Shown in pieces: positions 1-56,251 of a DNA stretch of 56,251 bases (positions are counted from its first letter, which is position 1; each line of letters opens with the position of its first letter). Source of the stretch: Verrucomicrobiota bacterium (GTDB taxonomy: Bacteria > Verrucomicrobiota > Verrucomicrobiia > Limisphaerales > UBA1100). Where the stretch lies: contig JAOLZA010000008.1 in NCBI GenBank assembly GCA_028343615.1, forward strand, positions 1-56,251. Direction: 5' to 3'. Under the pieces are notes generated by a model. That model searched no databases and was not told where the DNA came from. It was given only the letters and a program-made list of their open reading frames with translations. A program made the position numbers and the translations under genes.

Positions 1-230
1 TGCACATCCTCGCGCAGGCGTTCTTTGATTTGGTCAAACCGTGCCTCGGCATCCACCTCCACACGGGTGAAATCCGGCCTGCGGGTCATGTTGGCTTCCA
101 GCGAATCAGCCGGTGCGACCATTCCCACGCCGTCAGTAGGCTGGGCCTGCGCTTGGGCCGCTTTCTGCGATCCTTGCGCCTGACGCGTTGTATTGAGGCT
201 AACTTCTTTCATGGCAACCATCCCAAACAT
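1..230 (-). CDS. Partial small protein, possibly FlgM-like, cut by the left window edge
   Basis: The frame is open from the left edge to in-frame ATGs at 230, 221 and 212; none has a clear Shine-Dalgarno, so the start is undecided. The visible part is about 70 residues: a Gln/Ala-rich, probably disordered N-terminus, then a stretch reading DFTRVEVDAEARFDQIKERL. The layout of a disordered N-terminus followed by an amphipathic helix near the end is like the anti-sigma-28 factor FlgM, and fliA lies upstream on the same strand, but similarity is too weak to name it. It follows the lipoprotein gene, separated by an A/T-rich hairpin at 244-262. Confidence 0.45.
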   Translation of the reverse strand, partial: MFGMVAMKEVSLNTTRQAQGSQKAAQAQAQPTDGVGMVAPADSLEANMTRRPDFTRVEVDAEARFDQIKERLREDV

Positions 231-243
231 CGTGTATTTCCCA

Positions 244-262
244 GAAAAAACAAGGTTTTTTC
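244..262 (-). terminator. A/T-rich inverted repeat between two minus-strand genes
   Basis: GAAAAAAC at 244-251 and GTTTTTTC at 255-262 are perfect inverted repeats around a 3-base loop. Weak outer pairing of GTGTA (232-236) with TACAC (266-270) could extend it. It lies just after the stop of the lipoprotein gene at 274. It could be a weak terminator or attenuator ahead of the next gene, but the stem has little G+C. Confidence 0.35.
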
Positions 263-273
263 GCGTACACAAC

Positions 274-1107
274 TCAGGTGGCGCCGGGAATCGGGGGCAG
301 CGGCGCTGGGTCTTTCGACCCTTCTGGCACCGTTGACCCTTCCGATTGGGGCTCCTCTTCGGGAGGCTCCACCGGTTCAGGATTTCCGGACACCCTCTGA
401 CTATCCTTAGTATCGGCAGCTAACAGCATCTCTTTAGCATTTTTTTCAGTTAAATACTGGAAAATTGTTCCGAGTGAATAACGCCCTAATTCACGGGGTG
501 AATTGAGGATCAACAGCTCTGTAGCCGCCAAAATACTAGAAGATTGCCTCTCGCGGATATGCCGGCGAAGGCTGTTATTCACCGTCGTTTGCCCTGCATC
601 AAAAACCTCATCAGTAGCCCAAATCAATTCGCCATCTTCGAGGCTAAAGAGATGCAGCTTCCAGCCTACGCCGATGGGCGGATACGCTCGGTAAGTAGTC
701 AGCTCGCAAAAGAGCACCGCTTGGCAGCCAGTTTCCTTGGCCAGCATGGGCAGGAAATCAAAAGGCAACGTTGCATCAGCATAAATTGCTCGCTCGTTGA
801 ACAACCCGTGCAGCCGGTGAGGCGTTACCGTGACCACCTCAAACAAGCGCGCGCGTGAAAGCTCCTCGGTGAGTACCGCTTGAAGTAACGGCACACCGCG
901 GTCAGCGGGCGCGTTGCCACGGCCGGGCGTCAGCGGCATCACCGCCACGCGCAGCAGATCAGTCGGTAAACCGCCGGGCGCGAGGTGCGTATTGGATGGC
1001 GCGTGGAAGGGCCCCATATAGGCGCCCTTATCCGTGCGCTCGAGGGCGGCACAGCCTGCCAGCAAACCACTTGCGGCCGTGAGAGTTAAGATGCGGAATA
1101 TTTTCAT
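274..1107 (-). CDS. Outer-membrane-type lipoprotein with LpoB/CsgG-like domain
   Basis: The 277-residue protein opens with a lipoprotein signal peptide (MKIFRILTLTAASGLLAGC) whose LLAG-C lipobox predicts lipidation at Cys19. Residues about 50-190 resemble the TolB N-terminal/LpoB/CsgG fold: RVAVMPL strand, an L..EL...F.VV segment, a 'CQAVLFCELTTYRAYPP' strand pair and an ending 'GELIWATDEVFDAG'. The last 50 residues are Pro/Glu-rich and probably disordered. Its start is 16 bases after the fliD stop and lacks a clear Shine-Dalgarno, so it is probably translated by coupling in the fliD transcript. In that place an envelope factor for flagellum assembly is plausible (inference). The substrate or partner is not visible. 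Confidence 0.75.
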   Translation of the reverse strand: MKIFRILTLTAASGLLAGCAALERTDKGAYMGPFHAPSNTHLAPGGLPTDLLRVAVMPLTPGRGNAPADRGVPLLQAVLTEELSRARLFEVVTVTPHRLHGLFNERAIYADATLPFDFLPMLAKETGCQAVLFCELTTYRAYPPIGVGWKLHLFSLEDGELIWATDEVFDAGQTTVNNSLRRHIRERQSSSILAATELLILNSPRELGRYSLGTIFQYLTEKNAKEMLLAADTKDSQRVSGNPEPVEPPEEEPQSEGSTVPEGSKDPAPLPPIPGAT

Positions 1108-1123
1108 AATGATTAATTTAAGA

Positions 1124-3070
1124 TTATTTGAAACGAGAGGCGAGGAAGCTCATTTGTTGGTTTACCTTAGATTGTGAAGTTTCCATCGCTACGAATCCGC
1201 GGATGAGTTGGTCGCGTTTGGATTGGACCATTCGTTCATGATCAGCGATTTGCTTGGTGATGTCGGTCACCTGATCGGTCATGTTTTTCTGGGTGGAGGC
1301 CATCGCGCCATCGTCATCTAGTACGTTGTCCAAATAATCGTAAATGGAGATGCCCACGCCGTAGGTTTCTGTGGTGAAGAGGCTCTTGACTTGGCCGAGA
1401 TTATCACGCAAGGCACTGTCAAGTTTCTCTGAATCATCCAGTGTAATTTCATTCGTATAACCGCTAGATGCGTAGCCGATCGATTCTAGGCGCTTGATGG
1501 TGCTGGTGATGCCGGTGACACTGCCGGTGATTTTGGAGCGTAACTCACGCGCGATTTCCGTGGGCAACGCTTCCGCGGCCAACACGCCCAGCGTGACCTT
1601 GCCATCCGGATCTGTACTGCTGGCGATTTGCGACGAGATGAGTGACTGCACTTTATTGAGTTGCGCAATCAAATCGGAGATAGCGGTCTTGACCACTTCG
1701 GTGTCGGATTGAACGGTAATCGTAGATTTTTTGGGATTGCTATCCAGAAAATACACGTCACCGGTTTGGGCGCTGGTAAGGTTCACCGCGCTCGTACCTG
1801 CTTCAGCATCAGCCTTGGTGGTGTGTAGTGTAAAACTGTTGTTAGCCGCCACTTTTACATAATAAGTGGTGCTACTGGAAAGCCCGCCTGGCACGGAGCC
1901 GGGGCTGTAGATCGTCACAGCGTCGCCGGTGGAATAGCCGTGGCTTTCGGTGGTGGTCACGCTTTCGCCGGAGGTATCCACGCTACTAATGCGCGAAGCA
2001 CCGCTAGCTTGGGTCGCGGTGACAGAGAGACCTTGGACGCCTGAACTGTTTTGAGTGATGGTGTTGCTGCGGCTTTCGAGCGGGCCGTTGTCATTCACAT
2101 TGTAGAGCAAATTGTTGCCACGCGAAAGACTGCCGCTGTTGGCGGTGAGCAGCCGCGTCTTGGCTAAAAAATCTCCGCTCACATCTTCGAGTGTGATGCC
2201 CACGTCACCCTCTGTTTTGTTGGTGATGAGGAATCGATCATTCACCGTATCGTAGTTTGCATAGACGCCGGCTTCGGAATTGTTGATGTTGTCGAGGATA
2301 TCTGTGATGTTATCGGTAGAGGAATAGGTGATGGAGGTTTCGTTGATTTTGAACGAGCCGCTGGCGCTGCCAGCGCCGTCGGTAAAGTTGGCTTCGTCAA
2401 CAGTTTTGGAAAGATTCATGCCGCCGACATTGGCGCCGCTGGTGATGCTATTGGTGCCGTTAGCATTCAGGCGCAAGGCTTGCAGCAGGTTGCTGGTATC
2501 TGTGGCGCTGCCTAGTACGATGGTACTGGAATCGGTGAAAGTGATTTTGTCGTTGGCCACCGAGTAATCGAAGCTGCCGCCCACTGCGGATTTGATGGCG
2601 GCGAGTGTGGTGTCCAGCGAGTCACTGGTGGCCACGGTGATTTGTTCGCCTTGCACGGTGACGGTGCCTTCGGTGACGGCGATGGCAAATCCGCTGGAAT
2701 CGAGCGCGGCGTTGGTGGTGACGCTTGCGCCCACGTCGGCATTGCCCAGTTGTTTGGCGGCAGTGGCGAGCTGGTAAATTTCAAACCGATAATCGCCCGA
2801 AGACGTACCTGCTTGGGCGGTGGCAGTGGTGTGCGTTTGGTTGGAAGTGACCGAGCGACTGTCGTAAAGGTCGGTTTCCTTAAGTGTATTGGAATTGGTT
2901 TTGAGCGTGGTTAGCTCATTCTTGAGCTTAGTGAGCGCGCTATTTTTCTGGCCAAGGGTGCGTTGCTCCACGCGCATACGCCGCTGAGGCGCTCGCTCCA
3001 CGTTCGAGAGCTGGTCGACCATCGATTTCCAGTCAAAACCGGTAACTAAGCCTGCTACTTGTAAATCCAT
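1124..3070 (-). CDS. fliD: Flagellar hook-associated protein 2, filament cap FliD
   Basis: The 648-residue protein has the classic FliD N-terminus (DLQVAGLVTGFDWKSMVDQL then ERAPQRRM), a heptad-rich region after it, and a C-terminal helical end typical of the cap's D0/D1 coiled coil. FliD caps the growing filament and promotes flagellin folding. Between about residues 360 and 442 there is an inserted module (HGYSTGD...VPGGL...TYYVKV...FTLHTTKADAEAG) that occurs twice more in FlgE of this window. The start at 3070 has an AAGGAA Shine-Dalgarno. A sigma-54 promoter (3111-3129) and a hairpin at the predicted transcript 5' end lie immediately upstream, so it begins its own transcription unit with the lipoprotein gene. 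Confidence 0.95.
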   Translation of the reverse strand: MDLQVAGLVTGFDWKSMVDQLSNVERAPQRRMRVEQRTLGQKNSALTKLKNELTTLKTNSNTLKETDLYDSRSVTSNQTHTTATAQAGTSSGDYRFEIYQLATAAKQLGNADVGASVTTNAALDSSGFAIAVTEGTVTVQGEQITVATSDSLDTTLAAIKSAVGGSFDYSVANDKITFTDSSTIVLGSATDTSNLLQALRLNANGTNSITSGANVGGMNLSKTVDEANFTDGAGSASGSFKINETSITYSSTDNITDILDNINNSEAGVYANYDTVNDRFLITNKTEGDVGITLEDVSGDFLAKTRLLTANSGSLSRGNNLLYNVNDNGPLESRSNTITQNSSGVQGLSVTATQASGASRISSVDTSGESVTTTESHGYSTGDAVTIYSPGSVPGGLSSSTTYYVKVAANNSFTLHTTKADAEAGTSAVNLTSAQTGDVYFLDSNPKKSTITVQSDTEVVKTAISDLIAQLNKVQSLISSQIASSTDPDGKVTLGVLAAEALPTEIARELRSKITGSVTGITSTIKRLESIGYASSGYTNEITLDDSEKLDSALRDNLGQVKSLFTTETYGVGISIYDYLDNVLDDDGAMASTQKNMTDQVTDITKQIADHERMVQSKRDQLIRGFVAMETSQSKVNQQMSFLASRFK

Positions 3071-3083
3071 TAGATTTCCTTAG

Positions 3084-3102
3084 GGACACAACACAAGTGT
3101 CC
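3084..3102 (-). promoter_or_regulatory. Stem-loop at the predicted 5' end of fliD mRNA
   Basis: GGACAC (3084-3089 on the plus strand) and GTGTCC (3097-3102) pair perfectly around a 7-base loop. The predicted sigma-54 start site (12 bases past the -12 GC) falls at about 3102, so the transcript would begin with this hairpin, followed directly by the AAGGAA ribosome binding site. Such 5'-terminal hairpins can protect mRNA from 5'-end-dependent decay; that role is inferred. Confidence 0.5.
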
Positions 3103-3110
3103 GGCTAGTC

Positions 3111-3129
3111 ACAGCAAGTAAGATGCCAG
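3111..3129 (-). promoter_or_regulatory. Sigma-54 promoter of fliD
   Basis: On the minus strand the site reads CTGGCATCTTACTTGCTGT: TGGCA and TTGC elements with the GG and GC doublets separated by exactly 10 bases. It lies in the short gap between the Cys-containing protein gene and fliD, with the expected start site about 32 bases before the fliD ATG. It matches six other sites of this window, including the GCTGY extension. Confidence 0.85.
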
Positions 3130-3141
3130 AAATGGCGGAAA

Positions 3142-3576
3142 TTAGTAATCGCAGTCGAGCAGGATTGTCTCGCCGCAAGTGCAGCCCACGCGGATGCGCT
3201 TGATGATTTCATCCTCACGCTCATATTCTATGGAGGCAAGCTTGGGAGTTTCCTCGTCTTCGCCGGCTGCTACGTCAGCTGGGATTGCGGGAACCGTGAT
3301 CTTAATTTCCGGCAACGCAACGCGCGCAGGCGCAGCGTTCACGGCGGCTTCAATTTGGGTGATGGCCTTTTCTGCAGCTTCGCCGGTGAGACCGCCTTCC
3401 TGAATTATTTGCCGGATGTGTCCGGCCAAATCTACCGCTTCAGCGCGGGTCACCGCAGTGGGCACGGGAGCGTCCAGCTCATCGGTCTCCAAGCCGGGAA
3501 CTTCGCGCCGCACAAATTGGGGGGGCTCCGAGGGTTCGCCCAGATCGCCGCCAAATGGAATGAATTCACGTGCCAT
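3142..3576 (-). CDS. Small protein of unknown function with a C-terminal CxC motif
   Basis: I do not recognise this 144-residue protein. It starts MAREFIPFGGDLGEP, has a middle segment predicted to contain a helix (AVDLAGHIRQIIQEGGLTGE), a Pro/Ala-rich linker, and ends EDEIIKRIRVGCTCGETILLDCDY, with Cys-X-Cys plus a third Cys that could bind metal or form a disulfide. No signal peptide or membrane segment is seen. It lies 4 bases after the motB stop, and its own start has no strong Shine-Dalgarno, so translational coupling with motB is likely. Its place between motB and fliD suggests a flagellar accessory role (inference). A 7-C run occurs in the coding strand near 3519-3525. Confidence 0.7.
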   Translation of the reverse strand: MAREFIPFGGDLGEPSEPPQFVRREVPGLETDELDAPVPTAVTRAEAVDLAGHIRQIIQEGGLTGEAAEKAITQIEAAVNAAPARVALPEIKITVPAIPADVAAGEDEETPKLASIEYEREDEIIKRIRVGCTCGETILLDCDY

Positions 3577-3580
3577 GATT

Positions 3581-4303
3581 TTAGGGCCCGGCCCCAGCGC
3601 GCACCATGATGGTCACTCGGTCGTGATGAGAATGGTTGAGGTCGTGTAATTTATTTTTGAGCGGTTTACTGCTGCTGAAGCCGGCCACCTTGATAAATTG
3701 TTCGGACTTCATCGCTTTGCGGTCCATAGCCGCCCGAGCAACAAGTGCCCGATCGGTGGAAAGGGCCCAGGTGTCTACCGGTTTTTCATCCAGTTCCAAA
3801 TTGCTTGCGGTGTGCCCCTCCACTTCCACGCGCGTGGATCGGTGCCGCGCCAGCACAAAAGACAGAACTTCAAACACAGTCTGCCCATATTTCGTGAGCC
3901 CGTCGGTTGGACCCTCGAAAAGTCGCCGATTCGGGTCGTTATAAAATTCGATCAACAATCCTTCACTAGTCATCTTTACCCGCATGGTTTTCATGTCGAT
4001 GAAGTTTGGGTTGTCTGCGAACACTTCGACAATGTCCTTGTTAATCCGGCGCATCATTTGAAGGTCAATGGCCGAGGCATTGTCGAACACCGAGCGCTTG
4101 GCTTCGATGAGATCCGCATTCTGGATGGGGATGATGCCCACCGACATTTTGGTGACACTCTTGAATCGTGTATTGAAATATTGTTGCACTTCGCCCTTTA
4201 CCTTTTCGTCCTGATTCAGGATCCACAACAACATAAACAGCGCCATCATCGCGGTCACAAAGTCCGCGAATGCCACCTTCCATGCTCCTCCTCCTCCTCC
4301 CAT
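3581..4303 (-). CDS. motB: Flagellar motor stator protein MotB
   Basis: The 240-residue protein starts with a glycine run and the MotB plug/TM signature AWKVAFADFVTAMMALFMLLWIL, with the ion-translocating Asp at about residue 14. A C-terminal OmpA/peptidoglycan-binding domain follows (TRVEVEGHTASN and DRALVARAAMDRK). MotB anchors the stator to peptidoglycan and, with MotA, conducts the ions that drive rotation. The cytoplasmic N-terminus before the TM is short, about 8 residues, but a GGAG ribosome site 10 bases upstream supports this start. It lies 39 bases after motA. Ion type (H+ or Na+) cannot be told. Confidence 0.93.
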   Translation of the reverse strand: MGGGGGAWKVAFADFVTAMMALFMLLWILNQDEKVKGEVQQYFNTRFKSVTKMSVGIIPIQNADLIEAKRSVFDNASAIDLQMMRRINKDIVEVFADNPNFIDMKTMRVKMTSEGLLIEFYNDPNRRLFEGPTDGLTKYGQTVFEVLSFVLARHRSTRVEVEGHTASNLELDEKPVDTWALSTDRALVARAAMDRKAMKSEQFIKVAGFSSSKPLKNKLHDLNHSHHDRVTIMVRAGAGP

Positions 4304-4342
4304 CGTTTATTTCTCCATCAATAGTGTTTCAGTTGTAGTCAT

Positions 4343-5245
4343 TTACCCTGCGGATTTTAGGGTATCTTCCAGTTCTCCTGAGCCCATACGAACATCGGAT
4401 GTCAGCTCGCGTCGACCCACTTCGCAGGCCACTAGCGGCGGTAAGCCGTTGGCAAAGCTCACAACACCGGCTTTGATGGCCTTCATGTAGGCCATCTCCG
4501 CGTGGCCATTAAATTCTGCGCAGGTGGCAATCGGTCCGACCACGCAGTAAGATCCGAAGATACCAAAAAACGTTCCCGCCAACGCCGTGGCGATGCCTTG
4601 GCCCACAGCCTCACCGCCCTGACCCAGCTTGTACATCATCACCACGATGATACCCAACACCGCCGCCACAATACCAAATGCCGGGAGTCCGTCCGACACT
4701 TTGTTCAAAACCAAAACGGGGTCGTGGTGTTCCTCTTCCATCACGTGAAGGCTTTTGGACATTAGCGGTTCCAGTTGATCCGGCTTGATGCGGCCATCCA
4801 CAATGGGTTTGAGTCCGTCACACATAAATTCTACGGCATGATGATTGCCGTGGAATTTAGGATATTTGGAGAACAAACTGCTGGCTTCTGGATTCATTAC
4901 GTGCTCCTCCAGCGCAATCATACCGCCACGGCGGCCGAGCTGGAATAGCTCATACATACATTTAAAAAGCTCCTCATAATCCGCCTTGCTGAAGGGTGCA
5001 CCTTTTAGAGTGCCTAGCGTTTGTGAGATGACTCCCTTGAGCACGGTCATCGGTGCCATCAGAATCATAGAGCCGATCACCATGCCACCGAGTGCAATGA
5101 ATTCGTTGGCGTGGACGAGACTTATCGCAGCACCCCATTCAGCTTTGGCAAACATTTCAGCCAAGCCGTGGCCACCACCGGCCGCCATGGCAAACCCAGT
5201 GAGTACGCCGATAAAAATGATCAATCCTCCTACAATAACTAGCAT
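4343..5245 (-). CDS. motA: Flagellar motor stator protein MotA
   Basis: The 300-residue integral membrane protein begins MLVIVGGLIIFIGVLTGFAMAAGG and has four hydrophobic segments: two near the N-terminus (about 1-22 and 45-65) and two around residues 180-235. A large cytoplasmic loop between them contains the MotA-type 'RRGGMIALEEHV' torque-loop sequence, where charged residues contact FliG. It forms the stator with MotB and lies upstream of it. The start is supported by a strong AAGGAGG eight bases before ATG. It sits 30 bases downstream of fliA. Confidence 0.94.
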   Translation of the reverse strand: MLVIVGGLIIFIGVLTGFAMAAGGGHGLAEMFAKAEWGAAISLVHANEFIALGGMVIGSMILMAPMTVLKGVISQTLGTLKGAPFSKADYEELFKCMYELFQLGRRGGMIALEEHVMNPEASSLFSKYPKFHGNHHAVEFMCDGLKPIVDGRIKPDQLEPLMSKSLHVMEEEHHDPVLVLNKVSDGLPAFGIVAAVLGIIVVMMYKLGQGGEAVGQGIATALAGTFFGIFGSYCVVGPIATCAEFNGHAEMAYMKAIKAGVVSFANGLPPLVACEVGRRELTSDVRMGSGELEDTLKSAG

Positions 5246-5275
5246 TGTTTTTCCTCCTTAGTTATTACACGTTGT

Positions 5276-6082
5276 TTACACACGCTCCTGTCGTTGTAGA
5301 TACGCACGCAAAGACAAAACTGCCTCGGTGTTCACTTGGCAAACCCGGCTTTCGCTGATATTCATCAGCTCCGCGATGTCTTTCATGCGCAATCCTTCAT
5401 AATAAAACAAGAGTAAAACCTTCTGTTGCTGCCTCGAGAGCTGCAAAATTCGGTCTCGAATCATCGCATGCAACTCGTGTCGACTGGCATTATCAGCTGG
5501 ATCGGGCTGAGTAAGATCGCCCACGTGTTGGTCGCCCGAGCCAAATTCATCGTCGCTTTCGAGCATTTGATGCAGCGGCACAAAAATCACCGGTCGCAGT
5601 TGATCGAGCAAATCACGGTAGCCATCCACCGTGGTGCCAATGCGCGTGGCGATTTCTTCCTCTGTGGGTTGGCGATTGAGTTCGATACGCAGGTTTTCCA
5701 GGCTGCTTTCCAGCTCCCGCCGCCGCGAATAGACCGAGCGCGAAAGCGGTTGCGACTTGCGTATCTCATCCAAAATAGCACCGCGAATCCGCATGCGCGC
5801 ATACGCTTCAAAGGCGACGCCCAAGCTGGGATCAAAGGTGTGAGCGCATTGGATGAGCGCGAGACATGCGATGTTTTTTAAGTCATCGACGTCCACCGTC
5901 ACTCGTACCAAAGGCGCGAAGCGATGTGCCATTTGGCTAATCACCGGCGCATAGTTGGCTAGCAATTCCTCTTCGGCTACTTCGGTGAGGTGGGTCTTTT
6001 GATACGCCCGTGCCGCGGCTACGCGCTGCGGTTGGGGCGGCCGGTTTGTCTTCTGTTCCGGGTTGGTGGTTGCTTGAGCCAT
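5276..6082 (-). CDS. fliA: RNA polymerase sigma-28 factor FliA
   Basis: The 268-residue protein has sigma-70-family regions in order. Region 2 spans roughly residues 40-115 ('DVDDLKNIACLALIQCAHTFDPSLG', 'FEAYARMRIRGAILDEIRK'). Region 3 follows ('ELNRQPTEEEIATRIGTTVDGY'). Region 4 has its helix-turn-helix near the C-terminus ('MKDIAELMNISESRVCQVN'). This is the FliA/WhiG arrangement, which in flagellar hierarchies transcribes late genes such as flagellin. No clear sigma-28 promoter (TAAA-N15-GCCGATAA) was seen in the window, so its targets probably lie outside. It is part of a transcript expected to start from the sigma-54 promoter at 9567-9585. Confidence 0.92.
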   Translation of the reverse strand: MAQATTNPEQKTNRPPQPQRVAAARAYQKTHLTEVAEEELLANYAPVISQMAHRFAPLVRVTVDVDDLKNIACLALIQCAHTFDPSLGVAFEAYARMRIRGAILDEIRKSQPLSRSVYSRRRELESSLENLRIELNRQPTEEEIATRIGTTVDGYRDLLDQLRPVIFVPLHQMLESDDEFGSGDQHVGDLTQPDPADNASRHELHAMIRDRILQLSRQQQKVLLLFYYEGLRMKDIAELMNISESRVCQVNTEAVLSLRAYLQRQERV

Positions 6083-6096
6083 GGGTCAAATTCTTC

Positions 6097-6381
6097 CTAA
6101 GCGGGAGGGGCCTCCTGTTGGGCCGCGGCCTGAGCTTCGGCCTGAGCTTCGACTTGAGCCTGTTGCTGTCGTTTCATTTCCGCTTGAGTCTGCTCTTGTC
6201 GGGCGCTCACCAAGCTGGCCAACCACAGGCGCATCCACCAATGGCCCACCAGCCCAAATGCCAGCGCGGCGATGGCGGCACTGGTGAGCGTACGATCCCA
6301 GCTGCGGTCTTGATAAAATCCCAAACCGCAAATAAGGGCAAAACCGAACGCTCCCGCAAGGGTGGTGACCAGTTGGGTCAT
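6097..6381 (-). CDS. Small two-helix membrane protein of unknown function
   Basis: The 94-residue protein has two hydrophobic segments (about residues 4-20 and 30-55), followed by an Ala/Gln/Glu-rich tail (QAQVEAQAEAQAAAQQ) predicted to form a cytoplasmic helix. The start has a strong AAGGAGG site and its ATG overlaps the stop of the Sel1 gene as ATGA, so the two are translationally coupled. It ends 14 bases before fliA. I do not recognise the family; position suggests a flagellar or membrane accessory function only by association. Confidence 0.7.
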   Translation of the reverse strand: MTQLVTTLAGAFGFALICGLGFYQDRSWDRTLTSAAIAALAFGLVGHWWMRLWLASLVSARQEQTQAEMKRQQQAQVEAQAEAQAAAQQEAPPA

Positions 6382-9300
6382 GGCCGTGTTCCTCCTTTTG
6401 CAGCGACTTTCGTGGCAGTAGTAGGTGCCTCGTCGCCAGACACCTGCACCAATACCATAGCCGCCCGTGCTTTGGCGAGCAGGTAAGCTTGTGGATCGAG
6501 TTTCTCGCTCGCCGCGAGCTTGGGTATTGAAGGCGGACGCGTGTGGTAGCCTACATCGGGCAGGCGATTGAGGAACGCGATCAGATGATCCGTCTTTAAA
6601 ACGTGTTTGTCGTAGGAACTGAAATTTTGAAACACGTCCGGAGTGCGACCCGAGTAGCCCGGGAAAAACATGCCGATCGCCTGGCCTTGCTTGTTGAGCA
6701 GCGCGGCGCCACGGAAGCCCGGCGTGCTGCGGATCATCTTGAACTGTGCGTCGCCCAACGCTTTTTCCAGAGAGGTGAAGTTGTTTTCCAAGCCGTCGAA
6801 CGGGCCCACCAAAGTTTCTTCAACCAGCTTGGATAGCCGGAGCGTTATTCCGTTCGCCGGCCCCACCATGCCGGGAACGACAGAAACCTGCAGCAATGCG
6901 CGGCCTTCTTCAACCTGATCCAGCGGGGGCGCAAAGCGTATGTGGCGGCCATCTAAAATTACCCATTCGCCTGCGCTAAATTCTTTTGTCTGAGGTTGTG
7001 GTAGCGTGTGCCAGCGTTTCTTTACCGCATCGTACCAGAGTTTATTCTTCAACAAATAACCGATGCGCAGGTCGGCATTACCCAGCAGATTGTGGGTGGC
7101 ATGCAGCGCGGCTTTCAGTCGCTTGAGGCTGTCTGATTGCAGTCGGTGAAGGTTATCGCCCTGCGGCATATCTTCGTCTTTGCTCGTATTGGGTGTGCCA
7201 CGTTTGTCGAGGTACTTATCGAATGTGAACACCACCCGATCGCCGAGTGAAGGGTTGTGCAGCGTAAAAAATCGAGGATCGGCTTGAGCCCCCAGAATGG
7301 CAGCAATCCGGGAATTTGCCAGTGCCGCGCGCGGGCCGGGGCCTTGTTTGCTAAAGGTAAATTGATTGCCTAGTATCTGCACCGGATCACGGTGGCGTGC
7401 ACCGTGGCTGTAGCTTAGAGGGAGGACGGGGAATTGATAATTTCCATTCACCTTGAGGAGTAGATATTGATCCAGATCGCCGCTCAATATTACTTCTTGC
7501 GCGGGGAACGCACCATTTTCTGTCACCACCTGAAATCGTTTGCCGCTGCGCTTGAGATGTTTGCCGGTGATCACGTAGCCGTTTTGGGAAACAAAAAATC
7601 CGGTCGACCAATCCCGCGCGGCGAACGAGGCACTTGATTGGGCGTCCACCATCGGGCTGGGTGACTTGGGTGCAGCCAATTCAGCCTGCAATTGTCGGGC
7701 CAACGTGGTTGCGTCGCGTAGTTGCTCTGGGGTGAGTAATCTTTGCAAAGAATCTCGGCCGGTAATGGCCGCTTGCTGATGCTGGCGTGCGGCCAGCCAC
7801 CACCACGCATACGCGCGCACTGGGTCGTCCCCACCGAGCATTTCTTGTTGCGGCTCAGGCATTTCGCTCGGTTGCTCGGTGTCATACCATTTCCCCAAAA
7901 TATCCGCGGCATGGTTGCCTTGGCCCACCGGCACCAGCAATTCCAGCTGTTCCACGTTGGTCTTATCGTGCACTGGAGAGTATTGCGCCACCGCGCTGGC
8001 CAGCACCGCACTGGCCTTGGCCAGCTCGGCTGGTAGGGTGGCTGCCGGGTGCGCCTTGGCAAAGTCGGCGGCTACCTGAAGGGTCACCTGTTCGCCTGCG
8101 CGGCGACCCTGATAATAAAACAAGCCGAGATTATATTGGCTGGGTGCATGTTTCATGCTGGCGGCCTGACGGTAGAGTATAAAGGCGCGCGGCAAATTTG
8201 GAGGCACGCCGAGGCCGTTTTCGTGCAGTTGAGCGAGGTTATAAAAGGAATCGGGTTGTTTGGGTTCAACTTTAACAGCTTGTTCCAGCCAGTAAGCCGC
8301 ACGCGCCGCATCAGATTTCACTCCGTGGCCTTGTTGATACATCACGCCCAGCGCGTGTAGTGAGGGACCATACTTCTGCTGGGCGGCCAATAGAAAATGA
8401 TCGTGCGCGTCCTGATATAATCGGTTCTCCGATGGAAGCACTCGGCCGTCGCCGTCTTTATCCCAAATCTTGAGTTGCTCCGGCGTGAGCGCGGCCAGTT
8501 TAACGCGGTTCCCTTGAGTGTAATAGAGTATACCAAGCTGATGATACGCCGCCACGACACCCTGCCCAGCGGCACGGCGCAGGTATTGTTCGGCAAGTGC
8601 AGGGTCGGGGGCAATCACCTGATTGAGATGCTTCAGTCCGTTCTGGTGTATGCGTCCGAGATTATATTGAGCTACTGAATGGCCCTGTTGGGCGGCGAGC
8701 TGGTAGAGTTCCTTTGCCTTCATCACGTCACGTTCTACGCCCCGGCCGGTTTCATAAAGATACGCAAGGCTTGCCTGTGCCATGGCGTGCCGCGATCGGG
8801 TGGCGCGTTCGTACTCCGCTGCGGCTTCTTTAAATTTACCGATCCGTTGGCAAATTAGGCCGAGGTTATAATAGTCGGTGGCGTCACTGGAAATGGCGTA
8901 GGGATCATAAGGGTTTTTGGTGGCGCGTGGTTTATGCAACCGAGGATCGGGTACTCCATACTTGATGAGATGCTCATAAAGATCCCAGCGCGCGAAGATT
9001 TGCCGCTTGGCGGCGGTGGAGGCGGCGTTCTCGTCCATACCGCGTCGTTGGAACACGCGGGCAACATCTTCCGTAATCTGATTATATCGTTTTTTTTGCT
9101 GGTCGTTGGCACCGACTGGTGGTTTGAGTCGATGCAACCAATCCTCAGGACTGGGTTTGACACCTTCCCTGGGCAGCAGTGGAGCCAAATGATGCGCCAA
9201 CGCAAACGGGCCGCATAAAGGCCGTTGAGTCCATGGGGCTGCCGGGAATTTATTTTCCCCGCGGGCCTCGGCATGATCCAAGCCTTGAAGGTGGCCTACA

Positions 9301-9506
9301 AATCGAGGGCCGCCCTTGAACCAACTTCGTATGATCACCACCCATTGCTCGGCCATAAGGCGACCGGCGGTTTGGCTGGGGGATTCCGGCACCAATGTCG
9401 CCGGCGCGGAAGGCGCTTCGGCTCCGCTCACACGCGGGGGCAGGGCACCCTGAAATATCAGGGCGCCGCCCAATAGAGCGGTAACTTGAATGGCTCGTAG
9501 ATTCAT
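6378..9506 (-). CDS. Exported Sel1/TPR-repeat protein with degenerate trypsin-like domain
   Basis: I place the start at 9506 (MNLRAIQVTALLGGALIFQG, a signal peptide cut near VSGA-EA), giving 1042 residues. A longer frame to 9602 runs through the sigma-54 promoter and is unlikely. Residues about 210-480 hold Sel1/TPR repeats (AQASLAYLYETGRGVERD, AQYNLGRIHQNG) with an EF-hand-like loop, DKDGDGRVLPSE, inserted near 350. Residues about 635-990 look like a trypsin/HtrA fold: GFFVSQNGYVITGKHL keeps the His, but the Asp strand is displaced (DQYLLLKV) and the Ser motif is GFRGAAL instead of GNSGGPL. It is therefore probably an inactive protease fold. It leads the fliA-motAB transcript. Confidence 0.8.
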   Translation of the reverse strand: MNLRAIQVTALLGGALIFQGALPPRVSGAEAPSAPATLVPESPSQTAGRLMAEQWVVIIRSWFKGGPRFVGHLQGLDHAEARGENKFPAAPWTQRPLCGPFALAHHLAPLLPREGVKPSPEDWLHRLKPPVGANDQQKKRYNQITEDVARVFQRRGMDENAASTAAKRQIFARWDLYEHLIKYGVPDPRLHKPRATKNPYDPYAISSDATDYYNLGLICQRIGKFKEAAAEYERATRSRHAMAQASLAYLYETGRGVERDVMKAKELYQLAAQQGHSVAQYNLGRIHQNGLKHLNQVIAPDPALAEQYLRRAAGQGVVAAYHQLGILYYTQGNRVKLAALTPEQLKIWDKDGDGRVLPSENRLYQDAHDHFLLAAQQKYGPSLHALGVMYQQGHGVKSDAARAAYWLEQAVKVEPKQPDSFYNLAQLHENGLGVPPNLPRAFILYRQAASMKHAPSQYNLGLFYYQGRRAGEQVTLQVAADFAKAHPAATLPAELAKASAVLASAVAQYSPVHDKTNVEQLELLVPVGQGNHAADILGKWYDTEQPSEMPEPQQEMLGGDDPVRAYAWWWLAARQHQQAAITGRDSLQRLLTPEQLRDATTLARQLQAELAAPKSPSPMVDAQSSASFAARDWSTGFFVSQNGYVITGKHLKRSGKRFQVVTENGAFPAQEVILSGDLDQYLLLKVNGNYQFPVLPLSYSHGARHRDPVQILGNQFTFSKQGPGPRAALANSRIAAILGAQADPRFFTLHNPSLGDRVVFTFDKYLDKRGTPNTSKDEDMPQGDNLHRLQSDSLKRLKAALHATHNLLGNADLRIGYLLKNKLWYDAVKKRWHTLPQPQTKEFSAGEWVILDGRHIRFAPPLDQVEEGRALLQVSVVPGMVGPANGITLRLSKLVEETLVGPFDGLENNFTSLEKALGDAQFKMIRSTPGFRGAALLNKQGQAIGMFFPGYSGRTPDVFQNFSSYDKHVLKTDHLIAFLNRLPDVGYHTRPPSIPKLAASEKLDPQAYLLAKARAAMVLVQVSGDEAPTTATKVAAKGGTRP

Positions 9507-9566
9507 TCTATCGACTTCATTCTCTTGGTTGCCCAGCCTATGCCAAGCACGATTATTCGGCACGGA

Positions 9567-9585
9567 GCAGCAAATACCGGGCCAA
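9567..9585 (-). promoter_or_regulatory. Sigma-54 promoter of the Sel1-fliA-motAB transcript
   Basis: The minus strand reads TTGGCCCGGTATTTGCTGC, with GG-N10-GC spacing and TTGC at -12. Predicted transcription starts near 9558, 52 bases before the ATG at 9506. It is divergent from the flgB promoter at 9774, about 190 bases away, so the two may share an activator site between them. Confidence 0.82.
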
Positions 9586-9593
9586 CTTTTTAA

Positions 9594-9770
9594 AAATGGC
9601 ATTCATGCTCAAAATCGTTATTTTTGGGTAATTAATCGCAAAAAGCCCAAATTTTGGTTAAATGGCAAAAAATGCCATAATTATTGAGGTCATGAAGTTC
9701 ATAAAATCGATATAAAACGCAAAAATTAGGCCAAATATGGGAGTTTCATGAAATTTCAATTTTGCCCCTA
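9594..9770. promoter_or_regulatory. A/T-rich divergent intergenic region with inverted repeats, candidate activator-binding region
   Basis: Between the two divergent sigma-54 promoters are several inverted repeats: ATGGCA/TGCCAT (9662-9678), ATGAAGTTCAT (around 9692-9702) and TTTCATGAAA (around 9744-9753). Three related strings of the type GCAAAAA followed by GCC also occur. Sigma-54 promoters need an upstream enhancer site for an NtrC-family activator, and this is where one would expect it. Which repeat is bound cannot be told by eye. Confidence 0.4.
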
Positions 9771-9773
9771 TAG

Positions 9774-9791
9774 TGGCACGGGGCTTGCTGC
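9774..9791 (+). promoter_or_regulatory. Sigma-54 promoter of the flgB operon
   Basis: TGGCACGGGGCTTGCTGC is a textbook match to the -24/-12 consensus with GG-N10-GC. The start site would fall near 9800, while flgB starts at 9801, so the mRNA would have essentially no 5' leader. This promoter probably drives the long flgB-to-fliN operon. Confidence 0.92.
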
Positions 9792-9800
9792 ACGCGAGCC

Positions 9801-10178
9801 ATGATTGATGCGCTTTTTAACGGTGCCAACTATCAAGGCGTGAAGAAGATGCTCGATGCCACTGCCCTGCGGCAGGAGGCCATCGCAAGTAATTTGGCGA
9901 ATGTTGAGACGCCTCATTACAAGCGGATGGATGTGCAGGCTTCGTTTGCCTCCGAGCTTTCCCACGCAATCGGCTCCGGCTCGTCCGATACCGTGCGCGG
10001 GGTAAAGGCGCGCATCACGGTGGACACTTCCGCCGTGGCGCAGAATCGTGATGGCAACACGGTACAGCTTGAAAAGGAATTGATGTTGCTACAGAAAAAC
10101 ATGGTGGCACATCACATGCAGACGCAAATGATCAACGGCACGTTTTCCAAACTGCGTGCCGCCATTAAAACCCGATAA
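9801..10178 (+). CDS. flgB: Flagellar basal-body rod protein FlgB
   Basis: The 125-residue protein has the FlgB/rod-family N-terminal helix and signature (ALRQEAIASNLANVETPHYKR) and the C-terminal helix that packs into the D0 coiled coil (LEKELMLLQKNMVAHHMQTQM). FlgB is a proximal rod component of the basal body, exported by the type III system. The ATG at 9801 gives the expected family N-terminus, but no Shine-Dalgarno is visible and the predicted transcription start is one base upstream, so initiation may be leaderless. The next in-frame ATG (9849) would remove the conserved helix. flgC follows after 20 bases. Confidence 0.95.
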   Translation: MIDALFNGANYQGVKKMLDATALRQEAIASNLANVETPHYKRMDVQASFASELSHAIGSGSSDTVRGVKARITVDTSAVAQNRDGNTVQLEKELMLLQKNMVAHHMQTQMINGTFSKLRAAIKTR

Positions 10179-10198
10179 CCTTTCCCTAACCCGCTATT

Positions 10199-10624
10199 AT
10201 GAATATTAACATTTTACCCGGAGCCGACAGCGCTGCTTCCGCTTTGCAGGCTGAGAAGGTGCGAATGGAAGTTATTTCCCAAAATATCGCCAACGCCAAC
10301 ACCACCAGCACTGATAAGGGTGGCCCGTACCAACGGCAGGTCGTCCGCTTCGAGACGATCATGGCCAATCAGTTTGACCCGCACAGTGCCAAGGCCGAGG
10401 TGCGCGTGGCGGGGATTGAAACGGACGACCGCCCGTTCAAGGTAATGCATCAACCGGGTCATCCAGATGCGGACGCGGATGGCATGGTGAAATACCCGAA
10501 TGTAAATGTTCACGAGGAGATGGCTGATTTGATTGCCTCTTCCCGCGCGATGGAGGCCAACCTTTCCATCATCCGCACCGCCCGCCAAATGGCGATGCAA
10601 ACTTTGGCGATTGGTAAGAATTAA
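10199..10624 (+). CDS. flgC: Flagellar basal-body rod protein FlgC
   Basis: The 141-residue protein has the rod signature 'KVRMEVISQNIANANTTSTDKGGPYQRQ', the FlgC-specific PNVNVHEEMADLIASSRAMEAN motif and the C-terminal helix. With FlgB it builds the proximal rod. Length matches the family (about 135-150). It lies between flgB and fliE in the usual flgBC-fliE order. Confidence 0.96.
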   Translation: MNINILPGADSAASALQAEKVRMEVISQNIANANTTSTDKGGPYQRQVVRFETIMANQFDPHSAKAEVRVAGIETDDRPFKVMHQPGHPDADADGMVKYPNVNVHEEMADLIASSRAMEANLSIIRTARQMAMQTLAIGKN

Positions 10625-10642
10625 ATTTAACACCCAGATATA

Positions 10643-11017
10643 ATGATACCCGTAAATCCAGTAGCAGCGCAGGGGCTGGCGGACATTTACCGCCAGCAAC
10701 GCGCTATTATGGATCGCAGCCGTGACATTACTGATGCCAGCAAGGCAGGCGCGGCTGTGGCGCCGGAGGGTGTGCAGGCGGCGCATAAGCCGGAAGCGGT
10801 GGGTTTTGGAGGCGTACTTGATAAATTTGTCAACGAAGTCAACGCCAAGCAGCTTGACTCCACTCAGGCGGTGAACGATTTGCTGGGTGGGAAAGACATC
10901 CCGCTGCATCAAGTGATGGTAACTATGCAGGAAGCCGGCGTGGCATTCCAGCTGATGGTGGAAGTGCGCAACAAGTTGCTTGAAGGCTACCAGCAATTAA
11001 TGCGCATGCAGATTTAG
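10643..11017 (+). CDS. fliE: Flagellar hook-basal body protein FliE
   Basis: The 124-residue protein has the FliE C-terminus: SF-like 'FGGVLDKFVNEVNAKQLDSTQAVNDLL', 'HQVMVTMQEAGVAFQLMVEVRNKLLEGYQQLMRMQI'. FliE joins the MS ring to the rod. The N-terminal 45 residues are variable and polar, as is usual. It is followed 35 bases later by fliF, its structural partner. Confidence 0.95.
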   Translation: MIPVNPVAAQGLADIYRQQRAIMDRSRDITDASKAGAAVAPEGVQAAHKPEAVGFGGVLDKFVNEVNAKQLDSTQAVNDLLGGKDIPLHQVMVTMQEAGVAFQLMVEVRNKLLEGYQQLMRMQI

Positions 11018-11052
11018 TGAACCCAATTTTGCAAACCCCAACAAACTGAAAA

Positions 11053-12960
11053 ATGGATAAAATAAAAGCAATGGCGATGCAGCTCCTGACCATCTGGCAG
11101 CAGCTCGGAGTGAACCAAAAAGTAACCGTGGCCGCCTCCAGCCTGCTTGTCGCAGGTGCGCTGTCGGTGGTGGTGTTTTTCACCAGTAAAACGGATTTTG
11201 CGTTGCTGTATGGTAACATGGATTCTAAGTCTGCCGGCGAAATCATCGCGGTACTGGAGGAACAAAATATTCCCCATAAAGCCGGTGCCGGTGGCACAAG
11301 CATCATGGTGCCACGTGAAAAGGTTTACAGCCTGCGGATGACGCTCGCCAGTCGTGGCCTGCCCAAGGCTGGCGATGTAGGTTGGGAGTTGTTTGATAAT
11401 AAGAACACCGTGAGCATGTCGGATTTTGTACAGCAGAATAATAAGGTGCGCGCGTTGCAGGGTGAGTTGGCGCGCAGCATTGCAATGATCCAAGGCGTGA
11501 GTAGTGCTCGAGTGCATGTGGTACTGCCCAAGACGCGCTTGATTGTGGATGAAAATAAAAAAGGAACGGCGGCTGTGCTGTTAAATCTTAGCAGCGCGGG
11601 ATCCATTCGGCCTGAGGCGGTGCATTCCATCCGCCATTTGGTGGCCGGCGGCATTGAAGGATTACAGCCCAATAACGTGATGGTGACTGATAATTATGGC
11701 AACACGCTTACCTCGTCGGCTGATGGAAATGGAGCGTTTGCAATGGCTAACAACCGGCTGACCACCCGCCGTAATTACGAGAAGTACCTCGCGGCTCAGG
11801 TGCGGTCCACGCTGGAACCGGCACTCGGCCCAGGACAGGTGGTTGTGACAGTGAGCGCGGAAATTAACCACGACCAGATCACGCATACCTCCATCGAGTT
11901 TGATCCCGATGGAGTGGTAACCAATCAATTTACATCCACGATCGACACCACTGGCAACAGCACCCCTCGCCCCGGCGGCGTGGCCGGTGCCACTGCCAAC
12001 ACCAACACCAGCACCAACAACGCGGGAGGTGCCTTGGCCAACAACACCCAAAACAAGGAAGAGAAAATAATTTCGTTTAACAACAGCCAAAACACCACCA
12101 ACACAGTGAAAGCCGTAGGCAAACCCGAGCGCATTACCGCCTCGGTGTTGGTAGCCCAGGGTGACGCGGCGCGTGATGCCGCCGCCATGTTGCAGCTGAC
12201 CAACGTGGTGAAAAATGCCATCGGCTTGCATATTGATGGCGGCGTGAGTGGCGTGCGACCCGATGATATTGTGGTGGAGGAAATTCTCTTTAATGACGCC
12301 CATCTCACCGTCGCGAAGGCGGAACTTGATTCCGCCGCCACAAAGGCCATGATTAGTGACTTGGTGCGAAACGTCCTGTACGTACTGCTGGGCGCAGGCG
12401 CGTTGTTTGCCTTTGTGAAGCTTGTGAAGCGCAGCGCCGATGAGGCGATCCCTACCGGCGTGCCGGTAGGACAATTGCTCGCCGGCACGCCAATGGTGGC
12501 CGCGCCCGCTGGCGCCATGGCCGGAGGCGCAATGATGGCTGCACCGGCAGGCGGTGGAGCACCCGCGGCGGCGATCGACGCCGAATCTCAAATAGCCGCC
12601 TCTGCCAAGTCATTGGAAGATATTGAAGAAGCTTTGAAAGATCCATCCAAACTCTCGACTGCCGAAATCCAGATGCTCATGGACAAGAAAAAGGAGGAGA
12701 AAGAGCGTCGTAAGATGCTTGAGGCTATGGCGGATGAAGATGATGAAGAGGATGTCGAAGTCATCGAGCAGGAAAAACAAAAGCTGATCATGGACTTTGG
12801 GATTGGGAAGAAGCAGCCCGAGCGTGTGAACATCGAGGTGCTCCGCGATATGATTAAGGAAAATCCGGATTCAATGGCCGTGGCCGCCCGCCGCTGGCTT
12901 GGTAGCACCGGTGAGGATAATGCCGATGAAGATAATTCCAATGACGGAGCCGCACTTTGA
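11053..12960 (+). CDS. fliF: Flagellar MS-ring protein FliF
   Basis: The 635-residue protein has a first membrane segment near residues 28-45, the FliF ring-building region ('TDFALLYGNMDSKSAGEIIAVLEEQNIPHK', 'LASRGLPKAGDVGWELFDN', 'RARVHVVLP'-type segment SSARVHVVLPKTRLI), a Thr/Asn-rich linker near 300-340, a second membrane segment near 440-455 and a cytoplasmic C-terminus that binds FliG. An Ala/Gly/Met-rich insertion follows the second membrane segment and an acidic region (DEDDEEDVEVIEQE) precedes the FliG-binding end. FliF nucleates basal-body assembly in the inner membrane. Confidence 0.95.
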   Translation: MDKIKAMAMQLLTIWQQLGVNQKVTVAASSLLVAGALSVVVFFTSKTDFALLYGNMDSKSAGEIIAVLEEQNIPHKAGAGGTSIMVPREKVYSLRMTLASRGLPKAGDVGWELFDNKNTVSMSDFVQQNNKVRALQGELARSIAMIQGVSSARVHVVLPKTRLIVDENKKGTAAVLLNLSSAGSIRPEAVHSIRHLVAGGIEGLQPNNVMVTDNYGNTLTSSADGNGAFAMANNRLTTRRNYEKYLAAQVRSTLEPALGPGQVVVTVSAEINHDQITHTSIEFDPDGVVTNQFTSTIDTTGNSTPRPGGVAGATANTNTSTNNAGGALANNTQNKEEKIISFNNSQNTTNTVKAVGKPERITASVLVAQGDAARDAAAMLQLTNVVKNAIGLHIDGGVSGVRPDDIVVEEILFNDAHLTVAKAELDSAATKAMISDLVRNVLYVLLGAGALFAFVKLVKRSADEAIPTGVPVGQLLAGTPMVAAPAGAMAGGAMMAAPAGGGAPAAAIDAESQIAASAKSLEDIEEALKDPSKLSTAEIQMLMDKKKEEKERRKMLEAMADEDDEEDVEVIEQEKQKLIMDFGIGKKQPERVNIEVLRDMIKENPDSMAVAARRWLGSTGEDNADEDNSNDGAAL

Positions 12961-12980
12961 GCTTAAAACTGAATTGAATC

Positions 12981-14000
12981 ATGGCTGATCGCAAAAAAAA
13001 GAAAAACGCCCCACAAGGCCTGCAGTTGACTCAATCACAGAAGTTGGCGGCCTTCCTTATCGTCATGGGCGAGGATGCGGCGGCGGATCTCATCAAGAAT
13101 TTTGATGATAACGAGCGTGAACTGGTGTGCGCTGAGATGGCAAACCTCCCGGTGCTCGATGCCACCATGCAGGGCGCTGTGCTTCAGGAATTCACCGGTA
13201 TGGCGGTGGAAGCACAATCGGGCATCAGTGGCTCGGTGGATTTCACGCGCGCGGTGTTGGAAAAATCCGTGGGGTTATTTAAGGCCGCGGAAATCATCGG
13301 TCGTGTAGGTACTGCTCGCACGAGTGTGGCCACCATGCAGCAAATCATCGATTTGGATTCCGTTTCTATTTGTAATCTGATCAATGAAGAAGATCCGCAA
13401 ACCATCGCGCTGGTCGTTAGTTATTTACCCGCTCAAAAAGGCTCCGAGGTGCTCATGAGCTTGCCGGAAAAGGTGCGTGAAATGGTGGTCGAAAAACTTG
13501 CTACCCTCGAGTCCACTCCCATTGAGGTGGTGGAAACCCTTGGCGAAGTGCTCTCAAGCAAGGTTGGCGAACGCGTCAGCCGCGCGTTGAACCAAACCGG
13601 TGGCGAAAAATCCGCCGCCGCCGTACTCAACGCTATGAACAAGGAAGAGCGCAAGAAGCTGCTCGACAATATGGACGAACGCACTCCAGACCTCGTGCGC
13701 TCCATTCGTATGAAGATGTTCACCTTCGATGATTTACAAACACTGGACGTGAAGACCATCCAGAAAATCATGCGCGAAGTGGATGCCAGCAAACTGGCCG
13801 TGGCCCTCAGCGCCGCTACTGACACGCTCAAGGATGCCATGCTCGGCTCGCTCTCCAAACGCGCTGCCGAAAACGTGCGCGAAGAAATCGATAACATGGG
13901 CAAGATATCTCTGCGCGAAGTGGAGGCGAACCAAAACTCTATCATCGATGTGGTACGCCAACTCGAAACCGAAGGCGAAATCTCACTGGAAGGCGAGTAA
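12981..14000 (+). CDS. fliG: Flagellar motor switch protein FliG
   Basis: The 339-residue protein shows the three FliG domains. The N-terminal part binds FliF (LTQSQKLAAFLIVMGEDAAADLIKNF). The middle domain carries EDPQTIALVVSYL, in place of the usual EHPQ. The C-terminal torque helix contains FDDLQTLDVKTIQKIMREVD and the NMGKISLREVEANQ end. It converts stator motion to rotation and takes part in switching. The coding sequence begins with an A8 run (codons for KKKK). It sits 20 bases after fliF and 15 before fliH. Confidence 0.95.
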   Translation: MADRKKKKNAPQGLQLTQSQKLAAFLIVMGEDAAADLIKNFDDNERELVCAEMANLPVLDATMQGAVLQEFTGMAVEAQSGISGSVDFTRAVLEKSVGLFKAAEIIGRVGTARTSVATMQQIIDLDSVSICNLINEEDPQTIALVVSYLPAQKGSEVLMSLPEKVREMVVEKLATLESTPIEVVETLGEVLSSKVGERVSRALNQTGGEKSAAAVLNAMNKEERKKLLDNMDERTPDLVRSIRMKMFTFDDLQTLDVKTIQKIMREVDASKLAVALSAATDTLKDAMLGSLSKRAAENVREEIDNMGKISLREVEANQNSIIDVVRQLETEGEISLEGE

Positions 14001-14015
14001 TAGGAAGAAGATTTT

Positions 14016-14654
14016 ATGGTACAAGCCATCGACAACATTGTAACCGAATCCCCGCTACGTGGCATCCGCTTGGCTATTGGCCCCGCTGAGGCATTGCTAC
14101 CCGAGGAACCCGTCGGCCCCACACACGAGGAGCAACTCGCCGAGCGGGAAACCGTAGGCCACCAACGCGGCCGGGATGAGGTTGTTGCCGAATATGAACC
14201 GCAACTCGCCGCCCTGCGTACCGAACTGGAAGCCGCTAAGGCTGAAGGTGCCAATCAACAACTGGCGACCATAGAGGAAACCGTACAATCCCAACTCGCC
14301 ACGCGCCTCAATGAATTGGAAGCGGAGTTGATCGAATATTCCACTGAAGCGGCAATCCGCCTCGTGCACGGACTGCCCATCAGTACCGGCGTCATCGAGG
14401 CCGCTATTCGGGAAACGCTCGAGCATTGCGAACAGGATGCCGAGGTGTCGGTTCATTTGCATCCCGAAGATTTGAAAATGCTGAAGAGTCATCAGAGTGA
14501 GCTGCTGCAGGATTCACCTCATCAACGCCGTGTGAGGTATTTGGAAGGCAAGGAAGTTTCGCGCGGCGGTTGCCTCGTGGAAACCCGTTGTGGGGTTATC
14601 GATGGCCGCCGCGAAACTCGTGAAGCTCTGTTGCGTGAAGCGGTTAGCGCATAA
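14016..14654 (+). CDS. fliH: Flagellar export apparatus protein FliH
   Basis: The 212-residue protein has a variable N-terminus, a long acidic coiled coil (about residues 35-95) and a C-terminal FliH/HrpE domain ('EAAIRETLEHCEQDAEVSVHLHPEDLKMLK', 'RRVRYLEGKEVSRGGCLVETRCGVIDGR'). FliH is the peripheral stalk and regulator of the FliI ATPase. The gene directly precedes fliI, as usual. Length fits the family (about 200-260). Confidence 0.88.
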   Translation: MVQAIDNIVTESPLRGIRLAIGPAEALLPEEPVGPTHEEQLAERETVGHQRGRDEVVAEYEPQLAALRTELEAAKAEGANQQLATIEETVQSQLATRLNELEAELIEYSTEAAIRLVHGLPISTGVIEAAIRETLEHCEQDAEVSVHLHPEDLKMLKSHQSELLQDSPHQRRVRYLEGKEVSRGGCLVETRCGVIDGRRETREALLREAVSA

Positions 14655-14662
14655 ATTTTGAA

Positions 14663-16102
14663 ATGACTGCGAACGAACAAAAAGTCAGTTCCCACACGAG
14701 TCAAGGTGTTCGACAGATTAGATCGCGTCTGTCCAACACCCGCCTCGTCGAGAACCGCGGCCGCGTGACGCAGATGATCGGATTGGTCATTGAATCACAG
14801 GGCCCGATGGCGTCAGTTGGCGAGATTTGCCGCATCGAGTCGCGTATCACCGGTAAAAATTTACTGGCCGAAGTGGTCGGCTTTCGCGAACGCAATCTGC
14901 TCCTGATGCCGCTCGGGGATGCGCAGGGCATTTGCCCGGGCAGCGAAGTGGTCGCCACCGGCGATTCTCTTCGCGTGCCTGTGGGCGAGGCGCTCTTGGG
15001 CCGAGTGATCGATGGCATGGGCCAACCGCTCGATGATTTGGGTGACATCCCGCAACAGCCACTCGCCGAACTGGATCTCCAAACACCGCACCCACTCAAG
15101 CGGGGTCGCATCGATCAACCTTTTGAAACCGGTATTAAAGCCATCGACACATTTACTCCGCTTGGCCGTGGCCAACGCCTCGGGATTTTCGCTGGCAGCG
15201 GCGTGGGCAAATCCACTTTGATGGGGATGATGGCCAGCAAATCCGAGGCGGACGTGAACGTGATCGCCCTCATCGGCGAGCGGGGCCGTGAAGTCCGCGA
15301 ATTTTTGGAACGCGATCTTGATGAAGCTGGTCGCTCAAAGTCCGTAGTCGTCGTCGCCACTTCCAACGAGCCGGCGCTTGCCCGCGTGAAGGGAACTTTT
15401 TTGGCAATGACCATTGCTGAACATTTCAGAAGCCAAGGCAAAAACGTTTTGTTGATGATGGATTCCATCACCCGTTTTGCTATGGCCCAGCGCGAGATTG
15501 GCCTCGCCATTGGCGAGCCACCTAGTTCACGGGGCTACACACCTTCAGTTTTTTCGTTGCTGCCGCAGCTGCTTGAACGCGCAGGCAACAATGAGCACGG
15601 CTCCATTACCGGCCTGTTTAATGTATTGGTGGAGGGCGATGATATGAATGACCCCGTGGCCGACGCGGCACGGTCCATCCTCGACGGGCATCTCGTGCTC
15701 TCGCGCGAATTGGCATCGCAAAACCATTATCCCGCCATTGACGTTTTAGAGAGCGTGAGCCGCCTCGCGCACGATCTGCTCTCACCCGAGGAACGCGCCC
15801 ATATGGGCCACGCGCGCGAATGTATGGCGGTGTATCGCAAGAGCCGGGATCTTATTTCGATTGGCGCGTATCAGCCCGGCAGCAATCCGAAGATCGACGA
15901 AGCTATCAGCTTGCACGAGCCGCTGCGTGAATTTTTGCGGCAGGATACCACTGTGGGCAATGGTCGAGGGGAAAGTTGGCAGCAACTCATCCAAACCCTA
16001 GGGCAAGCCCAGCCCTCCCACGCCGAGCTTGCTCCGCAAATGCAACCGCAGGCCGGTTTCCCCGCGCCCGAACAAAACAACCCGGCGGACAACCGCCAAT
16101 GA
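14663..16102 (+). CDS. fliI: Flagellum-specific ATPase FliI
   Basis: The 479-residue protein has the F1-ATPase-beta-like fold: Walker A GSGVGKST near residues 177-184, Walker B LLMMD near residue 263, and the FliI/YscN signature 'RLGIFAGSGVGKSTLMGMMA', 'PPSSRGYTPSVFSLLPQLLER'. It energises export of flagellar proteins through the FlhA/FlhB gate. A Pro/Gln-rich tail of about 30 residues follows the conserved domain. It lies between fliH and fliJ. Confidence 0.96.
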   Translation: MTANEQKVSSHTSQGVRQIRSRLSNTRLVENRGRVTQMIGLVIESQGPMASVGEICRIESRITGKNLLAEVVGFRERNLLLMPLGDAQGICPGSEVVATGDSLRVPVGEALLGRVIDGMGQPLDDLGDIPQQPLAELDLQTPHPLKRGRIDQPFETGIKAIDTFTPLGRGQRLGIFAGSGVGKSTLMGMMASKSEADVNVIALIGERGREVREFLERDLDEAGRSKSVVVVATSNEPALARVKGTFLAMTIAEHFRSQGKNVLLMMDSITRFAMAQREIGLAIGEPPSSRGYTPSVFSLLPQLLERAGNNEHGSITGLFNVLVEGDDMNDPVADAARSILDGHLVLSRELASQNHYPAIDVLESVSRLAHDLLSPEERAHMGHARECMAVYRKSRDLISIGAYQPGSNPKIDEAISLHEPLREFLRQDTTVGNGRGESWQQLIQTLGQAQPSHAELAPQMQPQAGFPAPEQNNPADNRQ

Positions 16103-16111
16103 TGACCTGAA

Positions 16112-16567
16112 ATGAAACCATTTAATTTTTCACTTAAGACCGTGCTGGAAGTTCGCTTCAATGAGGAACAATCCGCCAGCGACGTGTACGCCCGCGCCCG
16201 TGGCGAAGTGGAAGCGCTCCAATTGCACTGGCGCGCACTGGGCGAAGCAATGGATGCAAATTTAACCGCCTGTCGCAGCGCCTTCGATGGTCAGGCACAA
16301 AGCGGCGATTTGGCCCAATTGCAGGGATCGCTGCGTTCGCTGCGCGCGCAGTTGGCGGAGTTGGAACCGGAACTGCTACGCTTGCAAGGTGTGATGGATG
16401 AAAAATGGCAGTTACTGCTCGAAGCTCGTCAACGCCGCGAGGCACTCGAAAAAATGCGTGACAAAAAACAGGCGCTGCATCAACGCGAAGCCCGCCGTAC
16501 AGAACAGAATGCCATCGATGAAATGGTACTGCTACGCGAAGCCAGCGGAATGGCCACGAAAATCTAA
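16112..16567 (+). CDS. fliJ: Flagellar export chaperone/stalk protein FliJ
   Basis: The 151-residue protein is almost entirely coiled coil, opening with the FliJ-like MKPFNFSLKTVLEVRFNEEQ and continuing with Gln/Glu/Arg/Leu heptads to the end. FliJ sits in the FliI hexamer and couples it to FlhA. The size and the position immediately after fliI fit. Sequence conservation in this family is low, so the name rests partly on context. Confidence 0.85.
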   Translation: MKPFNFSLKTVLEVRFNEEQSASDVYARARGEVEALQLHWRALGEAMDANLTACRSAFDGQAQSGDLAQLQGSLRSLRAQLAELEPELLRLQGVMDEKWQLLLEARQRREALEKMRDKKQALHQREARRTEQNAIDEMVLLREASGMATKI

Positions 16568-16579
16568 TGGGGGAATGAT

Positions 16580-17392
16580 ATGAAAAAGATTTTAAAATCA
16601 CGATGGTTCGTCGCTCTGTTGGGAGGGGTTTTGTTTATCGCCACGCTGGTTGGGTTGACATTGAAATCAAAAGACTTGTTGTTGCAGTCGGCGGTTGAGC
16701 AGTCCGACAAGATTAAGGAGGCGAAGGAGAAGAAAGAGGTGGAGATTGCGGAAGAAGCCGAGAAGCCCAAGACCATGGTGGATACTGCAAAAACAGAAGA
16801 ATCCGAGGAACACAAGGCAAAACAGGCGGAAGATAATCGCATCATCGAGCGGCGATTCGGGGATCTTAATAACATCACCGCGGCGGGTGACTTGGAGATT
16901 ACTGACCCGGGTTTGCGAGACCTCATCCAGCGACTCCAGGCTCGCGGGAAATACCTGGAACAACGCGAGGCTGAACTTGAAGAGTTGAACAGTCACATCA
17001 GCGAACAACTCAAGGAACTGCATTTTCACACCAACCACATTTCGACAACCCGCGCGCACTTGGACAAATTGTTTGAGGGCAAAGTGATTCAGATTCAGCA
17101 GAGTGAAACCAACAAGCTAATGCGGTTGGCGGGCATTTATGAGAATATTATGAATCAAGGCGATGCTGAAGTGCGTGAAGCGAATCTCAGAAATCTGATC
17201 CGGGCTACTCAGGATGATGACCCTACTTTGAATCCAAAAATCTTTCAGTACATGGCCCCAACTAATCAGGCAACCATCGTTAGCACACTGATTTCCGGTG
17301 ATGCCGAGGACATAAAACTTTACAACACACTCATTAAAGAATGGCGCCGTACCATGCCAAATACCGGTTCGGCACCACTATTCACACCATAA
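16580..17392 (+). CDS. MotE/MgtE-N-type membrane coiled-coil protein
   Basis: The 270-residue protein has one N-terminal membrane anchor (about residues 8-28), a long charged coiled coil (about 35-190) and a C-terminal domain resembling the MgtE intracellular N-domain ('LMRLAGIYENIMNQGDAEVREANLRNLIRATQDDDPTLNPKIFQYM'). Proteins of this architecture between fliJ and fliK are known as MotE-like, reported as a chaperone for a periplasmic motility protein in rhizobia. Here no MotC homologue is visible in the window. Its stop overlaps the fliK start as TAATG. Confidence 0.7.
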   Translation: MKKILKSRWFVALLGGVLFIATLVGLTLKSKDLLLQSAVEQSDKIKEAKEKKEVEIAEEAEKPKTMVDTAKTEESEEHKAKQAEDNRIIERRFGDLNNITAAGDLEITDPGLRDLIQRLQARGKYLEQREAELEELNSHISEQLKELHFHTNHISTTRAHLDKLFEGKVIQIQQSETNKLMRLAGIYENIMNQGDAEVREANLRNLIRATQDDDPTLNPKIFQYMAPTNQATIVSTLISGDAEDIKLYNTLIKEWRRTMPNTGSAPLFTP

Positions 17393-18822
17393 TGACACCC
17401 TTACCCACACAATCCACAGCTACCGACGCACCCGCAGCGGACCCTGTTTTTGGCCTGATGACTCCGGCCGAACCTGCCGCAGAGGATCAGGACTTCGATA
17501 AAGTATTTCGCGAAGCTTCCGGTGAAACCGAGGCCGCCGAGGAGGAAAAATCTGCCGAGGATAAATCCGAATCCAAAATCAAAGATGAGGCCGCGCAGCA
17601 AAAAAAACGTGCTAAGGAATTAGCCGGGCTGAACCATCCATCTCCGTTACAGCCAGATCCTACAAACCTAGCCAAACCCAAGGCTAAATTGGGAGTGAGT
17701 GCGAAAGCAACTCAGCTCAACGGGCAACAAATTCAAACCACCGAAAACGCAAAGGCAGAGGTCGGTCCAAAACTTTCAAGTGAGTCTAAGTTGCTTAAGG
17801 ATCAAGCCCAAATCGAGACCAAGTCCGTTGAAAACAATGAGTCCAAAACCGAAGCCGCCAAAGTAGCCCGCCAAATATTTCAGGCGCGCAAGCAAGCTGC
17901 CGCGAAGCAAACTGCCCAACTGAAAAAACAGAAGGCTGCGCGCGCGCAAATAAAGACTGAAGACACCAAGCACGCCCAAGCCAAAGCTGAATTGGAAGGA
18001 GTGCGGCAAAATTTTCCCACCGCTGCGTTGACTAAAGGCGCGTCGGTAAAACCCGCGCAATCGACTGATAAGGCCGGCAATTTGCCGGAAGGCGAATGGG
18101 AAATCGTGAACGGCACGCAAGTTGCTCAGAACAACTCCAAGATGGCCATGATGGCAAAAACAACCACCCCCGCATCGGAAGGATCCGTGGCGAGATGGGA
18201 AGAGCTGCGTCCGGCGACTAGTGCCGAGCTCGGCGGCGGTACGTCCAGCCAACAGCAGGACTTGCCACGCGAACAAGCCAAGGAATTTACCGCCCCGATT
18301 CAAGCAACCGCCGCTCCGGCCGCCACCGGTACTGCGGCTACACAGGCGTTCACGCCTGCACCTGGGCAAATATCTGCCACCCTTGAGAAAATTTGGAATG
18401 CCGTTACCACTTTCCGCACCAAGGGAGCTGATCAGTGGACGGTGAAGTTACAGGCAGAAAACCAAACTCAAATGGAACTGACCATTCGCTACAGCCAGGG
18501 CGGATTGGAAATTCAGGCGCGGTTGGGGCAGGGCGATGGCCAGCAGCTCGCCGGCCAATGGAATGAGCTGCAACAATCCCTCGCCGAACGCGGGGTAACT
18601 CTTAGGAACTTGGATCGCGAAGAGGCCGAATTGCCCAGTTTTTCCGAGGATTTAGACGATTTTAACCCTTCCGAAAGCCGCCGCCACGCGTCGGCCGGTG
18701 AGGATGATGATGAGCCACTCAACTGGGGTGGGCTGGAAAATAACCGCGAGGAAGAGGAAGCACCTGCCCCGCGGCGCGCCATCGCTCGCACCGAAAATGC
18801 CAGTTGGGAAAGCTGGGCATAA
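17392..18822 (+). CDS. fliK: Flagellar hook-length control protein FliK
   Basis: I start the gene at 17392 (MTPLPTQSTAT), where ATG overlaps the stop of the preceding gene. An upstream in-frame ATG at 17341 lies inside that gene. The 476-residue product has a long low-complexity N-terminus rich in Ala, Lys, Glu and Gln. Near residues 345-425 is the FliK C-terminal (Flg_hook) domain: 'DQWTVKLQAENQTQMELTIRYSQGGLEIQARLGQG' followed by 'WNELQQSLAERGVTLRNLD'. FliK measures hook length and triggers the export switch in FlhB. The acidic last 60 residues are unusual but disordered. Confidence 0.88.
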   Translation: MTPLPTQSTATDAPAADPVFGLMTPAEPAAEDQDFDKVFREASGETEAAEEEKSAEDKSESKIKDEAAQQKKRAKELAGLNHPSPLQPDPTNLAKPKAKLGVSAKATQLNGQQIQTTENAKAEVGPKLSSESKLLKDQAQIETKSVENNESKTEAAKVARQIFQARKQAAAKQTAQLKKQKAARAQIKTEDTKHAQAKAELEGVRQNFPTAALTKGASVKPAQSTDKAGNLPEGEWEIVNGTQVAQNNSKMAMMAKTTTPASEGSVARWEELRPATSAELGGGTSSQQQDLPREQAKEFTAPIQATAAPAATGTAATQAFTPAPGQISATLEKIWNAVTTFRTKGADQWTVKLQAENQTQMELTIRYSQGGLEIQARLGQGDGQQLAGQWNELQQSLAERGVTLRNLDREEAELPSFSEDLDDFNPSESRRHASAGEDDDEPLNWGGLENNREEEEAPAPRRAIARTENASWESWA

Positions 18823-18837
18823 CGAGAGGAACGAACC

Positions 18838-19269
18838 ATGATTGTAAACTCTACACAAATTACTGGAATCAAAGCTGAAGCCCCGGAGGCGGTTGAGCGC
18901 GTGCCGGTGAAGATGCTTGGCCAGAATGAATTTTTGAAATTGCTCGTCACACAGATGCAAAATCAGGATCCCATGAAGCCGGTGAGCGATACTGAGTTTA
19001 TCGCGCAAATGGCACAGTTCAGCAGCTTGGAGCAAACCAAGACGATGAGTGCCGACATCACTAAACTGCGCCAGGGCAACGACTTCCTGCAGGCCACCAA
19101 TCTGCTGGGCAAGGAGGTGCGCCTGAACCTCGGAGATATGGAATTTACGAAAGGAATCGTGACCGACCTCAACGTCAAGGATGGCGAAGCGAGGATTATT
19201 GTGGGTGATAAGACCTACACTCTGGACCAAGTGAACTCCGTCAGCTCGGAGTCTCCAGAAACTGAATAA
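18838..19269 (+). CDS. flgD: Flagellar hook cap protein FlgD, short form
   Basis: The 143-residue protein carries the FlgD N-terminal signature (NEFLKLLVTQMQNQDPMKP, then FIAQMAQFSSLEQ) and a short C-terminal beta domain ('NLLGKEVRLNL', 'GIVTDLNVKDGEARIIV'). FlgD caps the growing hook. It is shorter than the E. coli protein (about 230 residues) and lacks most of the extra Ig-like domain, as in some other phyla. flgE follows after 21 bases. Confidence 0.92.
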   Translation: MIVNSTQITGIKAEAPEAVERVPVKMLGQNEFLKLLVTQMQNQDPMKPVSDTEFIAQMAQFSSLEQTKTMSADITKLRQGNDFLQATNLLGKEVRLNLGDMEFTKGIVTDLNVKDGEARIIVGDKTYTLDQVNSVSSESPETE

Positions 19270-19290
19270 AATACAACCACGGAATAAGTT

Positions 19291-20724
19291 ATGATTCGAT
19301 CACTCAATACCGGCGTACTTGGCATCAAGCAGTTTCAAACCAGCCTTGATGCCATTGGTAACAACCTGGCCAACATCAACACCATTGGCTTCAAGGGCGC
19401 CCGCGTCGATTTCTCGGACACCCTCGCGCAAACTATGCGTGCCCCCACGCCCGACACCGGCACTACCAGCGGCCAAGCCGGCATGCAGGTGGGCAATGGT
19501 GTCACCGTGTCGGCCATAAAAAACCAGTTTACTCAAGGCGCCATCAAGCAAACCGGCGTGCGCACGGATATGGCCATCACCGGTGAAGGCTTTTTCATGG
19601 TGAAAGACGCTACCACCAACGAGTTGTTCGTCACCCGCGCGGGTGATTTCCGTGAAGATAAAAATGGCTATTTGGTCACCAACGACGGCTACCGTGTACA
19701 GGGCCTCAACAAGCAGGCGCCCGCCAATACCGCGGCGGAAAAACTGGAAATTGGCGATCTCAAGCTCGATGTGGGTAAGTACACCGAAGATCGGTCCAGC
19801 GTGAGTTTAAATACTTCCACCAATGTGTTCACCAAAACCGCTCATGCGTATACCACGGGTAATCAGGTGAAATTCAGCAGCACCGTGCCCAATGTGGCTG
19901 GGGGAACAGCCAGCACGTCCACGGTTTATTTTGTGGCGAAAATTACCGATGACACTTTTAGTTTGCACAACACCGCGGCCGATGCCGCATCCGGAGCGAA
20001 TAAAGTGAATCATACCGTCGCCAGTCCAACGGCAAAATCCCTGAATGGTGCAGTTACTTACGCCAGCGATTTTTTGACCCTCGCCGCCGGCCACGGGATG
20101 ACGACGGGTGATACATTTTATGTAACCGGCGGCACCATGCCTGGCGGGGTAACCGACGGCAAATCGTACTACGCTCGAGTGATAAGCACTAATAATATCC
20201 AGTTCCATCCCACCGCTACCGATGCTACAAACAATACTAATAGGGTGGACCTCACCAGCGCGGGCAGCGGATTCACGTTTTACGAAGACACCGGCACCGT
20301 CTCTAATCTCACCCTCACCGGCGGTGCGAGCATTTCCTCCTACAGCGTCGGCGCCGATGGCAAGGTGAATATGCTACTCACCGATGGCACGCAATACTCA
20401 CGCGCGCAGATGTTACTACAAAACTTTCAGAACCCTCAGGCGCTACTTAAGCAGGGAGCTAACCTGTACGGCAACCTTGCCACAGCGGGTCCGGCGGGCA
20501 TCACCTCTTCCAGTGCCGGTGCCACGGAAATTCTCACCAATGCCAAGGCCCCTGGATCTTCCGGTATGGGTCGTATCGCGGCGGGTTCGCTCGAGCTCTC
20601 AAATGTTGACATGGCAAGGGAATTCTCTAGCATGATTACAACGCAACGTGCCTTTCAGGCCAACGCCCGGGTGATCTCCACCAGTGACGAGATTCTTAAG
20701 GAAATGATGGCCCTGAAACGATAA
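19291..20724 (+). CDS. flgE: Flagellar hook protein FlgE with two inserted repeat modules
   Basis: The 477-residue protein has the FlgE N-terminus (SLNTGVLGIKQFQTSLDAIG, NNLANINTIGFKGARVDFSD), the 'TGEGFFMVKD' segment and the conserved C-terminus (VDMAREFSSMITTQRAFQAN, ISTSDEILKEMMALKR). Residues about 170-253 and 256-334 are two copies of a module (TTG-D/N...GG...YY/YF...F.H.TA.DA...N.V..T) inserted in the surface-exposed domain. A third copy is in FliD of this window. The hook is the universal joint of the flagellum; these modules would face outwards. Confidence 0.94.
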   Translation: MIRSLNTGVLGIKQFQTSLDAIGNNLANINTIGFKGARVDFSDTLAQTMRAPTPDTGTTSGQAGMQVGNGVTVSAIKNQFTQGAIKQTGVRTDMAITGEGFFMVKDATTNELFVTRAGDFREDKNGYLVTNDGYRVQGLNKQAPANTAAEKLEIGDLKLDVGKYTEDRSSVSLNTSTNVFTKTAHAYTTGNQVKFSSTVPNVAGGTASTSTVYFVAKITDDTFSLHNTAADAASGANKVNHTVASPTAKSLNGAVTYASDFLTLAAGHGMTTGDTFYVTGGTMPGGVTDGKSYYARVISTNNIQFHPTATDATNNTNRVDLTSAGSGFTFYEDTGTVSNLTLTGGASISSYSVGADGKVNMLLTDGTQYSRAQMLLQNFQNPQALLKQGANLYGNLATAGPAGITSSSAGATEILTNAKAPGSSGMGRIAAGSLELSNVDMAREFSSMITTQRAFQANARVISTSDEILKEMMALKR

Positions 20725-20772
20725 TACAAACGCACACATAACTGATTTTTAACCAAAAAACGGAGGTAAACA

Positions 20773-21480
20773 ATGGCTGAAGAAGAAGCACAAGCACCCG
20801 AAGAAAACGCTGCCGCCGAAGGCGAAGCTCAGGCTCCCGCAGGCGAGGCCGCGCAAGCGCCCGAAGAGGCTGCGGCCAAACCGCCCAGCATGCTCGTGCC
20901 TATGCTCCTCACCGCGGTGCTGAGTGTTGGCGGAGCCTACGCGATTTTCCAATTCCTTGTAGTACCTTCACTAGTCAGTGGGTTCAAAAAAACAATCGAA
21001 GATCACAACGGCACTCTGAAATTCGAAATCGTGCAGGGTGCCGCCAAAGGTGAGGGGAAAGGTGAGGGCAAAGGTGAAAAAGGTGGTGAAGAAGGTGGTG
21101 AAGAAGGTGGTGAAGAAGGTGGTGAAGAAGGTGGTGGCGCCAGTAAAACAGAAACCAAGGCTGGGACTCCCGTGCCAATCGTAGAAGAAGGTGAGTTCAT
21201 CGTGGTGAACCCCGCTGGGTCGACACGATATTTGATGGTTGAGATTCTGCTGATTCGTGAAAAAGCCGGTGACAATGGGTTTCCAGAAATCGTCAAAGAC
21301 AACAGAAAACGATTGGAGGCACAGGTAAGTAATATTCTCTCGGCTCTAACTGCCGAGGAAATGGCCGAGCCCTCCGTTAGGGGAGGAATGCCTAACCAAC
21401 TCAAGAGCCTGTTCCAGAGTATTCTAGGTAAAAGCCACCCAATTGATGAAGTAATCATTGCCAAGTGGGTGATGCAGTAA
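20773..21480 (+). CDS. fliL: Flagellar basal-body-associated protein FliL
   Basis: The 235-residue protein has an acidic Ala/Glu-rich cytoplasmic tail (1-40), one membrane segment (about 43-62), a low-complexity linker with tandem Gly-Glu-Gly-Lys and Gly-Gly-Glu-Glu units (about 93-120), and a C-terminal FliL domain ('FIVVNPAGSTRYLMVEILLI', 'LKSLFQSILGKSHPIDEVIIAKWVMQ'). FliL surrounds the stator and supports torque. A clear CGGAGG ribosome site lies 7 bases before ATG. The linker repeat is encoded by near-perfect 12-base units. Confidence 0.9.
   Translation: MAEEEAQAPEENAAAEGEAQAPAGEAAQAPEEAAAKPPSMLVPMLLTAVLSVGGAYAIFQFLVVPSLVSGFKKTIEDHNGTLKFEIVQGAAKGEGKGEGKGEKGGEEGGEEGGEEGGEEGGGASKTETKAGTPVPIVEEGEFIVVNPAGSTRYLMVEILLIREKAGDNGFPEIVKDNRKRLEAQVSNILSALTAEEMAEPSVRGGMPNQLKSLFQSILGKSHPIDEVIIAKWVMQ
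21049..21129 (+). repeat. Tandem 12-bp repeats inside fliL
   Basis: Two units of GGTGAGGGGAAA type (21049-21072) are followed by a short spacer and four identical GGTGGTGAAGAA units (21082-21129). The units are in frame, encoding Gly-Glu-Gly-Lys and Gly-Gly-Glu-Glu, so copy number changes would alter linker length without a frameshift. Confidence 0.9.
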
Positions 21481-21501
21481 ATCAAAAGAACGAATGTAAC
21501 C

Positions 21502-22572
21502 ATGAGCTGGCGAATCGATCCTAATTCGGAAGTGCGGCTGTTCCGGGACATGACCTCACCGGTCGGTGCACCCGTTGGCTTCGCCGATGACCCCGCGAGC
21601 GATGTGGGTGAGGCCCCCGAGGGCGGTTCCCCTGAGGAATCCATCCCCGTGCATCGCCCCGACGGCACTCTTGAAGACGTGCCCGCCAGCGCTATCCAAC
21701 ACTTTACCATTGGCAAACAAGCCTCGATGTCTTCCACCGAGGTGCATCGATTTCAACAACAAAACGCTCTGCTTTTGCGGTCACTGAGCTCGCGTTTATC
21801 CCTGTTTTTGAGGAGTGAACTGATGTTCGAGCAAGTTTCTCTAGAGGTCACGGACCTCGGCCAGTTCTCCAAAGAAATCGGCACCGATCGCCACATGGTC
21901 CTTTTTAAGCTCCACCCGCTTGAAGCTATCGGCGCACTCGACATCGCTAAGCCCCTAGGCCTCACAATTGCCGACCGCATGCTTGGCGGCAAAGGATTCG
22001 CCGTGAATCCTGATCGCACCATCCGTGAAGTGGAAACCGCCCTCATCGATCAAGTCGCCCAAATTTTTCTGCGCGAATGGGCCAAGTTTTGGAATTTTGA
22101 AGAACCCCTTCGCGCCAGCCTACTCGGCAACGAAAGCGATCCCACGCACATCCCTGCCGCCAGCATGGAGGAAACTTTTTACCACATCGCTATTGATGCC
22201 GAGATGGGCGATTGTATAGACCAAGTGCAAATGCTCCTTCCTGTTCGCGGCCTTGAGCCCTTGCTGCGCCATCTCGCCCAGCAAACCCACAGCGGCACCG
22301 AGGATGAAGAAGATGAAATATATGAAGTTGAGCACGTGAAATGGAAGCCTATGTACGACAAAGTGAAGGTGCCTTTGGTCGCTCAATGGACGGACCTCAG
22401 CATTCTCACCCGCGAACTGCTGCACCTCAAGGAAGGTGATATAATTCCGATCGACCCCAAACGCCTCAACCAAGTGGAAGTGCAACTTGCCGGCATGACG
22501 AAATACACAGGCAGCCTCGGCAGCCTTGACAAAAAAACTGCCGTGCAAATCAGAGAAACTTTTAAACCCTAA
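21502..22572 (+). CDS. fliM: Flagellar motor switch protein FliM, divergent N-terminus
   Basis: The 356-residue protein matches FliM in its middle domain ('LEVTDLGQFSKEIG', 'LADRMLGGKGF'-like TIADRMLGGKGFAVN, 'REVETALIDQVAQIFLREWAKFW') and its C-terminal SpoA/FliN-like domain ('VKVPLVAQWTDLSILTRELLHLKEGDIIPID'). It forms the C-ring with FliG and FliN. The N-terminal LSQxEIDALL peptide that binds phospho-CheY in model bacteria is missing. Instead the protein starts MSWRIDPNSEVRLFRDM with a Pro/Glu-rich linker. An acidic insertion (TEDEEDEIYEVE) precedes the SpoA domain. Confidence 0.88.
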   Translation: MSWRIDPNSEVRLFRDMTSPVGAPVGFADDPASDVGEAPEGGSPEESIPVHRPDGTLEDVPASAIQHFTIGKQASMSSTEVHRFQQQNALLLRSLSSRLSLFLRSELMFEQVSLEVTDLGQFSKEIGTDRHMVLFKLHPLEAIGALDIAKPLGLTIADRMLGGKGFAVNPDRTIREVETALIDQVAQIFLREWAKFWNFEEPLRASLLGNESDPTHIPAASMEETFYHIAIDAEMGDCIDQVQMLLPVRGLEPLLRHLAQQTHSGTEDEEDEIYEVEHVKWKPMYDKVKVPLVAQWTDLSILTRELLHLKEGDIIPIDPKRLNQVEVQLAGMTKYTGSLGSLDKKTAVQIRETFKP

Positions 22573-22592
22573 CCCAAAAAGGGAACTAAGCT

Positions 22593-22928
22593 ATGAGTGA
22601 TACCGAGACAACCGAAGAGACCACCACCGAGGCTACAGTTAAAGCCACCGCGCCCGACAGTGCTGCCGCCACCGCCGCTCCTTCCAATTTGGATTTCCTG
22701 CTCGATGTGCCCGTGAAGCTTTCCGCCGAGCTGGGTAGTTGCAAAATGACCATGCAGGAATTGCTCGATCTGGATCTCGGAACCGTGGTGCAGCTCGACA
22801 AACCCGCGAATGCGAACGTGGACGTGTACGTGAACCAAAAACTCGTTGCCCGCGGCGAAGTCGTGGTGGCGGAAGACAACTTTGGCATTCGCATCAAGGA
22901 AATCGTTGCCCAGGCAGCTGGACCGTAA
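22593..22928 (+). CDS. fliN: Flagellar motor switch protein FliN
   Basis: The 111-residue protein has a variable Thr/Ala-rich N-terminus and a complete SpoA domain (LDFLLDVPVKLSAELG, 'LLDLDLGTVVQLDKPANANVDVYVNQKLVARGEVVV', 'FGIRIKEIV'). FliN forms the lower C-ring and helps dock FliH. It is the last gene before a 246-base gap, and probably ends the flgB operon; no strong terminator is visible in that gap. Confidence 0.95.
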   Translation: MSDTETTEETTTEATVKATAPDSAAATAAPSNLDFLLDVPVKLSAELGSCKMTMQELLDLDLGTVVQLDKPANANVDVYVNQKLVARGEVVVAEDNFGIRIKEIVAQAAGP

Positions 22929-23035
22929 TCAGCTATAAAAGGATTTTTTTCTGATAAAACAGGAAAATAGTAAAAATAAGCTTCAATAACGGGTGTTTTT
23001 TCGAAAAACATCCGAATAATTCCATTTTCAATAAG

Positions 23036-23053
23036 TGGCACGCTATGTGCTGC
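23036..23053 (+). promoter_or_regulatory. Sigma-54 promoter of fliO-fliPQR-flhB
   Basis: TGGCACGCTATGTGCTGC has a perfect -24 element, GG-N10-GC spacing and GTGC instead of TTGC at -12. Predicted start is near 23062, giving a leader of about 113 bases before the fliO ATG. An A/T inverted repeat (TGTTTTT / AAAAACA near 22993-23010) lies upstream. Confidence 0.82.
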
Positions 23054-23061
23054 TCATAGGG

Positions 23062-23174
23062 TGTGTTGGCAATGAATGCCGGTCCCCTCGGGTGCGAGGA
23101 GCCGCCAAGGATGGCGGGGCCGGAACGGGCTAACGCATCGTTAGCAACGGAATGCACCAACCTCAGGGTTGAAC
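23062..23174 (+). ncRNA. Highly structured 5' leader of fliO, candidate cis-regulatory RNA or repeat element
   Basis: From the predicted start site to the fliO ATG nearly every base can pair. GTTGG (23065-23069) pairs with CCAAC (23157-23161) as a closing helix. A three-way junction is formed by 23079-23084/23118-23123, CTCG/CGAG (23087-23090/23095-23098) and CCGCC/GGCGG (23102-23106/23113-23117). A perfect 7-bp hairpin GCTAACG/CGTTAGC sits at 23129-23145. A last hairpin CAACC/GGTTG (23158-23171), just before ATG, competes with the closing helix. That mutual exclusion is what a riboswitch-like switch needs. No known class was recognised; a dispersed intergenic repeat is the alternative. Confidence 0.5.
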
Positions 23175-23738
23175 ATGGAATATAATCGCACAAGACAAGG
23201 ATGGTTTGCCGGTCTGCTGGCCGCGTGCCTGCTCGTGTTGCCCGCCTCGGCGGCTCAATCAGTACCCACCCCCGCTCCCGCCGAGGAAGCGGCAACGTCC
23301 ACCAACTCCCCCCCTCGCGAAACTTCTGCCGCCAAGCGCCCCGTATATGGCATTCCGCAATCCAACGAAACGTACGAGCCCAAGGGTGGTGGAGTCACCG
23401 GCGTGTTCATGCGCTTGCTTGGTGCGATGGTGATTGTGATCAGCCTGCTGTTGCTTGGCGCATGGTGGTTCCGCAAATCTCGCCTCATTGGGCTGGTGCC
23501 AGCATCGCAAGCTAATCTCAAAATTATTGAAACCCGCTCGCTCGCCTCCCGCCACGCCTTGCACGTGGTGGAATATGGCGAGCAGCGGTTCCTAATTGCC
23601 GACTCGCCCGCCGGCACAAACTTCCTCACGCACCTCGATGAGGTGGCGGAAGCGGCGGACGATGAGGTGGCAAATGAACCTGAGCCCGGTTCGTTCGCCG
23701 CCAAACTCAAAGGTTTTCTGGACCGGAAGAAGTCATGA
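23175..23738 (+). CDS. fliO: Flagellar biosynthetic protein FliO
   Basis: Starting at the ATG of 23175 (MEYNRTRQ) the product has 187 residues: a signal peptide (WFAGLLAACLLVLPASA), a Pro/Thr-rich periplasmic stretch, a membrane segment (about 77-97, VFMRLLGAMVIVISLLLLGA) and a small cytoplasmic FliO domain ('RKSRLIGLVPASQANLKIIETRSLASRHALHVVEYGEQRFLIA'). FliO assists FliP ring assembly in the export gate. The stop overlaps the fliP start (ATGA). A TTG two codons earlier is possible but less likely. Confidence 0.88.
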   Translation: MEYNRTRQGWFAGLLAACLLVLPASAAQSVPTPAPAEEAATSTNSPPRETSAAKRPVYGIPQSNETYEPKGGGVTGVFMRLLGAMVIVISLLLLGAWWFRKSRLIGLVPASQANLKIIETRSLASRHALHVVEYGEQRFLIADSPAGTNFLTHLDEVAEAADDEVANEPEPGSFAAKLKGFLDRKKS

Positions 23739-24553
23739 ACACTACTCCTAATGATTATATCGTGACCACCCGGCCGGAACCTCCCCGACCGCGACCCCGC
23801 CGCTGGACTTGGCTTTTTCTTGTGTTCCTGCTGGTGGGCGCGGGCGGGCTATGGGCCCAGGCGGGCGGCGGCACCAATGATGCCTTCAATTTAAATATCG
23901 GCATTGGCGGACTTGCTGAGCCGGGCAAAGTTAACATCGCTATTCGTATTGTATTTTTAATGACGCTGCTCACTGTGGCGCCTTCGCTCATCATGTTGAT
24001 GACCTGTTTCACGCGGATTGTCATAGTGTTTTCTTTTTTGCGCAACGCTCTCTCGCTGCAGGGCGTGCCGGCCAACCAAATTATGGTGGGCTTCGCGTTG
24101 TTCATGACCTTTTTTATCATGCAACCGGTCTATCAAAAAATTGATGCCGAGGCTATTCAGCCCTATTCGCAGGGACAGCTGGGCGGCGGCGCAGCACTGG
24201 AGGTGGCCAAGGGTCACTTGAAAGATTTTATGCTGCGTCAGGCTCGTCCAAGGGATGTTGAGTTTTTTGTAGGTCTGGCCAAGATGGGCCCCACCAAAGT
24301 GGAAGACCTGCCGATGACGGTGGTGATTCCAGGCTTTATCCTCAGCGAATTACGCACAGGATTTCAAATGGGCTTTCTGTTGTTCATTCCGTTTATCCTG
24401 ATTGATTTTGTGGTGGCGATTGTATTGATGAGTCTCGGCCTGCTGTTTTTGCCGCCGGTGACTATCTCCATGCCGCTTAAAATTCTCCTGTTCGTTCTGG
24501 TTGATGGCTGGACTTTGGTGGTCCAATCCCTCGCTCTGAGCTTCGGGGTCTGA
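23735..24553 (+). CDS. fliP: Flagellar export gate protein FliP
   Basis: The 272-residue protein has an N-terminal hydrophobic segment (about 24-42, possibly a cleaved signal), then the FliP core with four membrane segments: 'LLTVAPSLIMLMTCFTRIVIVFSFLRNAL', 'NQIMVGFALFMTFFIM', 'PGFILSELRTGFQMGFLLFIPFILIDFVVA' and 'MSLGLLFLPPVTISMPLKILLFVLVDGW'. Five FliP subunits form the export pore. The 25-residue polar extension before the signal (RPEPPRPRPRR) is unusual. Confidence 0.96.
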   Translation: MNTTPNDYIVTTRPEPPRPRPRRWTWLFLVFLLVGAGGLWAQAGGGTNDAFNLNIGIGGLAEPGKVNIAIRIVFLMTLLTVAPSLIMLMTCFTRIVIVFSFLRNALSLQGVPANQIMVGFALFMTFFIMQPVYQKIDAEAIQPYSQGQLGGGAALEVAKGHLKDFMLRQARPRDVEFFVGLAKMGPTKVEDLPMTVVIPGFILSELRTGFQMGFLLFIPFILIDFVVAIVLMSLGLLFLPPVTISMPLKILLFVLVDGWTLVVQSLALSFGV

Positions 24554-24572
24554 AAAACTGAAAGGAAAAATT

Positions 24573-24842
24573 ATGAGTCCGGATTATACTGTCGAATTAT
24601 TGAAGGGGTTGATGAGCCACGTGCTGATGATTGCCGGACCGCTGCTACTCATGGGTTTGTGCGTGGGTCTAACGGTGAGTTTGTTTCAGGCAGTTACCTC
24701 GTTGCAGGAACAAACGCTCACCTTTGTGCCCAAGGCACTGGCGGTTAGTGCACTGTTGTTTCTCATCATGCCGTGGATGGTGCGCACAGTGATGGATTAC
24801 ACCCGCGAAATCATTGAGAAAATGCCAGCCATGGCCGGGTGA
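24573..24842 (+). CDS. fliQ: Flagellar export gate protein FliQ
   Basis: The 89-residue protein is the typical two-helix hairpin with 'LLMGLCVGLTVSLFQAVTSLQEQTLTFVPK' and a second hydrophobic helix 'ALAVSALLFLIMPWMVRTVMDY'. Its length equals the family norm (about 89). Its stop overlaps the fliR start as TGATG. Confidence 0.97.
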   Translation: MSPDYTVELLKGLMSHVLMIAGPLLLMGLCVGLTVSLFQAVTSLQEQTLTFVPKALAVSALLFLIMPWMVRTVMDYTREIIEKMPAMAG

Positions 24843-25612
24843 TGGTTGAGCTTTTTCTAGTCTGGTTTTTAGTTTTCGTACGTGCGGGCGCGATGCTTTA
24901 CATCTTCCCGATTTTCGCCGCCGCCGCCATGCCTGTTCGACTGCGTCTTGCCATCGCGGGTTTTCTCGCTTTGTTGACTATCCCGGGGGTGATGCTTCCA
25001 CCGGAAGTCATCGAATTCACACTGTTTCAATTCGTGTTATTGGTGAGCAAAGAAGTGTTTGTCGGGCTGATACTCGGCTTTGTGGTGCGGCTCATTATGT
25101 TTTCCGTGGCCTTGGCCGGTCATTACATCGGTACAGAAATGGGGCTTCAACTTTCGAGTTTGATTGCTCCTGGTGAAACCGATCCCTCACCCACACCCAG
25201 TGCAATTCTCGCACTACTCGCAACGATGCTCATGTTTGCGCTCGATGTGCATTTCGAGTTGTTAATGGGTTTCCAGCAATCCTACGGAGTGCTGCCAATC
25301 GGTGGCGGGCAAATTTCGGGGGCGCTTTTTAACGCGATAACCACTATGTGCGCGCATACCTTTGTGGTGGCCGTGCGTATCGCGGCTCCGGTGATTGCCG
25401 TGGGCATTGTGGTGAGCTTACTCTTGATGGTGTTGGCTAAAACCATTCCCCAAATCAACGTGTTCATCGAAAGCTTTTCCGTTCGTATTCTGGTGGGTGT
25501 GTTTCTGTTCGGATTCACACTCTCCATGGCGGCGCAACAAATCACCGAGTATCTACATAAACTGCCTGAAGATTTTGTGGCGGCAACGCGGCTCATGGGG
25601 TTGGGAGGATAA
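24842..25612 (+). CDS. fliR: Flagellar export gate protein FliR
   Basis: The 256-residue membrane protein has six hydrophobic stretches and FliR landmarks: 'VRAGAMLYIFPIFAAAAMPVRLRLAIAG' near the N-terminus, 'KEVFVGLILGFVVRLIMFSVALAGHYIGTEMGL' in the middle and 'AKTIPQINVFIESFSVRILVGVF' near the C-terminus. FliR is the single subunit that completes the FliP5-FliQ4-FliR1 gate. I chose the ATG at 24842, which overlaps the fliQ stop; a GTG at 24839 adds one residue. Confidence 0.95.
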   Translation: MVELFLVWFLVFVRAGAMLYIFPIFAAAAMPVRLRLAIAGFLALLTIPGVMLPPEVIEFTLFQFVLLVSKEVFVGLILGFVVRLIMFSVALAGHYIGTEMGLQLSSLIAPGETDPSPTPSAILALLATMLMFALDVHFELLMGFQQSYGVLPIGGGQISGALFNAITTMCAHTFVVAVRIAAPVIAVGIVVSLLLMVLAKTIPQINVFIESFSVRILVGVFLFGFTLSMAAQQITEYLHKLPEDFVAATRLMGLGG

Positions 25613-25615
25613 ATC

Positions 25616-26716
25616 ATGGCAGAGAATGATCAAGGCCAGGAGAAAACCGAACAGCCAACCGCAAAAAAGATGCAAGAGCTGCTCGAAGGTGGTCAGTTTG
25701 CAAAAAGTCAGGAGGTGTCAACGCTGGTGCTGCTGGTGCTGGCGATGCTGGTGTTCACCATTATGGCCCCGCGCATGGTTGAAACCTTCCGGTTATTCCT
25801 CGTGAATGCACTCCAGCAAATGAGTTCACTGCGTATGAACGTGGAAACGTTCCCCGGTTTCTTCAGGAATTTCATGAGCGTGGCTGGTAGTTTGATATTA
25901 CCGGTAATGTTTGCCGGCGTCATGGCCGGCGTCATTGGCGCGGGGAGCCAAAGCAAATTTAAACTAACGCCTAAGGCAATTGAACCCAAGTTTTCAAAGC
26001 TCAGTCCATTGAAGGGCTTCAAAAATATTTTCAGTAGCAAATCGATTGCAAAGTTATTTGTGAGCCTTGCAAAGTTTGTGGTGATCTTTGGGTTCACGTA
26101 TCCGGTTTTAAAAGATGTGCTTGATGATCCAGTTTTTTATTCGGCTATCGACGTAAAACATCTGCTGCTGTTTATGGGCCAGACCGCGCAGAGCGTGGGC
26201 TTGCGCGTGGTGGCGGGGATGGTGGTAATCGCTGCGGCGGATTACGCCTATCAGGTTTGGAAAAATGAACAGGATAGCTTGATGACCAAACAGGAGGTGA
26301 AGGATGAAACCAAACAAGCGGATGGTAACGCCCAAGTCAAAGGTGAACAGAAACGCCGCCGCCGTCAAATGCTCATGGATTCTATGCAGGAAGAAATCCC
26401 GCAGGCTGATGTCATTGTCACCAACCCTACACATTTGGCTATCGCGCTCAAGTACGACCGAGACGATATGTCCGCGCCACGCGTGGTGGCCAAGGGGGCG
26501 CGCTACAACGCCCTGCGTATCCGCGAGATCGCCAAGCAGCATGAAGTGCCCATCGTAGAAAACAAACCGGTGGCTCGGCTGCTCTTCAAGCACTGTAAAG
26601 TGGGCCGTGAGATCATCCCTGAGATGTTTGCCGCCGTGGCGGAGATTTTGGCCTATGTGTATCGCACCAATCGCTACCGGTATTACACCCGCGGACAACG
26701 CGTGCCGACTGATTAA
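25616..26716 (+). CDS. flhB: Flagellar export switch protein FlhB
   Basis: The 366-residue protein starts with the basic QEKTEQPTAKKMQELLEGGQ segment, has four membrane helices (about 30-230) and a cytoplasmic domain with the autocleavage motif NPTH at residues 270-273, followed by 'VAKGARYNALRIREIAKQHEVPIVENKPVARLLF'. Self-cleavage between Asn and Pro underlies the switch from hook to filament substrates, in concert with FliK. Length and motif are those of an active FlhB. It is the last gene of the fliO unit. Confidence 0.96.
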   Translation: MAENDQGQEKTEQPTAKKMQELLEGGQFAKSQEVSTLVLLVLAMLVFTIMAPRMVETFRLFLVNALQQMSSLRMNVETFPGFFRNFMSVAGSLILPVMFAGVMAGVIGAGSQSKFKLTPKAIEPKFSKLSPLKGFKNIFSSKSIAKLFVSLAKFVVIFGFTYPVLKDVLDDPVFYSAIDVKHLLLFMGQTAQSVGLRVVAGMVVIAAADYAYQVWKNEQDSLMTKQEVKDETKQADGNAQVKGEQKRRRRQMLMDSMQEEIPQADVIVTNPTHLAIALKYDRDDMSAPRVVAKGARYNALRIREIAKQHEVPIVENKPVARLLFKHCKVGREIIPEMFAAVAEILAYVYRTNRYRYYTRGQRVPTD

Positions 26717-26766
26717 ATCAGCAAAAAGAGCTTGAAAATGACAAAATTCCTCAAAAAATGCAGAAA

Positions 26767-26785
26767 TTGGCATCCCATTTGCTGT
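26767..26785 (+). promoter_or_regulatory. Sigma-54 promoter of flhA-flhF
   Basis: TTGGCATCCCATTTGCTGT fits the sigma-54 consensus with GG-N10-GC. Predicted start is near 26794, leaving a leader of about 89 bases. It separates flhA-flhF from flhB as an independent unit. Confidence 0.85.
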
Positions 26786-26793
26786 GTGATGGG

Positions 26794-26882
26794 GTGTGCG
26801 CACGGATGCGCGCTTCGACGGATTATCCGAAAATGACTGAAAAACAGCCAGCAACCCACACTCTGGGAGGGTGTTTCGCGGT
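26794..26882 (+). promoter_or_regulatory. flhA mRNA leader with hairpin around the ribosome site
   Basis: The leader contains GCGCA/TGCGC (26798-26802/26807-26811), CGGA/TCCG (26819-26829) and, at the 3' end, ACACTC/GGGTGT (26858-26863/26869-26874). The last hairpin has the GGGAGG ribosome site in its loop and 3' arm. It could limit access of ribosomes to flhA. Stems are short, so this is suggestive only. Confidence 0.35.
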
Positions 26883-29003
26883 ATGAGCAGCGGCCAGCAA
26901 CCTAATCGTATGCCCTGGGCCGATATTGGCTTGGTGGCGTTTGTGTTCAGCGTACTGCTGTGGATGGTGCTACCTCTGAAGCCATGGATGCTTGATTTGC
27001 TTTTGGCGGTCAGTATCTCCTCCGGTTTACTTGTGATGCTCGTCATCATTTACGTGCGTGAGCCTTCCGAATTCACCGCCTTTCCAACGTTGCTGCTGAT
27101 CATTACATTATTTAGGTTAGGCATTAACGTAGCATCTACCCGACTCATCCTTGGCGAAGCACAGGCGGGCCAGATCATTCAGAAATTCGGCGAAGTAGTC
27201 GTACAAAACAATTATGTGGTGGGCTTCGTGGTGTTTATTATTCTCACGCTGATTAACTTTGTGGTCATCACCAAAGGTGCCGGGCGTATTGCCGAAGTGG
27301 CGGCGCGGTTTACGTTGGACGCCATGCCGGGCAAACAAATGGCGATTGACGCCGAGCTGAATGCTGGTCTCATCAAAGAAGATCAGGCCCGCACCCGACG
27401 AGAGGAACTGGCAAAGGAAACGGATTTTTATGGTTCGATGGACGGTGCCAGCAAATTCGTGCGCGGCGATGCCATTGCAGGCATCATCATAACATTGGTG
27501 AACGTCGTGGGCGGCATCGGCATTGGCGTCATCCAGCGGGATATGGGCGTAGGACAAGCGATGCAGACATACACCATTCTGAGTATTGGAGATGGCTTAG
27601 TCTCACAAATTCCCGCCTTGGTGATCTCTACGGCAGCGGGTATTTTGGTAACGCGCTCGGCGGACAAAACAAGCCTCGGCCAAACGCTGACCACGCAGCT
27701 TTTTCTGCAGCCAAATGTGCTGCGAATTCTTTCGTTTACTCTGTTGATTCTTTCAGTATTTGCGCTGGTGACGGGCATTCTGCCTTGGTTCCCTTTCTTA
27801 GTGATGGGTGGTGTGTTTTATTTTATGCACAGTAATTTTGAGGAAAAGGGCATGATAATGGAACGACCTGCCGACGGTGGAACCGGCCCCGGACTGCCCG
27901 ATGGTGGTGGAACCGATGGCGGTGATAGTGGCGGCGAAGGTGCCCAACCCGATGGTCCGGAAAAACTCGAGGACTTGCTTCACCTAGATACGTTGCAAAT
28001 TGAGCTGGGTTACGGATTGTTGGCATTGGCGGACCCCAAGAAGGGCGGGGATGTGCTGGAACGGGTGACAAGTGTGCGTCGGAATTTTGTGCAGGACATG
28101 GGTTTCATCATTCCTGCAGTGCGGTTGCGGGATAACTTGGAACTGCAGCCCAATGAGTACCGGTTCATTTTCCGTGGGCAAATGATTGCCACGGACGAAG
28201 TGATGCCCGGCTATTGGCTGGCGATGAACACGAATAACAGCACTGAGGTGTTGCCGGGTGTGCAGGCGACCGAGCCGGTTTTCGGCTTGCCGGCGACGTG
28301 GATCACCGAGGTGGAACGTAAGAACGCCGAGGTAGCGGGTTATACGGTGGTAGATCCAGCGTCGGTGTTGGTGACGCATTTCAGCGAGACGATCAAGCGC
28401 AGTTGCCATCAGATTCTCAGTCGACAGGACGTACAGGTGTTGCTGGATAATTTGAAGGAGGATCATCCGGCACTGGTCAACGAACTGGTGCCGAACCTTC
28501 TCTCGGTGGGGCAGGTGCAACGCATACTGCAAAATCTGTTAGCCGAAGGCGTGTCCATACGCAATATGGTAGGCATCCTCGAGCGTGTGTCTGATTACGC
28601 GGCAACCACGAAAAACCCCGACGAACTTTCTGAACAAGCCCGCCGCGCAATTGGCGTGCAGGTTGTGAAGCCGTACCTCGACGAGTCTGGAAATCTTCCG
28701 GCCATCACGCTGGATCCGTGGTTGGAGGAAGAAATGGTGAAAGGCATCCGGCCATCACAAAATGAAATGCAACTACTGGTCGATCCAAAGATCGCTGAGC
28801 ATCTTTCGCATCAACTACATCAGGCTATTCAGCCGATGATTGCTGAAGGTAAACCGCCGGTGATTATTTGTTCGGCAATGATTCGAGCTGGACTCCGTAA
28901 GTTCTTTGCGGCGAAGTTCCCCGAGTTGGCTTTCCTCAGCTATGAGGAGTTGCCGCCGAAGATTGAGATTGTGCCCGTGGCGGCAATCCCGGCCATTCAA
29001 TAA
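26883..29003 (+). CDS. flhA: Flagellar export gate protein FlhA
   Basis: The product from ATG 26883 has 706 residues. About eight membrane segments lie in residues 1-320, with FlhA signatures: 'REPSEFTAFPTLLLIITLFRLGINVASTRLIL', the FHIPEP-like loop 'AEVAARFTLDAMPGKQMAIDAELNAGLI' and 'QIPALVISTAAGILVTR'. A Gly/Asp/Pro-rich linker (about 335-365) leads to the cytoplasmic nonamer-forming domain. FlhA receives substrates and chaperones and couples the proton motive force to export. A GTG at 26871 would add four residues, but it abuts the GGGAGG site, so ATG is preferred. Confidence 0.95.
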   Translation: MSSGQQPNRMPWADIGLVAFVFSVLLWMVLPLKPWMLDLLLAVSISSGLLVMLVIIYVREPSEFTAFPTLLLIITLFRLGINVASTRLILGEAQAGQIIQKFGEVVVQNNYVVGFVVFIILTLINFVVITKGAGRIAEVAARFTLDAMPGKQMAIDAELNAGLIKEDQARTRREELAKETDFYGSMDGASKFVRGDAIAGIIITLVNVVGGIGIGVIQRDMGVGQAMQTYTILSIGDGLVSQIPALVISTAAGILVTRSADKTSLGQTLTTQLFLQPNVLRILSFTLLILSVFALVTGILPWFPFLVMGGVFYFMHSNFEEKGMIMERPADGGTGPGLPDGGGTDGGDSGGEGAQPDGPEKLEDLLHLDTLQIELGYGLLALADPKKGGDVLERVTSVRRNFVQDMGFIIPAVRLRDNLELQPNEYRFIFRGQMIATDEVMPGYWLAMNTNNSTEVLPGVQATEPVFGLPATWITEVERKNAEVAGYTVVDPASVLVTHFSETIKRSCHQILSRQDVQVLLDNLKEDHPALVNELVPNLLSVGQVQRILQNLLAEGVSIRNMVGILERVSDYAATTKNPDELSEQARRAIGVQVVKPYLDESGNLPAITLDPWLEEEMVKGIRPSQNEMQLLVDPKIAEHLSHQLHQAIQPMIAEGKPPVIICSAMIRAGLRKFFAAKFPELAFLSYEELPPKIEIVPVAAIPAIQ

Positions 29004-29029
29004 AGAGTGGCAGGCCGGCCGCTAGCTGA

Positions 29030-30166
29030 ATGAATGTTGTAAAACTCATCGCCGATTCGCCGCAGGATGCACTGGAAAAAGTGCGCGACGAACTGGGCGT
29101 CGATGCTGTGATTCTCAACGTGCGCCCCGTGCAGGTCGGCGTGCTCAAGCGGATGTGGAACGGTAAACAAGTGGAAGTGCTGGCCACGAAATCTACTCCC
29201 GAACGCTCCGAAAAAGAAGCGATGCTGCAACTGGCTACCCGCGTGGGTGAACTGGAAGAAGAACTCACCGCGCGCGGCGGCACCGGCGTGCTGCAGGGTG
29301 CCCCCCCCAATCCGGATGCCAAGCTTCCGGCCAAGCTCGCGCAAATGATCGCTCAATCCCACGGCGGTCGCCCCGAGGTGCCGGCGATGCCGGCAGTGCA
29401 GGTTTTGGAAGAACTGGGCTTGCTGCCTTCACACGCCCGTTGGCTTTCGGCGCAAGCACGCAATTTTCTGGGCGGCACCAAGCCGCGCAATCTCATTGAA
29501 GAAATGGAATTGTTGCGCGATGTGCTTTCCGAATACTGGAATCAAATCGCCCAGCGTGTGGAGAAGCCTGGCAATCCGGTGCGCGTTTTGGTGGGCCCAC
29601 CGGGAACGGGCAAAACTACAGCACTCTGCAAATGGATGACGCAGGAATCGTTGGTGAATCGCAAGCCCGTGCGCGTGTGGCGACTGGATGGCGATCGCGG
29701 TAACACGGCGGAGTTTCTCAGTCTGCACGGCGAGCTTATGCAAATTCCCGTGGATCGGTTTTGGGATGACAACGATCAGCCGCCAGAAGACACGATGCGC
29801 TTCGTGGATCTCCCCGGCGTGGCTCCCAATAATCCCGACGCGCTCGAAGCCCTCGCGCGTGGTTTGGCGGATATGCCGCCACTGGAAATTCAACTGGTGC
29901 TCAATGCTTCGTACGATTTGGGATTGTTGCTGCGGCAGGTGCGCGCGTTTTCACATCTGCCGCTTGCGGGGATTTTGCTCACGCACATCGACGAAGCTGA
30001 ACGTTGGAGCAAAGTGTGGAACGTAATGCTCGCCACGCAATTGCCCGTTTCATTTCTCTCAGGCGGGCAGGACATCCCAGGTGACTTTCATCGCGCCATT
30101 CCTGAAAACCTCTTCGACGCATTCGTGAATGCCGGTCTCCAAACGACTTCACCTGCGGCAGGTTGA
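29030..30166 (+). CDS. flhF: Divergent SRP-type GTPase FlhF
   Basis: The 378-residue protein has the FlhF N-terminal B domain (VKLIADSPQDALEKVRDELGVDAVILNVR), a linker and an SRP-like GTPase domain. Its motifs are off-consensus: G1 GPPGTGKTT (residues 189-197), 'LDGDRGNTAEF' instead of DTYRIGA, DLPG for G3 instead of DTAGR, THIDEAERW for TKLDE, and SGGQDIP at G5. FlhF sets the site and number of flagella. No flhG/fleN follows, as the next gene is on the other strand. A C8 run at 29301-29308 lies in the coding sequence. Confidence 0.85.
   Translation: MNVVKLIADSPQDALEKVRDELGVDAVILNVRPVQVGVLKRMWNGKQVEVLATKSTPERSEKEAMLQLATRVGELEEELTARGGTGVLQGAPPNPDAKLPAKLAQMIAQSHGGRPEVPAMPAVQVLEELGLLPSHARWLSAQARNFLGGTKPRNLIEEMELLRDVLSEYWNQIAQRVEKPGNPVRVLVGPPGTGKTTALCKWMTQESLVNRKPVRVWRLDGDRGNTAEFLSLHGELMQIPVDRFWDDNDQPPEDTMRFVDLPGVAPNNPDALEALARGLADMPPLEIQLVLNASYDLGLLLRQVRAFSHLPLAGILLTHIDEAERWSKVWNVMLATQLPVSFLSGGQDIPGDFHRAIPENLFDAFVNAGLQTTSPAAG
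29301..29308 (+). repeat. C8 homopolymer inside flhF
   Basis: Eight C residues lie within codons for Ala-Pro-Pro of the FlhF linker. A one-base slip would truncate FlhF before its GTPase domain. Eight is at the low end of lengths known to be phase variable. Confidence 0.8.
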
Positions 30167-30202
30167 ATCGGAAATATTTAGGCTGAAGAAAGCTCAGGCG
30201 AT

Positions 30203-31648
30203 TTAACTTGTCGCAGATACCTTTGTGGCTTCCACCACACCTCCGGCGAGTTCGGAGGTGCGGAGTTCTGCGCCGTAATTCAACAGGCAATGTTGAATTT
30301 CTTCCATCACACCGTCCCATTGGTTGGTGCGGCTTTGGCGGAAGAGTCGCATGGTGGGATACCATGGGGTGTCGTTACGATGTAATCGCCAGCGCCAATC
30401 GGCGGCGTGGGGTAAGAGCGTCCATGAAGGACGACCTAGCGCGCCGGCGAGATGGGCAGTGGCAGTGTCCACGGAGATCACGAGGTCTGCTTGGCTGAGT
30501 ATTGTGGCGGTGTCGGAAAAATCACTGATGTGATCGCGCAGGTCGTGAACGTTTGTGCGCTGGTTAATATCGGCCACGGCGGTAGCGTCGGCATTGATTT
30601 GCACACTGTAAAATTGGCAGCCGGGGGTATCGAATAGATTGCGGAATAGCGAATAGGGAATGGATTTCTTTTCAGTGATTTCGCTGTGTGGTGCGCTGGT
30701 CCAGGTGACGGCGATGTGTTTGTAGCCGGGTTTGTAGCCGGGGAGTTTTGACGGGGAACCGACGGGACTAATGTAAGGGGGGCTGTGGTGATCGGTTTCG
30801 CGTTGGAGCTTGAGCAGTTTAGGGAGGCTCATCAACGGGGCGTGTACGTCGAAGGCAGGCAGGGAATCGCCGGGGGCCACGACGGAGTCTAGCTCGGGCA
30901 AGCCGGCGAAAAGGCGTTTGAGCTGAGGCTGGCACTGAAGGGAAACACGATTACGGGCGCGGGCGAGTTGGCGGGCGAAGCGCAGAAACATAATTGAATC
31001 GCCAAAGCCCTGTTCGGTGTGGAGCAAGAGGCTGCGTCCTTCGAGGGGGTCGCCGCGCCATTCGGGGGCGTTGAATTCAGGCTTCTGTTTCTTGCGGGCT
31101 TTCCAGCGGAATTCATAATCGCGCCAGCCTTTGGCGAAATCGCCGAGCATCAGGCAGGCGAGGCCGTGGTTCCAGCGGAGGTTGGGATCGTTGGGCTCGT
31201 AGTACAGTGCCTTGCGATATTCCATTAGTGCTTCAGGCACGCGATTTTGTTCCTCCAAAATCCAGCCGAGATTAACAGCGGCATCAGAGGCCTCGGGGTT
31301 GATGAGCAGTTCCTGCTTCAGGCAAGCCTCAGCGGCGGTAATGTCGCCAAGGAGCTGGTGGGAATTGGCCATGCCAAGATGGATGCCGTGGGCGGATGGT
31401 TCGCGTCGGGCGGCGACTTTGAAATGTTCGAGGGCTTCCGTGGGTCGGATTTGTTTGAGGCGTGCGGCACCGAAGTTGTAGCGCAACTCGGGGGAATCGG
31501 CACCGAGGTCAAGCGCTCGTGAGTACACGGACACAGCCAAATCAAGCTCGCCCATCTTCTGAAAGAAGAGGCCGAATTTCTTGAGCGTCTCGGCGTGACT
31601 CAGGTCACGCTCGGAGCGGCTATTTTCAACTTCCGTGTTGATTCTCAT
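30203..31648 (-). CDS. TPR-glycosyltransferase (family 9/41-like)
   Basis: The 481-residue protein has about five TPRs in residues 15-180 (ELRYNFGAARLKQIRPTEALEHF, 'EALMEYRKALYYEPNDPNLRWNHGLACLMLG'). A glycosyltransferase domain follows, with 'EWRGDPLEGRSLLLHTEQGFGDSIMFLRFARQL' and, near 390-410, 'ILSQADLVISVDTATAHLAGALGRPSW', the family-9 nucleotide-sugar region. Such TPR-transferases are related to protein O-glycosyltransferases and heptosyltransferases. Next to flagellar genes it may modify flagellar protein (inference). A GAGGTGG site 7 bases before ATG supports the start. It converges on flhF with 36 bases between, without a clear terminator. Confidence 0.82.
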   Translation of the reverse strand: MRINTEVENSRSERDLSHAETLKKFGLFFQKMGELDLAVSVYSRALDLGADSPELRYNFGAARLKQIRPTEALEHFKVAARREPSAHGIHLGMANSHQLLGDITAAEACLKQELLINPEASDAAVNLGWILEEQNRVPEALMEYRKALYYEPNDPNLRWNHGLACLMLGDFAKGWRDYEFRWKARKKQKPEFNAPEWRGDPLEGRSLLLHTEQGFGDSIMFLRFARQLARARNRVSLQCQPQLKRLFAGLPELDSVVAPGDSLPAFDVHAPLMSLPKLLKLQRETDHHSPPYISPVGSPSKLPGYKPGYKHIAVTWTSAPHSEITEKKSIPYSLFRNLFDTPGCQFYSVQINADATAVADINQRTNVHDLRDHISDFSDTATILSQADLVISVDTATAHLAGALGRPSWTLLPHAADWRWRLHRNDTPWYPTMRLFRQSRTNQWDGVMEEIQHCLLNYGAELRTSELAGGVVEATKVSATS

Positions 31649-31786
31649 AATACCACCTCATGAGCAGCAATTGCTCGATGAATCCATCCTTGGATGTGGT
31701 TAACAGCGTTTTTGGCTGTAAATGCCGTTATATAATAAGTCGGCAGGAAATGGGGGTGGCTTTAGGAATTATTTTGCTTAAAATCC

Positions 31787-31825
31787 AAAAAAAACGTCCG
31801 GTCGTTCAATTAAAACGACCGGACG
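31787..31825 (-). terminator. Strong rho-independent terminator
   Basis: CGTCCGGTCGTT (31795-31806) and AACGACCGGACG (31814-31825) form a perfect 12-bp stem with a 7-base loop. On the minus strand the stem is followed by eight T. It ends the transcript of the lipoprotein gene whose stop is at 31865, about 40 bases upstream. Confidence 0.92.
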
Positions 31826-31864
31826 GGCAAAAAACGGTAATTTTAGCTATTTTTCTCGGGGAGC

Positions 31865-33658
31865 CTATTCTTCCTCCTTGGCTTCGTGCTCATGAGCTTC
31901 GGGCTCAAAGTCGCCGCCGAATCCATTATCGAAGTATTCCTGAGACAAGTGGGTGGTCATATCCACGAGTTGCTTTAGGCTGTTGGTTTTCTTGTCTTTA
32001 AAGGTGAGTTTGCCCTTCATGGAAAGCATGTTGCTGGTGAATGATGCTTCGTCGAATTTGCGGAGGATTTTGATCGCCTGTTCGGCGTTTTCATCACCCT
32101 CGGCCATCACTTCGATCACATCGGCCATCCCGGCAAAACGCATAAAACCGCCAGCCACATGCTTGCCAAGCATCGCGCGCTTGGCGTCCTTTACCGGGTT
32201 TGCCACTTTGCCTTCGGCCACCGCGTTCGCATGTTTTTTCGAAGTAATGAAGAGTGCTTTTTGGTTTTGGGCAAACTGAATGCCCAGTGTGCTCTTAAGC
32301 ATGGTCATCCCTTGCTGCAGTTGTTCATTATTGATGAGCTTATTGGCGGCTACCCAGTTCTCCACTGTGAGGCCGAACAGAAACCCGACTTCAGGCGTGG
32401 GGCCAAAATCGCCTTCAGCCATTTCCAAGCTGTCCCAACTAAGAATTATATCGCCCTTGGGAATGGATAGTAATTCTTCGAGCGTCAGGCCGATTTCTTG
32501 TTCCATCATGGCAAGGACCTCCTCGAATTCAGGTTGCTTTAGCAACAACGGCAGGATGTCTTCGTTGAATAACTTCCGCATAGGCGCCATATTAATCGAT
32601 TCCGCCATAGCCATAATCGTATTATCCGGCACGAGGTTCAGCAGCGAGGCATTCGCGCCTTTGCCGCCCATTGCGGCAAACTGATTATCCTTTTTCCCGA
32701 GGCTCATTGTCACATCCGCATTTAGCTCGCCCGCATCAAAACTGGCGGTGGCGGAGTAAGTGAGGTCTTTATACATATCCATCATCAAGTCGGAGAAAGG
32801 ATCTTCACCCATGGCTGCTTCCATAATGCTGGTCAGCTGGCTGAGCTCAAACCAAGCCCCGATGTCGTACTTTTTCTTGAGATGTGCACTGAGGCTGTCG
32901 CCGGGTTTGCCGTTGCCGTTGATACGTGCCTCGAGCATGGCTGGAACCTGCAAGGCCTTGGCCTCGTCGCTGGTGCCCACAATTACAAAAACTTGATCTG
33001 TGAAGCCCATCGCAACGGGCATTCCGGCCATGGCTACCTGCTTGAAGCCTTTGGCCTGAGCCACCTGCAAAGGCATACCTGTGGCAGCGATAAGTTTGTT
33101 GATTGTTTTCTCCAACGTAGCGGCATTCTTAACTGCCATCAACAGGCCACCCTCCACGAGAGGCTCGCCAAATTCATTATCTTCTGCAGGCGGCAGCACA
33201 TTCAAGAATACATGGGCCTGTTGCGCGATATCAAGTCCACTGGCGGCGGGGTCTTTGAGAATCGCAATGGCCAGCTCATCATTTACTTCAGTCATGAATT
33301 CCTTAACCATGTCCGATTTGAGAAATTCCTTGTGGCCACCCTTGTCCAGCAACTGCTTAAGGTTGGCCGAAAGAAGCATCGTCATTTTATCCGGCAAATG
33401 AGAAGCCAGCGATCTTGCGCCAACCGCGGGTTTTGCCACCGGATTAGCCACTGGTTGGGTGACCGGTTGGGTGATTGTAGGTTGTTGTGCCTCTGGTTGG
33501 CTACCGGGGCTAGGGGCATTGATGTTTTCAGCATTCGCCTCGGAGTCGGCCTGTTCGGTGATTTTTTCCGGGGCTTCTACAGTTTTTTCGCCGCAACCAA
33601 TCCAAAAGCTAGCCATAACCAGTAGGGTTGGAATCCAGAGGAAAAGTTCACGGGCCAT
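31865..33658 (-). CDS. Putative lipoprotein, DUF3352/DUF4836-like, unknown function
   Basis: I start it at 33658 (MARELFLWIPTLLVMASFWIGC), giving 597 residues; a further ATG at 33691 would spoil the signal. Cys22 follows an imperfect lipobox (W-I-G-C). After a Pro/Gln/Val-rich spacer of about 70 residues comes a long alpha/beta region beginning 'LASHLPDKMTMLLSANLKQLLDKGG', with 'LVPDNTIMAMAESINM' and a charged tail. It resembles loosely the DUF3352/DUF4836 type of secreted proteins that open with 'vPad...', but I cannot assign a function. It is a single-gene unit ended by the terminator at 31787-31825. Confidence 0.7.
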   Translation of the reverse strand: MARELFLWIPTLLVMASFWIGCGEKTVEAPEKITEQADSEANAENINAPSPGSQPEAQQPTITQPVTQPVANPVAKPAVGARSLASHLPDKMTMLLSANLKQLLDKGGHKEFLKSDMVKEFMTEVNDELAIAILKDPAASGLDIAQQAHVFLNVLPPAEDNEFGEPLVEGGLLMAVKNAATLEKTINKLIAATGMPLQVAQAKGFKQVAMAGMPVAMGFTDQVFVIVGTSDEAKALQVPAMLEARINGNGKPGDSLSAHLKKKYDIGAWFELSQLTSIMEAAMGEDPFSDLMMDMYKDLTYSATASFDAGELNADVTMSLGKKDNQFAAMGGKGANASLLNLVPDNTIMAMAESINMAPMRKLFNEDILPLLLKQPEFEEVLAMMEQEIGLTLEELLSIPKGDIILSWDSLEMAEGDFGPTPEVGFLFGLTVENWVAANKLINNEQLQQGMTMLKSTLGIQFAQNQKALFITSKKHANAVAEGKVANPVKDAKRAMLGKHVAGGFMRFAGMADVIEVMAEGDENAEQAIKILRKFDEASFTSNMLSMKGKLTFKDKKTNSLKQLVDMTTHLSQEYFDNGFGGDFEPEAHEHEAKEEE

Positions 33659-33769
33659 ACGTCCACTATAAGTTTTGCAGGGGGTTTGCATACGGAAAGT
33701 GTACCTAGCTGCGCCCGTCCGTCCAGTTCTTATTTTGCTAAGGTGGGCTTGGGCGTGCTAGGTTGCCTC

Positions 33770-34822
33770 ATGCGAGAGCGGACGGCATGGATCTTGGGCG
33801 GCATCGCAGCCGCATTGCCCGTGGTGGGATTGTTGGTGCTGAACTTCAATGGTGACAGCAAACCGGTCGAGATACCCTTGCTGCCTCAGTCGCCCACCGG
33901 GCCCAGCCATCCACGGCTGCAGGTGCTGGATGAGCCGGGGCGATGGGAATCAGAAAGTTCCGCTTCCAATGCCTCCGTTACTAACAGCAATACCTGCCAC
34001 CTCGATACCCGCTGGGGGCTCAACGGCCATTGCCTGTTTTTGGAGGAAAAAGTATTCGATCCCTCTGGTGCCGTGACCTATGAGTTTGCCGTAAAGCACT
34101 ACAACACCAACATCAATATGTATCACTACACGCTGGTGCAGGACGATGGCTACGTGCGGGGATTTGTGGGAAATTGGAAGGTCGACTCCGGCCGAATCGA
34201 ATGGCAATCAGTTTACCTTCCAGGAGCACCTAATGATGTGGTTCAGCGCATGAACGAAATGCAGCTCGCGCCTGGCAAGCGAGAAACTCGAACGGAAATT
34301 TCAAGAGCCGGGCAATTGGAAGTAACCGCTATTACGCGCGCAGAGCGGAAAGGCAGCGCTCAGGCTGAACTGCCCGCTACTCCCGCCACGCCCGAGCTGG
34401 CTCGGCTGGGTCGCGGCGGGATTTGGAACGAGTCGGAATCCTTCACAGTGAATGGCCAACCCGAAACCATACAAATGACCGGTCGCGCACGCTGGACATC
34501 CGGAGGGCGCGCGCTGTTGTATGAGGGCGTGATCCACGGCAAGGGAAAAAAAGAGTATTTTATGTGGATTAAAACATATGATCGCGAGATGAAAATCTAT
34601 CGCTTTATCCATTTTCACACCGATGGGCCGGTGGATCATTTCGAGGGGGAATGGGAGGAAGCCACCAAGACTATTACGTGGCGGTCGATACAGCCACCGG
34701 GGGAATATCTTATCCGAGAAACCTTCGTCAGCTCTACCCATCGTAATTGGCACATAGAGGCCTACAATGATCAGGGCAAGACGTACCACACCAGTGATGG
34801 TGAAAGCCGACTGCAGGAGTGA
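33770..34822 (+). CDS. Membrane-anchored protein with internal duplication, DUF1579-like
   Basis: From ATG 33770 (MRERTAWILGGIAAALPVVGLLVL) the product has 350 residues: an N-terminal membrane anchor or signal, then two copies of a beta-rich domain (about 60-180 and 205-345). Matching segments are 'MYHYTLVQDDGYVRGFVGNWKVDSGRIEWQS' and 'IYRFIHFHTDGPVDHFEGEWEEATKTITWRS'. The pattern resembles DUF1579-type lipocalin-like proteins. No catalytic residues are evident. It is divergent from the lipoprotein gene and ends 3 bases before the convergent giant glycosyltransferase gene. Confidence 0.65.
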   Translation: MRERTAWILGGIAAALPVVGLLVLNFNGDSKPVEIPLLPQSPTGPSHPRLQVLDEPGRWESESSASNASVTNSNTCHLDTRWGLNGHCLFLEEKVFDPSGAVTYEFAVKHYNTNINMYHYTLVQDDGYVRGFVGNWKVDSGRIEWQSVYLPGAPNDVVQRMNEMQLAPGKRETRTEISRAGQLEVTAITRAERKGSAQAELPATPATPELARLGRGGIWNESESFTVNGQPETIQMTGRARWTSGGRALLYEGVIHGKGKKEYFMWIKTYDREMKIYRFIHFHTDGPVDHFEGEWEEATKTITWRSIQPPGEYLIRETFVSSTHRNWHIEAYNDQGKTYHTSDGESRLQE

Positions 34823-34825
34823 TGA

Positions 34826-37800
34826 CTACGAGACCAGTGCAGCTTCAGTAAGCACTTTGCCCGCAGTGGGTAAGACGGCAGAAATAGCTTCCATATTTTC
34901 AGTGAGTTTCTGAATCGACTCTTCGTGCCCGCGCTCGAGCAAGCGCCGCGTCCATTCCACAAACGCCAAACTGACAGCTTTTTCGTGGTCGGCATCGGCC
35001 AGTCGGGCGGGTTGTCCAAGTGCGAAACGGCAAAGCAATCGTGCTGCTTCATTCGCCGGATGTTTTGGCAAGGCCTCAAACACGGGCAGAGCAGTTTTAA
35101 ACTGGCCTGCCGTGAGTAGTGCGATACCGCGTTGCTTGGAAATCTCAGGATGATCCGGATGATCCTGCACGGCGCAATCAGTCCAGTGCAGCGCAATCTC
35201 CGTGTCGTCCAAATGCCCGTTCACGATGTTGCAGCCAAGGCTCCACAGCGTGGGCGTCATTAAATCTTTTTCAATCGCTTCGAACAACAACTGCACCGCC
35301 TCTTCGGCGCGGTTGTTTTTCACAAAGAACGTACCAAGTCCATGCCGCACGTTTGAGGCGTCGGGCGAAATTTCCAGTGCTTTCCGGAAGGCTTCCTCTG
35401 CGCCTTCGGTCTCGCCCGTCTCGGCTAAACTATCGGCCAACAAATGATATGGCCCGTGCGCTTCCACGCCACGGAAACGTGGAGTAAAGGTCTGCTCATC
35501 GCTTTTCTCAATGCACGCGTGTAGTTCCGGAATGGCTTCGGCGTGCTGCCCTTGTTTGATTAAACCTAGCGCGGCCACGTAATGGATGGACGCGGTCGGC
35601 CCGCAATCCTTCGCCAACTGGCTGTGGGCCACCTCTAAAAGCTCTTCGTAATTTTCCGCCTGCAAAAGGTGGAAGCAGAACATGCTCACCAATCGCTCAC
35701 GTACCTCGGGCATCACGTGCTCCGCCTCGTGCTGTGCCAGTACTTCCATTGCGTGTCGATTCTGCGTGATCGCCTCATCGATGCGACCGTCGTTAAATAA
35801 ATCCAGCGCGTAGTTCATCAGCAACGCCGGTTCATCGGGCATTTCCTCAACCGCTTTATCCAGCAGCCGGAGGTTGCGCTTCACTTTGTCGCGAGAAATT
35901 TTTACCGAGGGATCGTATCCAAAATGTAGCAATCGCGTGCGGCCGATGCCCGAGTCCATCCCCCAATGCCCTTGGCGCACCACAATGGATGAGAAAATCT
36001 GCTCGTGCACGCGTCCCACAAAGTGGAGCCCGGGCGCATTGCGGAACAGGCGTGGCACATAGGTCACGCCGTCGCCGGTCTGTTGCAGGGTACGGTCCTC
36101 TGCCCGCATAAAATTCGCTAGCGGAATGCGGAATCCAAGTTGGTTTTCCGAATACAAATCACGCGCTAGATCTTCATCACCTTCGGGGTCTAGGATTTCA
36201 TCCGCATCAAGAATCAAAACCCAATCGCCAGTGGCGTGTTCGAGCGAGTAATTTCGGGCATCGGAAAAATTATCGTTCCACTCAAAGTGGTGTACTTCCG
36301 CGCCGAGCGATTCTGCCAGTACCACGGTGCGGTCGGTGGAGCCGGTATCCACCACCACCACTTGATTGGTGAGGCATTTTACAGATTCGATGGCTTTGAG
36401 GATAAATTCCTCCTCGTCCCTCACAATCATACAGACTGAAAGTCGTGGTGTATCGCTGGCGGCTGGCGGCTCTGGCCAAGCGATGTCCGTAGTGGTGAGC
36501 GCGGGCTTTTGCTTGAGATTGTCGCGTACCCCGTTAGGCACATCCCATTTTGGAGTCAATGCCAGTAGTCGGTCCAGGCATTGCAGCGCGCGTGCTTCAT
36601 CGCCGGCGTCCAGCGCAATCTCCGTGAGGTGCAGCCAAGCCTCAGGATGGAACGGCCGTCGCGCCAAACATTCTAGCGCGGCATTCCACGCTTTAAGATG
36701 ATGACCTTGTTTTAAAAATTCCTGAGAGCCAACAAGGCTGCCCACCAACGCCGCGGCGGGTAGACCGTCCTCATTTGCTTGAGGTTCCGTTTCGCGCTGC
36801 AACTTTTGAATTGTCTCCGCTTTTACCATGCCATTTTCCGATTTGGTTTCCCTTGAGGCGAGCGCCTTCATCTCTGCTTGTGGTTCGTCATTCGGCTCGG
36901 CCAACGCCTTGAGGTTGCTGGCGGCGGTGGCGTTGTAGGGGTCAATCTCCAGCGCGCGCCGGAAGCACGAGACGGCCAGCGCGTTGTCTTTCAATTTATG
37001 AAAACACATCCCCAGTGCGAGAGTGGATTCCACTTCCTCCGGGTTCGCCTCCAGCACGCGGGCGTAGAGTTTGGCGGCCTCGGGGAATTCGCCAATGTGG
37101 AATTTCGCTGTGGCCAATAGCTTGAGGCCGGTGTTGTGGTTCGGATCAATCTCGAGCAATCTGTTGACGTGCTCGTTAAAGAGTTCGACATTGCTGTCGA
37201 AAAGCGCCGAGGTGGCGGCTTGCGAATGCGGCGCGGGATCGTCCGGGTTGAGCTCGGTCAACCGATGATAAATCCCAACTGCTTCCGCGTAGCGTTTCTC
37301 GCGGAAGAATAAATTCCCAATTGCGTTGAGGAGCACAAGGTCATCCGGGTGCGACACAAGCCCTTCTTCGAGCATCAAGCGCGTGCCTTCCACATCGCCG
37401 GTTTCCAGCGTTTGATGCGCGTGAATGAGGATGCCTTCCACGTCGGACTCAACCGCGTCCAAAGCATCGTACGGTGATCCATTGGTTTTAGATTCAGTTT
37501 CCGTGGTCGGCTCGTTTTCCATCTGCACCAGGTTGGTGAGGGCCTGCGCGTTTTCGGGATCCAACTGCAGCACTCGCTCAAACGTTTCGCGCGCAATTTC
37601 AGTTTGGCCACCGCGGAAAAGGCACACGCCCATCGCGAGTAGATTGTCTGGGTTCTCCGGTTCCAATTCAGCCAACCGAGTAAAGGCGCAGCCGGCATCA
37701 TGAAAGCGTTCCTGCTCAAGATTCAGTTTGCCAAGATACCGCAGCATCTCGGGATTGTTCGGGTCAATTTCCATCGCAAGGCCGAGCGCGGATTCAAATT

Positions 37801-40800
37801 CGTCGTTGCGATCTGTCGCTTCCGCCGCCATCGCGAGGCGGGTGTAGGCTGCGGCATTGCGGGGTTGCAGCTCAATGAGTTTGCGGAATTTTAGGCGTGC
37901 TTCTTCAAATCGTTCCAGTTGAAACAACTGCGAGCCGAGGGCCTCGATGAGCACGGGATTCTTCGGCTCCGCAAGTACGGCCCGTTCCAGTTCGGCAATC
38001 GCGGCTTCTGGATTGCCCGCGTCCAGGAAAAATTCCGCCTGCTCCACCGCAGTATTAGGTGCTGGCTTGGCTGGTTTTACTTTCGGTTCGGCTTCGATGA
38101 TGGGCTCGGGTGCAACTTCAGGTGCGGGCGTTGGGGTGGTATTGGCTTGGTCAATCACCTGCAAATTTTCGCGCGCGAGTTGATCTTCTGAATCAAACTC
38201 CAGCAACTGGCGGTATGTGTTTTTCGCCTGTTCGGAGTTGCCTGTTTCGTATTGGCAAACCGCCAGCGCGTGCAGCAAGCCGGGCGTTACTTCGCCATCG
38301 GCGGCGATGCGGTTGTAGATTTTCTTCGCCGAAACACGGTCTCCCGTGAGGAATGTGTAATCGCCAAGCAACAGCATCGCCTCATGATTTTCCGGCTCCA
38401 AATCCAGCGCTGTGACGAGGCACGCCTCGAAGGTTTTGCGGTCGTCCGTGTGGAATGCTGACAGTCCCAGTTGCAAATGCGCCACCACATCCTCGGGGCA
38501 AAGCTCCACCAACGCGGAAAAATTTATTCGCGCATCTATGAATTGGCCGGCCGCAAACTGCTGGGCGCCCAGAGCGCGCAACAGTATCGGATGTCGGTCG
38601 CTCAGCTTCAGTGCCTGCTTCAGCGCGTCGATAGCGCCGGTCACGTCGTTTTGTTCGTGGCACTGCTCGGCTTTATCCAGCCATTCTTCCAGCGTGCCTT
38701 GGGCGGGATCGTTTGTATCATTCATTGTTGAATCTTGAGTAGTAAGTTCGTTGGATTGGTTTAAATTAGTTTCGGGTTTGAAATCGACTTCGCCATAATC
38801 GGGCTCATCGCCACGCGCCAACCAGTCGAGCACCTGCCGCATCCGCACCTCGGCGGTGTGATACCGCAGGACTTTTGCGCGCGCTTGTTCCGCCATTCGC
38901 CGGGCGGCCTCGGGGTTTTCCTGCAATTGCAAAATGGCTTGAGTCAGCCCGTGTGCATCTTCACGGTCAAATAATTCAATCTCTTGCCCCGGCGCAAAGA
39001 GCGCGTGCGTGCGGGCACGGGGCGGGTTCCACGAAATCACCGGTCTTCCTGCCGCCATACTTTCCACCACGCGCCCAGCGTAGCATTTGAAAATGGAAGG
39101 CAAATTCACCTGCACGTAGCTTTGCTGCAAGCCTTCCATCCAAAGGTCGTTCAAGCGGCGGCGTAGGCGGCGGAGGTTCACCAGATATTCATCAAGCCAA
39201 GCCGGTTCGACCACGTCGTAGAGGCTCACACGATTAAGCGAATTGATTTGCAGCACATCAAACTGACGCGGGAAACCAGAACCAATCTCAGGCAAGGGCG
39301 GCTGGGTCAATAACCCCTCGCCAAGGGCGGACTCGAGTAGTGCTTTCCGTTCCAGATTATAAATCGTGCCCTGAAACGCCGCTGGCCCCGATGCGGGCAA
39401 GATCACCGGATCGCACACCTCGCGCCAAGTGACCACCGGCGGGCACCACATCGTGGGAATATTCAATTCTTCCGCTAACGTTTCCGCGTCGCGATCATCA
39501 AAAGTGAGCGCGTGCGTGCAATGCTGCAGGTGACTCTTCACCTTGTCGCGTCGGCCGCCAAGATTGGAGTGTTGTTCCTCTTCCTCCGGTGTGTGCTCCA
39601 GCGATTCCATGATTACGCCCACTCGCACGTCGGTTTTGCTTTTAATCCATTCTAAAAATTCCGGGTCGTAATCATTGTGCGTAATCCAAATCCATGCTTG
39701 ATCAAATTCTTCGTGCAAAAACATATACTTCGCCTGACCCAACCACGAAGCCGGATGGTCCGAAGGTACCCCCGCCAGTGCCGGCAACGTTCGGAACTCT
39801 ACTTCATTCGCTGCCAACCCTTCTTCGAACGCGTAAAATCCATTGTATGACCACGCTTTGGCGTTCTGCCAGTTTCCGCATTCGAAGCCAACCAGCAAAA
39901 TTTTCTTCTTCGGCCGTGCTCCCGTGGGCCGTACCAAATGTGCCGCTCGTTCGCTGTCTACTCGCACCGGCTCGTTGGCTTCTGTTTCAAATGGATCGGT
40001 CGCCAATGGTAGTGCTTCCTGCCCGGGGAGTTTCACCAAATCCACTTTGTCGTACTCGCTTGAGGAATATGAACTGCACACCGAACCCTTTTGCATTCGC
40101 CGGTAGCGGCTTTCCAATTCATCCAGACCCGGCACAGGCTCGCCCAGTAACTCGTGGCATTTCACCAGCAACAAAAATGCTGGTTCCAAAATAATGCTGC
40201 GCCGAGCAAGTTGATCCAGTAACACCACCGCCCGCGTCACATCGCCCTGCTCGCGCCGATGCAGTAGAGCGCGCGCCAGTGCGTAACGGTAATATGGGAA
40301 ATCCGGATTCCAATCCACCGCCTGCTCCAATGGTTCCACCTCGCCAGTGTATTGGCCGAGGTAATGGGCCAGTGAAGCGCGGATCAAGTTTGCCAATGGC
40401 TTGCTTTTCACCACTCCTTTACCCAGATCTTTGGTGAGTGTGTCAAAGTAACTGCGATAATCAAAACACGTGCTGTGATAATCCCATGGCATCACATCTT
40501 CTTCCGCATACACCTGCCAGTGGTCAGCCGGTTGGGTTAGTAATTCGCGTGTGATCGTCAGTGCCTTCTTCGCGCCCTCAGGGTTACCCAGGTGGAATGC
40601 GCGCCGCAGCGCGTTAAACCGGATCACCAGCGAATGCGGATGCTGTTTCCAGCCATCCTCGTAAATTTCCCGCGCCACGTTGTGAAGCAGTTCGTTTTCA
40701 CGCTCAAACGCTTGCACCATATCCAGCCTCTCAGAGCGATTCACTAAATCCGGCATGTCCTCGGTCAGGTAAAGATCCAGCTCGCGCGCGGCGTTGATGG

Positions 40801-42208
40801 CTGGAGCGGCGTGTTCAGTTTTGCCGTGTTGTTCCTTTGCCTCCCGCAGGTTGTGCTTGATATGGGCGTAGTTCACTGTGGGAGGGTAAGTCCAGCCTCG
40901 TGAAGTTATTACACGTTTCTGATGTGGCTGCGCTTCAGCGCGTCCGTCGCGTCCTTTGGCGATTGCTGCGCGTATAGTGAGAAAACGCAGGAATTGAGAA
41001 CCGCAAATGGATTGGGCGAACTGTGTGCGTACCAATGCTCGTCCGCGTTGGGCAGCGTCTCGATATTTTTCCCAATTGCCTGTTATTTTTCTCAGACTAT
41101 CCATCAAGTCATCTCGTTCCGTGTGGTACACCACCACACCTTCATTCTCGCCGGCGAATAATCGCAACGCACTTTCTTCTTGCGTCAGCACCGCGCAACC
41201 CATTGCCAGCGACTCAATACCTCGCGAAGGCATGCTCCCCGGATGCCGCACATAGGTGAAGGATGCCTTCGCGCGGGTCATCTCGGCGTAATATTCTGCC
41301 GGTGCTAAAAATCCATCTATGTGCCGAATTTGAGCACAGTCTTCATCAATCCATTGTTGAAGCAACCGCGCCTTGTCCGGGTGATACGGACTGCGCATGG
41401 TGCCGGAGATGAACAAATCCACATCGCGTACACAGTTCTCTTCAAGGATGGGTAGGCATTTTAAATCGAGTCCGAAGAGTTTCGGAAAAGTGCAAACAGG
41501 TCCCGGTCGCAATGCGGACGCTTTGGCCCATTCCTCCGCGCCCACGGTGATGACCTCGTCAAACACCGGCAGCACCGGTGCGTTGTTTTGGATGTGTAAG
41601 TCCAGGTCCGAAGTGGTGCCGAACACGGGGAAGGGTAGCTCGTCCAAGTCGTTGGGCAGAAACTGCCACTCAATCATGTGGGCAAAATAAAAGTCTGGGT
41701 TGCCTTTGATAGAATCCATCGCCTTCAAAAAAGGTTTCACCGGACGGCAGTCCAAAATTATGTTCTCATTTTCATCGCGCCGAGTGCGATTTAGCCCTAT
41801 GCGTTGCAGTGTGAATTTGTCATCTGTGAAATCCCCGTCCTCCCAAACCGTTTGTGCTACTACCTCAATGCGTTCCTTGCTGATTAGCCGCAACAACTCC
41901 ACCGCTTCCGGCAAATCCAATTGTCGCAATACTGCTTTTGCCTCGTCCTCACGCTTGGCCATCCACAGCGCCGCCGCAAAATAAAATTTAGCCTCGGGTT
42001 CCGTCTCGTGTTGCAACACATCCAGGGCGAGATCCATCCGACCGACCAAACCTAACGCCGCGGCCTGCCGCCAATCGGCTACGCCCTGTTCGCCCGCCGC
42101 GCCACAGAAATTGCCCGCGCGGAACCAGTCCGCAGCAGGCCCAAGGTCAACGGGGGGCAGCGAGTAATGTCCCGCCTCCCGGGGGGGGGATGGCTTTGTA
42201 ACATCCAT
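34826..42208 (-). CDS. Giant 2460-residue protein with three glycosyltransferase modules and TPR arrays
   Basis: One uninterrupted frame encodes, in order: a CgeB/GT4-like module (about 110-420; 'ASFTYVRHPGSMPSRGIESLAMGCAVLTQE'); a TPR-like helical region; a second CgeB-like module (about 765-1135; KKILLVGFECGNWQNAKAWS, 'VESMAAGRPVISWNPPRARTHALFAPGQEIELFD'); a long TPR array (about 1170-1850); a GT2 module (about 1920-2100; LSVCMIVRDEEEFILKAIES, 'GDWVLILDADEILDPEG' with DAD); and a C-terminal TPR region. It probably elongates or attaches a glycan in the cytoplasm. The start is at a sigma-54 promoter with a leader of only about 4 bases. A C9 tract lies in codons 7-10. Confidence 0.88.
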   Translation of the reverse strand: MDVTKPSPPREAGHYSLPPVDLGPAADWFRAGNFCGAAGEQGVADWRQAAALGLVGRMDLALDVLQHETEPEAKFYFAAALWMAKREDEAKAVLRQLDLPEAVELLRLISKERIEVVAQTVWEDGDFTDDKFTLQRIGLNRTRRDENENIILDCRPVKPFLKAMDSIKGNPDFYFAHMIEWQFLPNDLDELPFPVFGTTSDLDLHIQNNAPVLPVFDEVITVGAEEWAKASALRPGPVCTFPKLFGLDLKCLPILEENCVRDVDLFISGTMRSPYHPDKARLLQQWIDEDCAQIRHIDGFLAPAEYYAEMTRAKASFTYVRHPGSMPSRGIESLAMGCAVLTQEESALRLFAGENEGVVVYHTERDDLMDSLRKITGNWEKYRDAAQRGRALVRTQFAQSICGSQFLRFLTIRAAIAKGRDGRAEAQPHQKRVITSRGWTYPPTVNYAHIKHNLREAKEQHGKTEHAAPAINAARELDLYLTEDMPDLVNRSERLDMVQAFERENELLHNVAREIYEDGWKQHPHSLVIRFNALRRAFHLGNPEGAKKALTITRELLTQPADHWQVYAEEDVMPWDYHSTCFDYRSYFDTLTKDLGKGVVKSKPLANLIRASLAHYLGQYTGEVEPLEQAVDWNPDFPYYRYALARALLHRREQGDVTRAVVLLDQLARRSIILEPAFLLLVKCHELLGEPVPGLDELESRYRRMQKGSVCSSYSSSEYDKVDLVKLPGQEALPLATDPFETEANEPVRVDSERAAHLVRPTGARPKKKILLVGFECGNWQNAKAWSYNGFYAFEEGLAANEVEFRTLPALAGVPSDHPASWLGQAKYMFLHEEFDQAWIWITHNDYDPEFLEWIKSKTDVRVGVIMESLEHTPEEEEQHSNLGGRRDKVKSHLQHCTHALTFDDRDAETLAEELNIPTMWCPPVVTWREVCDPVILPASGPAAFQGTIYNLERKALLESALGEGLLTQPPLPEIGSGFPRQFDVLQINSLNRVSLYDVVEPAWLDEYLVNLRRLRRRLNDLWMEGLQQSYVQVNLPSIFKCYAGRVVESMAAGRPVISWNPPRARTHALFAPGQEIELFDREDAHGLTQAILQLQENPEAARRMAEQARAKVLRYHTAEVRMRQVLDWLARGDEPDYGEVDFKPETNLNQSNELTTQDSTMNDTNDPAQGTLEEWLDKAEQCHEQNDVTGAIDALKQALKLSDRHPILLRALGAQQFAAGQFIDARINFSALVELCPEDVVAHLQLGLSAFHTDDRKTFEACLVTALDLEPENHEAMLLLGDYTFLTGDRVSAKKIYNRIAADGEVTPGLLHALAVCQYETGNSEQAKNTYRQLLEFDSEDQLARENLQVIDQANTTPTPAPEVAPEPIIEAEPKVKPAKPAPNTAVEQAEFFLDAGNPEAAIAELERAVLAEPKNPVLIEALGSQLFQLERFEEARLKFRKLIELQPRNAAAYTRLAMAAEATDRNDEFESALGLAMEIDPNNPEMLRYLGKLNLEQERFHDAGCAFTRLAELEPENPDNLLAMGVCLFRGGQTEIARETFERVLQLDPENAQALTNLVQMENEPTTETESKTNGSPYDALDAVESDVEGILIHAHQTLETGDVEGTRLMLEEGLVSHPDDLVLLNAIGNLFFREKRYAEAVGIYHRLTELNPDDPAPHSQAATSALFDSNVELFNEHVNRLLEIDPNHNTGLKLLATAKFHIGEFPEAAKLYARVLEANPEEVESTLALGMCFHKLKDNALAVSCFRRALEIDPYNATAASNLKALAEPNDEPQAEMKALASRETKSENGMVKAETIQKLQRETEPQANEDGLPAAALVGSLVGSQEFLKQGHHLKAWNAALECLARRPFHPEAWLHLTEIALDAGDEARALQCLDRLLALTPKWDVPNGVRDNLKQKPALTTTDIAWPEPPAASDTPRLSVCMIVRDEEEFILKAIESVKCLTNQVVVVDTGSTDRTVVLAESLGAEVHHFEWNDNFSDARNYSLEHATGDWVLILDADEILDPEGDEDLARDLYSENQLGFRIPLANFMRAEDRTLQQTGDGVTYVPRLFRNAPGLHFVGRVHEQIFSSIVVRQGHWGMDSGIGRTRLLHFGYDPSVKISRDKVKRNLRLLDKAVEEMPDEPALLMNYALDLFNDGRIDEAITQNRHAMEVLAQHEAEHVMPEVRERLVSMFCFHLLQAENYEELLEVAHSQLAKDCGPTASIHYVAALGLIKQGQHAEAIPELHACIEKSDEQTFTPRFRGVEAHGPYHLLADSLAETGETEGAEEAFRKALEISPDASNVRHGLGTFFVKNNRAEEAVQLLFEAIEKDLMTPTLWSLGCNIVNGHLDDTEIALHWTDCAVQDHPDHPEISKQRGIALLTAGQFKTALPVFEALPKHPANEAARLLCRFALGQPARLADADHEKAVSLAFVEWTRRLLERGHEESIQKLTENMEAISAVLPTAGKVLTEAALVS
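42181..42189 (-). repeat. C9 homopolymer (G9 on plus strand) at the start of the giant glycosyltransferase gene
   Basis: Nine consecutive C on the coding strand encode Ser-Pro-Pro-Arg (residues 7-10), about 20-30 bases after the start codon. In this sequence the frame is intact. Poly-G/C tracts of 8-11 in glycosyltransferase genes are classic slipped-strand phase-variation sites in Campylobacter and others. Confidence 0.85.
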
Positions 42209-42220
42209 GTTGCCAACACA

Positions 42221-42239
42221 GCAGCAACTTTCGGGCCAA
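42221..42239 (-). promoter_or_regulatory. Sigma-54 promoter of the giant glycosyltransferase gene
   Basis: The minus strand reads TTGGCCCGAAAGTTGCTGC, nearly identical to the Sel1-gene promoter (TTGGCCCGGTATTTGCTGC), with GG-N10-GC. Predicted start about 42212, only 4 bases before ATG 42208. Confidence 0.82.
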
Positions 42240-42282
42240 CTTTACGGGGCTTAAAAGAGAAGAACTTTAAAATGAAGAACCC

Positions 42283-42302
42283 GATTTTTTTGATAAAAAA
42301 TC
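42283..42302. repeat. A/T-rich inverted repeat upstream of a sigma-54 promoter
   Basis: GATTTTTT and AAAAAATC flank TGAT. It lies about 45 bases upstream of the promoter at 42221-42239. It could be an activator site or part of the preceding operon's end; no further evidence. Confidence 0.35.
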
Positions 42303-42319
42303 CAAAAAAAGGTAAAATA

Positions 42320-42342
42320 TCAAAAATAGTTAACGATAACTA
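42320..42342 (-). terminator. Weak terminator at the end of the glycan operon
   Basis: TAGTTA (42327-42332) and TAACTA (42337-42342) form a 6-bp stem with a 4-base loop, overlapping the stop codon of the last gene. On the minus strand it is followed by TTTTTGATATTTT. The A/T-only stem makes termination uncertain. Confidence 0.45.
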
Positions 42343-43410
42343 TAAGTGTAATGCGGCTTCAAGTGTGCTCGAAAAGTCTTCTTTTTGGATCGATTTTGGT
42401 GCTTTTGGGGTTTGAGGAATGACGCTTGGTGCCTCCGTTGGTTTTCCGATCAGATCAGCCAAATGTTTTTTGGCGATGAGATTATTTGGGAAGCGTCGGT
42501 TGAGTTCGGTGAATTCTCGAATCGAGTCTTCTTCGTTTCCGGTTTCCAATGCGCCTTGGGCGGTTGCCGTAAGTATTTGTTCCATTTCCGCTGCGGTAGG
42601 TTTCACGCAGGGTTGAGATTGCGGGCCACCGGCGGCTTGGATGTTCAATGCCACATTGCGGGCCTGATTTTGCACCATTGTGCGGTAAAAATCGCTGGCA
42701 ATAAAATCAAAGTTTGTGCGTCGGTCCGTGTCCCATCGGTCCGCTTCCCGCGTATCCACCTCATCATGTAGTACACGATATACCTGCGGTTGATCAAGGA
42801 ATCGCGTCCGATTGAGTCCATGATTCCGGTAGAGGTACCATTGGATAGCCAAAGTCCACACATCCGTAAACGATACATGGCCTAGACCACCGCAGATTTC
42901 CAGCAGTTTCCGGCTCCAGAAAGGGCCCTCATCGACTATTGCCAATTCATCTATGTGGTCGAGGTTGAAGTGTGGATAAAATGGCTGCTTTTGAAAGTGT
43001 GGTCGATAAAAGCACGGGTGCGGGCGCTGATGGATCATATAAATATCATCATCAAAATGGGTAGTTTCCGCGAGTACTGTGGTGTCCCAGTTAGGTTGGA
43101 TTACTACGAAATCATCTGCGAAGGCGCCCATCACCGTGCTACGGTCATCCGCAAGCATCATGGCTCGAGTGTAGCCGATATGGATATCGATGTATCCGCG
43201 GCCTCGCGGTTCAACGATGTGTTTTACGGCGAATGGATATTGTTCCAGTTGTGGAAGATAGGCGGGCACCTTTGGATCGCAGGTATCGAACTTCACCAGT
43301 ACCTCAAAATTATTATGGTCGGCGCTATAATCTACAAGGCTTTGAAGCAAGTTTGGCAAACCCCAGTTGGGATTGCTTTCGATGCGTGAGGTAATGAGTA
43401 GGCTGATCAT
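42340..43410 (-). CDS. GT2-like glycosyltransferase
   Basis: The 356-residue protein starts with a GT-A-type strand (MISLLITSRIESNPNWGLPN, LLQSLVDYSADHNNFEVLVKFD). It has an acidic 'MGAFADDFVVIQPNWD' segment that could serve as the DXD metal site, and ends with a short helical region after about residue 280. It lacks membrane segments, so it acts in the cytoplasm. Its start overlaps the stop of the sulfotransferase-like gene by 4 bases, making it the last gene of the 12-gene operon. Donor and acceptor are unknown. Confidence 0.75.
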   Translation of the reverse strand: MISLLITSRIESNPNWGLPNLLQSLVDYSADHNNFEVLVKFDTCDPKVPAYLPQLEQYPFAVKHIVEPRGRGYIDIHIGYTRAMMLADDRSTVMGAFADDFVVIQPNWDTTVLAETTHFDDDIYMIHQRPHPCFYRPHFQKQPFYPHFNLDHIDELAIVDEGPFWSRKLLEICGGLGHVSFTDVWTLAIQWYLYRNHGLNRTRFLDQPQVYRVLHDEVDTREADRWDTDRRTNFDFIASDFYRTMVQNQARNVALNIQAAGGPQSQPCVKPTAAEMEQILTATAQGALETGNEEDSIREFTELNRRFPNNLIAKKHLADLIGKPTEAPSVIPQTPKAPKSIQKEDFSSTLEAALHL

Positions 43411-44219
43411 GATTGTGCAGTGTTTGAGTTGCGTTTGCCCAGTAGATTGCCCAGTTTTTCCCGTGCGGAAAGCCGGTCAGCGGATTTGTAACGAGCGTGA
43501 GAGCGTGCCCATTCGCCATTGGATTCATAATCCCATTGGCGCATTACGCCACCTAATTCCTTGTGGAATTTCAGCGCCACATCGCCATCAAACTGATTGG
43601 CCCAGTCGCCGGAAATACCCTTGCGGAACATGTACTGCGTGCGCACGGTTTCTCCCGTTTGGCCACGCCGGCGTCGGGTGACTTTCTCAAAACTGTGCCG
43701 CGCACACGATTCTTGCAGCGCGGCATCGGTGGCTGGCACTTCGGAAAAATCCAAAATTCGCCGTAATCCGGTGGGGATATTTCGCTTCAATTCCTCAAAC
43801 GTGAGGTTCATCACATTGGTTTGATCAAGTGCCCGCCAAGAATTTGCATCGTCAAATAAATCAAGAAAATTAGATTCTTTATCCACATATTCGAGATACA
43901 ATTCGATCTCTGTTTTATCCTTATCACACAACCCTCGATGAATGGCGTCTTTAACGTGCGACACCAGCACATCACGTGGGTCACGGGTGAGGCAAATAAA
44001 CCGAAAATCATCCCGCGTCACGAAATCGCCAAAGACCTCAGGGCCACTGTGTGTCCAGTGGAATGCACGTTTGCCTGCGCCGATATCTGCCGCCAACTTT
44101 TCTAGTTCGGAAGGGCCGGAGAAAAATTCGCAGCCCGCAGCTTTCGCAAATTCTTCCAATACCGGCATCACAATGGACGCCCCAGCGTTTGGTAGGTTGT
44201 AAAAAACAACGTGTTTCAT
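43407..44219 (-). CDS. Sulfotransferase-fold protein, candidate phosphoramidate or sulfate transferase
   Basis: I start it at 44219 (MKHVVFYNLPNAGASIVMPV; 270 residues); an upstream ATG at 44372 lies inside the methyltransferase gene. The fold signature is clear: 5'-phosphate loop LPNAGAS (about residues 9-15) and the 3'-phosphate motif CLTRDPRDVLVS (about 75-86). The usual PKSGT loop has Asn in place of Lys. The protein is a close paralogue of the C-terminal half of the kinase-fusion protein in the same operon ('QYMFRKGISGDWANQFDG' versus 'QFLYRKGISGDWANHFDG'). It could transfer a group from a 3'-phosphonucleotide to a sugar. Which group is unknown. Confidence 0.78.
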   Translation of the reverse strand: MKHVVFYNLPNAGASIVMPVLEEFAKAAGCEFFSGPSELEKLAADIGAGKRAFHWTHSGPEVFGDFVTRDDFRFICLTRDPRDVLVSHVKDAIHRGLCDKDKTEIELYLEYVDKESNFLDLFDDANSWRALDQTNVMNLTFEELKRNIPTGLRRILDFSEVPATDAALQESCARHSFEKVTRRRRGQTGETVRTQYMFRKGISGDWANQFDGDVALKFHKELGGVMRQWDYESNGEWARSHARYKSADRLSAREKLGNLLGKRNSNTAQS

Positions 44220-44224
44220 ATAGA

Positions 44225-44971
44225 TCAATCTTTCAATTGTGCGGCCCACAGGCGCGTGGTGTAGCCCACTCCCAGCACTTTGCCGTGTGCCGCGGTGATC
44301 GCTTCGATGCCGCCGATGATGCCCGCGAAAGCTTCGCCCGCCTGGCGTTGTAGCGTACCGTGCGAGCGCCACGCTTCCACGTATGCCTCCGCCGGAACGC
44401 GTGCCACATACGAGGCTTCGATGAAAATCGGCTCTTCAAAAAGGTTGCTTTCGCGGATAACTTTCGTTTGGTCTTCGCGTCGCGTGCCGTAGCCGTAGCC
44501 GTCAATGCGGCTTTTGATGTAATCCTCCACCTCGGACTGCAGCGAGTGATTTAAATCACGGTGGTTCCACAAACAGGCGAACCAACCATTCGACCGCAGG
44601 ATCCGTTTCGTTTCGCGCAGGGCTTCCGGTCTGTCGGTGGTGTTAAACGAAGAGCCAAAGGTGACGGCATCAAAGGCGTTTTCCGGTTGACCGGTGGATT
44701 CGCCGGTGCCCACGTTCCATTGCACGGGTTTGTTGGCGGTGACGCGCATCCCCACTGCGCGCATTGCATCGTTGGGTTCCACAGCGACGACATTGCAGCC
44801 GCGGGCGACAAGCAGCTTAGTGAGATGCGCGGAGCCCGCACCCACGTCGCACACGGCAGCATCTTGTCGCAGCTCTGCGAGGTCACAAAAACGCACCACC
44901 GCTTCCACGGCATAGTCCGGCCGATTCAAATAATGCGGCGCAAGTTCAGTATAGTCCCATTCTGTTTTCAT
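44225..44971 (-). CDS. Class I SAM-dependent methyltransferase
   Basis: The 248-residue protein has the methyltransferase-11 layout: motif I 'AAVCDVGAGSAHLTKLLVARG' (about 38-58), acidic residue of motif II 'VVAVEPND', and 'AFDAVTFGSSFNTTD' and 'RILRSNGWFACLWNH' in the later strands. It lies one base after the kinase/sulfotransferase fusion gene. In C. jejuni, methyltransferase genes (Cj1419/Cj1420) adjoin the phosphoramidate genes and are thought to supply its O-methyl group, so a similar role is plausible but unproven. Confidence 0.85.
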   Translation of the reverse strand: MKTEWDYTELAPHYLNRPDYAVEAVVRFCDLAELRQDAAVCDVGAGSAHLTKLLVARGCNVVAVEPNDAMRAVGMRVTANKPVQWNVGTGESTGQPENAFDAVTFGSSFNTTDRPEALRETKRILRSNGWFACLWNHRDLNHSLQSEVEDYIKSRIDGYGYGTRREDQTKVIRESNLFEEPIFIEASYVARVPAEAYVEAWRSHGTLQRQAGEAFAGIIGGIEAITAAHGKVLGVGYTTRLWAAQLKD

Positions 44972-44972
44972 A

Positions 44973-46418
44973 TTAGTTTAAATCAATTCTGGGTTTGGAT
45001 TGGAAAAGGTTTTTAATTTGTTGATCTGGGTTAAAGCGCGACGGTGCGGTGAGTCCGTTGATGCGCGCGGTCATTTGTTCAAGTTGCAACATACTGGCGA
45101 ACAGAGCGCCATCGAACTGTGAACTGGGGCGTTCCTCGCGGCAACGCTGCACGTGGGCCTCGGCCCATTGGCCGGTGGGCTCGTGGCCCCAGGCGCGGAG
45201 GTATCGACCGAAGCGGCGTTGAAATAGCCGCGCGGTTTGGCCGTCGAAATGATTGGCCCAATCTCCGGAGATGCCTTTGCGGTACAGGAATTGGCCGCGA
45301 AGGGTGTGCCCGTTTTCCCCGCGCGCCCGCCCGGTGATTTGCTCGAAACTGTGTTTTTGGCAAAGCGTATTTTGGGCCGTGGGACTGGCGGGGATACCGG
45401 TGAATTCCAATAGTTGACGCACAGTGGTTGGGACATCCTTTTTCATTGCCTCAAAATCCAACTGAAAAACATTGGGCTGCTCCAGCGCGCGCCAGGTGTG
45501 GGCTTGCTCGAACCACTGATTGAAGCCAGACCGAATGGCTTCCTGGAAAAGTTGGTGCTCGGGTTTTCCTTCGTGCAGTTCCGCTCGGATGATGTCTTTT
45601 ATGTAAGAAACTAACACATCGCGCGGATCACGGATGAGGCAAATAAATCGGACATCCTCGCGTTCGAGTTCGGCGGCGAATGTTTCCAGCGGATGATGGG
45701 TCCAGTGGAAAACGGGGTCACCCGATTCCAGCAGCGAATGGAAACGATGCGTTTCGGCGGGGCTGGCGAGGTTGGCGTAGCCGTGGGCTTCGGCGAGGGT
45801 TTCGAGAATGGGTATCAGCGCGGAGGCACCGGAGTTGGGGAGGTTGTAAAATACCACGTGCGGCCGTTGCGAAAGCGAATGCAGGCCGAGGGCGGAACGC
45901 AGGAGTTCATTTGCCAATTCGGTTGCCGACCGCAGTGGTGGGTTATTGTTCAGCACTAAATCGGGTTGGGCGGGGCGATCGTATTCGAGGTCGAAGCCGG
46001 CCACGTTTTTGACCTCTCCGCGGGCGGCTCGGCTATAAAGGCCGCAGGCGTCGCGTTGGCATAACTCAGCCCAGTCGACATTCACCCAAGTTTCAAAATA
46101 ATTCGGCAAATGCGCACGGTTCCATTCGTGGATTTCGTGAAAGAGCGACATCGTGGGCACGATGACAGTTTGCCCTTGATTGGCGAGCAACTGTGCTAGG
46201 CGGCTGATGCGGTACGCATTGGCAAGGCGACTGGTGACGTCGTGGCCGGTTTTGGAATCAGCTATGGCGGCGCGCACGGCATCGCCATCGAGCACCACGG
46301 GGATCTCGCCATTCGCACGCAGTATCTCGGCGGTCGCATTGGCAATGGTGCTTTTGCCGGAGCCGGAAAGTCCGGTGATCCAAAGCACGCGGCCTTCTTT
46401 GTTTGCGTTTTCGGTCAT
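44973..46418 (-). CDS. APS-kinase-like kinase fused to a sulfotransferase-fold domain
   Basis: The 481-residue protein has two domains. Residues 1-175 are CysC/APS-kinase-like: P-loop GLSGSGKST (16-24), DGDAVR, and 'RDACGLYSRAARGEVKNVAGFDLEYDRP'. Residues about 187-450 are a sulfotransferase fold: LPNSGAS loop with Asn for the usual Lys, 3'-phosphate motif CLIRDPRDVLVS (about 255-266). The kinase family includes Cj1415 of C. jejuni, which phosphorylates the 3'-OH of CDP-phosphoramidate. The neighbouring three genes match Cj1416-Cj1418. I infer that one polypeptide makes the 3'-phosphonucleotide donor and uses it. Ordinary PAPS synthesis and sulfation is the alternative. Confidence 0.85.
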   Translation of the reverse strand: MTENANKEGRVLWITGLSGSGKSTIANATAEILRANGEIPVVLDGDAVRAAIADSKTGHDVTSRLANAYRISRLAQLLANQGQTVIVPTMSLFHEIHEWNRAHLPNYFETWVNVDWAELCQRDACGLYSRAARGEVKNVAGFDLEYDRPAQPDLVLNNNPPLRSATELANELLRSALGLHSLSQRPHVVFYNLPNSGASALIPILETLAEAHGYANLASPAETHRFHSLLESGDPVFHWTHHPLETFAAELEREDVRFICLIRDPRDVLVSYIKDIIRAELHEGKPEHQLFQEAIRSGFNQWFEQAHTWRALEQPNVFQLDFEAMKKDVPTTVRQLLEFTGIPASPTAQNTLCQKHSFEQITGRARGENGHTLRGQFLYRKGISGDWANHFDGQTARLFQRRFGRYLRAWGHEPTGQWAEAHVQRCREERPSSQFDGALFASMLQLEQMTARINGLTAPSRFNPDQQIKNLFQSKPRIDLN

Positions 46419-47194
46419 GCGGTTACAGCAGTCTCAGCGGCATCCCAGCGCCAATCATGTTCCCAATTGGGCCGCTCGAGTCGTTCTTCGTACAGGCGCA
46501 GGTCAGTTTCGCTATCCACTTCGCACCATCGACCTTGAGTAGGGGTGGTGTTGATTTTCGCGCCGGCTTCGAGCAATAGCTGGAGCAGTGATGTCATATC
46601 CAGCCGGTCACGTCGCGCCTTGGGCAGGTCTTCGAGGATCACCTCGATGCGGCGCCAACCGGCTGGAGAAATTTTGAGTAGGCCCATATATTGACCTTCG
46701 ATATCGGTGACTTCAGCCGCGCGATCTCCGATGGATTGCAGCGCGCCATTGTCGGTTAGGCGGAAGGTTTCGGCATCTACCAGCGGATCGGAAAAGCGTT
46801 TGCGCCAAAGCGGCAACCATTCCTCATCATAACTGATGACCAATTCGCCGGGGTTAAAAATAAGTTGTTCAAGAATGGCTGGGTGATAAACGATGTCGGA
46901 ATAAGACACGATACAGTCATCGCGCTGGAGCCATTGGCTGGCGCAGGCTAGGGTGCTAACCATGTTGGTGCGCGCCCATTCTGGGTTTTCAAACCAAATG
47001 CAATCGGTGGGGTTAAGCGATTCGGCGAGGTAACCGCGCACGATGGCTATGTCGCGAATGCCGGCGGCGCGCAGTGCTCCCAGTTGCCATTCGAGCAATG
47101 TGCGTCCGGCAAAGGGTGTGAGGCATTTCGGGTGATCTTCGGTGAGCCCCCCCATTCGGGAGCCGCGACCGGCTGCTAAAATGATTGCGCGCAT
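46415..47194 (-). CDS. Nucleotidyltransferase, Cj1416-like (CTP:phosphoglutamine cytidylyltransferase candidate)
   Basis: The 259-residue protein has the sugar-nucleotidyltransferase fold: signature MRAIILAAGRGSRMGGLTED with 'HPKCLTPFAGRTLLEWQL', the 'CIVSYSDIVYHPAIL' metal-binding strand and 'WCEVDSETDLRLYEER' near the end. The LicC-like subgroup uses CTP. In C. jejuni Cj1416 (similar length) makes L-gamma-glutamyl-CDP-amidate from CTP and amide-phosphorylated glutamine. Here it sits between the amidotransferase (3-base gap) and the APS-kinase-like gene (4-base overlap), the same order as Cj1417-Cj1416-Cj1415. Confidence 0.8.
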   Translation of the reverse strand: MRAIILAAGRGSRMGGLTEDHPKCLTPFAGRTLLEWQLGALRAAGIRDIAIVRGYLAESLNPTDCIWFENPEWARTNMVSTLACASQWLQRDDCIVSYSDIVYHPAILEQLIFNPGELVISYDEEWLPLWRKRFSDPLVDAETFRLTDNGALQSIGDRAAEVTDIEGQYMGLLKISPAGWRRIEVILEDLPKARRDRLDMTSLLQLLLEAGAKINTTPTQGRWCEVDSETDLRLYEERLERPNWEHDWRWDAAETAVTA

Positions 47195-47197
47195 TTT

Positions 47198-47842
47198 TTA
47201 TTCCTTCCAACCTAAAGTGGTACACAGCAGGTTTCGGTCCAGTTGCGACTGCAAGTTATCCCCATCACGTTCGGGATGCCATTGCACGGCGGCGATGGGC
47301 GCGGCACGGTGGCGCACCGCCTCCACGCAGCCATCATCGCTAGCGGCCAGCAGTTCAAGCGATGGAGCCAGTGTGTTCGCCGGCACGGCCCAGTTGTGAA
47401 ATGAATTAACCGTGGTGAGCCCGGGCGCATCGAATTCCAGTAGATCTGTTCGCAAATGCACGGTATGTTTTTGGGCCAAATGTGTTTTGGGCTCGCATCG
47501 CCGCAGTGCGCCTCCTCCGCGTTGTTGCAGCATTTGCATCCCGCGGCACACGCCGAAAATCGGCAGCGCGTTGCACACGGCGTGGTCGATCACAGTATTC
47601 TCAGTTTTGTCGCGAATGGGGCAACTGCCGAGGTCATTACCGCCGGACAAAATAAATCCATCGAGCTGCCAATACTGGATGAAATCCACCACCGCCGCGC
47701 CGAGGTTCGGGATGGGCATCCACGCCACATCCGGTGCGAGCGCGGCCATATAGCGCGCCCAATCCTGAGCCAAGCAATCGCGCGGTTCACCAGAACCGGC
47801 GGCTTGTCCCACTCTCATTGTAATGCCAATACGTTCAGCCAT
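47198..47842 (-). CDS. Class I glutamine amidotransferase-type hydrolase, Cj1417-like
   Basis: I start it at 47842 (MAERIGITMRVGQ), overlapping the upstream stop by 8 bases; 214 residues. It has the peptidase C26/GATase fold: FILSGGNDLG oxyanion segment, nucleophile Cys99 in FGVCRGMQM, and the His189/Glu191 pair in AVQWHPERD. In C. jejuni Cj1417 hydrolyses gamma-glutamyl-CDP-amidate to CDP-phosphoramidate and glutamate. No synthase partner domain is fused or adjacent, which fits a stand-alone hydrolase. Confidence 0.82.
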   Translation of the reverse strand: MAERIGITMRVGQAAGSGEPRDCLAQDWARYMAALAPDVAWMPIPNLGAAVVDFIQYWQLDGFILSGGNDLGSCPIRDKTENTVIDHAVCNALPIFGVCRGMQMLQQRGGGALRRCEPKTHLAQKHTVHLRTDLLEFDAPGLTTVNSFHNWAVPANTLAPSLELLAASDDGCVEAVRHRAAPIAAVQWHPERDGDNLQSQLDRNLLCTTLGWKE

Positions 47843-50324
47843 AAATTGGTCGGAGTAATTTTGCCGCACCATCGAGCTCCACTCGGTTGGCGGCGGCAAT
47901 ACGTTCAAAAGTTTGTTCGCCCACACCAATAGCTGCGGGCAGGCCGAGCTCGGCACAGCGAATGGTCATATGGCTGTTGGCACCGCCGAACTTGCTGACG
48001 AGCCCGGCGATGTTGCGCGTGAAAATCCAGTCGAATCCAGGGTCGGCATTTTCGATGCAAATGATGCGCCCGCTCAGTTGGCCGTGGCCGCGGGATTGAT
48101 TGCCCAGCCGTAGTGGCTCACCTTCCACGTGGCGGTTGCCGACAAAGTTGGGCGCGCTACGGTGCAGCGGCACTACATAGAAATCACCTGGATCTCGGAT
48201 GAGATAACCGAGGCGAATGCCATCCACGTTTTCCTGTTCGCGTCGGCGCTGTTCGACGAGATCCTCAAAGTGCAGCTCGGGATCGTTGAGTACCGGGCTG
48301 ACGAGGTGATTGAGCAAATCCTGCACCGTGAGATGCGAGAGAGCGTCGCGGTCCAGCCGCGTGTCGCTGCCCCAATGCGCGATCAGCTCAAGAGCATCGG
48401 AGAGATGTCGCGTGAAAATAAATTTGGCGCGTTCGCGCTCGGTAATGGCTTTCCGAGCGTACTCGATGAATTGCCCAGGCTCCACTTCCGGCATTCCCGC
48501 CCCGACAAAAAGTTCCTGAAATAATTGCGCCTCTGCTCCCGTGAGCGGGAAAACCGCATCGCTCGTCGCCGGCTCAGGCTGAGCGGTGGCGGCGAACAAA
48601 TCATCGCGTTGATCGTAACGCGGCGAAGTGATGTCATACGTGCCTGGGCGCAAATGACCGTACTTGGCCAGAAATTCCGGGCGCCGTCGCGGTTCCGTGA
48701 GGGCTTGAGTAAAGTCGCCGGTGAAATCCGCCGTAACCGTGCGGAGCGTGCGCTTGAAGGCCGCCAGCCGTTGCTCCGAAAGCGCGCCGCGTGTGACGGC
48801 CGAACGCAAAATCGCTTCCGCCATAAATGCGTGTCGTGCAATCACCGAAAAAGGTTGAGTGCCCAGCGTGCGGCATTCTTCCAGCAGCGTTGGCAGCAGC
48901 GCCAAATCGTTGAGTGAGCGTCGCTGGGTTTGCAACGCCTCGAGTTGCTGGATGTTTTTCAGTGCCCTCGGCAACGAAGCTTCGGGCGTAAGATTAAGAT
49001 TGGCTGCGGTAATTTTCGCGAGTTGAATTCGGTAATCAAGAAACTCATCCGGCTCGAGCACATCGCCGTAGCGGCTTTGGAAATCTTCGTCGAAATTAAA
49101 ATCTAACACCGTCTGCGCCACTTCAAATTCCACTTTGTCATGCAGCTTGGGATTGGTCTCCAGCCGATCCATCCAGGCATCAACCAGTCGCTCACGTGTT
49201 TCGGTGGGCAAGCCGACGGGTAGGAAGGAATTGAAACTCGCACGCACATCGATGTACGGCTGTCCGCCAAGCGTGAGCATCAGCGGCGTACTAGGCACCG
49301 GTTGGTAGCCCATCTCCGCGCGGGCTTCCTGCCAAATAGAATCGGTGATGAGATGCCGGTACAGAGAAATCGCTAGCGGCCGCGGGCGCGTGCCGATGAT
49401 TTCAGCGGGGTTCCAATCCGGCATCTGCCCGAGAATGGTGCGCGCACCAGCCAAGTTTTTGCGCGGTTGGGAGTGGCGCGTGAAGAATTCGCCCGCCTGA
49501 AATAATACCTCGCTTACGTGACGGCTGATGCGGCGGTTCCAGTTTTCCTGCACCGTGATGCGCCGCACTTGCAGTAAATGCAATTGGCCATCGCGAGTTT
49601 TTGCAAATTCAATATCCAACGGTGTGCCGCGATCGCACAAGCCTTCGAGCTCGCGCGCCAGCTCCAGTAACTCCGCCACGCGCGGCGAATCGACGTGGTC
49701 GGTGACATAATCGCGATGCACCAAAACCGTTTTATTGACCACGCTGCCGCCGGTAATGGTATCGGTCTTGCCGGTTTCATCATCGTAATTCAGCACATAA
49801 TAGGGCGCGCCGCTGTCCAGCTCGTGTGTCATAATTACGCCACTCAAAGTCACATCCGTCACCATCGTCATCACCAGGACTTGGTTTTCCGGACACTCAT
49901 CCATCGACTCGATGACCTCTTCCACCGCGCTCCACACCGCGCGCGGCTGACTGCTGTCCACGTCCAGACACGAGGCAAATGCTCCTGCTTGTGATTGCTG
50001 CTCACCGTCCTCATTTACCGCGCTGCTGCGGAACACCACTTGCCCGCCGTCAAATCGCGCGGCAATTTCCTGAGTGATTTCCACTGGTAACGCTGACCAC
50101 TCCGCCACGGTAAAACTAATGAGCTTCGGTACCACCGCCTTTTTCACCAACGGCTGCAATGCCGTGAGTGTGTCTGATTTCGTACCAAAACTTCCCAACA
50201 CCGTTGGAGTCAACGAGGCCACAGTCACAGGCGATGCAAAGGGCGCGGACACCGCGAAATCCTCAAGCAAATCTGCGCTTGAGGACTCGGTCTCCGTGCG
50301 GAGGTCTTGGCAGGCGATTGTCAT
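47835..50324 (-). CDS. PEP-synthase-like kinase, candidate L-glutamine kinase (Cj1418-like)
   Basis: The 829-residue protein has a PPDK/PEP-synthase ATP-binding domain (about 55-260; VVFRSSAVNEDGEQQSQAGA, 'PLDIEFAKTRDGQLHLLQVRRITV'), a middle helical domain and a C-terminal swivelling phosphohistidine domain (about 745-829; 'GLVSKFGGANSHMTIRCAELGLPAAIGVG' with the catalytic His). The chain ends right after the His domain and lacks the C-terminal TIM barrel that binds PEP in true PEP synthases. This truncated layout and length are those of Cj1418 (about 770 residues), which phosphorylates the amide nitrogen of glutamine, the first step of phosphoramidate synthesis. Pathway assignment comes mainly from the four-gene context. 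Confidence 0.82.
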   Translation of the reverse strand: MTIACQDLRTETESSSADLLEDFAVSAPFASPVTVASLTPTVLGSFGTKSDTLTALQPLVKKAVVPKLISFTVAEWSALPVEITQEIAARFDGGQVVFRSSAVNEDGEQQSQAGAFASCLDVDSSQPRAVWSAVEEVIESMDECPENQVLVMTMVTDVTLSGVIMTHELDSGAPYYVLNYDDETGKTDTITGGSVVNKTVLVHRDYVTDHVDSPRVAELLELARELEGLCDRGTPLDIEFAKTRDGQLHLLQVRRITVQENWNRRISRHVSEVLFQAGEFFTRHSQPRKNLAGARTILGQMPDWNPAEIIGTRPRPLAISLYRHLITDSIWQEARAEMGYQPVPSTPLMLTLGGQPYIDVRASFNSFLPVGLPTETRERLVDAWMDRLETNPKLHDKVEFEVAQTVLDFNFDEDFQSRYGDVLEPDEFLDYRIQLAKITAANLNLTPEASLPRALKNIQQLEALQTQRRSLNDLALLPTLLEECRTLGTQPFSVIARHAFMAEAILRSAVTRGALSEQRLAAFKRTLRTVTADFTGDFTQALTEPRRRPEFLAKYGHLRPGTYDITSPRYDQRDDLFAATAQPEPATSDAVFPLTGAEAQLFQELFVGAGMPEVEPGQFIEYARKAITERERAKFIFTRHLSDALELIAHWGSDTRLDRDALSHLTVQDLLNHLVSPVLNDPELHFEDLVEQRRREQENVDGIRLGYLIRDPGDFYVVPLHRSAPNFVGNRHVEGEPLRLGNQSRGHGQLSGRIICIENADPGFDWIFTRNIAGLVSKFGGANSHMTIRCAELGLPAAIGVGEQTFERIAAANRVELDGAAKLLRPIYG

Positions 50325-50331
50325 AGAAGAA

Positions 50332-51891
50332 TCATGCGAGGCAGGTTTCCGGTGCTTCAGTTTCCAGCAATTGACGGGGCAGGGGGACTTTGGCCATGTC
50401 CTCCACGTTCAAGCGCTGGGCACCCCCGAATTTTCTCTCAACTAAATTGAGATAATCGGGGTTGGTGAAATAAGTCTGCCACGCATCATCGCGAAAGCGT
50501 ACCACCTCGGCGGCACTCAAGTGCTTCGTGGGCAGCGGTTGGCTTTCGTACGACAAAAATGCGTAGCCTTCATAATTAGTTGGCAGCGGCCAGTCGTTTT
50601 GTTTGGCTTCGTGATACAACGGGCTGCCGGGCAGGGCTTGGCATGGGTACATATTGGCCATCTCGGTGTTCAGCTCCAACGCGAGGTCGAGCGTTTGTTG
50701 CATCGTCTCGTGGGTATCATCCGGGAAACCATAAATGTAATTGGAAATGATGTTTATATCCGCCTCGCTGATTTCGCGCGCCACTTCGCGGATGTTGATG
50801 TCCTTAAACGACCCCTTGGATACTTCGCGCCGTACTGCTTGGTTGCCGGCTTCGACGCCGAGCGCCAGCCAGCCGATGCCCGAACGCTTAAAAAGATCGA
50901 GATACTTCGGGCGTACTGTATCGATACGCGAGTACGCCCACATCCGGAGCTGCAATTCGCGGTCGATGATGTTATTGAGCAATGGCTCGAAGTACCGTTT
51001 GTCTAGGAAAAACATTTCATCAGAAATACGCAACGTCTCTACACCGAGATTGGCGAGTGTCTCGAATTCTTTCGTGATGAAGTCCGGCGACCAATAACGC
51101 ATTTTGCGTGAGTCCGACGAGTTGATGCTATCGCCGTTGTCCTCGCGGTTCACGATATTGATCATACAGAAATTGCAGGCAAATCGGCAGCCGAGCGAAG
51201 TGTAAATCGCCGCAAACGGCGTACGCTTGGTGTGATCAAACTCCGCGTGCCAAAAATGCGCGCGATATAAATCTAGGGGCTGCTTGTCGTATGGCAGCAA
51301 ATCCCACGCGTACCCCGGCAGATCGATATCCATCCGTTCCTGCGGTACCACGCGCTCCGGCGCATTCAGCCATGGCCGTCCGTGCAGCTTGTGGCCGACG
51401 CCCTTTACCTTCGCGACCTCGTCATCGAGATTGGACCGCAACAAATTTTGCACCGCATAAACACCTTCATTGAGCAGCACAAAATCAATGCTGTTTTCCG
51501 CCAACACTTCCAACGGCAGCGCGCTCGTGTGCGAACCGACGATGGCGATTTTGTATTCCGGATAAGTCGCTTTCAAACCACGCGCCAACGCGATGGCACC
51601 GATCATATTTGTGGTGCCGGAATTCGGGTTCTGCCCGTAAACCGTCAGGCAAACCAAACGCGGATTGGCTTCGTCGATGCGCTGAACCGATTGCTCGAGT
51701 GTCAAGCGCTCTGCGCCCGTGTCCAAAATCGCCGCTTCAAACCCGTTGCTCCGACAGGCCTGCGCGAGCAGCAACGCCCACGTGGGCGTCTCAATGGCCG
51801 AATATTTTTTGGCCAATTCCTGATACGCCTTTGCCGATGAATCGGGCGAGACGAACAGCACGTCAAGTTGTTTGTTCAAAGATTTAATCAT
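50332..51891 (-). CDS. B12-binding-type radical SAM protein
   Basis: The 519-residue protein has an N-terminal cobalamin-binding-like Rossmann region (about 8-165) and a radical SAM core with C-X3-C-X2-C as CRFACNFC (about residues 228-235), then 'RISDEMFFLDKRYFEPLL' and 'GIGWLALGVEAGNQAVRREVSKG', typical of the B12-binding subfamily. A roughly 150-residue C-terminal extension follows. These enzymes often methylate unactivated carbon or phosphorus, or rearrange substrates. In this operon it might alkylate the sugar or the phosphoramidate group, but substrate is not visible. It sits 13 bases after the dehydratase gene. Confidence 0.85.
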   Translation of the reverse strand: MIKSLNKQLDVLFVSPDSSAKAYQELAKKYSAIETPTWALLLAQACRSNGFEAAILDTGAERLTLEQSVQRIDEANPRLVCLTVYGQNPNSGTTNMIGAIALARGLKATYPEYKIAIVGSHTSALPLEVLAENSIDFVLLNEGVYAVQNLLRSNLDDEVAKVKGVGHKLHGRPWLNAPERVVPQERMDIDLPGYAWDLLPYDKQPLDLYRAHFWHAEFDHTKRTPFAAIYTSLGCRFACNFCMINIVNREDNGDSINSSDSRKMRYWSPDFITKEFETLANLGVETLRISDEMFFLDKRYFEPLLNNIIDRELQLRMWAYSRIDTVRPKYLDLFKRSGIGWLALGVEAGNQAVRREVSKGSFKDINIREVAREISEADINIISNYIYGFPDDTHETMQQTLDLALELNTEMANMYPCQALPGSPLYHEAKQNDWPLPTNYEGYAFLSYESQPLPTKHLSAAEVVRFRDDAWQTYFTNPDYLNLVERKFGGAQRLNVEDMAKVPLPRQLLETEAPETCLA

Positions 51892-51904
51892 CGTTTTATC
51901 GTCG

Positions 51905-53110
51905 TTAAAGTGTGTTCAACAACTCAGTCAAAAGCGTAATGCGCTCGGGCTCGAGGTCGGGATAATTTCCGATGTACCAGCCGTAAAAATGCACGTGGTT
52001 GGTGAAGGGATAATTTTTGTAGTCATCGCCAAACCGCTCGCGGGCATAAGGTTGCCGCAGTTGATTGCCGCCACCGGCGGTACCGCGGCGAAATTCCACT
52101 TTCCATTCGCGCAACGTGCTTTCCACGCGATCGCGCAGGGCATCGTCCGGACTGCGCAAAATCAATGTGAACGCGTAATTACTGCTTCCTTCCACGGCGA
52201 AATCGGTTTGGAATTTCGAGGAGTCCAGGCCGTTTAAGAAGCGCTTCAAGTTACGCGTGCGAATGGCATTGTTGTCGTCCAAACGCTTCAGTTGATGGCG
52301 TCCAATCACTGCGTTAAGTTCAGTGCCGCGCACGTTGTAAGCGGGATAAGCAAAAATAAATTCCGGATTCAAATCCTGATGCTTGGATTGGTAACGTTCC
52401 TTCGTTGATTGCTCCGAAGCCTCGCGCACCATTCCGTGGGAACGGTAAATGCGGATGGCTTCGTAAAGTTCATCGTCATTTGTACAAACCATTCCACCCT
52501 CCACCGTGCTAAGGTGGTGCGCGTAATAAAACGAAAAGTTAGAAGCCCAACCCATGCTGCCCACGCGCCGGTCATTGAAAGTCGCGCCGTGCGCCTCACA
52601 GCAATCTTCGATCAATGGGATGTTGCGTTTATCAAGTTCGTCGAGCAGGCGTTGATCGAGCCCGTTGTAGCCCAACACGTGCGTCAGAAAAACAGCCTGT
52701 GTTTTGTCGTTCACTTTATCGAGCACTTGAGAAATATCCATGCCGAGCGTGCGCGGATCGATATCCACAAACACCGGTTTCAAACCCGCGTGCAACACCG
52801 AGGCGATGTCGCTCACCCACGTTAGTGTTGGCACGATCACTTCACCTTCACCTTTGAGCTGTCGTAGCGCGGCCATTGTCACGAGGTTTGCTGCTGATCC
52901 AGAATGCACGAACACACTGTGCTTCACGCCCAACCACTCGCTCCATTCGCGTTCGAACTCGCGTACGTTGGTCGACTGCGTGAGGATCGGGTCGTCCTGC
53001 TGCAAAAATTCCACGAGGCAGTCCAAATCCGCCCGCGTGATGTTGTTACGCATCAACGGCCACGGGCCGAGGGCAGTTTTGGGGACAGCAGTGGCAGCAC
53101 TATTTTTCAT
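51905..53110 (-). CDS. DegT-family PLP enzyme with His in place of Lys, ColD-like sugar 3-dehydratase
   Basis: The 401-residue protein has the DegT/DnrJ/EryC1 fold ('GEVIVPTLTWVSDIASVLHAGLKPVFVDID', 'LIEDCCEAHGA'). At the position of the PLP-binding Lys, the sequence is FSFYYAHHLSTVEGGMV with His at about 198. This Lys-to-His change marks ColD (GDP-4-keto-6-deoxymannose 3-dehydratase) and relatives, which remove the C3 hydroxyl instead of transaminating. I infer a 4-keto-sugar nucleotide 3-dehydratase. Its start overlaps the end of the E1-beta-like gene by 11 bases, suggesting coupled action. Confidence 0.85.
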   Translation of the reverse strand: MKNSAATAVPKTALGPWPLMRNNITRADLDCLVEFLQQDDPILTQSTNVREFEREWSEWLGVKHSVFVHSGSAANLVTMAALRQLKGEGEVIVPTLTWVSDIASVLHAGLKPVFVDIDPRTLGMDISQVLDKVNDKTQAVFLTHVLGYNGLDQRLLDELDKRNIPLIEDCCEAHGATFNDRRVGSMGWASNFSFYYAHHLSTVEGGMVCTNDDELYEAIRIYRSHGMVREASEQSTKERYQSKHQDLNPEFIFAYPAYNVRGTELNAVIGRHQLKRLDDNNAIRTRNLKRFLNGLDSSKFQTDFAVEGSSNYAFTLILRSPDDALRDRVESTLREWKVEFRRGTAGGGNQLRQPYARERFGDDYKNYPFTNHVHFYGWYIGNYPDLEPERITLLTELLNTL

Positions 53111-53645
53111 TATAAAAGTCTCCGTATTCTACGAGAATCGTGCTCTTTCCATCCTTCCGCGTGCGGGCTTTTTCGTAGGCGGGGTAAACTTCCTCTGCTT
53201 CTTCGAGCCGGATAACCTCTACGTTTTCCAGCATTTTACGGTAGGCATCGGTGTAATCGCCGATGTGCTGATGGCCCGGATGCAGCGGTCGTTGCGAGCC
53301 GATGCTGGTACGGATGATGGCTTTGGGTTGGTAGCCGCCAGCGGACATATCTCCAAATTTATCGAGGTGATTGACCAGTTGATTGGTGGCGAGCAGCAGA
53401 AAATTCCAGCGTGGAAAAATGCTGACCGGCAGCTTGCCCTGCAACGCGAGGCCATTGGTCATTCCCATTTGCATGTCCTCATCCACGGGCAGCTCTACTT
53501 TGCGGTCGTTGGAAATTTCCTTGAGTGTGTTGCTCATCGCTGTGCCGGGGCAGGCAACGGCTTGGCCGATGAAAACCGTGGCCGGATCTTCGGCGAGGTA
53601 TTCCATCGAGCGTTTTAGCTCATCAAAATATTTCAACAGTTTCAT
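53100..53645 (-). CDS. Short E1-beta/transketolase-Pyr-like subunit
   Basis: The 181-residue protein corresponds to the pyrimidine-binding domain of E1-beta/transketolase ('PVDEDMQMGMTNGLALQGKLPVSIFPRWNFLLLATNQLVNHLDKFG', 'KAIIRTSIGSQRPLHPGHQHIGDY'). It ends after that domain; E1-beta proteins normally have a further C-terminal domain and about 325 residues. With the next gene upstream it would form a split thiamine-diphosphate enzyme. Position next to the ColD-like gene suggests action on a sugar nucleotide. Confidence 0.78.
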   Translation of the reverse strand: MKLLKYFDELKRSMEYLAEDPATVFIGQAVACPGTAMSNTLKEISNDRKVELPVDEDMQMGMTNGLALQGKLPVSIFPRWNFLLLATNQLVNHLDKFGDMSAGGYQPKAIIRTSIGSQRPLHPGHQHIGDYTDAYRKMLENVEVIRLEEAEEVYPAYEKARTRKDGKSTILVEYGDFYNEK

Positions 53646-53656
53646 AGCGTCCGTGC

Positions 53657-54325
53657 TTAAAATTGTACTCGCTGGCCAGCACCGGCGTGAGGGTATTTGG
53701 TTTCATATTGGTAATAGGTGACGTACGGGTTATCGGCGTTTTCATAAGTGAGCGTATCCACGCCCCAAGTTTCGCGGGTGTCGGTGCAAACGCTTTTGCC
53801 GTTGTCTTCAATTACAAAGTGCACCGGCAGCTCATGGTTTTGTACATACTTGATGCACTCATGAGCTGTGCCGGTTTCGGAAGTCATATCGCCAAGGAAA
53901 CACCACACGCGTTCCTTGCCGCCCTCGCGCTGGATGCCGAGGCCGAGTCCGACGGCGATCGGGAGCACTCCGGTTACGATGGCGGAACTGAGCACGCGGT
54001 GCTCAGGAAAGTTAAGTGTGATGGAGTGACCGGCCATAATTTCGGACTTCACTTCATCCGACGGCACGCCTTTGAGGAGGCATTGGTAATGACTGCGCCA
54101 CGAGCACAGCACCCAGTCATCTGCGCGCACGCGATCGAACACATCGATCATCTCGCGTTCGTTGCCGGAATAAAGATGTACTGGAGCTTTGATTTTTGAG
54201 GCATTGAATTCGTCGGCGATGTCGTTCTCGAAAGCAATCAACTCCTCGGGTGTCCAACGCGGTAAACCGCCCGCGGTTAAACTCGGCGCGGCGGTTTCGG
54301 GTTCGCAAATAAATGGGGGTCTCAT
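53657..54325 (-). CDS. Short E1-alpha-like thiamine-diphosphate subunit
   Basis: The 222-residue protein is E1-alpha-like: 'LLKGVPSDEVKSEIMAGHSIT', 'VLSSAIVTGVLPIAVGLGLG' and the thiamine-diphosphate motif GDMTSETGTAHECIKYVQNHE ending in EDN (GD...DN replacing GDG...NN). It is shorter than 2-oxoacid dehydrogenase E1-alpha (about 320-360). No lipoyl E2 or E3 gene is near, so a dehydrogenase complex is unlikely. A carboligase moving a two- or three-carbon unit onto a keto-sugar is my inference. Confidence 0.78.
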   Translation of the reverse strand: MRPPFICEPETAAPSLTAGGLPRWTPEELIAFENDIADEFNASKIKAPVHLYSGNEREMIDVFDRVRADDWVLCSWRSHYQCLLKGVPSDEVKSEIMAGHSITLNFPEHRVLSSAIVTGVLPIAVGLGLGIQREGGKERVWCFLGDMTSETGTAHECIKYVQNHELPVHFVIEDNGKSVCTDTRETWGVDTLTYENADNPYVTYYQYETKYPHAGAGQRVQF

Positions 54326-54328
54326 AAT

Positions 54329-55420
54329 TTAGGCAAAATTAGCGAGCGCTTCGGCGGTGGCCTCCACGTCGTCGAGTTCACGGAATTCGGCCAATTGTCG
54401 CGATTTGTTGTCAGCTTCGGCGGCTGAATAGTCCTGGTCGCGGTCGTAAAAAATCACCTGACTTCCGGCTGTCTCGAAGTTAAACGGCACATGGATGAGG
54501 CGATTGAGTTTTTCACGAACGGCTGGTTGAAACTGAGGCGGTACGAAGAGCAACATAAAGCCGCCTCCGCCTGCGCCGGTAATTTTACCGCCCACCGCAC
54601 CCGAATCGCGCGCGGCGTTATAGAGTTCACTGATGGCGTCGTTGGAGATTTTGTCGCTGATAGCCTGTTTAGCGAGCCAGCTTTCGTGCAGTAGCTCGCC
54701 GTATTCTTTAATGGGCCCGTGACCGCAGAGAACGGCGAGGGCTTCCTCCACCATATCGCGCAGGATGCGAAGCTGGCGGCGTTTGCTTTCAAGTGAGGGC
54801 ACATAACTGCCGGCCACCTTGTCGGCGGTGCGTTTGATGCCCGTGTAAAAAAGCATAAGATGCGACGTAAGTTCATTCAGCCGATCAGGCGGAATAATGA
54901 CAGGTCGCACCGAAATTTCTCCCGAGGTGTGGAAGGTAATGTGGTTGAACCCGCCGTACGCCGCGTTGACTTGATCCTGCGAGCCGACGGTTTCTTTCAA
55001 TAAATCCTGTTCCAAATGAATGCTCTCATTGGCGAGTTGTTCCTTTGTCGCCATATGGCCCTTAAGGGCGTAGAGGGCATTGAGCAAACCGACCGTGAAG
55101 GCGGAGCTGCTACCCATGCCGCTCCGGGCGGGGAGATCGCCGTCGTGGTGAATCTCAATCCCGCGATCGAGATTCATAAATTTCAGCGTGGCTCGCACCG
55201 AGGGATGCTGTATTTCTTCAATAGTATTTGTACTCTCGATTTGCGAATACACCACGCGAAATTGATGGTCGAAAAACGGTGGCAAATGGCGCGCGTTAAT
55301 GTAGCAGTACTTGTCTATGGTGGTCGACAGGACCGCGCCGCCGTGTTCGCGATACCAGCCCGGATAGTCCGTGCCGCCGCCAAACATCGAGATGCGATAG
55401 GGGGTGCGAGTAATAATCAT
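54329..55420 (-). CDS. hddA: GHMP kinase, D-glycero-D-manno-heptose 7-phosphate kinase-like
   Basis: The 363-residue protein has GHMP-kinase motifs: N-terminal 'MIITRTPYRISMFGGGTDYPGWY', the ATP loop LPARSGMGSSSAFTVGLLNA (about 96-115) and C-terminal 'GGKITGAGGGGFMLLFV'. The 'RISMFGGGTDYP' start is typical of HddA, which phosphorylates heptose 7-phosphate at C1 toward GDP-heptose; C. jejuni has the same gene (Cj1425) in its capsule locus. It is the first gene of the 12-gene operon, with an AAGGG-like site before ATG and a consensus sigma-54 promoter 68 bases upstream. Related kinases for fucose exist, so substrate is provisional. Confidence 0.8.
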   Translation of the reverse strand: MIITRTPYRISMFGGGTDYPGWYREHGGAVLSTTIDKYCYINARHLPPFFDHQFRVVYSQIESTNTIEEIQHPSVRATLKFMNLDRGIEIHHDGDLPARSGMGSSSAFTVGLLNALYALKGHMATKEQLANESIHLEQDLLKETVGSQDQVNAAYGGFNHITFHTSGEISVRPVIIPPDRLNELTSHLMLFYTGIKRTADKVAGSYVPSLESKRRQLRILRDMVEEALAVLCGHGPIKEYGELLHESWLAKQAISDKISNDAISELYNAARDSGAVGGKITGAGGGGFMLLFVPPQFQPAVREKLNRLIHVPFNFETAGSQVIFYDRDQDYSAAEADNKSRQLAEFRELDDVEATAEALANFA

Positions 55421-55487
55421 TTCCTGCCCTTCGTCGTCATATTTAGACCTTTTTCTGGCAGGAAAAAATGAACCTGCCCACGCACGA

Positions 55488-55505
55488 GCAGCAAGTGTCG
55501 TGCCA
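55488..55505 (-). promoter_or_regulatory. Sigma-54 promoter of the 12-gene glycan/phosphoramidate operon
   Basis: On the minus strand TGGCACGACACTTGCTGC is a full consensus match with GG-N10-GC. Predicted start is near 55479, about 59 bases before the hddA ATG. Since the following twelve genes have gaps of at most 13 bases or overlap, this one promoter may drive them all. Confidence 0.92.
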
Positions 55506-55528
55506 CTCTTTGGATTGAGGCTGTATTT

Positions 55529-55555
55529 GAAGAAAAAGTGCTAAAATAGGCACTT
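55529..55555 (-). terminator. Terminator after the heptose-phosphate nucleotidyltransferase gene
   Basis: AAGTGC (55536-55541) and GCACTT (55550-55555) form a 6-bp stem with an 8-base loop. On the minus strand a T-rich run follows. It lies 46 bases after the stop at 55601 and upstream of the sigma-54 promoter, insulating the two units. Confidence 0.6.
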
Positions 55556-55600
55556 ATTTACGAAAAAATCCTGATACAGAAAGTCTCTTTCAGGCTGTTC

Positions 55601-56251
55601 TCAGGCGAATTTGGCCTGATTTTCCGTCACGAATGCCTCCGCTTGGGGCAAGGTTTCCGGCGTGCCGATATCAAGGAATGCGGCTTCCACTGGATGGGCT
55701 CGGAGGCCGTTTTTTTTATTGAGCATATTGGGGAATACTTCGCGCTCCAAACTCAACGGGCGTGTTTCCGAAAAGCTTTCCAGCACCGAATGGCGCAGCA
55801 AATAAATGCCGCCGTTGATGTGGCCCGCACCGGGTTGTTTTTCCTCGAAGTCGGTGATGCGGCCAGTGTCGTCGGTACGCACGCTGCCGTAGCGGGCGGT
55901 GTCCGGCACGGCACGGGTGACCATCACGCCATCAGCGTCACCAAGTTCATCGGCCAACGCGGTGACATCTGCGAAAATGAGTGAGTCGCCATTTAGCACC
56001 AACCACGTTTCCGGTGATGCACCGCATTGGGCCGCCGCATAAGCGAGACCGCCGCCGGTTCCCATCGGTTGGAGTTCGGCCACGCATTGCACGTTCATTT
56101 CCGTAACAGGTTGTGCGGAAAAGTGATTCACCACGAATTCGGAACCGTAACCGGTGGAGATCACCACGTCGTGCACGCTTTGGGCTTTGAGCCAGCGGAC
56201 GATCCATTCGACAAAGGGTTTGCCGTTGACGGGCGCCATCGGCTTTGGAAG
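55601..56251 (-). CDS. hddC: Sugar-1-phosphate nucleotidyltransferase, HddC-like, cut by the right edge
   Basis: The frame is open to the right edge (...LPKPMAPVNGKPFVEWI), so the true N-terminus with the GxGTR motif is outside the window. The visible 216 residues have the nucleotidyltransferase fold: 'ELQPMGTGGGLAYAAAQCG', 'WLVLNGDSLIFADV' with the metal-binding Asp, 'GHINGGIYLLRHSVLE' and 'FLDIGTPETL'. This is the HddC type, which makes GDP-D-glycero-D-manno-heptose; the neighbouring HddA-like kinase supports that over other sugars. It is followed by its own terminator, so it is a separate unit from hddA. Confidence 0.72.
   Translation of the reverse strand, partial: LPKPMAPVNGKPFVEWIVRWLKAQSVHDVVISTGYGSEFVVNHFSAQPVTEMNVQCVAELQPMGTGGGLAYAAAQCGASPETWLVLNGDSLIFADVTALADELGDADGVMVTRAVPDTARYGSVRTDDTGRITDFEEKQPGAGHINGGIYLLRHSVLESFSETRPLSLEREVFPNMLNKKNGLRAHPVEAAFLDIGTPETLPQAEAFVTENQAKFA

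Follow-up and report, generated by a model that had tools for sequence, protein, structure and literature searches.

A probable phosphoramidate-activation operon with a 3'-kinase–sulfotransferase fusion in a Verrucomicrobiota genome

P–N bonds seldom occur in biology. The phosphoramidate-activation pathway has been described from Campylobacter. In the MeOPN pathway of C. jejuni, Cj1415 to Cj1418 carry out the synthesis of CDP-phosphoramidate 3'-phosphate, Cj1421 and Cj1422 are the transferases, and Cj1419 and Cj1420 are methyltransferase-like. The chemistry of the pathway is known from C. jejuni, which makes GDP-heptose beside the MeOPN genes (PMC11800397), and a review from 2022 still termed the kinase C. 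jejuni-specific (PMC9561416). In genome data, at least 551 loci (GTDB species) from many phyla encode the glutamine kinase, usually with the whole cassette, so that occurrence outside Campylobacter is the rule and not the exception, and the rarity implied by the original prediction does not hold. No Campylobacter sequences were found among the best 80 of the genome scan. Within 94 inspected loci, the kinase was accompanied by the hydrolase in 90, the cytidylyltransferase in 89, the 3'-kinase in 83, and the methyltransferase in 73, the last count supporting that the methyltransferase belongs to the set. The most common order was 3'-kinase, methyltransferase, glutamine kinase, hydrolase, cytidylyltransferase. 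From this coherent cassette of five genes, present in hundreds of species and in flagellar islands, we predict a class of surface modification that has so far escaped notice.

We analyzed a stretch of 56,251 nucleotides from a Verrucomicrobiota bacterium (contig JAOLZA010000008.1), referred to here as the window. It probably carries the full set of genes for activating phosphoramidate in one operon, after the manner of the Campylobacter MeOPN pathway, and the most likely recipient of the decoration is a flagellar glycan that contains heptose. Shared with C. jejuni are four enzyme families of the same kind (likeness by family models, with the hydrolase and cytidylyltransferase as putative members), their order by C. 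jejuni numbering, the methyltransferase, and nearby heptose-activation genes of the HddA and HddC types. The window differs in its phylum, in a flagellar instead of a capsular setting, in a sigma-54-type promoter, and in having a 3'-kinase–sulfotransferase fusion, a second sulfotransferase, and E1-like, DegT, and B12 radical-SAM genes. A locus on plasmid AZO_p6 of Azospirillum lipoferum 4B (L024) resembles the window in encoding a 3'-kinase-like protein, methyltransferase, glutamine kinase, hydrolase, and cytidylyltransferase (50% identical), with sulfotransferase genes, an HddA-like kinase (59%), a radical-SAM protein (40%), and DegT nearby. However, its 3'-kinase domain lies behind other N-terminal domains in a protein of 846 residues and is not fused to a sulfotransferase.

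The operon spans positions 42340-55420 on the minus strand, with all genes open and essentially abutting (gaps of -35 to +13 bp), and the four pathway genes occupy 44973-50324 on this strand (Table 1). It is wider than the gene set originally described, the upstream additions being the HddA-like heptose kinase, the E1-like TPP proteins, the DegT aminotransferase, and the B12 radical-SAM protein. Gene order is the same in five genomes of the genus; contig ends truncate some of the copies, and two carry an insertion. Chance cannot explain the gene set.

Table 1. Features of the operon and its surroundings in the window
Feature	Coordinates	Strand	Basis
HddC-like gene, next upstream of the HddA-like gene	55601-56239		assigned on the copy in congener locus L030
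Sigma-54 (-24/-12) promoter-like site, TGGCACGACACTTGCT	55490..55505	-	exact match to TGGCACG-N4-TTGCW
HddA-like GHMP kinase (D-glycero-D-manno-heptose 7-phosphate kinase type)	54329..55420	-	NF049969, 136 bits, below cut-off of 600
E1-alpha-like TPP protein	53657..54325	-	PF00676
E1-beta/transketolase-pyrimidine-domain-like protein	53100..53645	-	PF02779
DegT/DnrJ aminotransferase (RfbH/PseC-like)	51905..53110	-	PF01041, 2e-69
B12-binding radical SAM protein	50332..51891	-	PF04055 + PF02310; best NCBIfam models below cut-off
Glutamine kinase (Cj1418 type), 829 aa	47835..50324	-	PPDK_N + PEP-utilizers domain; NF004508
Gamma-glutamyl-CDP-amidate hydrolase-like class I amidotransferase (Cj1417 type)	47198..47842	-	class I GATase/peptidase C26; NF045546
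LicC-like (phosphoglutamine) cytidylyltransferase (Cj1416 type)	46415..47194	-	MobA/LicC-like, PF12804
Fusion: CDP-phosphoramidate 3'-kinase-like domain (residues 1-~175, Cj1415 type) + sulfotransferase-fold domain (~186-410), proposed phosphoramidoyl transferase	44973..46418	-	PF01583 (NF004041, 170 bits, cut-off 127) + PF00685 (C-terminal ~230 residues, 4e-26)
SAM methyltransferase, proposed P-O-methyltransferase	44225..44971	-	PF08241
Second, stand-alone sulfotransferase-fold protein, proposed phosphoramidoyl transferase	43407..44219	-	PF00685, 9e-22
Last operon gene, 356 aa, GT-A-like by eye only	42340..43410	-	no match in Pfam or NCBIfam
2460-aa TPR + glycosyltransferase protein, candidate flagellar glycosyltransferase	34826..42208	-	TPR, PF13524, PF00535

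On the basis of family membership and the published C. jejuni biochemistry, the 829-residue kinase would use ATP to phosphorylate the amide of L-glutamine, the LicC-like enzyme would couple the phosphorylated glutamine with CTP, the amidotransferase-like hydrolase would remove glutamate to leave CDP-phosphoramidate, and the APS-kinase-like domain would phosphorylate its 3'-OH. The methyltransferase may then add the O-methyl group, and the sulfotransferase-fold domains, one of them fused to the 3'-kinase, may take the phosphoramidate group off the 3'-phosphorylated CDP donor and attach it to a sugar, possibly of a flagellar glycan. Points against this explanation are that the hydrolase scores below its model cut-off, that the cytidylyltransferase lacks a specific model, that asparagine replaces a lysine in the sulfotransferase loop, and that TagF-like proteins beside many cassettes compete as candidates for the transferase.

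The original prediction named the APS-kinase-like domain but missed both the fused sulfotransferase and the second sulfotransferase gene. The stand-alone protein is ~45% identical to the fused domain, and both retain the 3'-phosphate-binding motifs RDPRDxxxS and RKGxxGDW (RDPRDVLVS and RKGISGDW in the fusion). The 5'-phosphosulfate loop of the PKSGTT type is altered in both (NLPNSGAS and NLPNAGAS), with asparagine in place of the catalytic lysine. Among 104 direct cassette neighbors, sulfotransferases were the most common Pfam family, with 12 members compared to at most 4 of 104 distal genes; these were counted by Pfam, as a motif regex had matched none. The near-complete genomes of five congeners (G001-G005) contain no APS-kinase-type domain besides that of the fused kinase. 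We infer that the donor for the sulfotransferase domains is 3'-phospho-CDP-phosphoramidate, which resembles PAPS, and that the group they transfer is (methyl)phosphoramidate; for this step, the fused and second sulfotransferases are the strongest candidates. A donor that mimics PAPS, if true, would explain why the pathway borrowed an APS-kinase-like enzyme for 3'-OH phosphorylation. The kinase–sulfotransferase fusion may serve as Rosetta-stone evidence for sulfotransferase-fold proteins as a class of phosphoramidoyl transferases whose donor is 3'-phospho-CDP-(methyl)phosphoramidate in place of PAPS, with decoration of flagellar and surface glycans then widespread in bacteria, a proposal to which we give an even chance. 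The fusion makes this transferase class testable in a concrete way and gives a reason for the puzzling phosphorylation at the 3' position. AlphaFold2 models, built from too few sequences, were too weak to use (pLDDT of 41.6 for the fusion and 48.8 for a Pseudomonas neighbor family), and an hhalign comparison of the fusion profile with the sulfotransferase of locus L045 was uninformative.

Transfer could also fall to another enzyme, such as a TagF-like CDP-dependent phosphotransferase, the 356-residue protein, or part of the 2460-residue protein, leaving the sulfotransferase domains a different role. TagF substrates are CDP-linked phospho groups, and TagF-like proteins (PF04464) lie beside many cassettes, including within the operon in two congeners (L030 and L031). 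However, the operon of the window itself showed no TagF-like protein, and the sulfotransferase, which forms one polypeptide with the kinase that makes the donor, is conserved across the genus. A different transferase is possible, but we rate it as less likely than not.

Unlikely, in our assessment, is the reading of the fusion as an ordinary PAPS-making sulfation module that sits in the operon by happenstance, the phosphoramidate set then being without a 3'-kinase and transferase or served by unrelated ones. PAPS sulfation modules (CysC plus sulfotransferase) do share with the window homologous kinase and sulfotransferase folds and the logic of a 3'-phosphonucleotide donor, and the sulfotransferase motifs RDPRDxxxS and RKGxxGDW are retained. 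The operon encodes no ATP sulfurylase, but a CysN-type ATP sulfurylase was found in the genus, so that APS can be made and the sulfation reading is not closed on ATP sulfurylase alone. What argues against it is the kinase domain. The adenine clamp of APS kinase consists of two aromatic residues, F75 and F165 in P. chrysogenum numbering, and the clamp phenylalanine is absent at both positions in the window, where histidine and valine are found instead. Cassette kinases have H/Y at the first position in 78 of 83 and V/M/I at the second in 79 of 83, whereas true APS kinases have F in 9/9 and F/L in 9/9. In a tree, the domain falls with the cassette kinases, outside the true-APS-kinase group, with a support of 0.986, and the same kinase family, without a sulfotransferase fusion, stands beside the glutamine kinase in 83 of 94 loci. 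By its sequence, the 3'-kinase domain is distinct from APS kinase, and its predicted substrate is CDP-phosphoramidate.

Also unlikely is a cassette product that is a small diffusible phosphoramidate molecule and not a surface glycan. In Agrobacterium vitis, the kinase–hydrolase–cytidylyltransferase triad has as its neighbors a CDP-alcohol phosphatidyltransferase, LysE exporters, and a TauD dioxygenase, a setting which indicates that the pathway also serves to make other products. Here, however, the genes form an operon with sugar-nucleotide genes behind an exact sigma-54-like site and adjoin a glycosyltransferase gene and flagellar export genes (FliP, FlhB, FlhA, and FlhF-like).

A sigma-54-like operon next to flagellar genes agrees with the original prediction. 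The exact site lies ~70 bp upstream of the first gene of the operon, and base counts predict about 0.01 such matches by chance per window of this length. It recurs at the same position in three congeners (L029, L030, and L033), and the other exact match in the window (9774-9789, plus strand) lies just ahead of flagellar genes. The gene of the 2460-residue protein has its own sigma-54-like site with one mismatch (42223-42238). The exact site, the heptose-activation genes, and the adjoining flagellar export genes together make a flagellar glycan the likely target. Some Pseudomonas loci, L069 among them, have the cassette behind flgK and a gene with a flagellin domain.

That the 829-residue protein is PEP-synthase- or rifampicin-phosphotransferase-like, with an operon product unrelated to phosphoramidate, is very improbable: the ATP-grasp and phosphohistidine domains are held in common, but this identity is already contradicted by model scores (894 bits for NF004508, cut-off 501, compared to at most ~50 for PEP synthase or rifampicin phosphotransferase models), by its tree position, and by constant linkage to the hydrolase, cytidylyltransferase, and 3'-kinase. 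No PEP barrel was matched by Pfam domains, as originally noted. The catalytic-histidine motif GGANSHM occupies residues 780-786; GGxNSH is common to 93 of 94 glutamine-kinase family members, whereas the phosphohistidine motif of E. coli PpsA is GGRTCH. Placement among PEP synthases, named with the original prediction as an outcome that would contradict it, was not observed, as the protein and 89 other family members form one group outside them; the tree covered PEP synthases, and the NCBIfam models of rifampicin phosphotransferases score at most ~26 bits. The Cj1415 to Cj1418 types are assigned by family models, NF004508 being assumed to contain Cj1418 itself. The four genes are present as predicted and, at the level of protein families, belong to the glutamine-kinase pathway and not to PEP synthase or sulfate activation, the hydrolase and cytidylyltransferase being putative members.

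The best model for the hydrolase-like protein was NF045546 (101 bits, next model 64), below the cut-off of 250, and the protein carries the cysteine motif GVCRGMQ and the His/Glu motif WHPER. Its gene most likely begins with the ATG at 47842, which overlaps the stop codon of the kinase gene. For the cytidylyltransferase-like protein, no specific model scored above cut-off; it has the conserved AAGxGxR..PKC motif of a LicC/MobA-like protein, is constantly linked to the cassette, and its gene is 38-58% identical to counterparts in other cassettes. The methyltransferase is up to 57% identical to that of other cassettes.

The core genes of a Campylobacter jejuni-type phosphoramidate cassette lie in the window within a single tight operon on the minus strand. 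The predicted glutamine kinase of 829 residues matched NF004508 over its full length with 894 bits, whereas the best PEP synthase model scored 50. In a tree that also contained PpsA of E. coli and six proteins with phosphohistidine domains from the window's genome and its relatives, the 90 members of the glutamine-kinase family formed a single group with a support of 0.863, and PEP synthases were placed outside it with a support of 1.0. This exclusion and the model scores speak strongly against a PEP synthase identity. The top model for the hydrolase was the curated gamma-glutamyl-CDP-amidate hydrolase, with a score under the model cut-off. The phosphoramidate gene set named in the original prediction is confirmed by gene content and family membership, and the phylogenetic check proposed there separates the 829-residue protein from PEP synthases. 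In C. jejuni, Cj1415-Cj1418 convert glutamine, ATP and CTP to CDP-phosphoramidate 3'-phosphate (PMC11800397). All enzyme activities of the window's cassette, including the methyl and transfer steps, are predicted.

Coordinates of features in the window and in related loci
Feature	Location	Strand	Remark
Operon	55420-42340	minus	genes 1-12
1, HddA-like heptose kinase		minus	
2-4, two E1-like TPP proteins, DegT aminotransferase	51905-54325	minus	split E1-alpha/E1-beta-like; share operon with HddA
5, B12 radical-SAM protein		minus	
6, glutamine-kinase-like protein	47835-50324	minus	829 aa
7, amidotransferase-like hydrolase		minus	
8, LicC-like nucleotidyltransferase		minus	
9, APS-kinase-like and sulfotransferase fusion	44973-46418	minus	
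10, methyltransferase		minus	
11, second sulfotransferase		minus	
12, protein without known family		minus	356 aa
FliP, FlhB, FlhA, FlhF-like genes	23.7-30.2 kb		
DUF4836 protein	31865-33691		608 aa; flagellar genes on one side, glycosyltransferase on other
ATP-sulfurylase/APS-kinase pair	G000:C64:34521-37183		contig C64 of the window's MAG (G000)
TagF-like protein, second methyltransferase	L030 4273-6842		congener
Glutamine kinase, hydrolase, cytidylyltransferase	L026 9911-15000		Agrobacterium vitis plasmid

APS kinase was taken as the obvious rival identity for the 3'-kinase domain, which was aligned with nine genuine APS kinases and 83 cassette kinases. Two positions were compared, which we take, in numbering and in meaning, to be the adenine clamp of the P. 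chrysogenum APS kinase. The window domain has His and Val there, whereas the genuine APS kinases have Phe and Phe/Leu, and nearly all of the 83 cassette kinases share non-APS-kinase residues at both positions. The genuine APS kinases also formed a separate group in the tree (support 0.986). These residues and this tree, together with the glutamine-kinase tree and the linkage counts from 94 loci, uphold the core pathway interpretation. In five congeners (92-95% complete), the fused kinase is the sole APS-kinase-type domain even though CysN is present, so that these genomes show no canonical PAPS route. By contrast, the MAG of the window, which is 59% complete, encodes a separate ATP sulfurylase and a divergent APS kinase on contig C64. 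A search of 19 other relatives found no ATP sulfurylase of this type, and the pair may be a recent acquisition or contamination. Contig PBFV01000003 (Verrucomicrobiales bacterium SP3086) belongs to the same family as the window.

The fusion of the 3'-kinase to a sulfotransferase domain, with a further sulfotransferase copy downstream in the operon, is the most informative feature of the locus; the original prediction had the core genes right and was incomplete on the transferase, as the fusion went unreported. Among 104 direct cassette neighbours, Sulfotransfer_3 was the top Pfam family (12), followed by Sulfotransfer_1 and Glyphos_transf (8 each), and each of the three occurred at most four times among 104 more distant genes of these loci. 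In the window's sulfotransferases the motifs for the 3'-phosphate are retained, and Asn stands in the 5'-phosphosulfate loop where Lys is usual, a change that is consistent with a different donor without proving one. TagF-like proteins, the other recurrent neighbour of the cassettes, are a real competitor to the sulfotransferases for the transfer step. As regards a transfer by sulfotransferases, a search of open-access papers found none that links a sulfotransferase to MeOPN. In two congeners (L030 and L031), the operon contains an insertion that encodes an additional TagF-like protein and a second methyltransferase, and the sulfotransferase domain of the fusion has diverged further (about 65% identity).

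Ahead of the operon lies an exact sigma-54 site, which is conserved in three congeners, and the next gene upstream is HddC-like. With the nearby flagellar genes, this agrees with the sigma-54-controlled operon proposed originally. We infer a flagellar target for the cassette. In six Pseudomonas-type loci (L067, L068, L069, L073, L078 and L088), the cassette immediately follows FlgK and flagellin-domain (flgL-like) genes, within the flagellar glycosylation region.

A scan of GTDB species identified the glutamine kinase at no fewer than 551 loci, and carriers among the listed matches include Pseudomonas, Aeromonas, Azospirillum, Prochlorococcus, Nitrospina, Lachnospiraceae and Acidobacteria MAGs. 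The claim of an occurrence outside Campylobacter is therefore true yet nothing special, and its rarity was overstated. A 2022 review refers to a "C. jejuni-specific glutamine kinase" (PMC9561416); a 2014 paper identified several Campylobacter species that have the genes, and refers to methyl-free phosphoramidate in Xanthomonas campestris and Shewanella lipopolysaccharides (PMC3907429). In a non-random sample of 94 loci (the best 80 of the at least 551, plasmids and relatives), the glutamine kinase was accompanied by the hydrolase in 90, the cytidylyltransferase in 89, the 3'-kinase in 83 and the methyltransferase in 73, several absences being contig ends. Among the 69 complete sets, 43 shared the commonest order, which runs 3'-kinase, methyltransferase, glutamine kinase, hydrolase, cytidylyltransferase. 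Inside the window's phylum the cassette is sporadic (3/289 genomes). On the Agrobacterium vitis plasmid, the three cassette genes adjoin a CDP-alcohol phosphatidyltransferase, LysE exporters and a TauD dioxygenase, in what looks like a small-molecule cluster. Finally, a 9.5-kb unannotated "Bacteriophage sp." record from human faeces (MT837632.1), probably a bacterial contig, encodes a glutamine-kinase relative with 34% identity.
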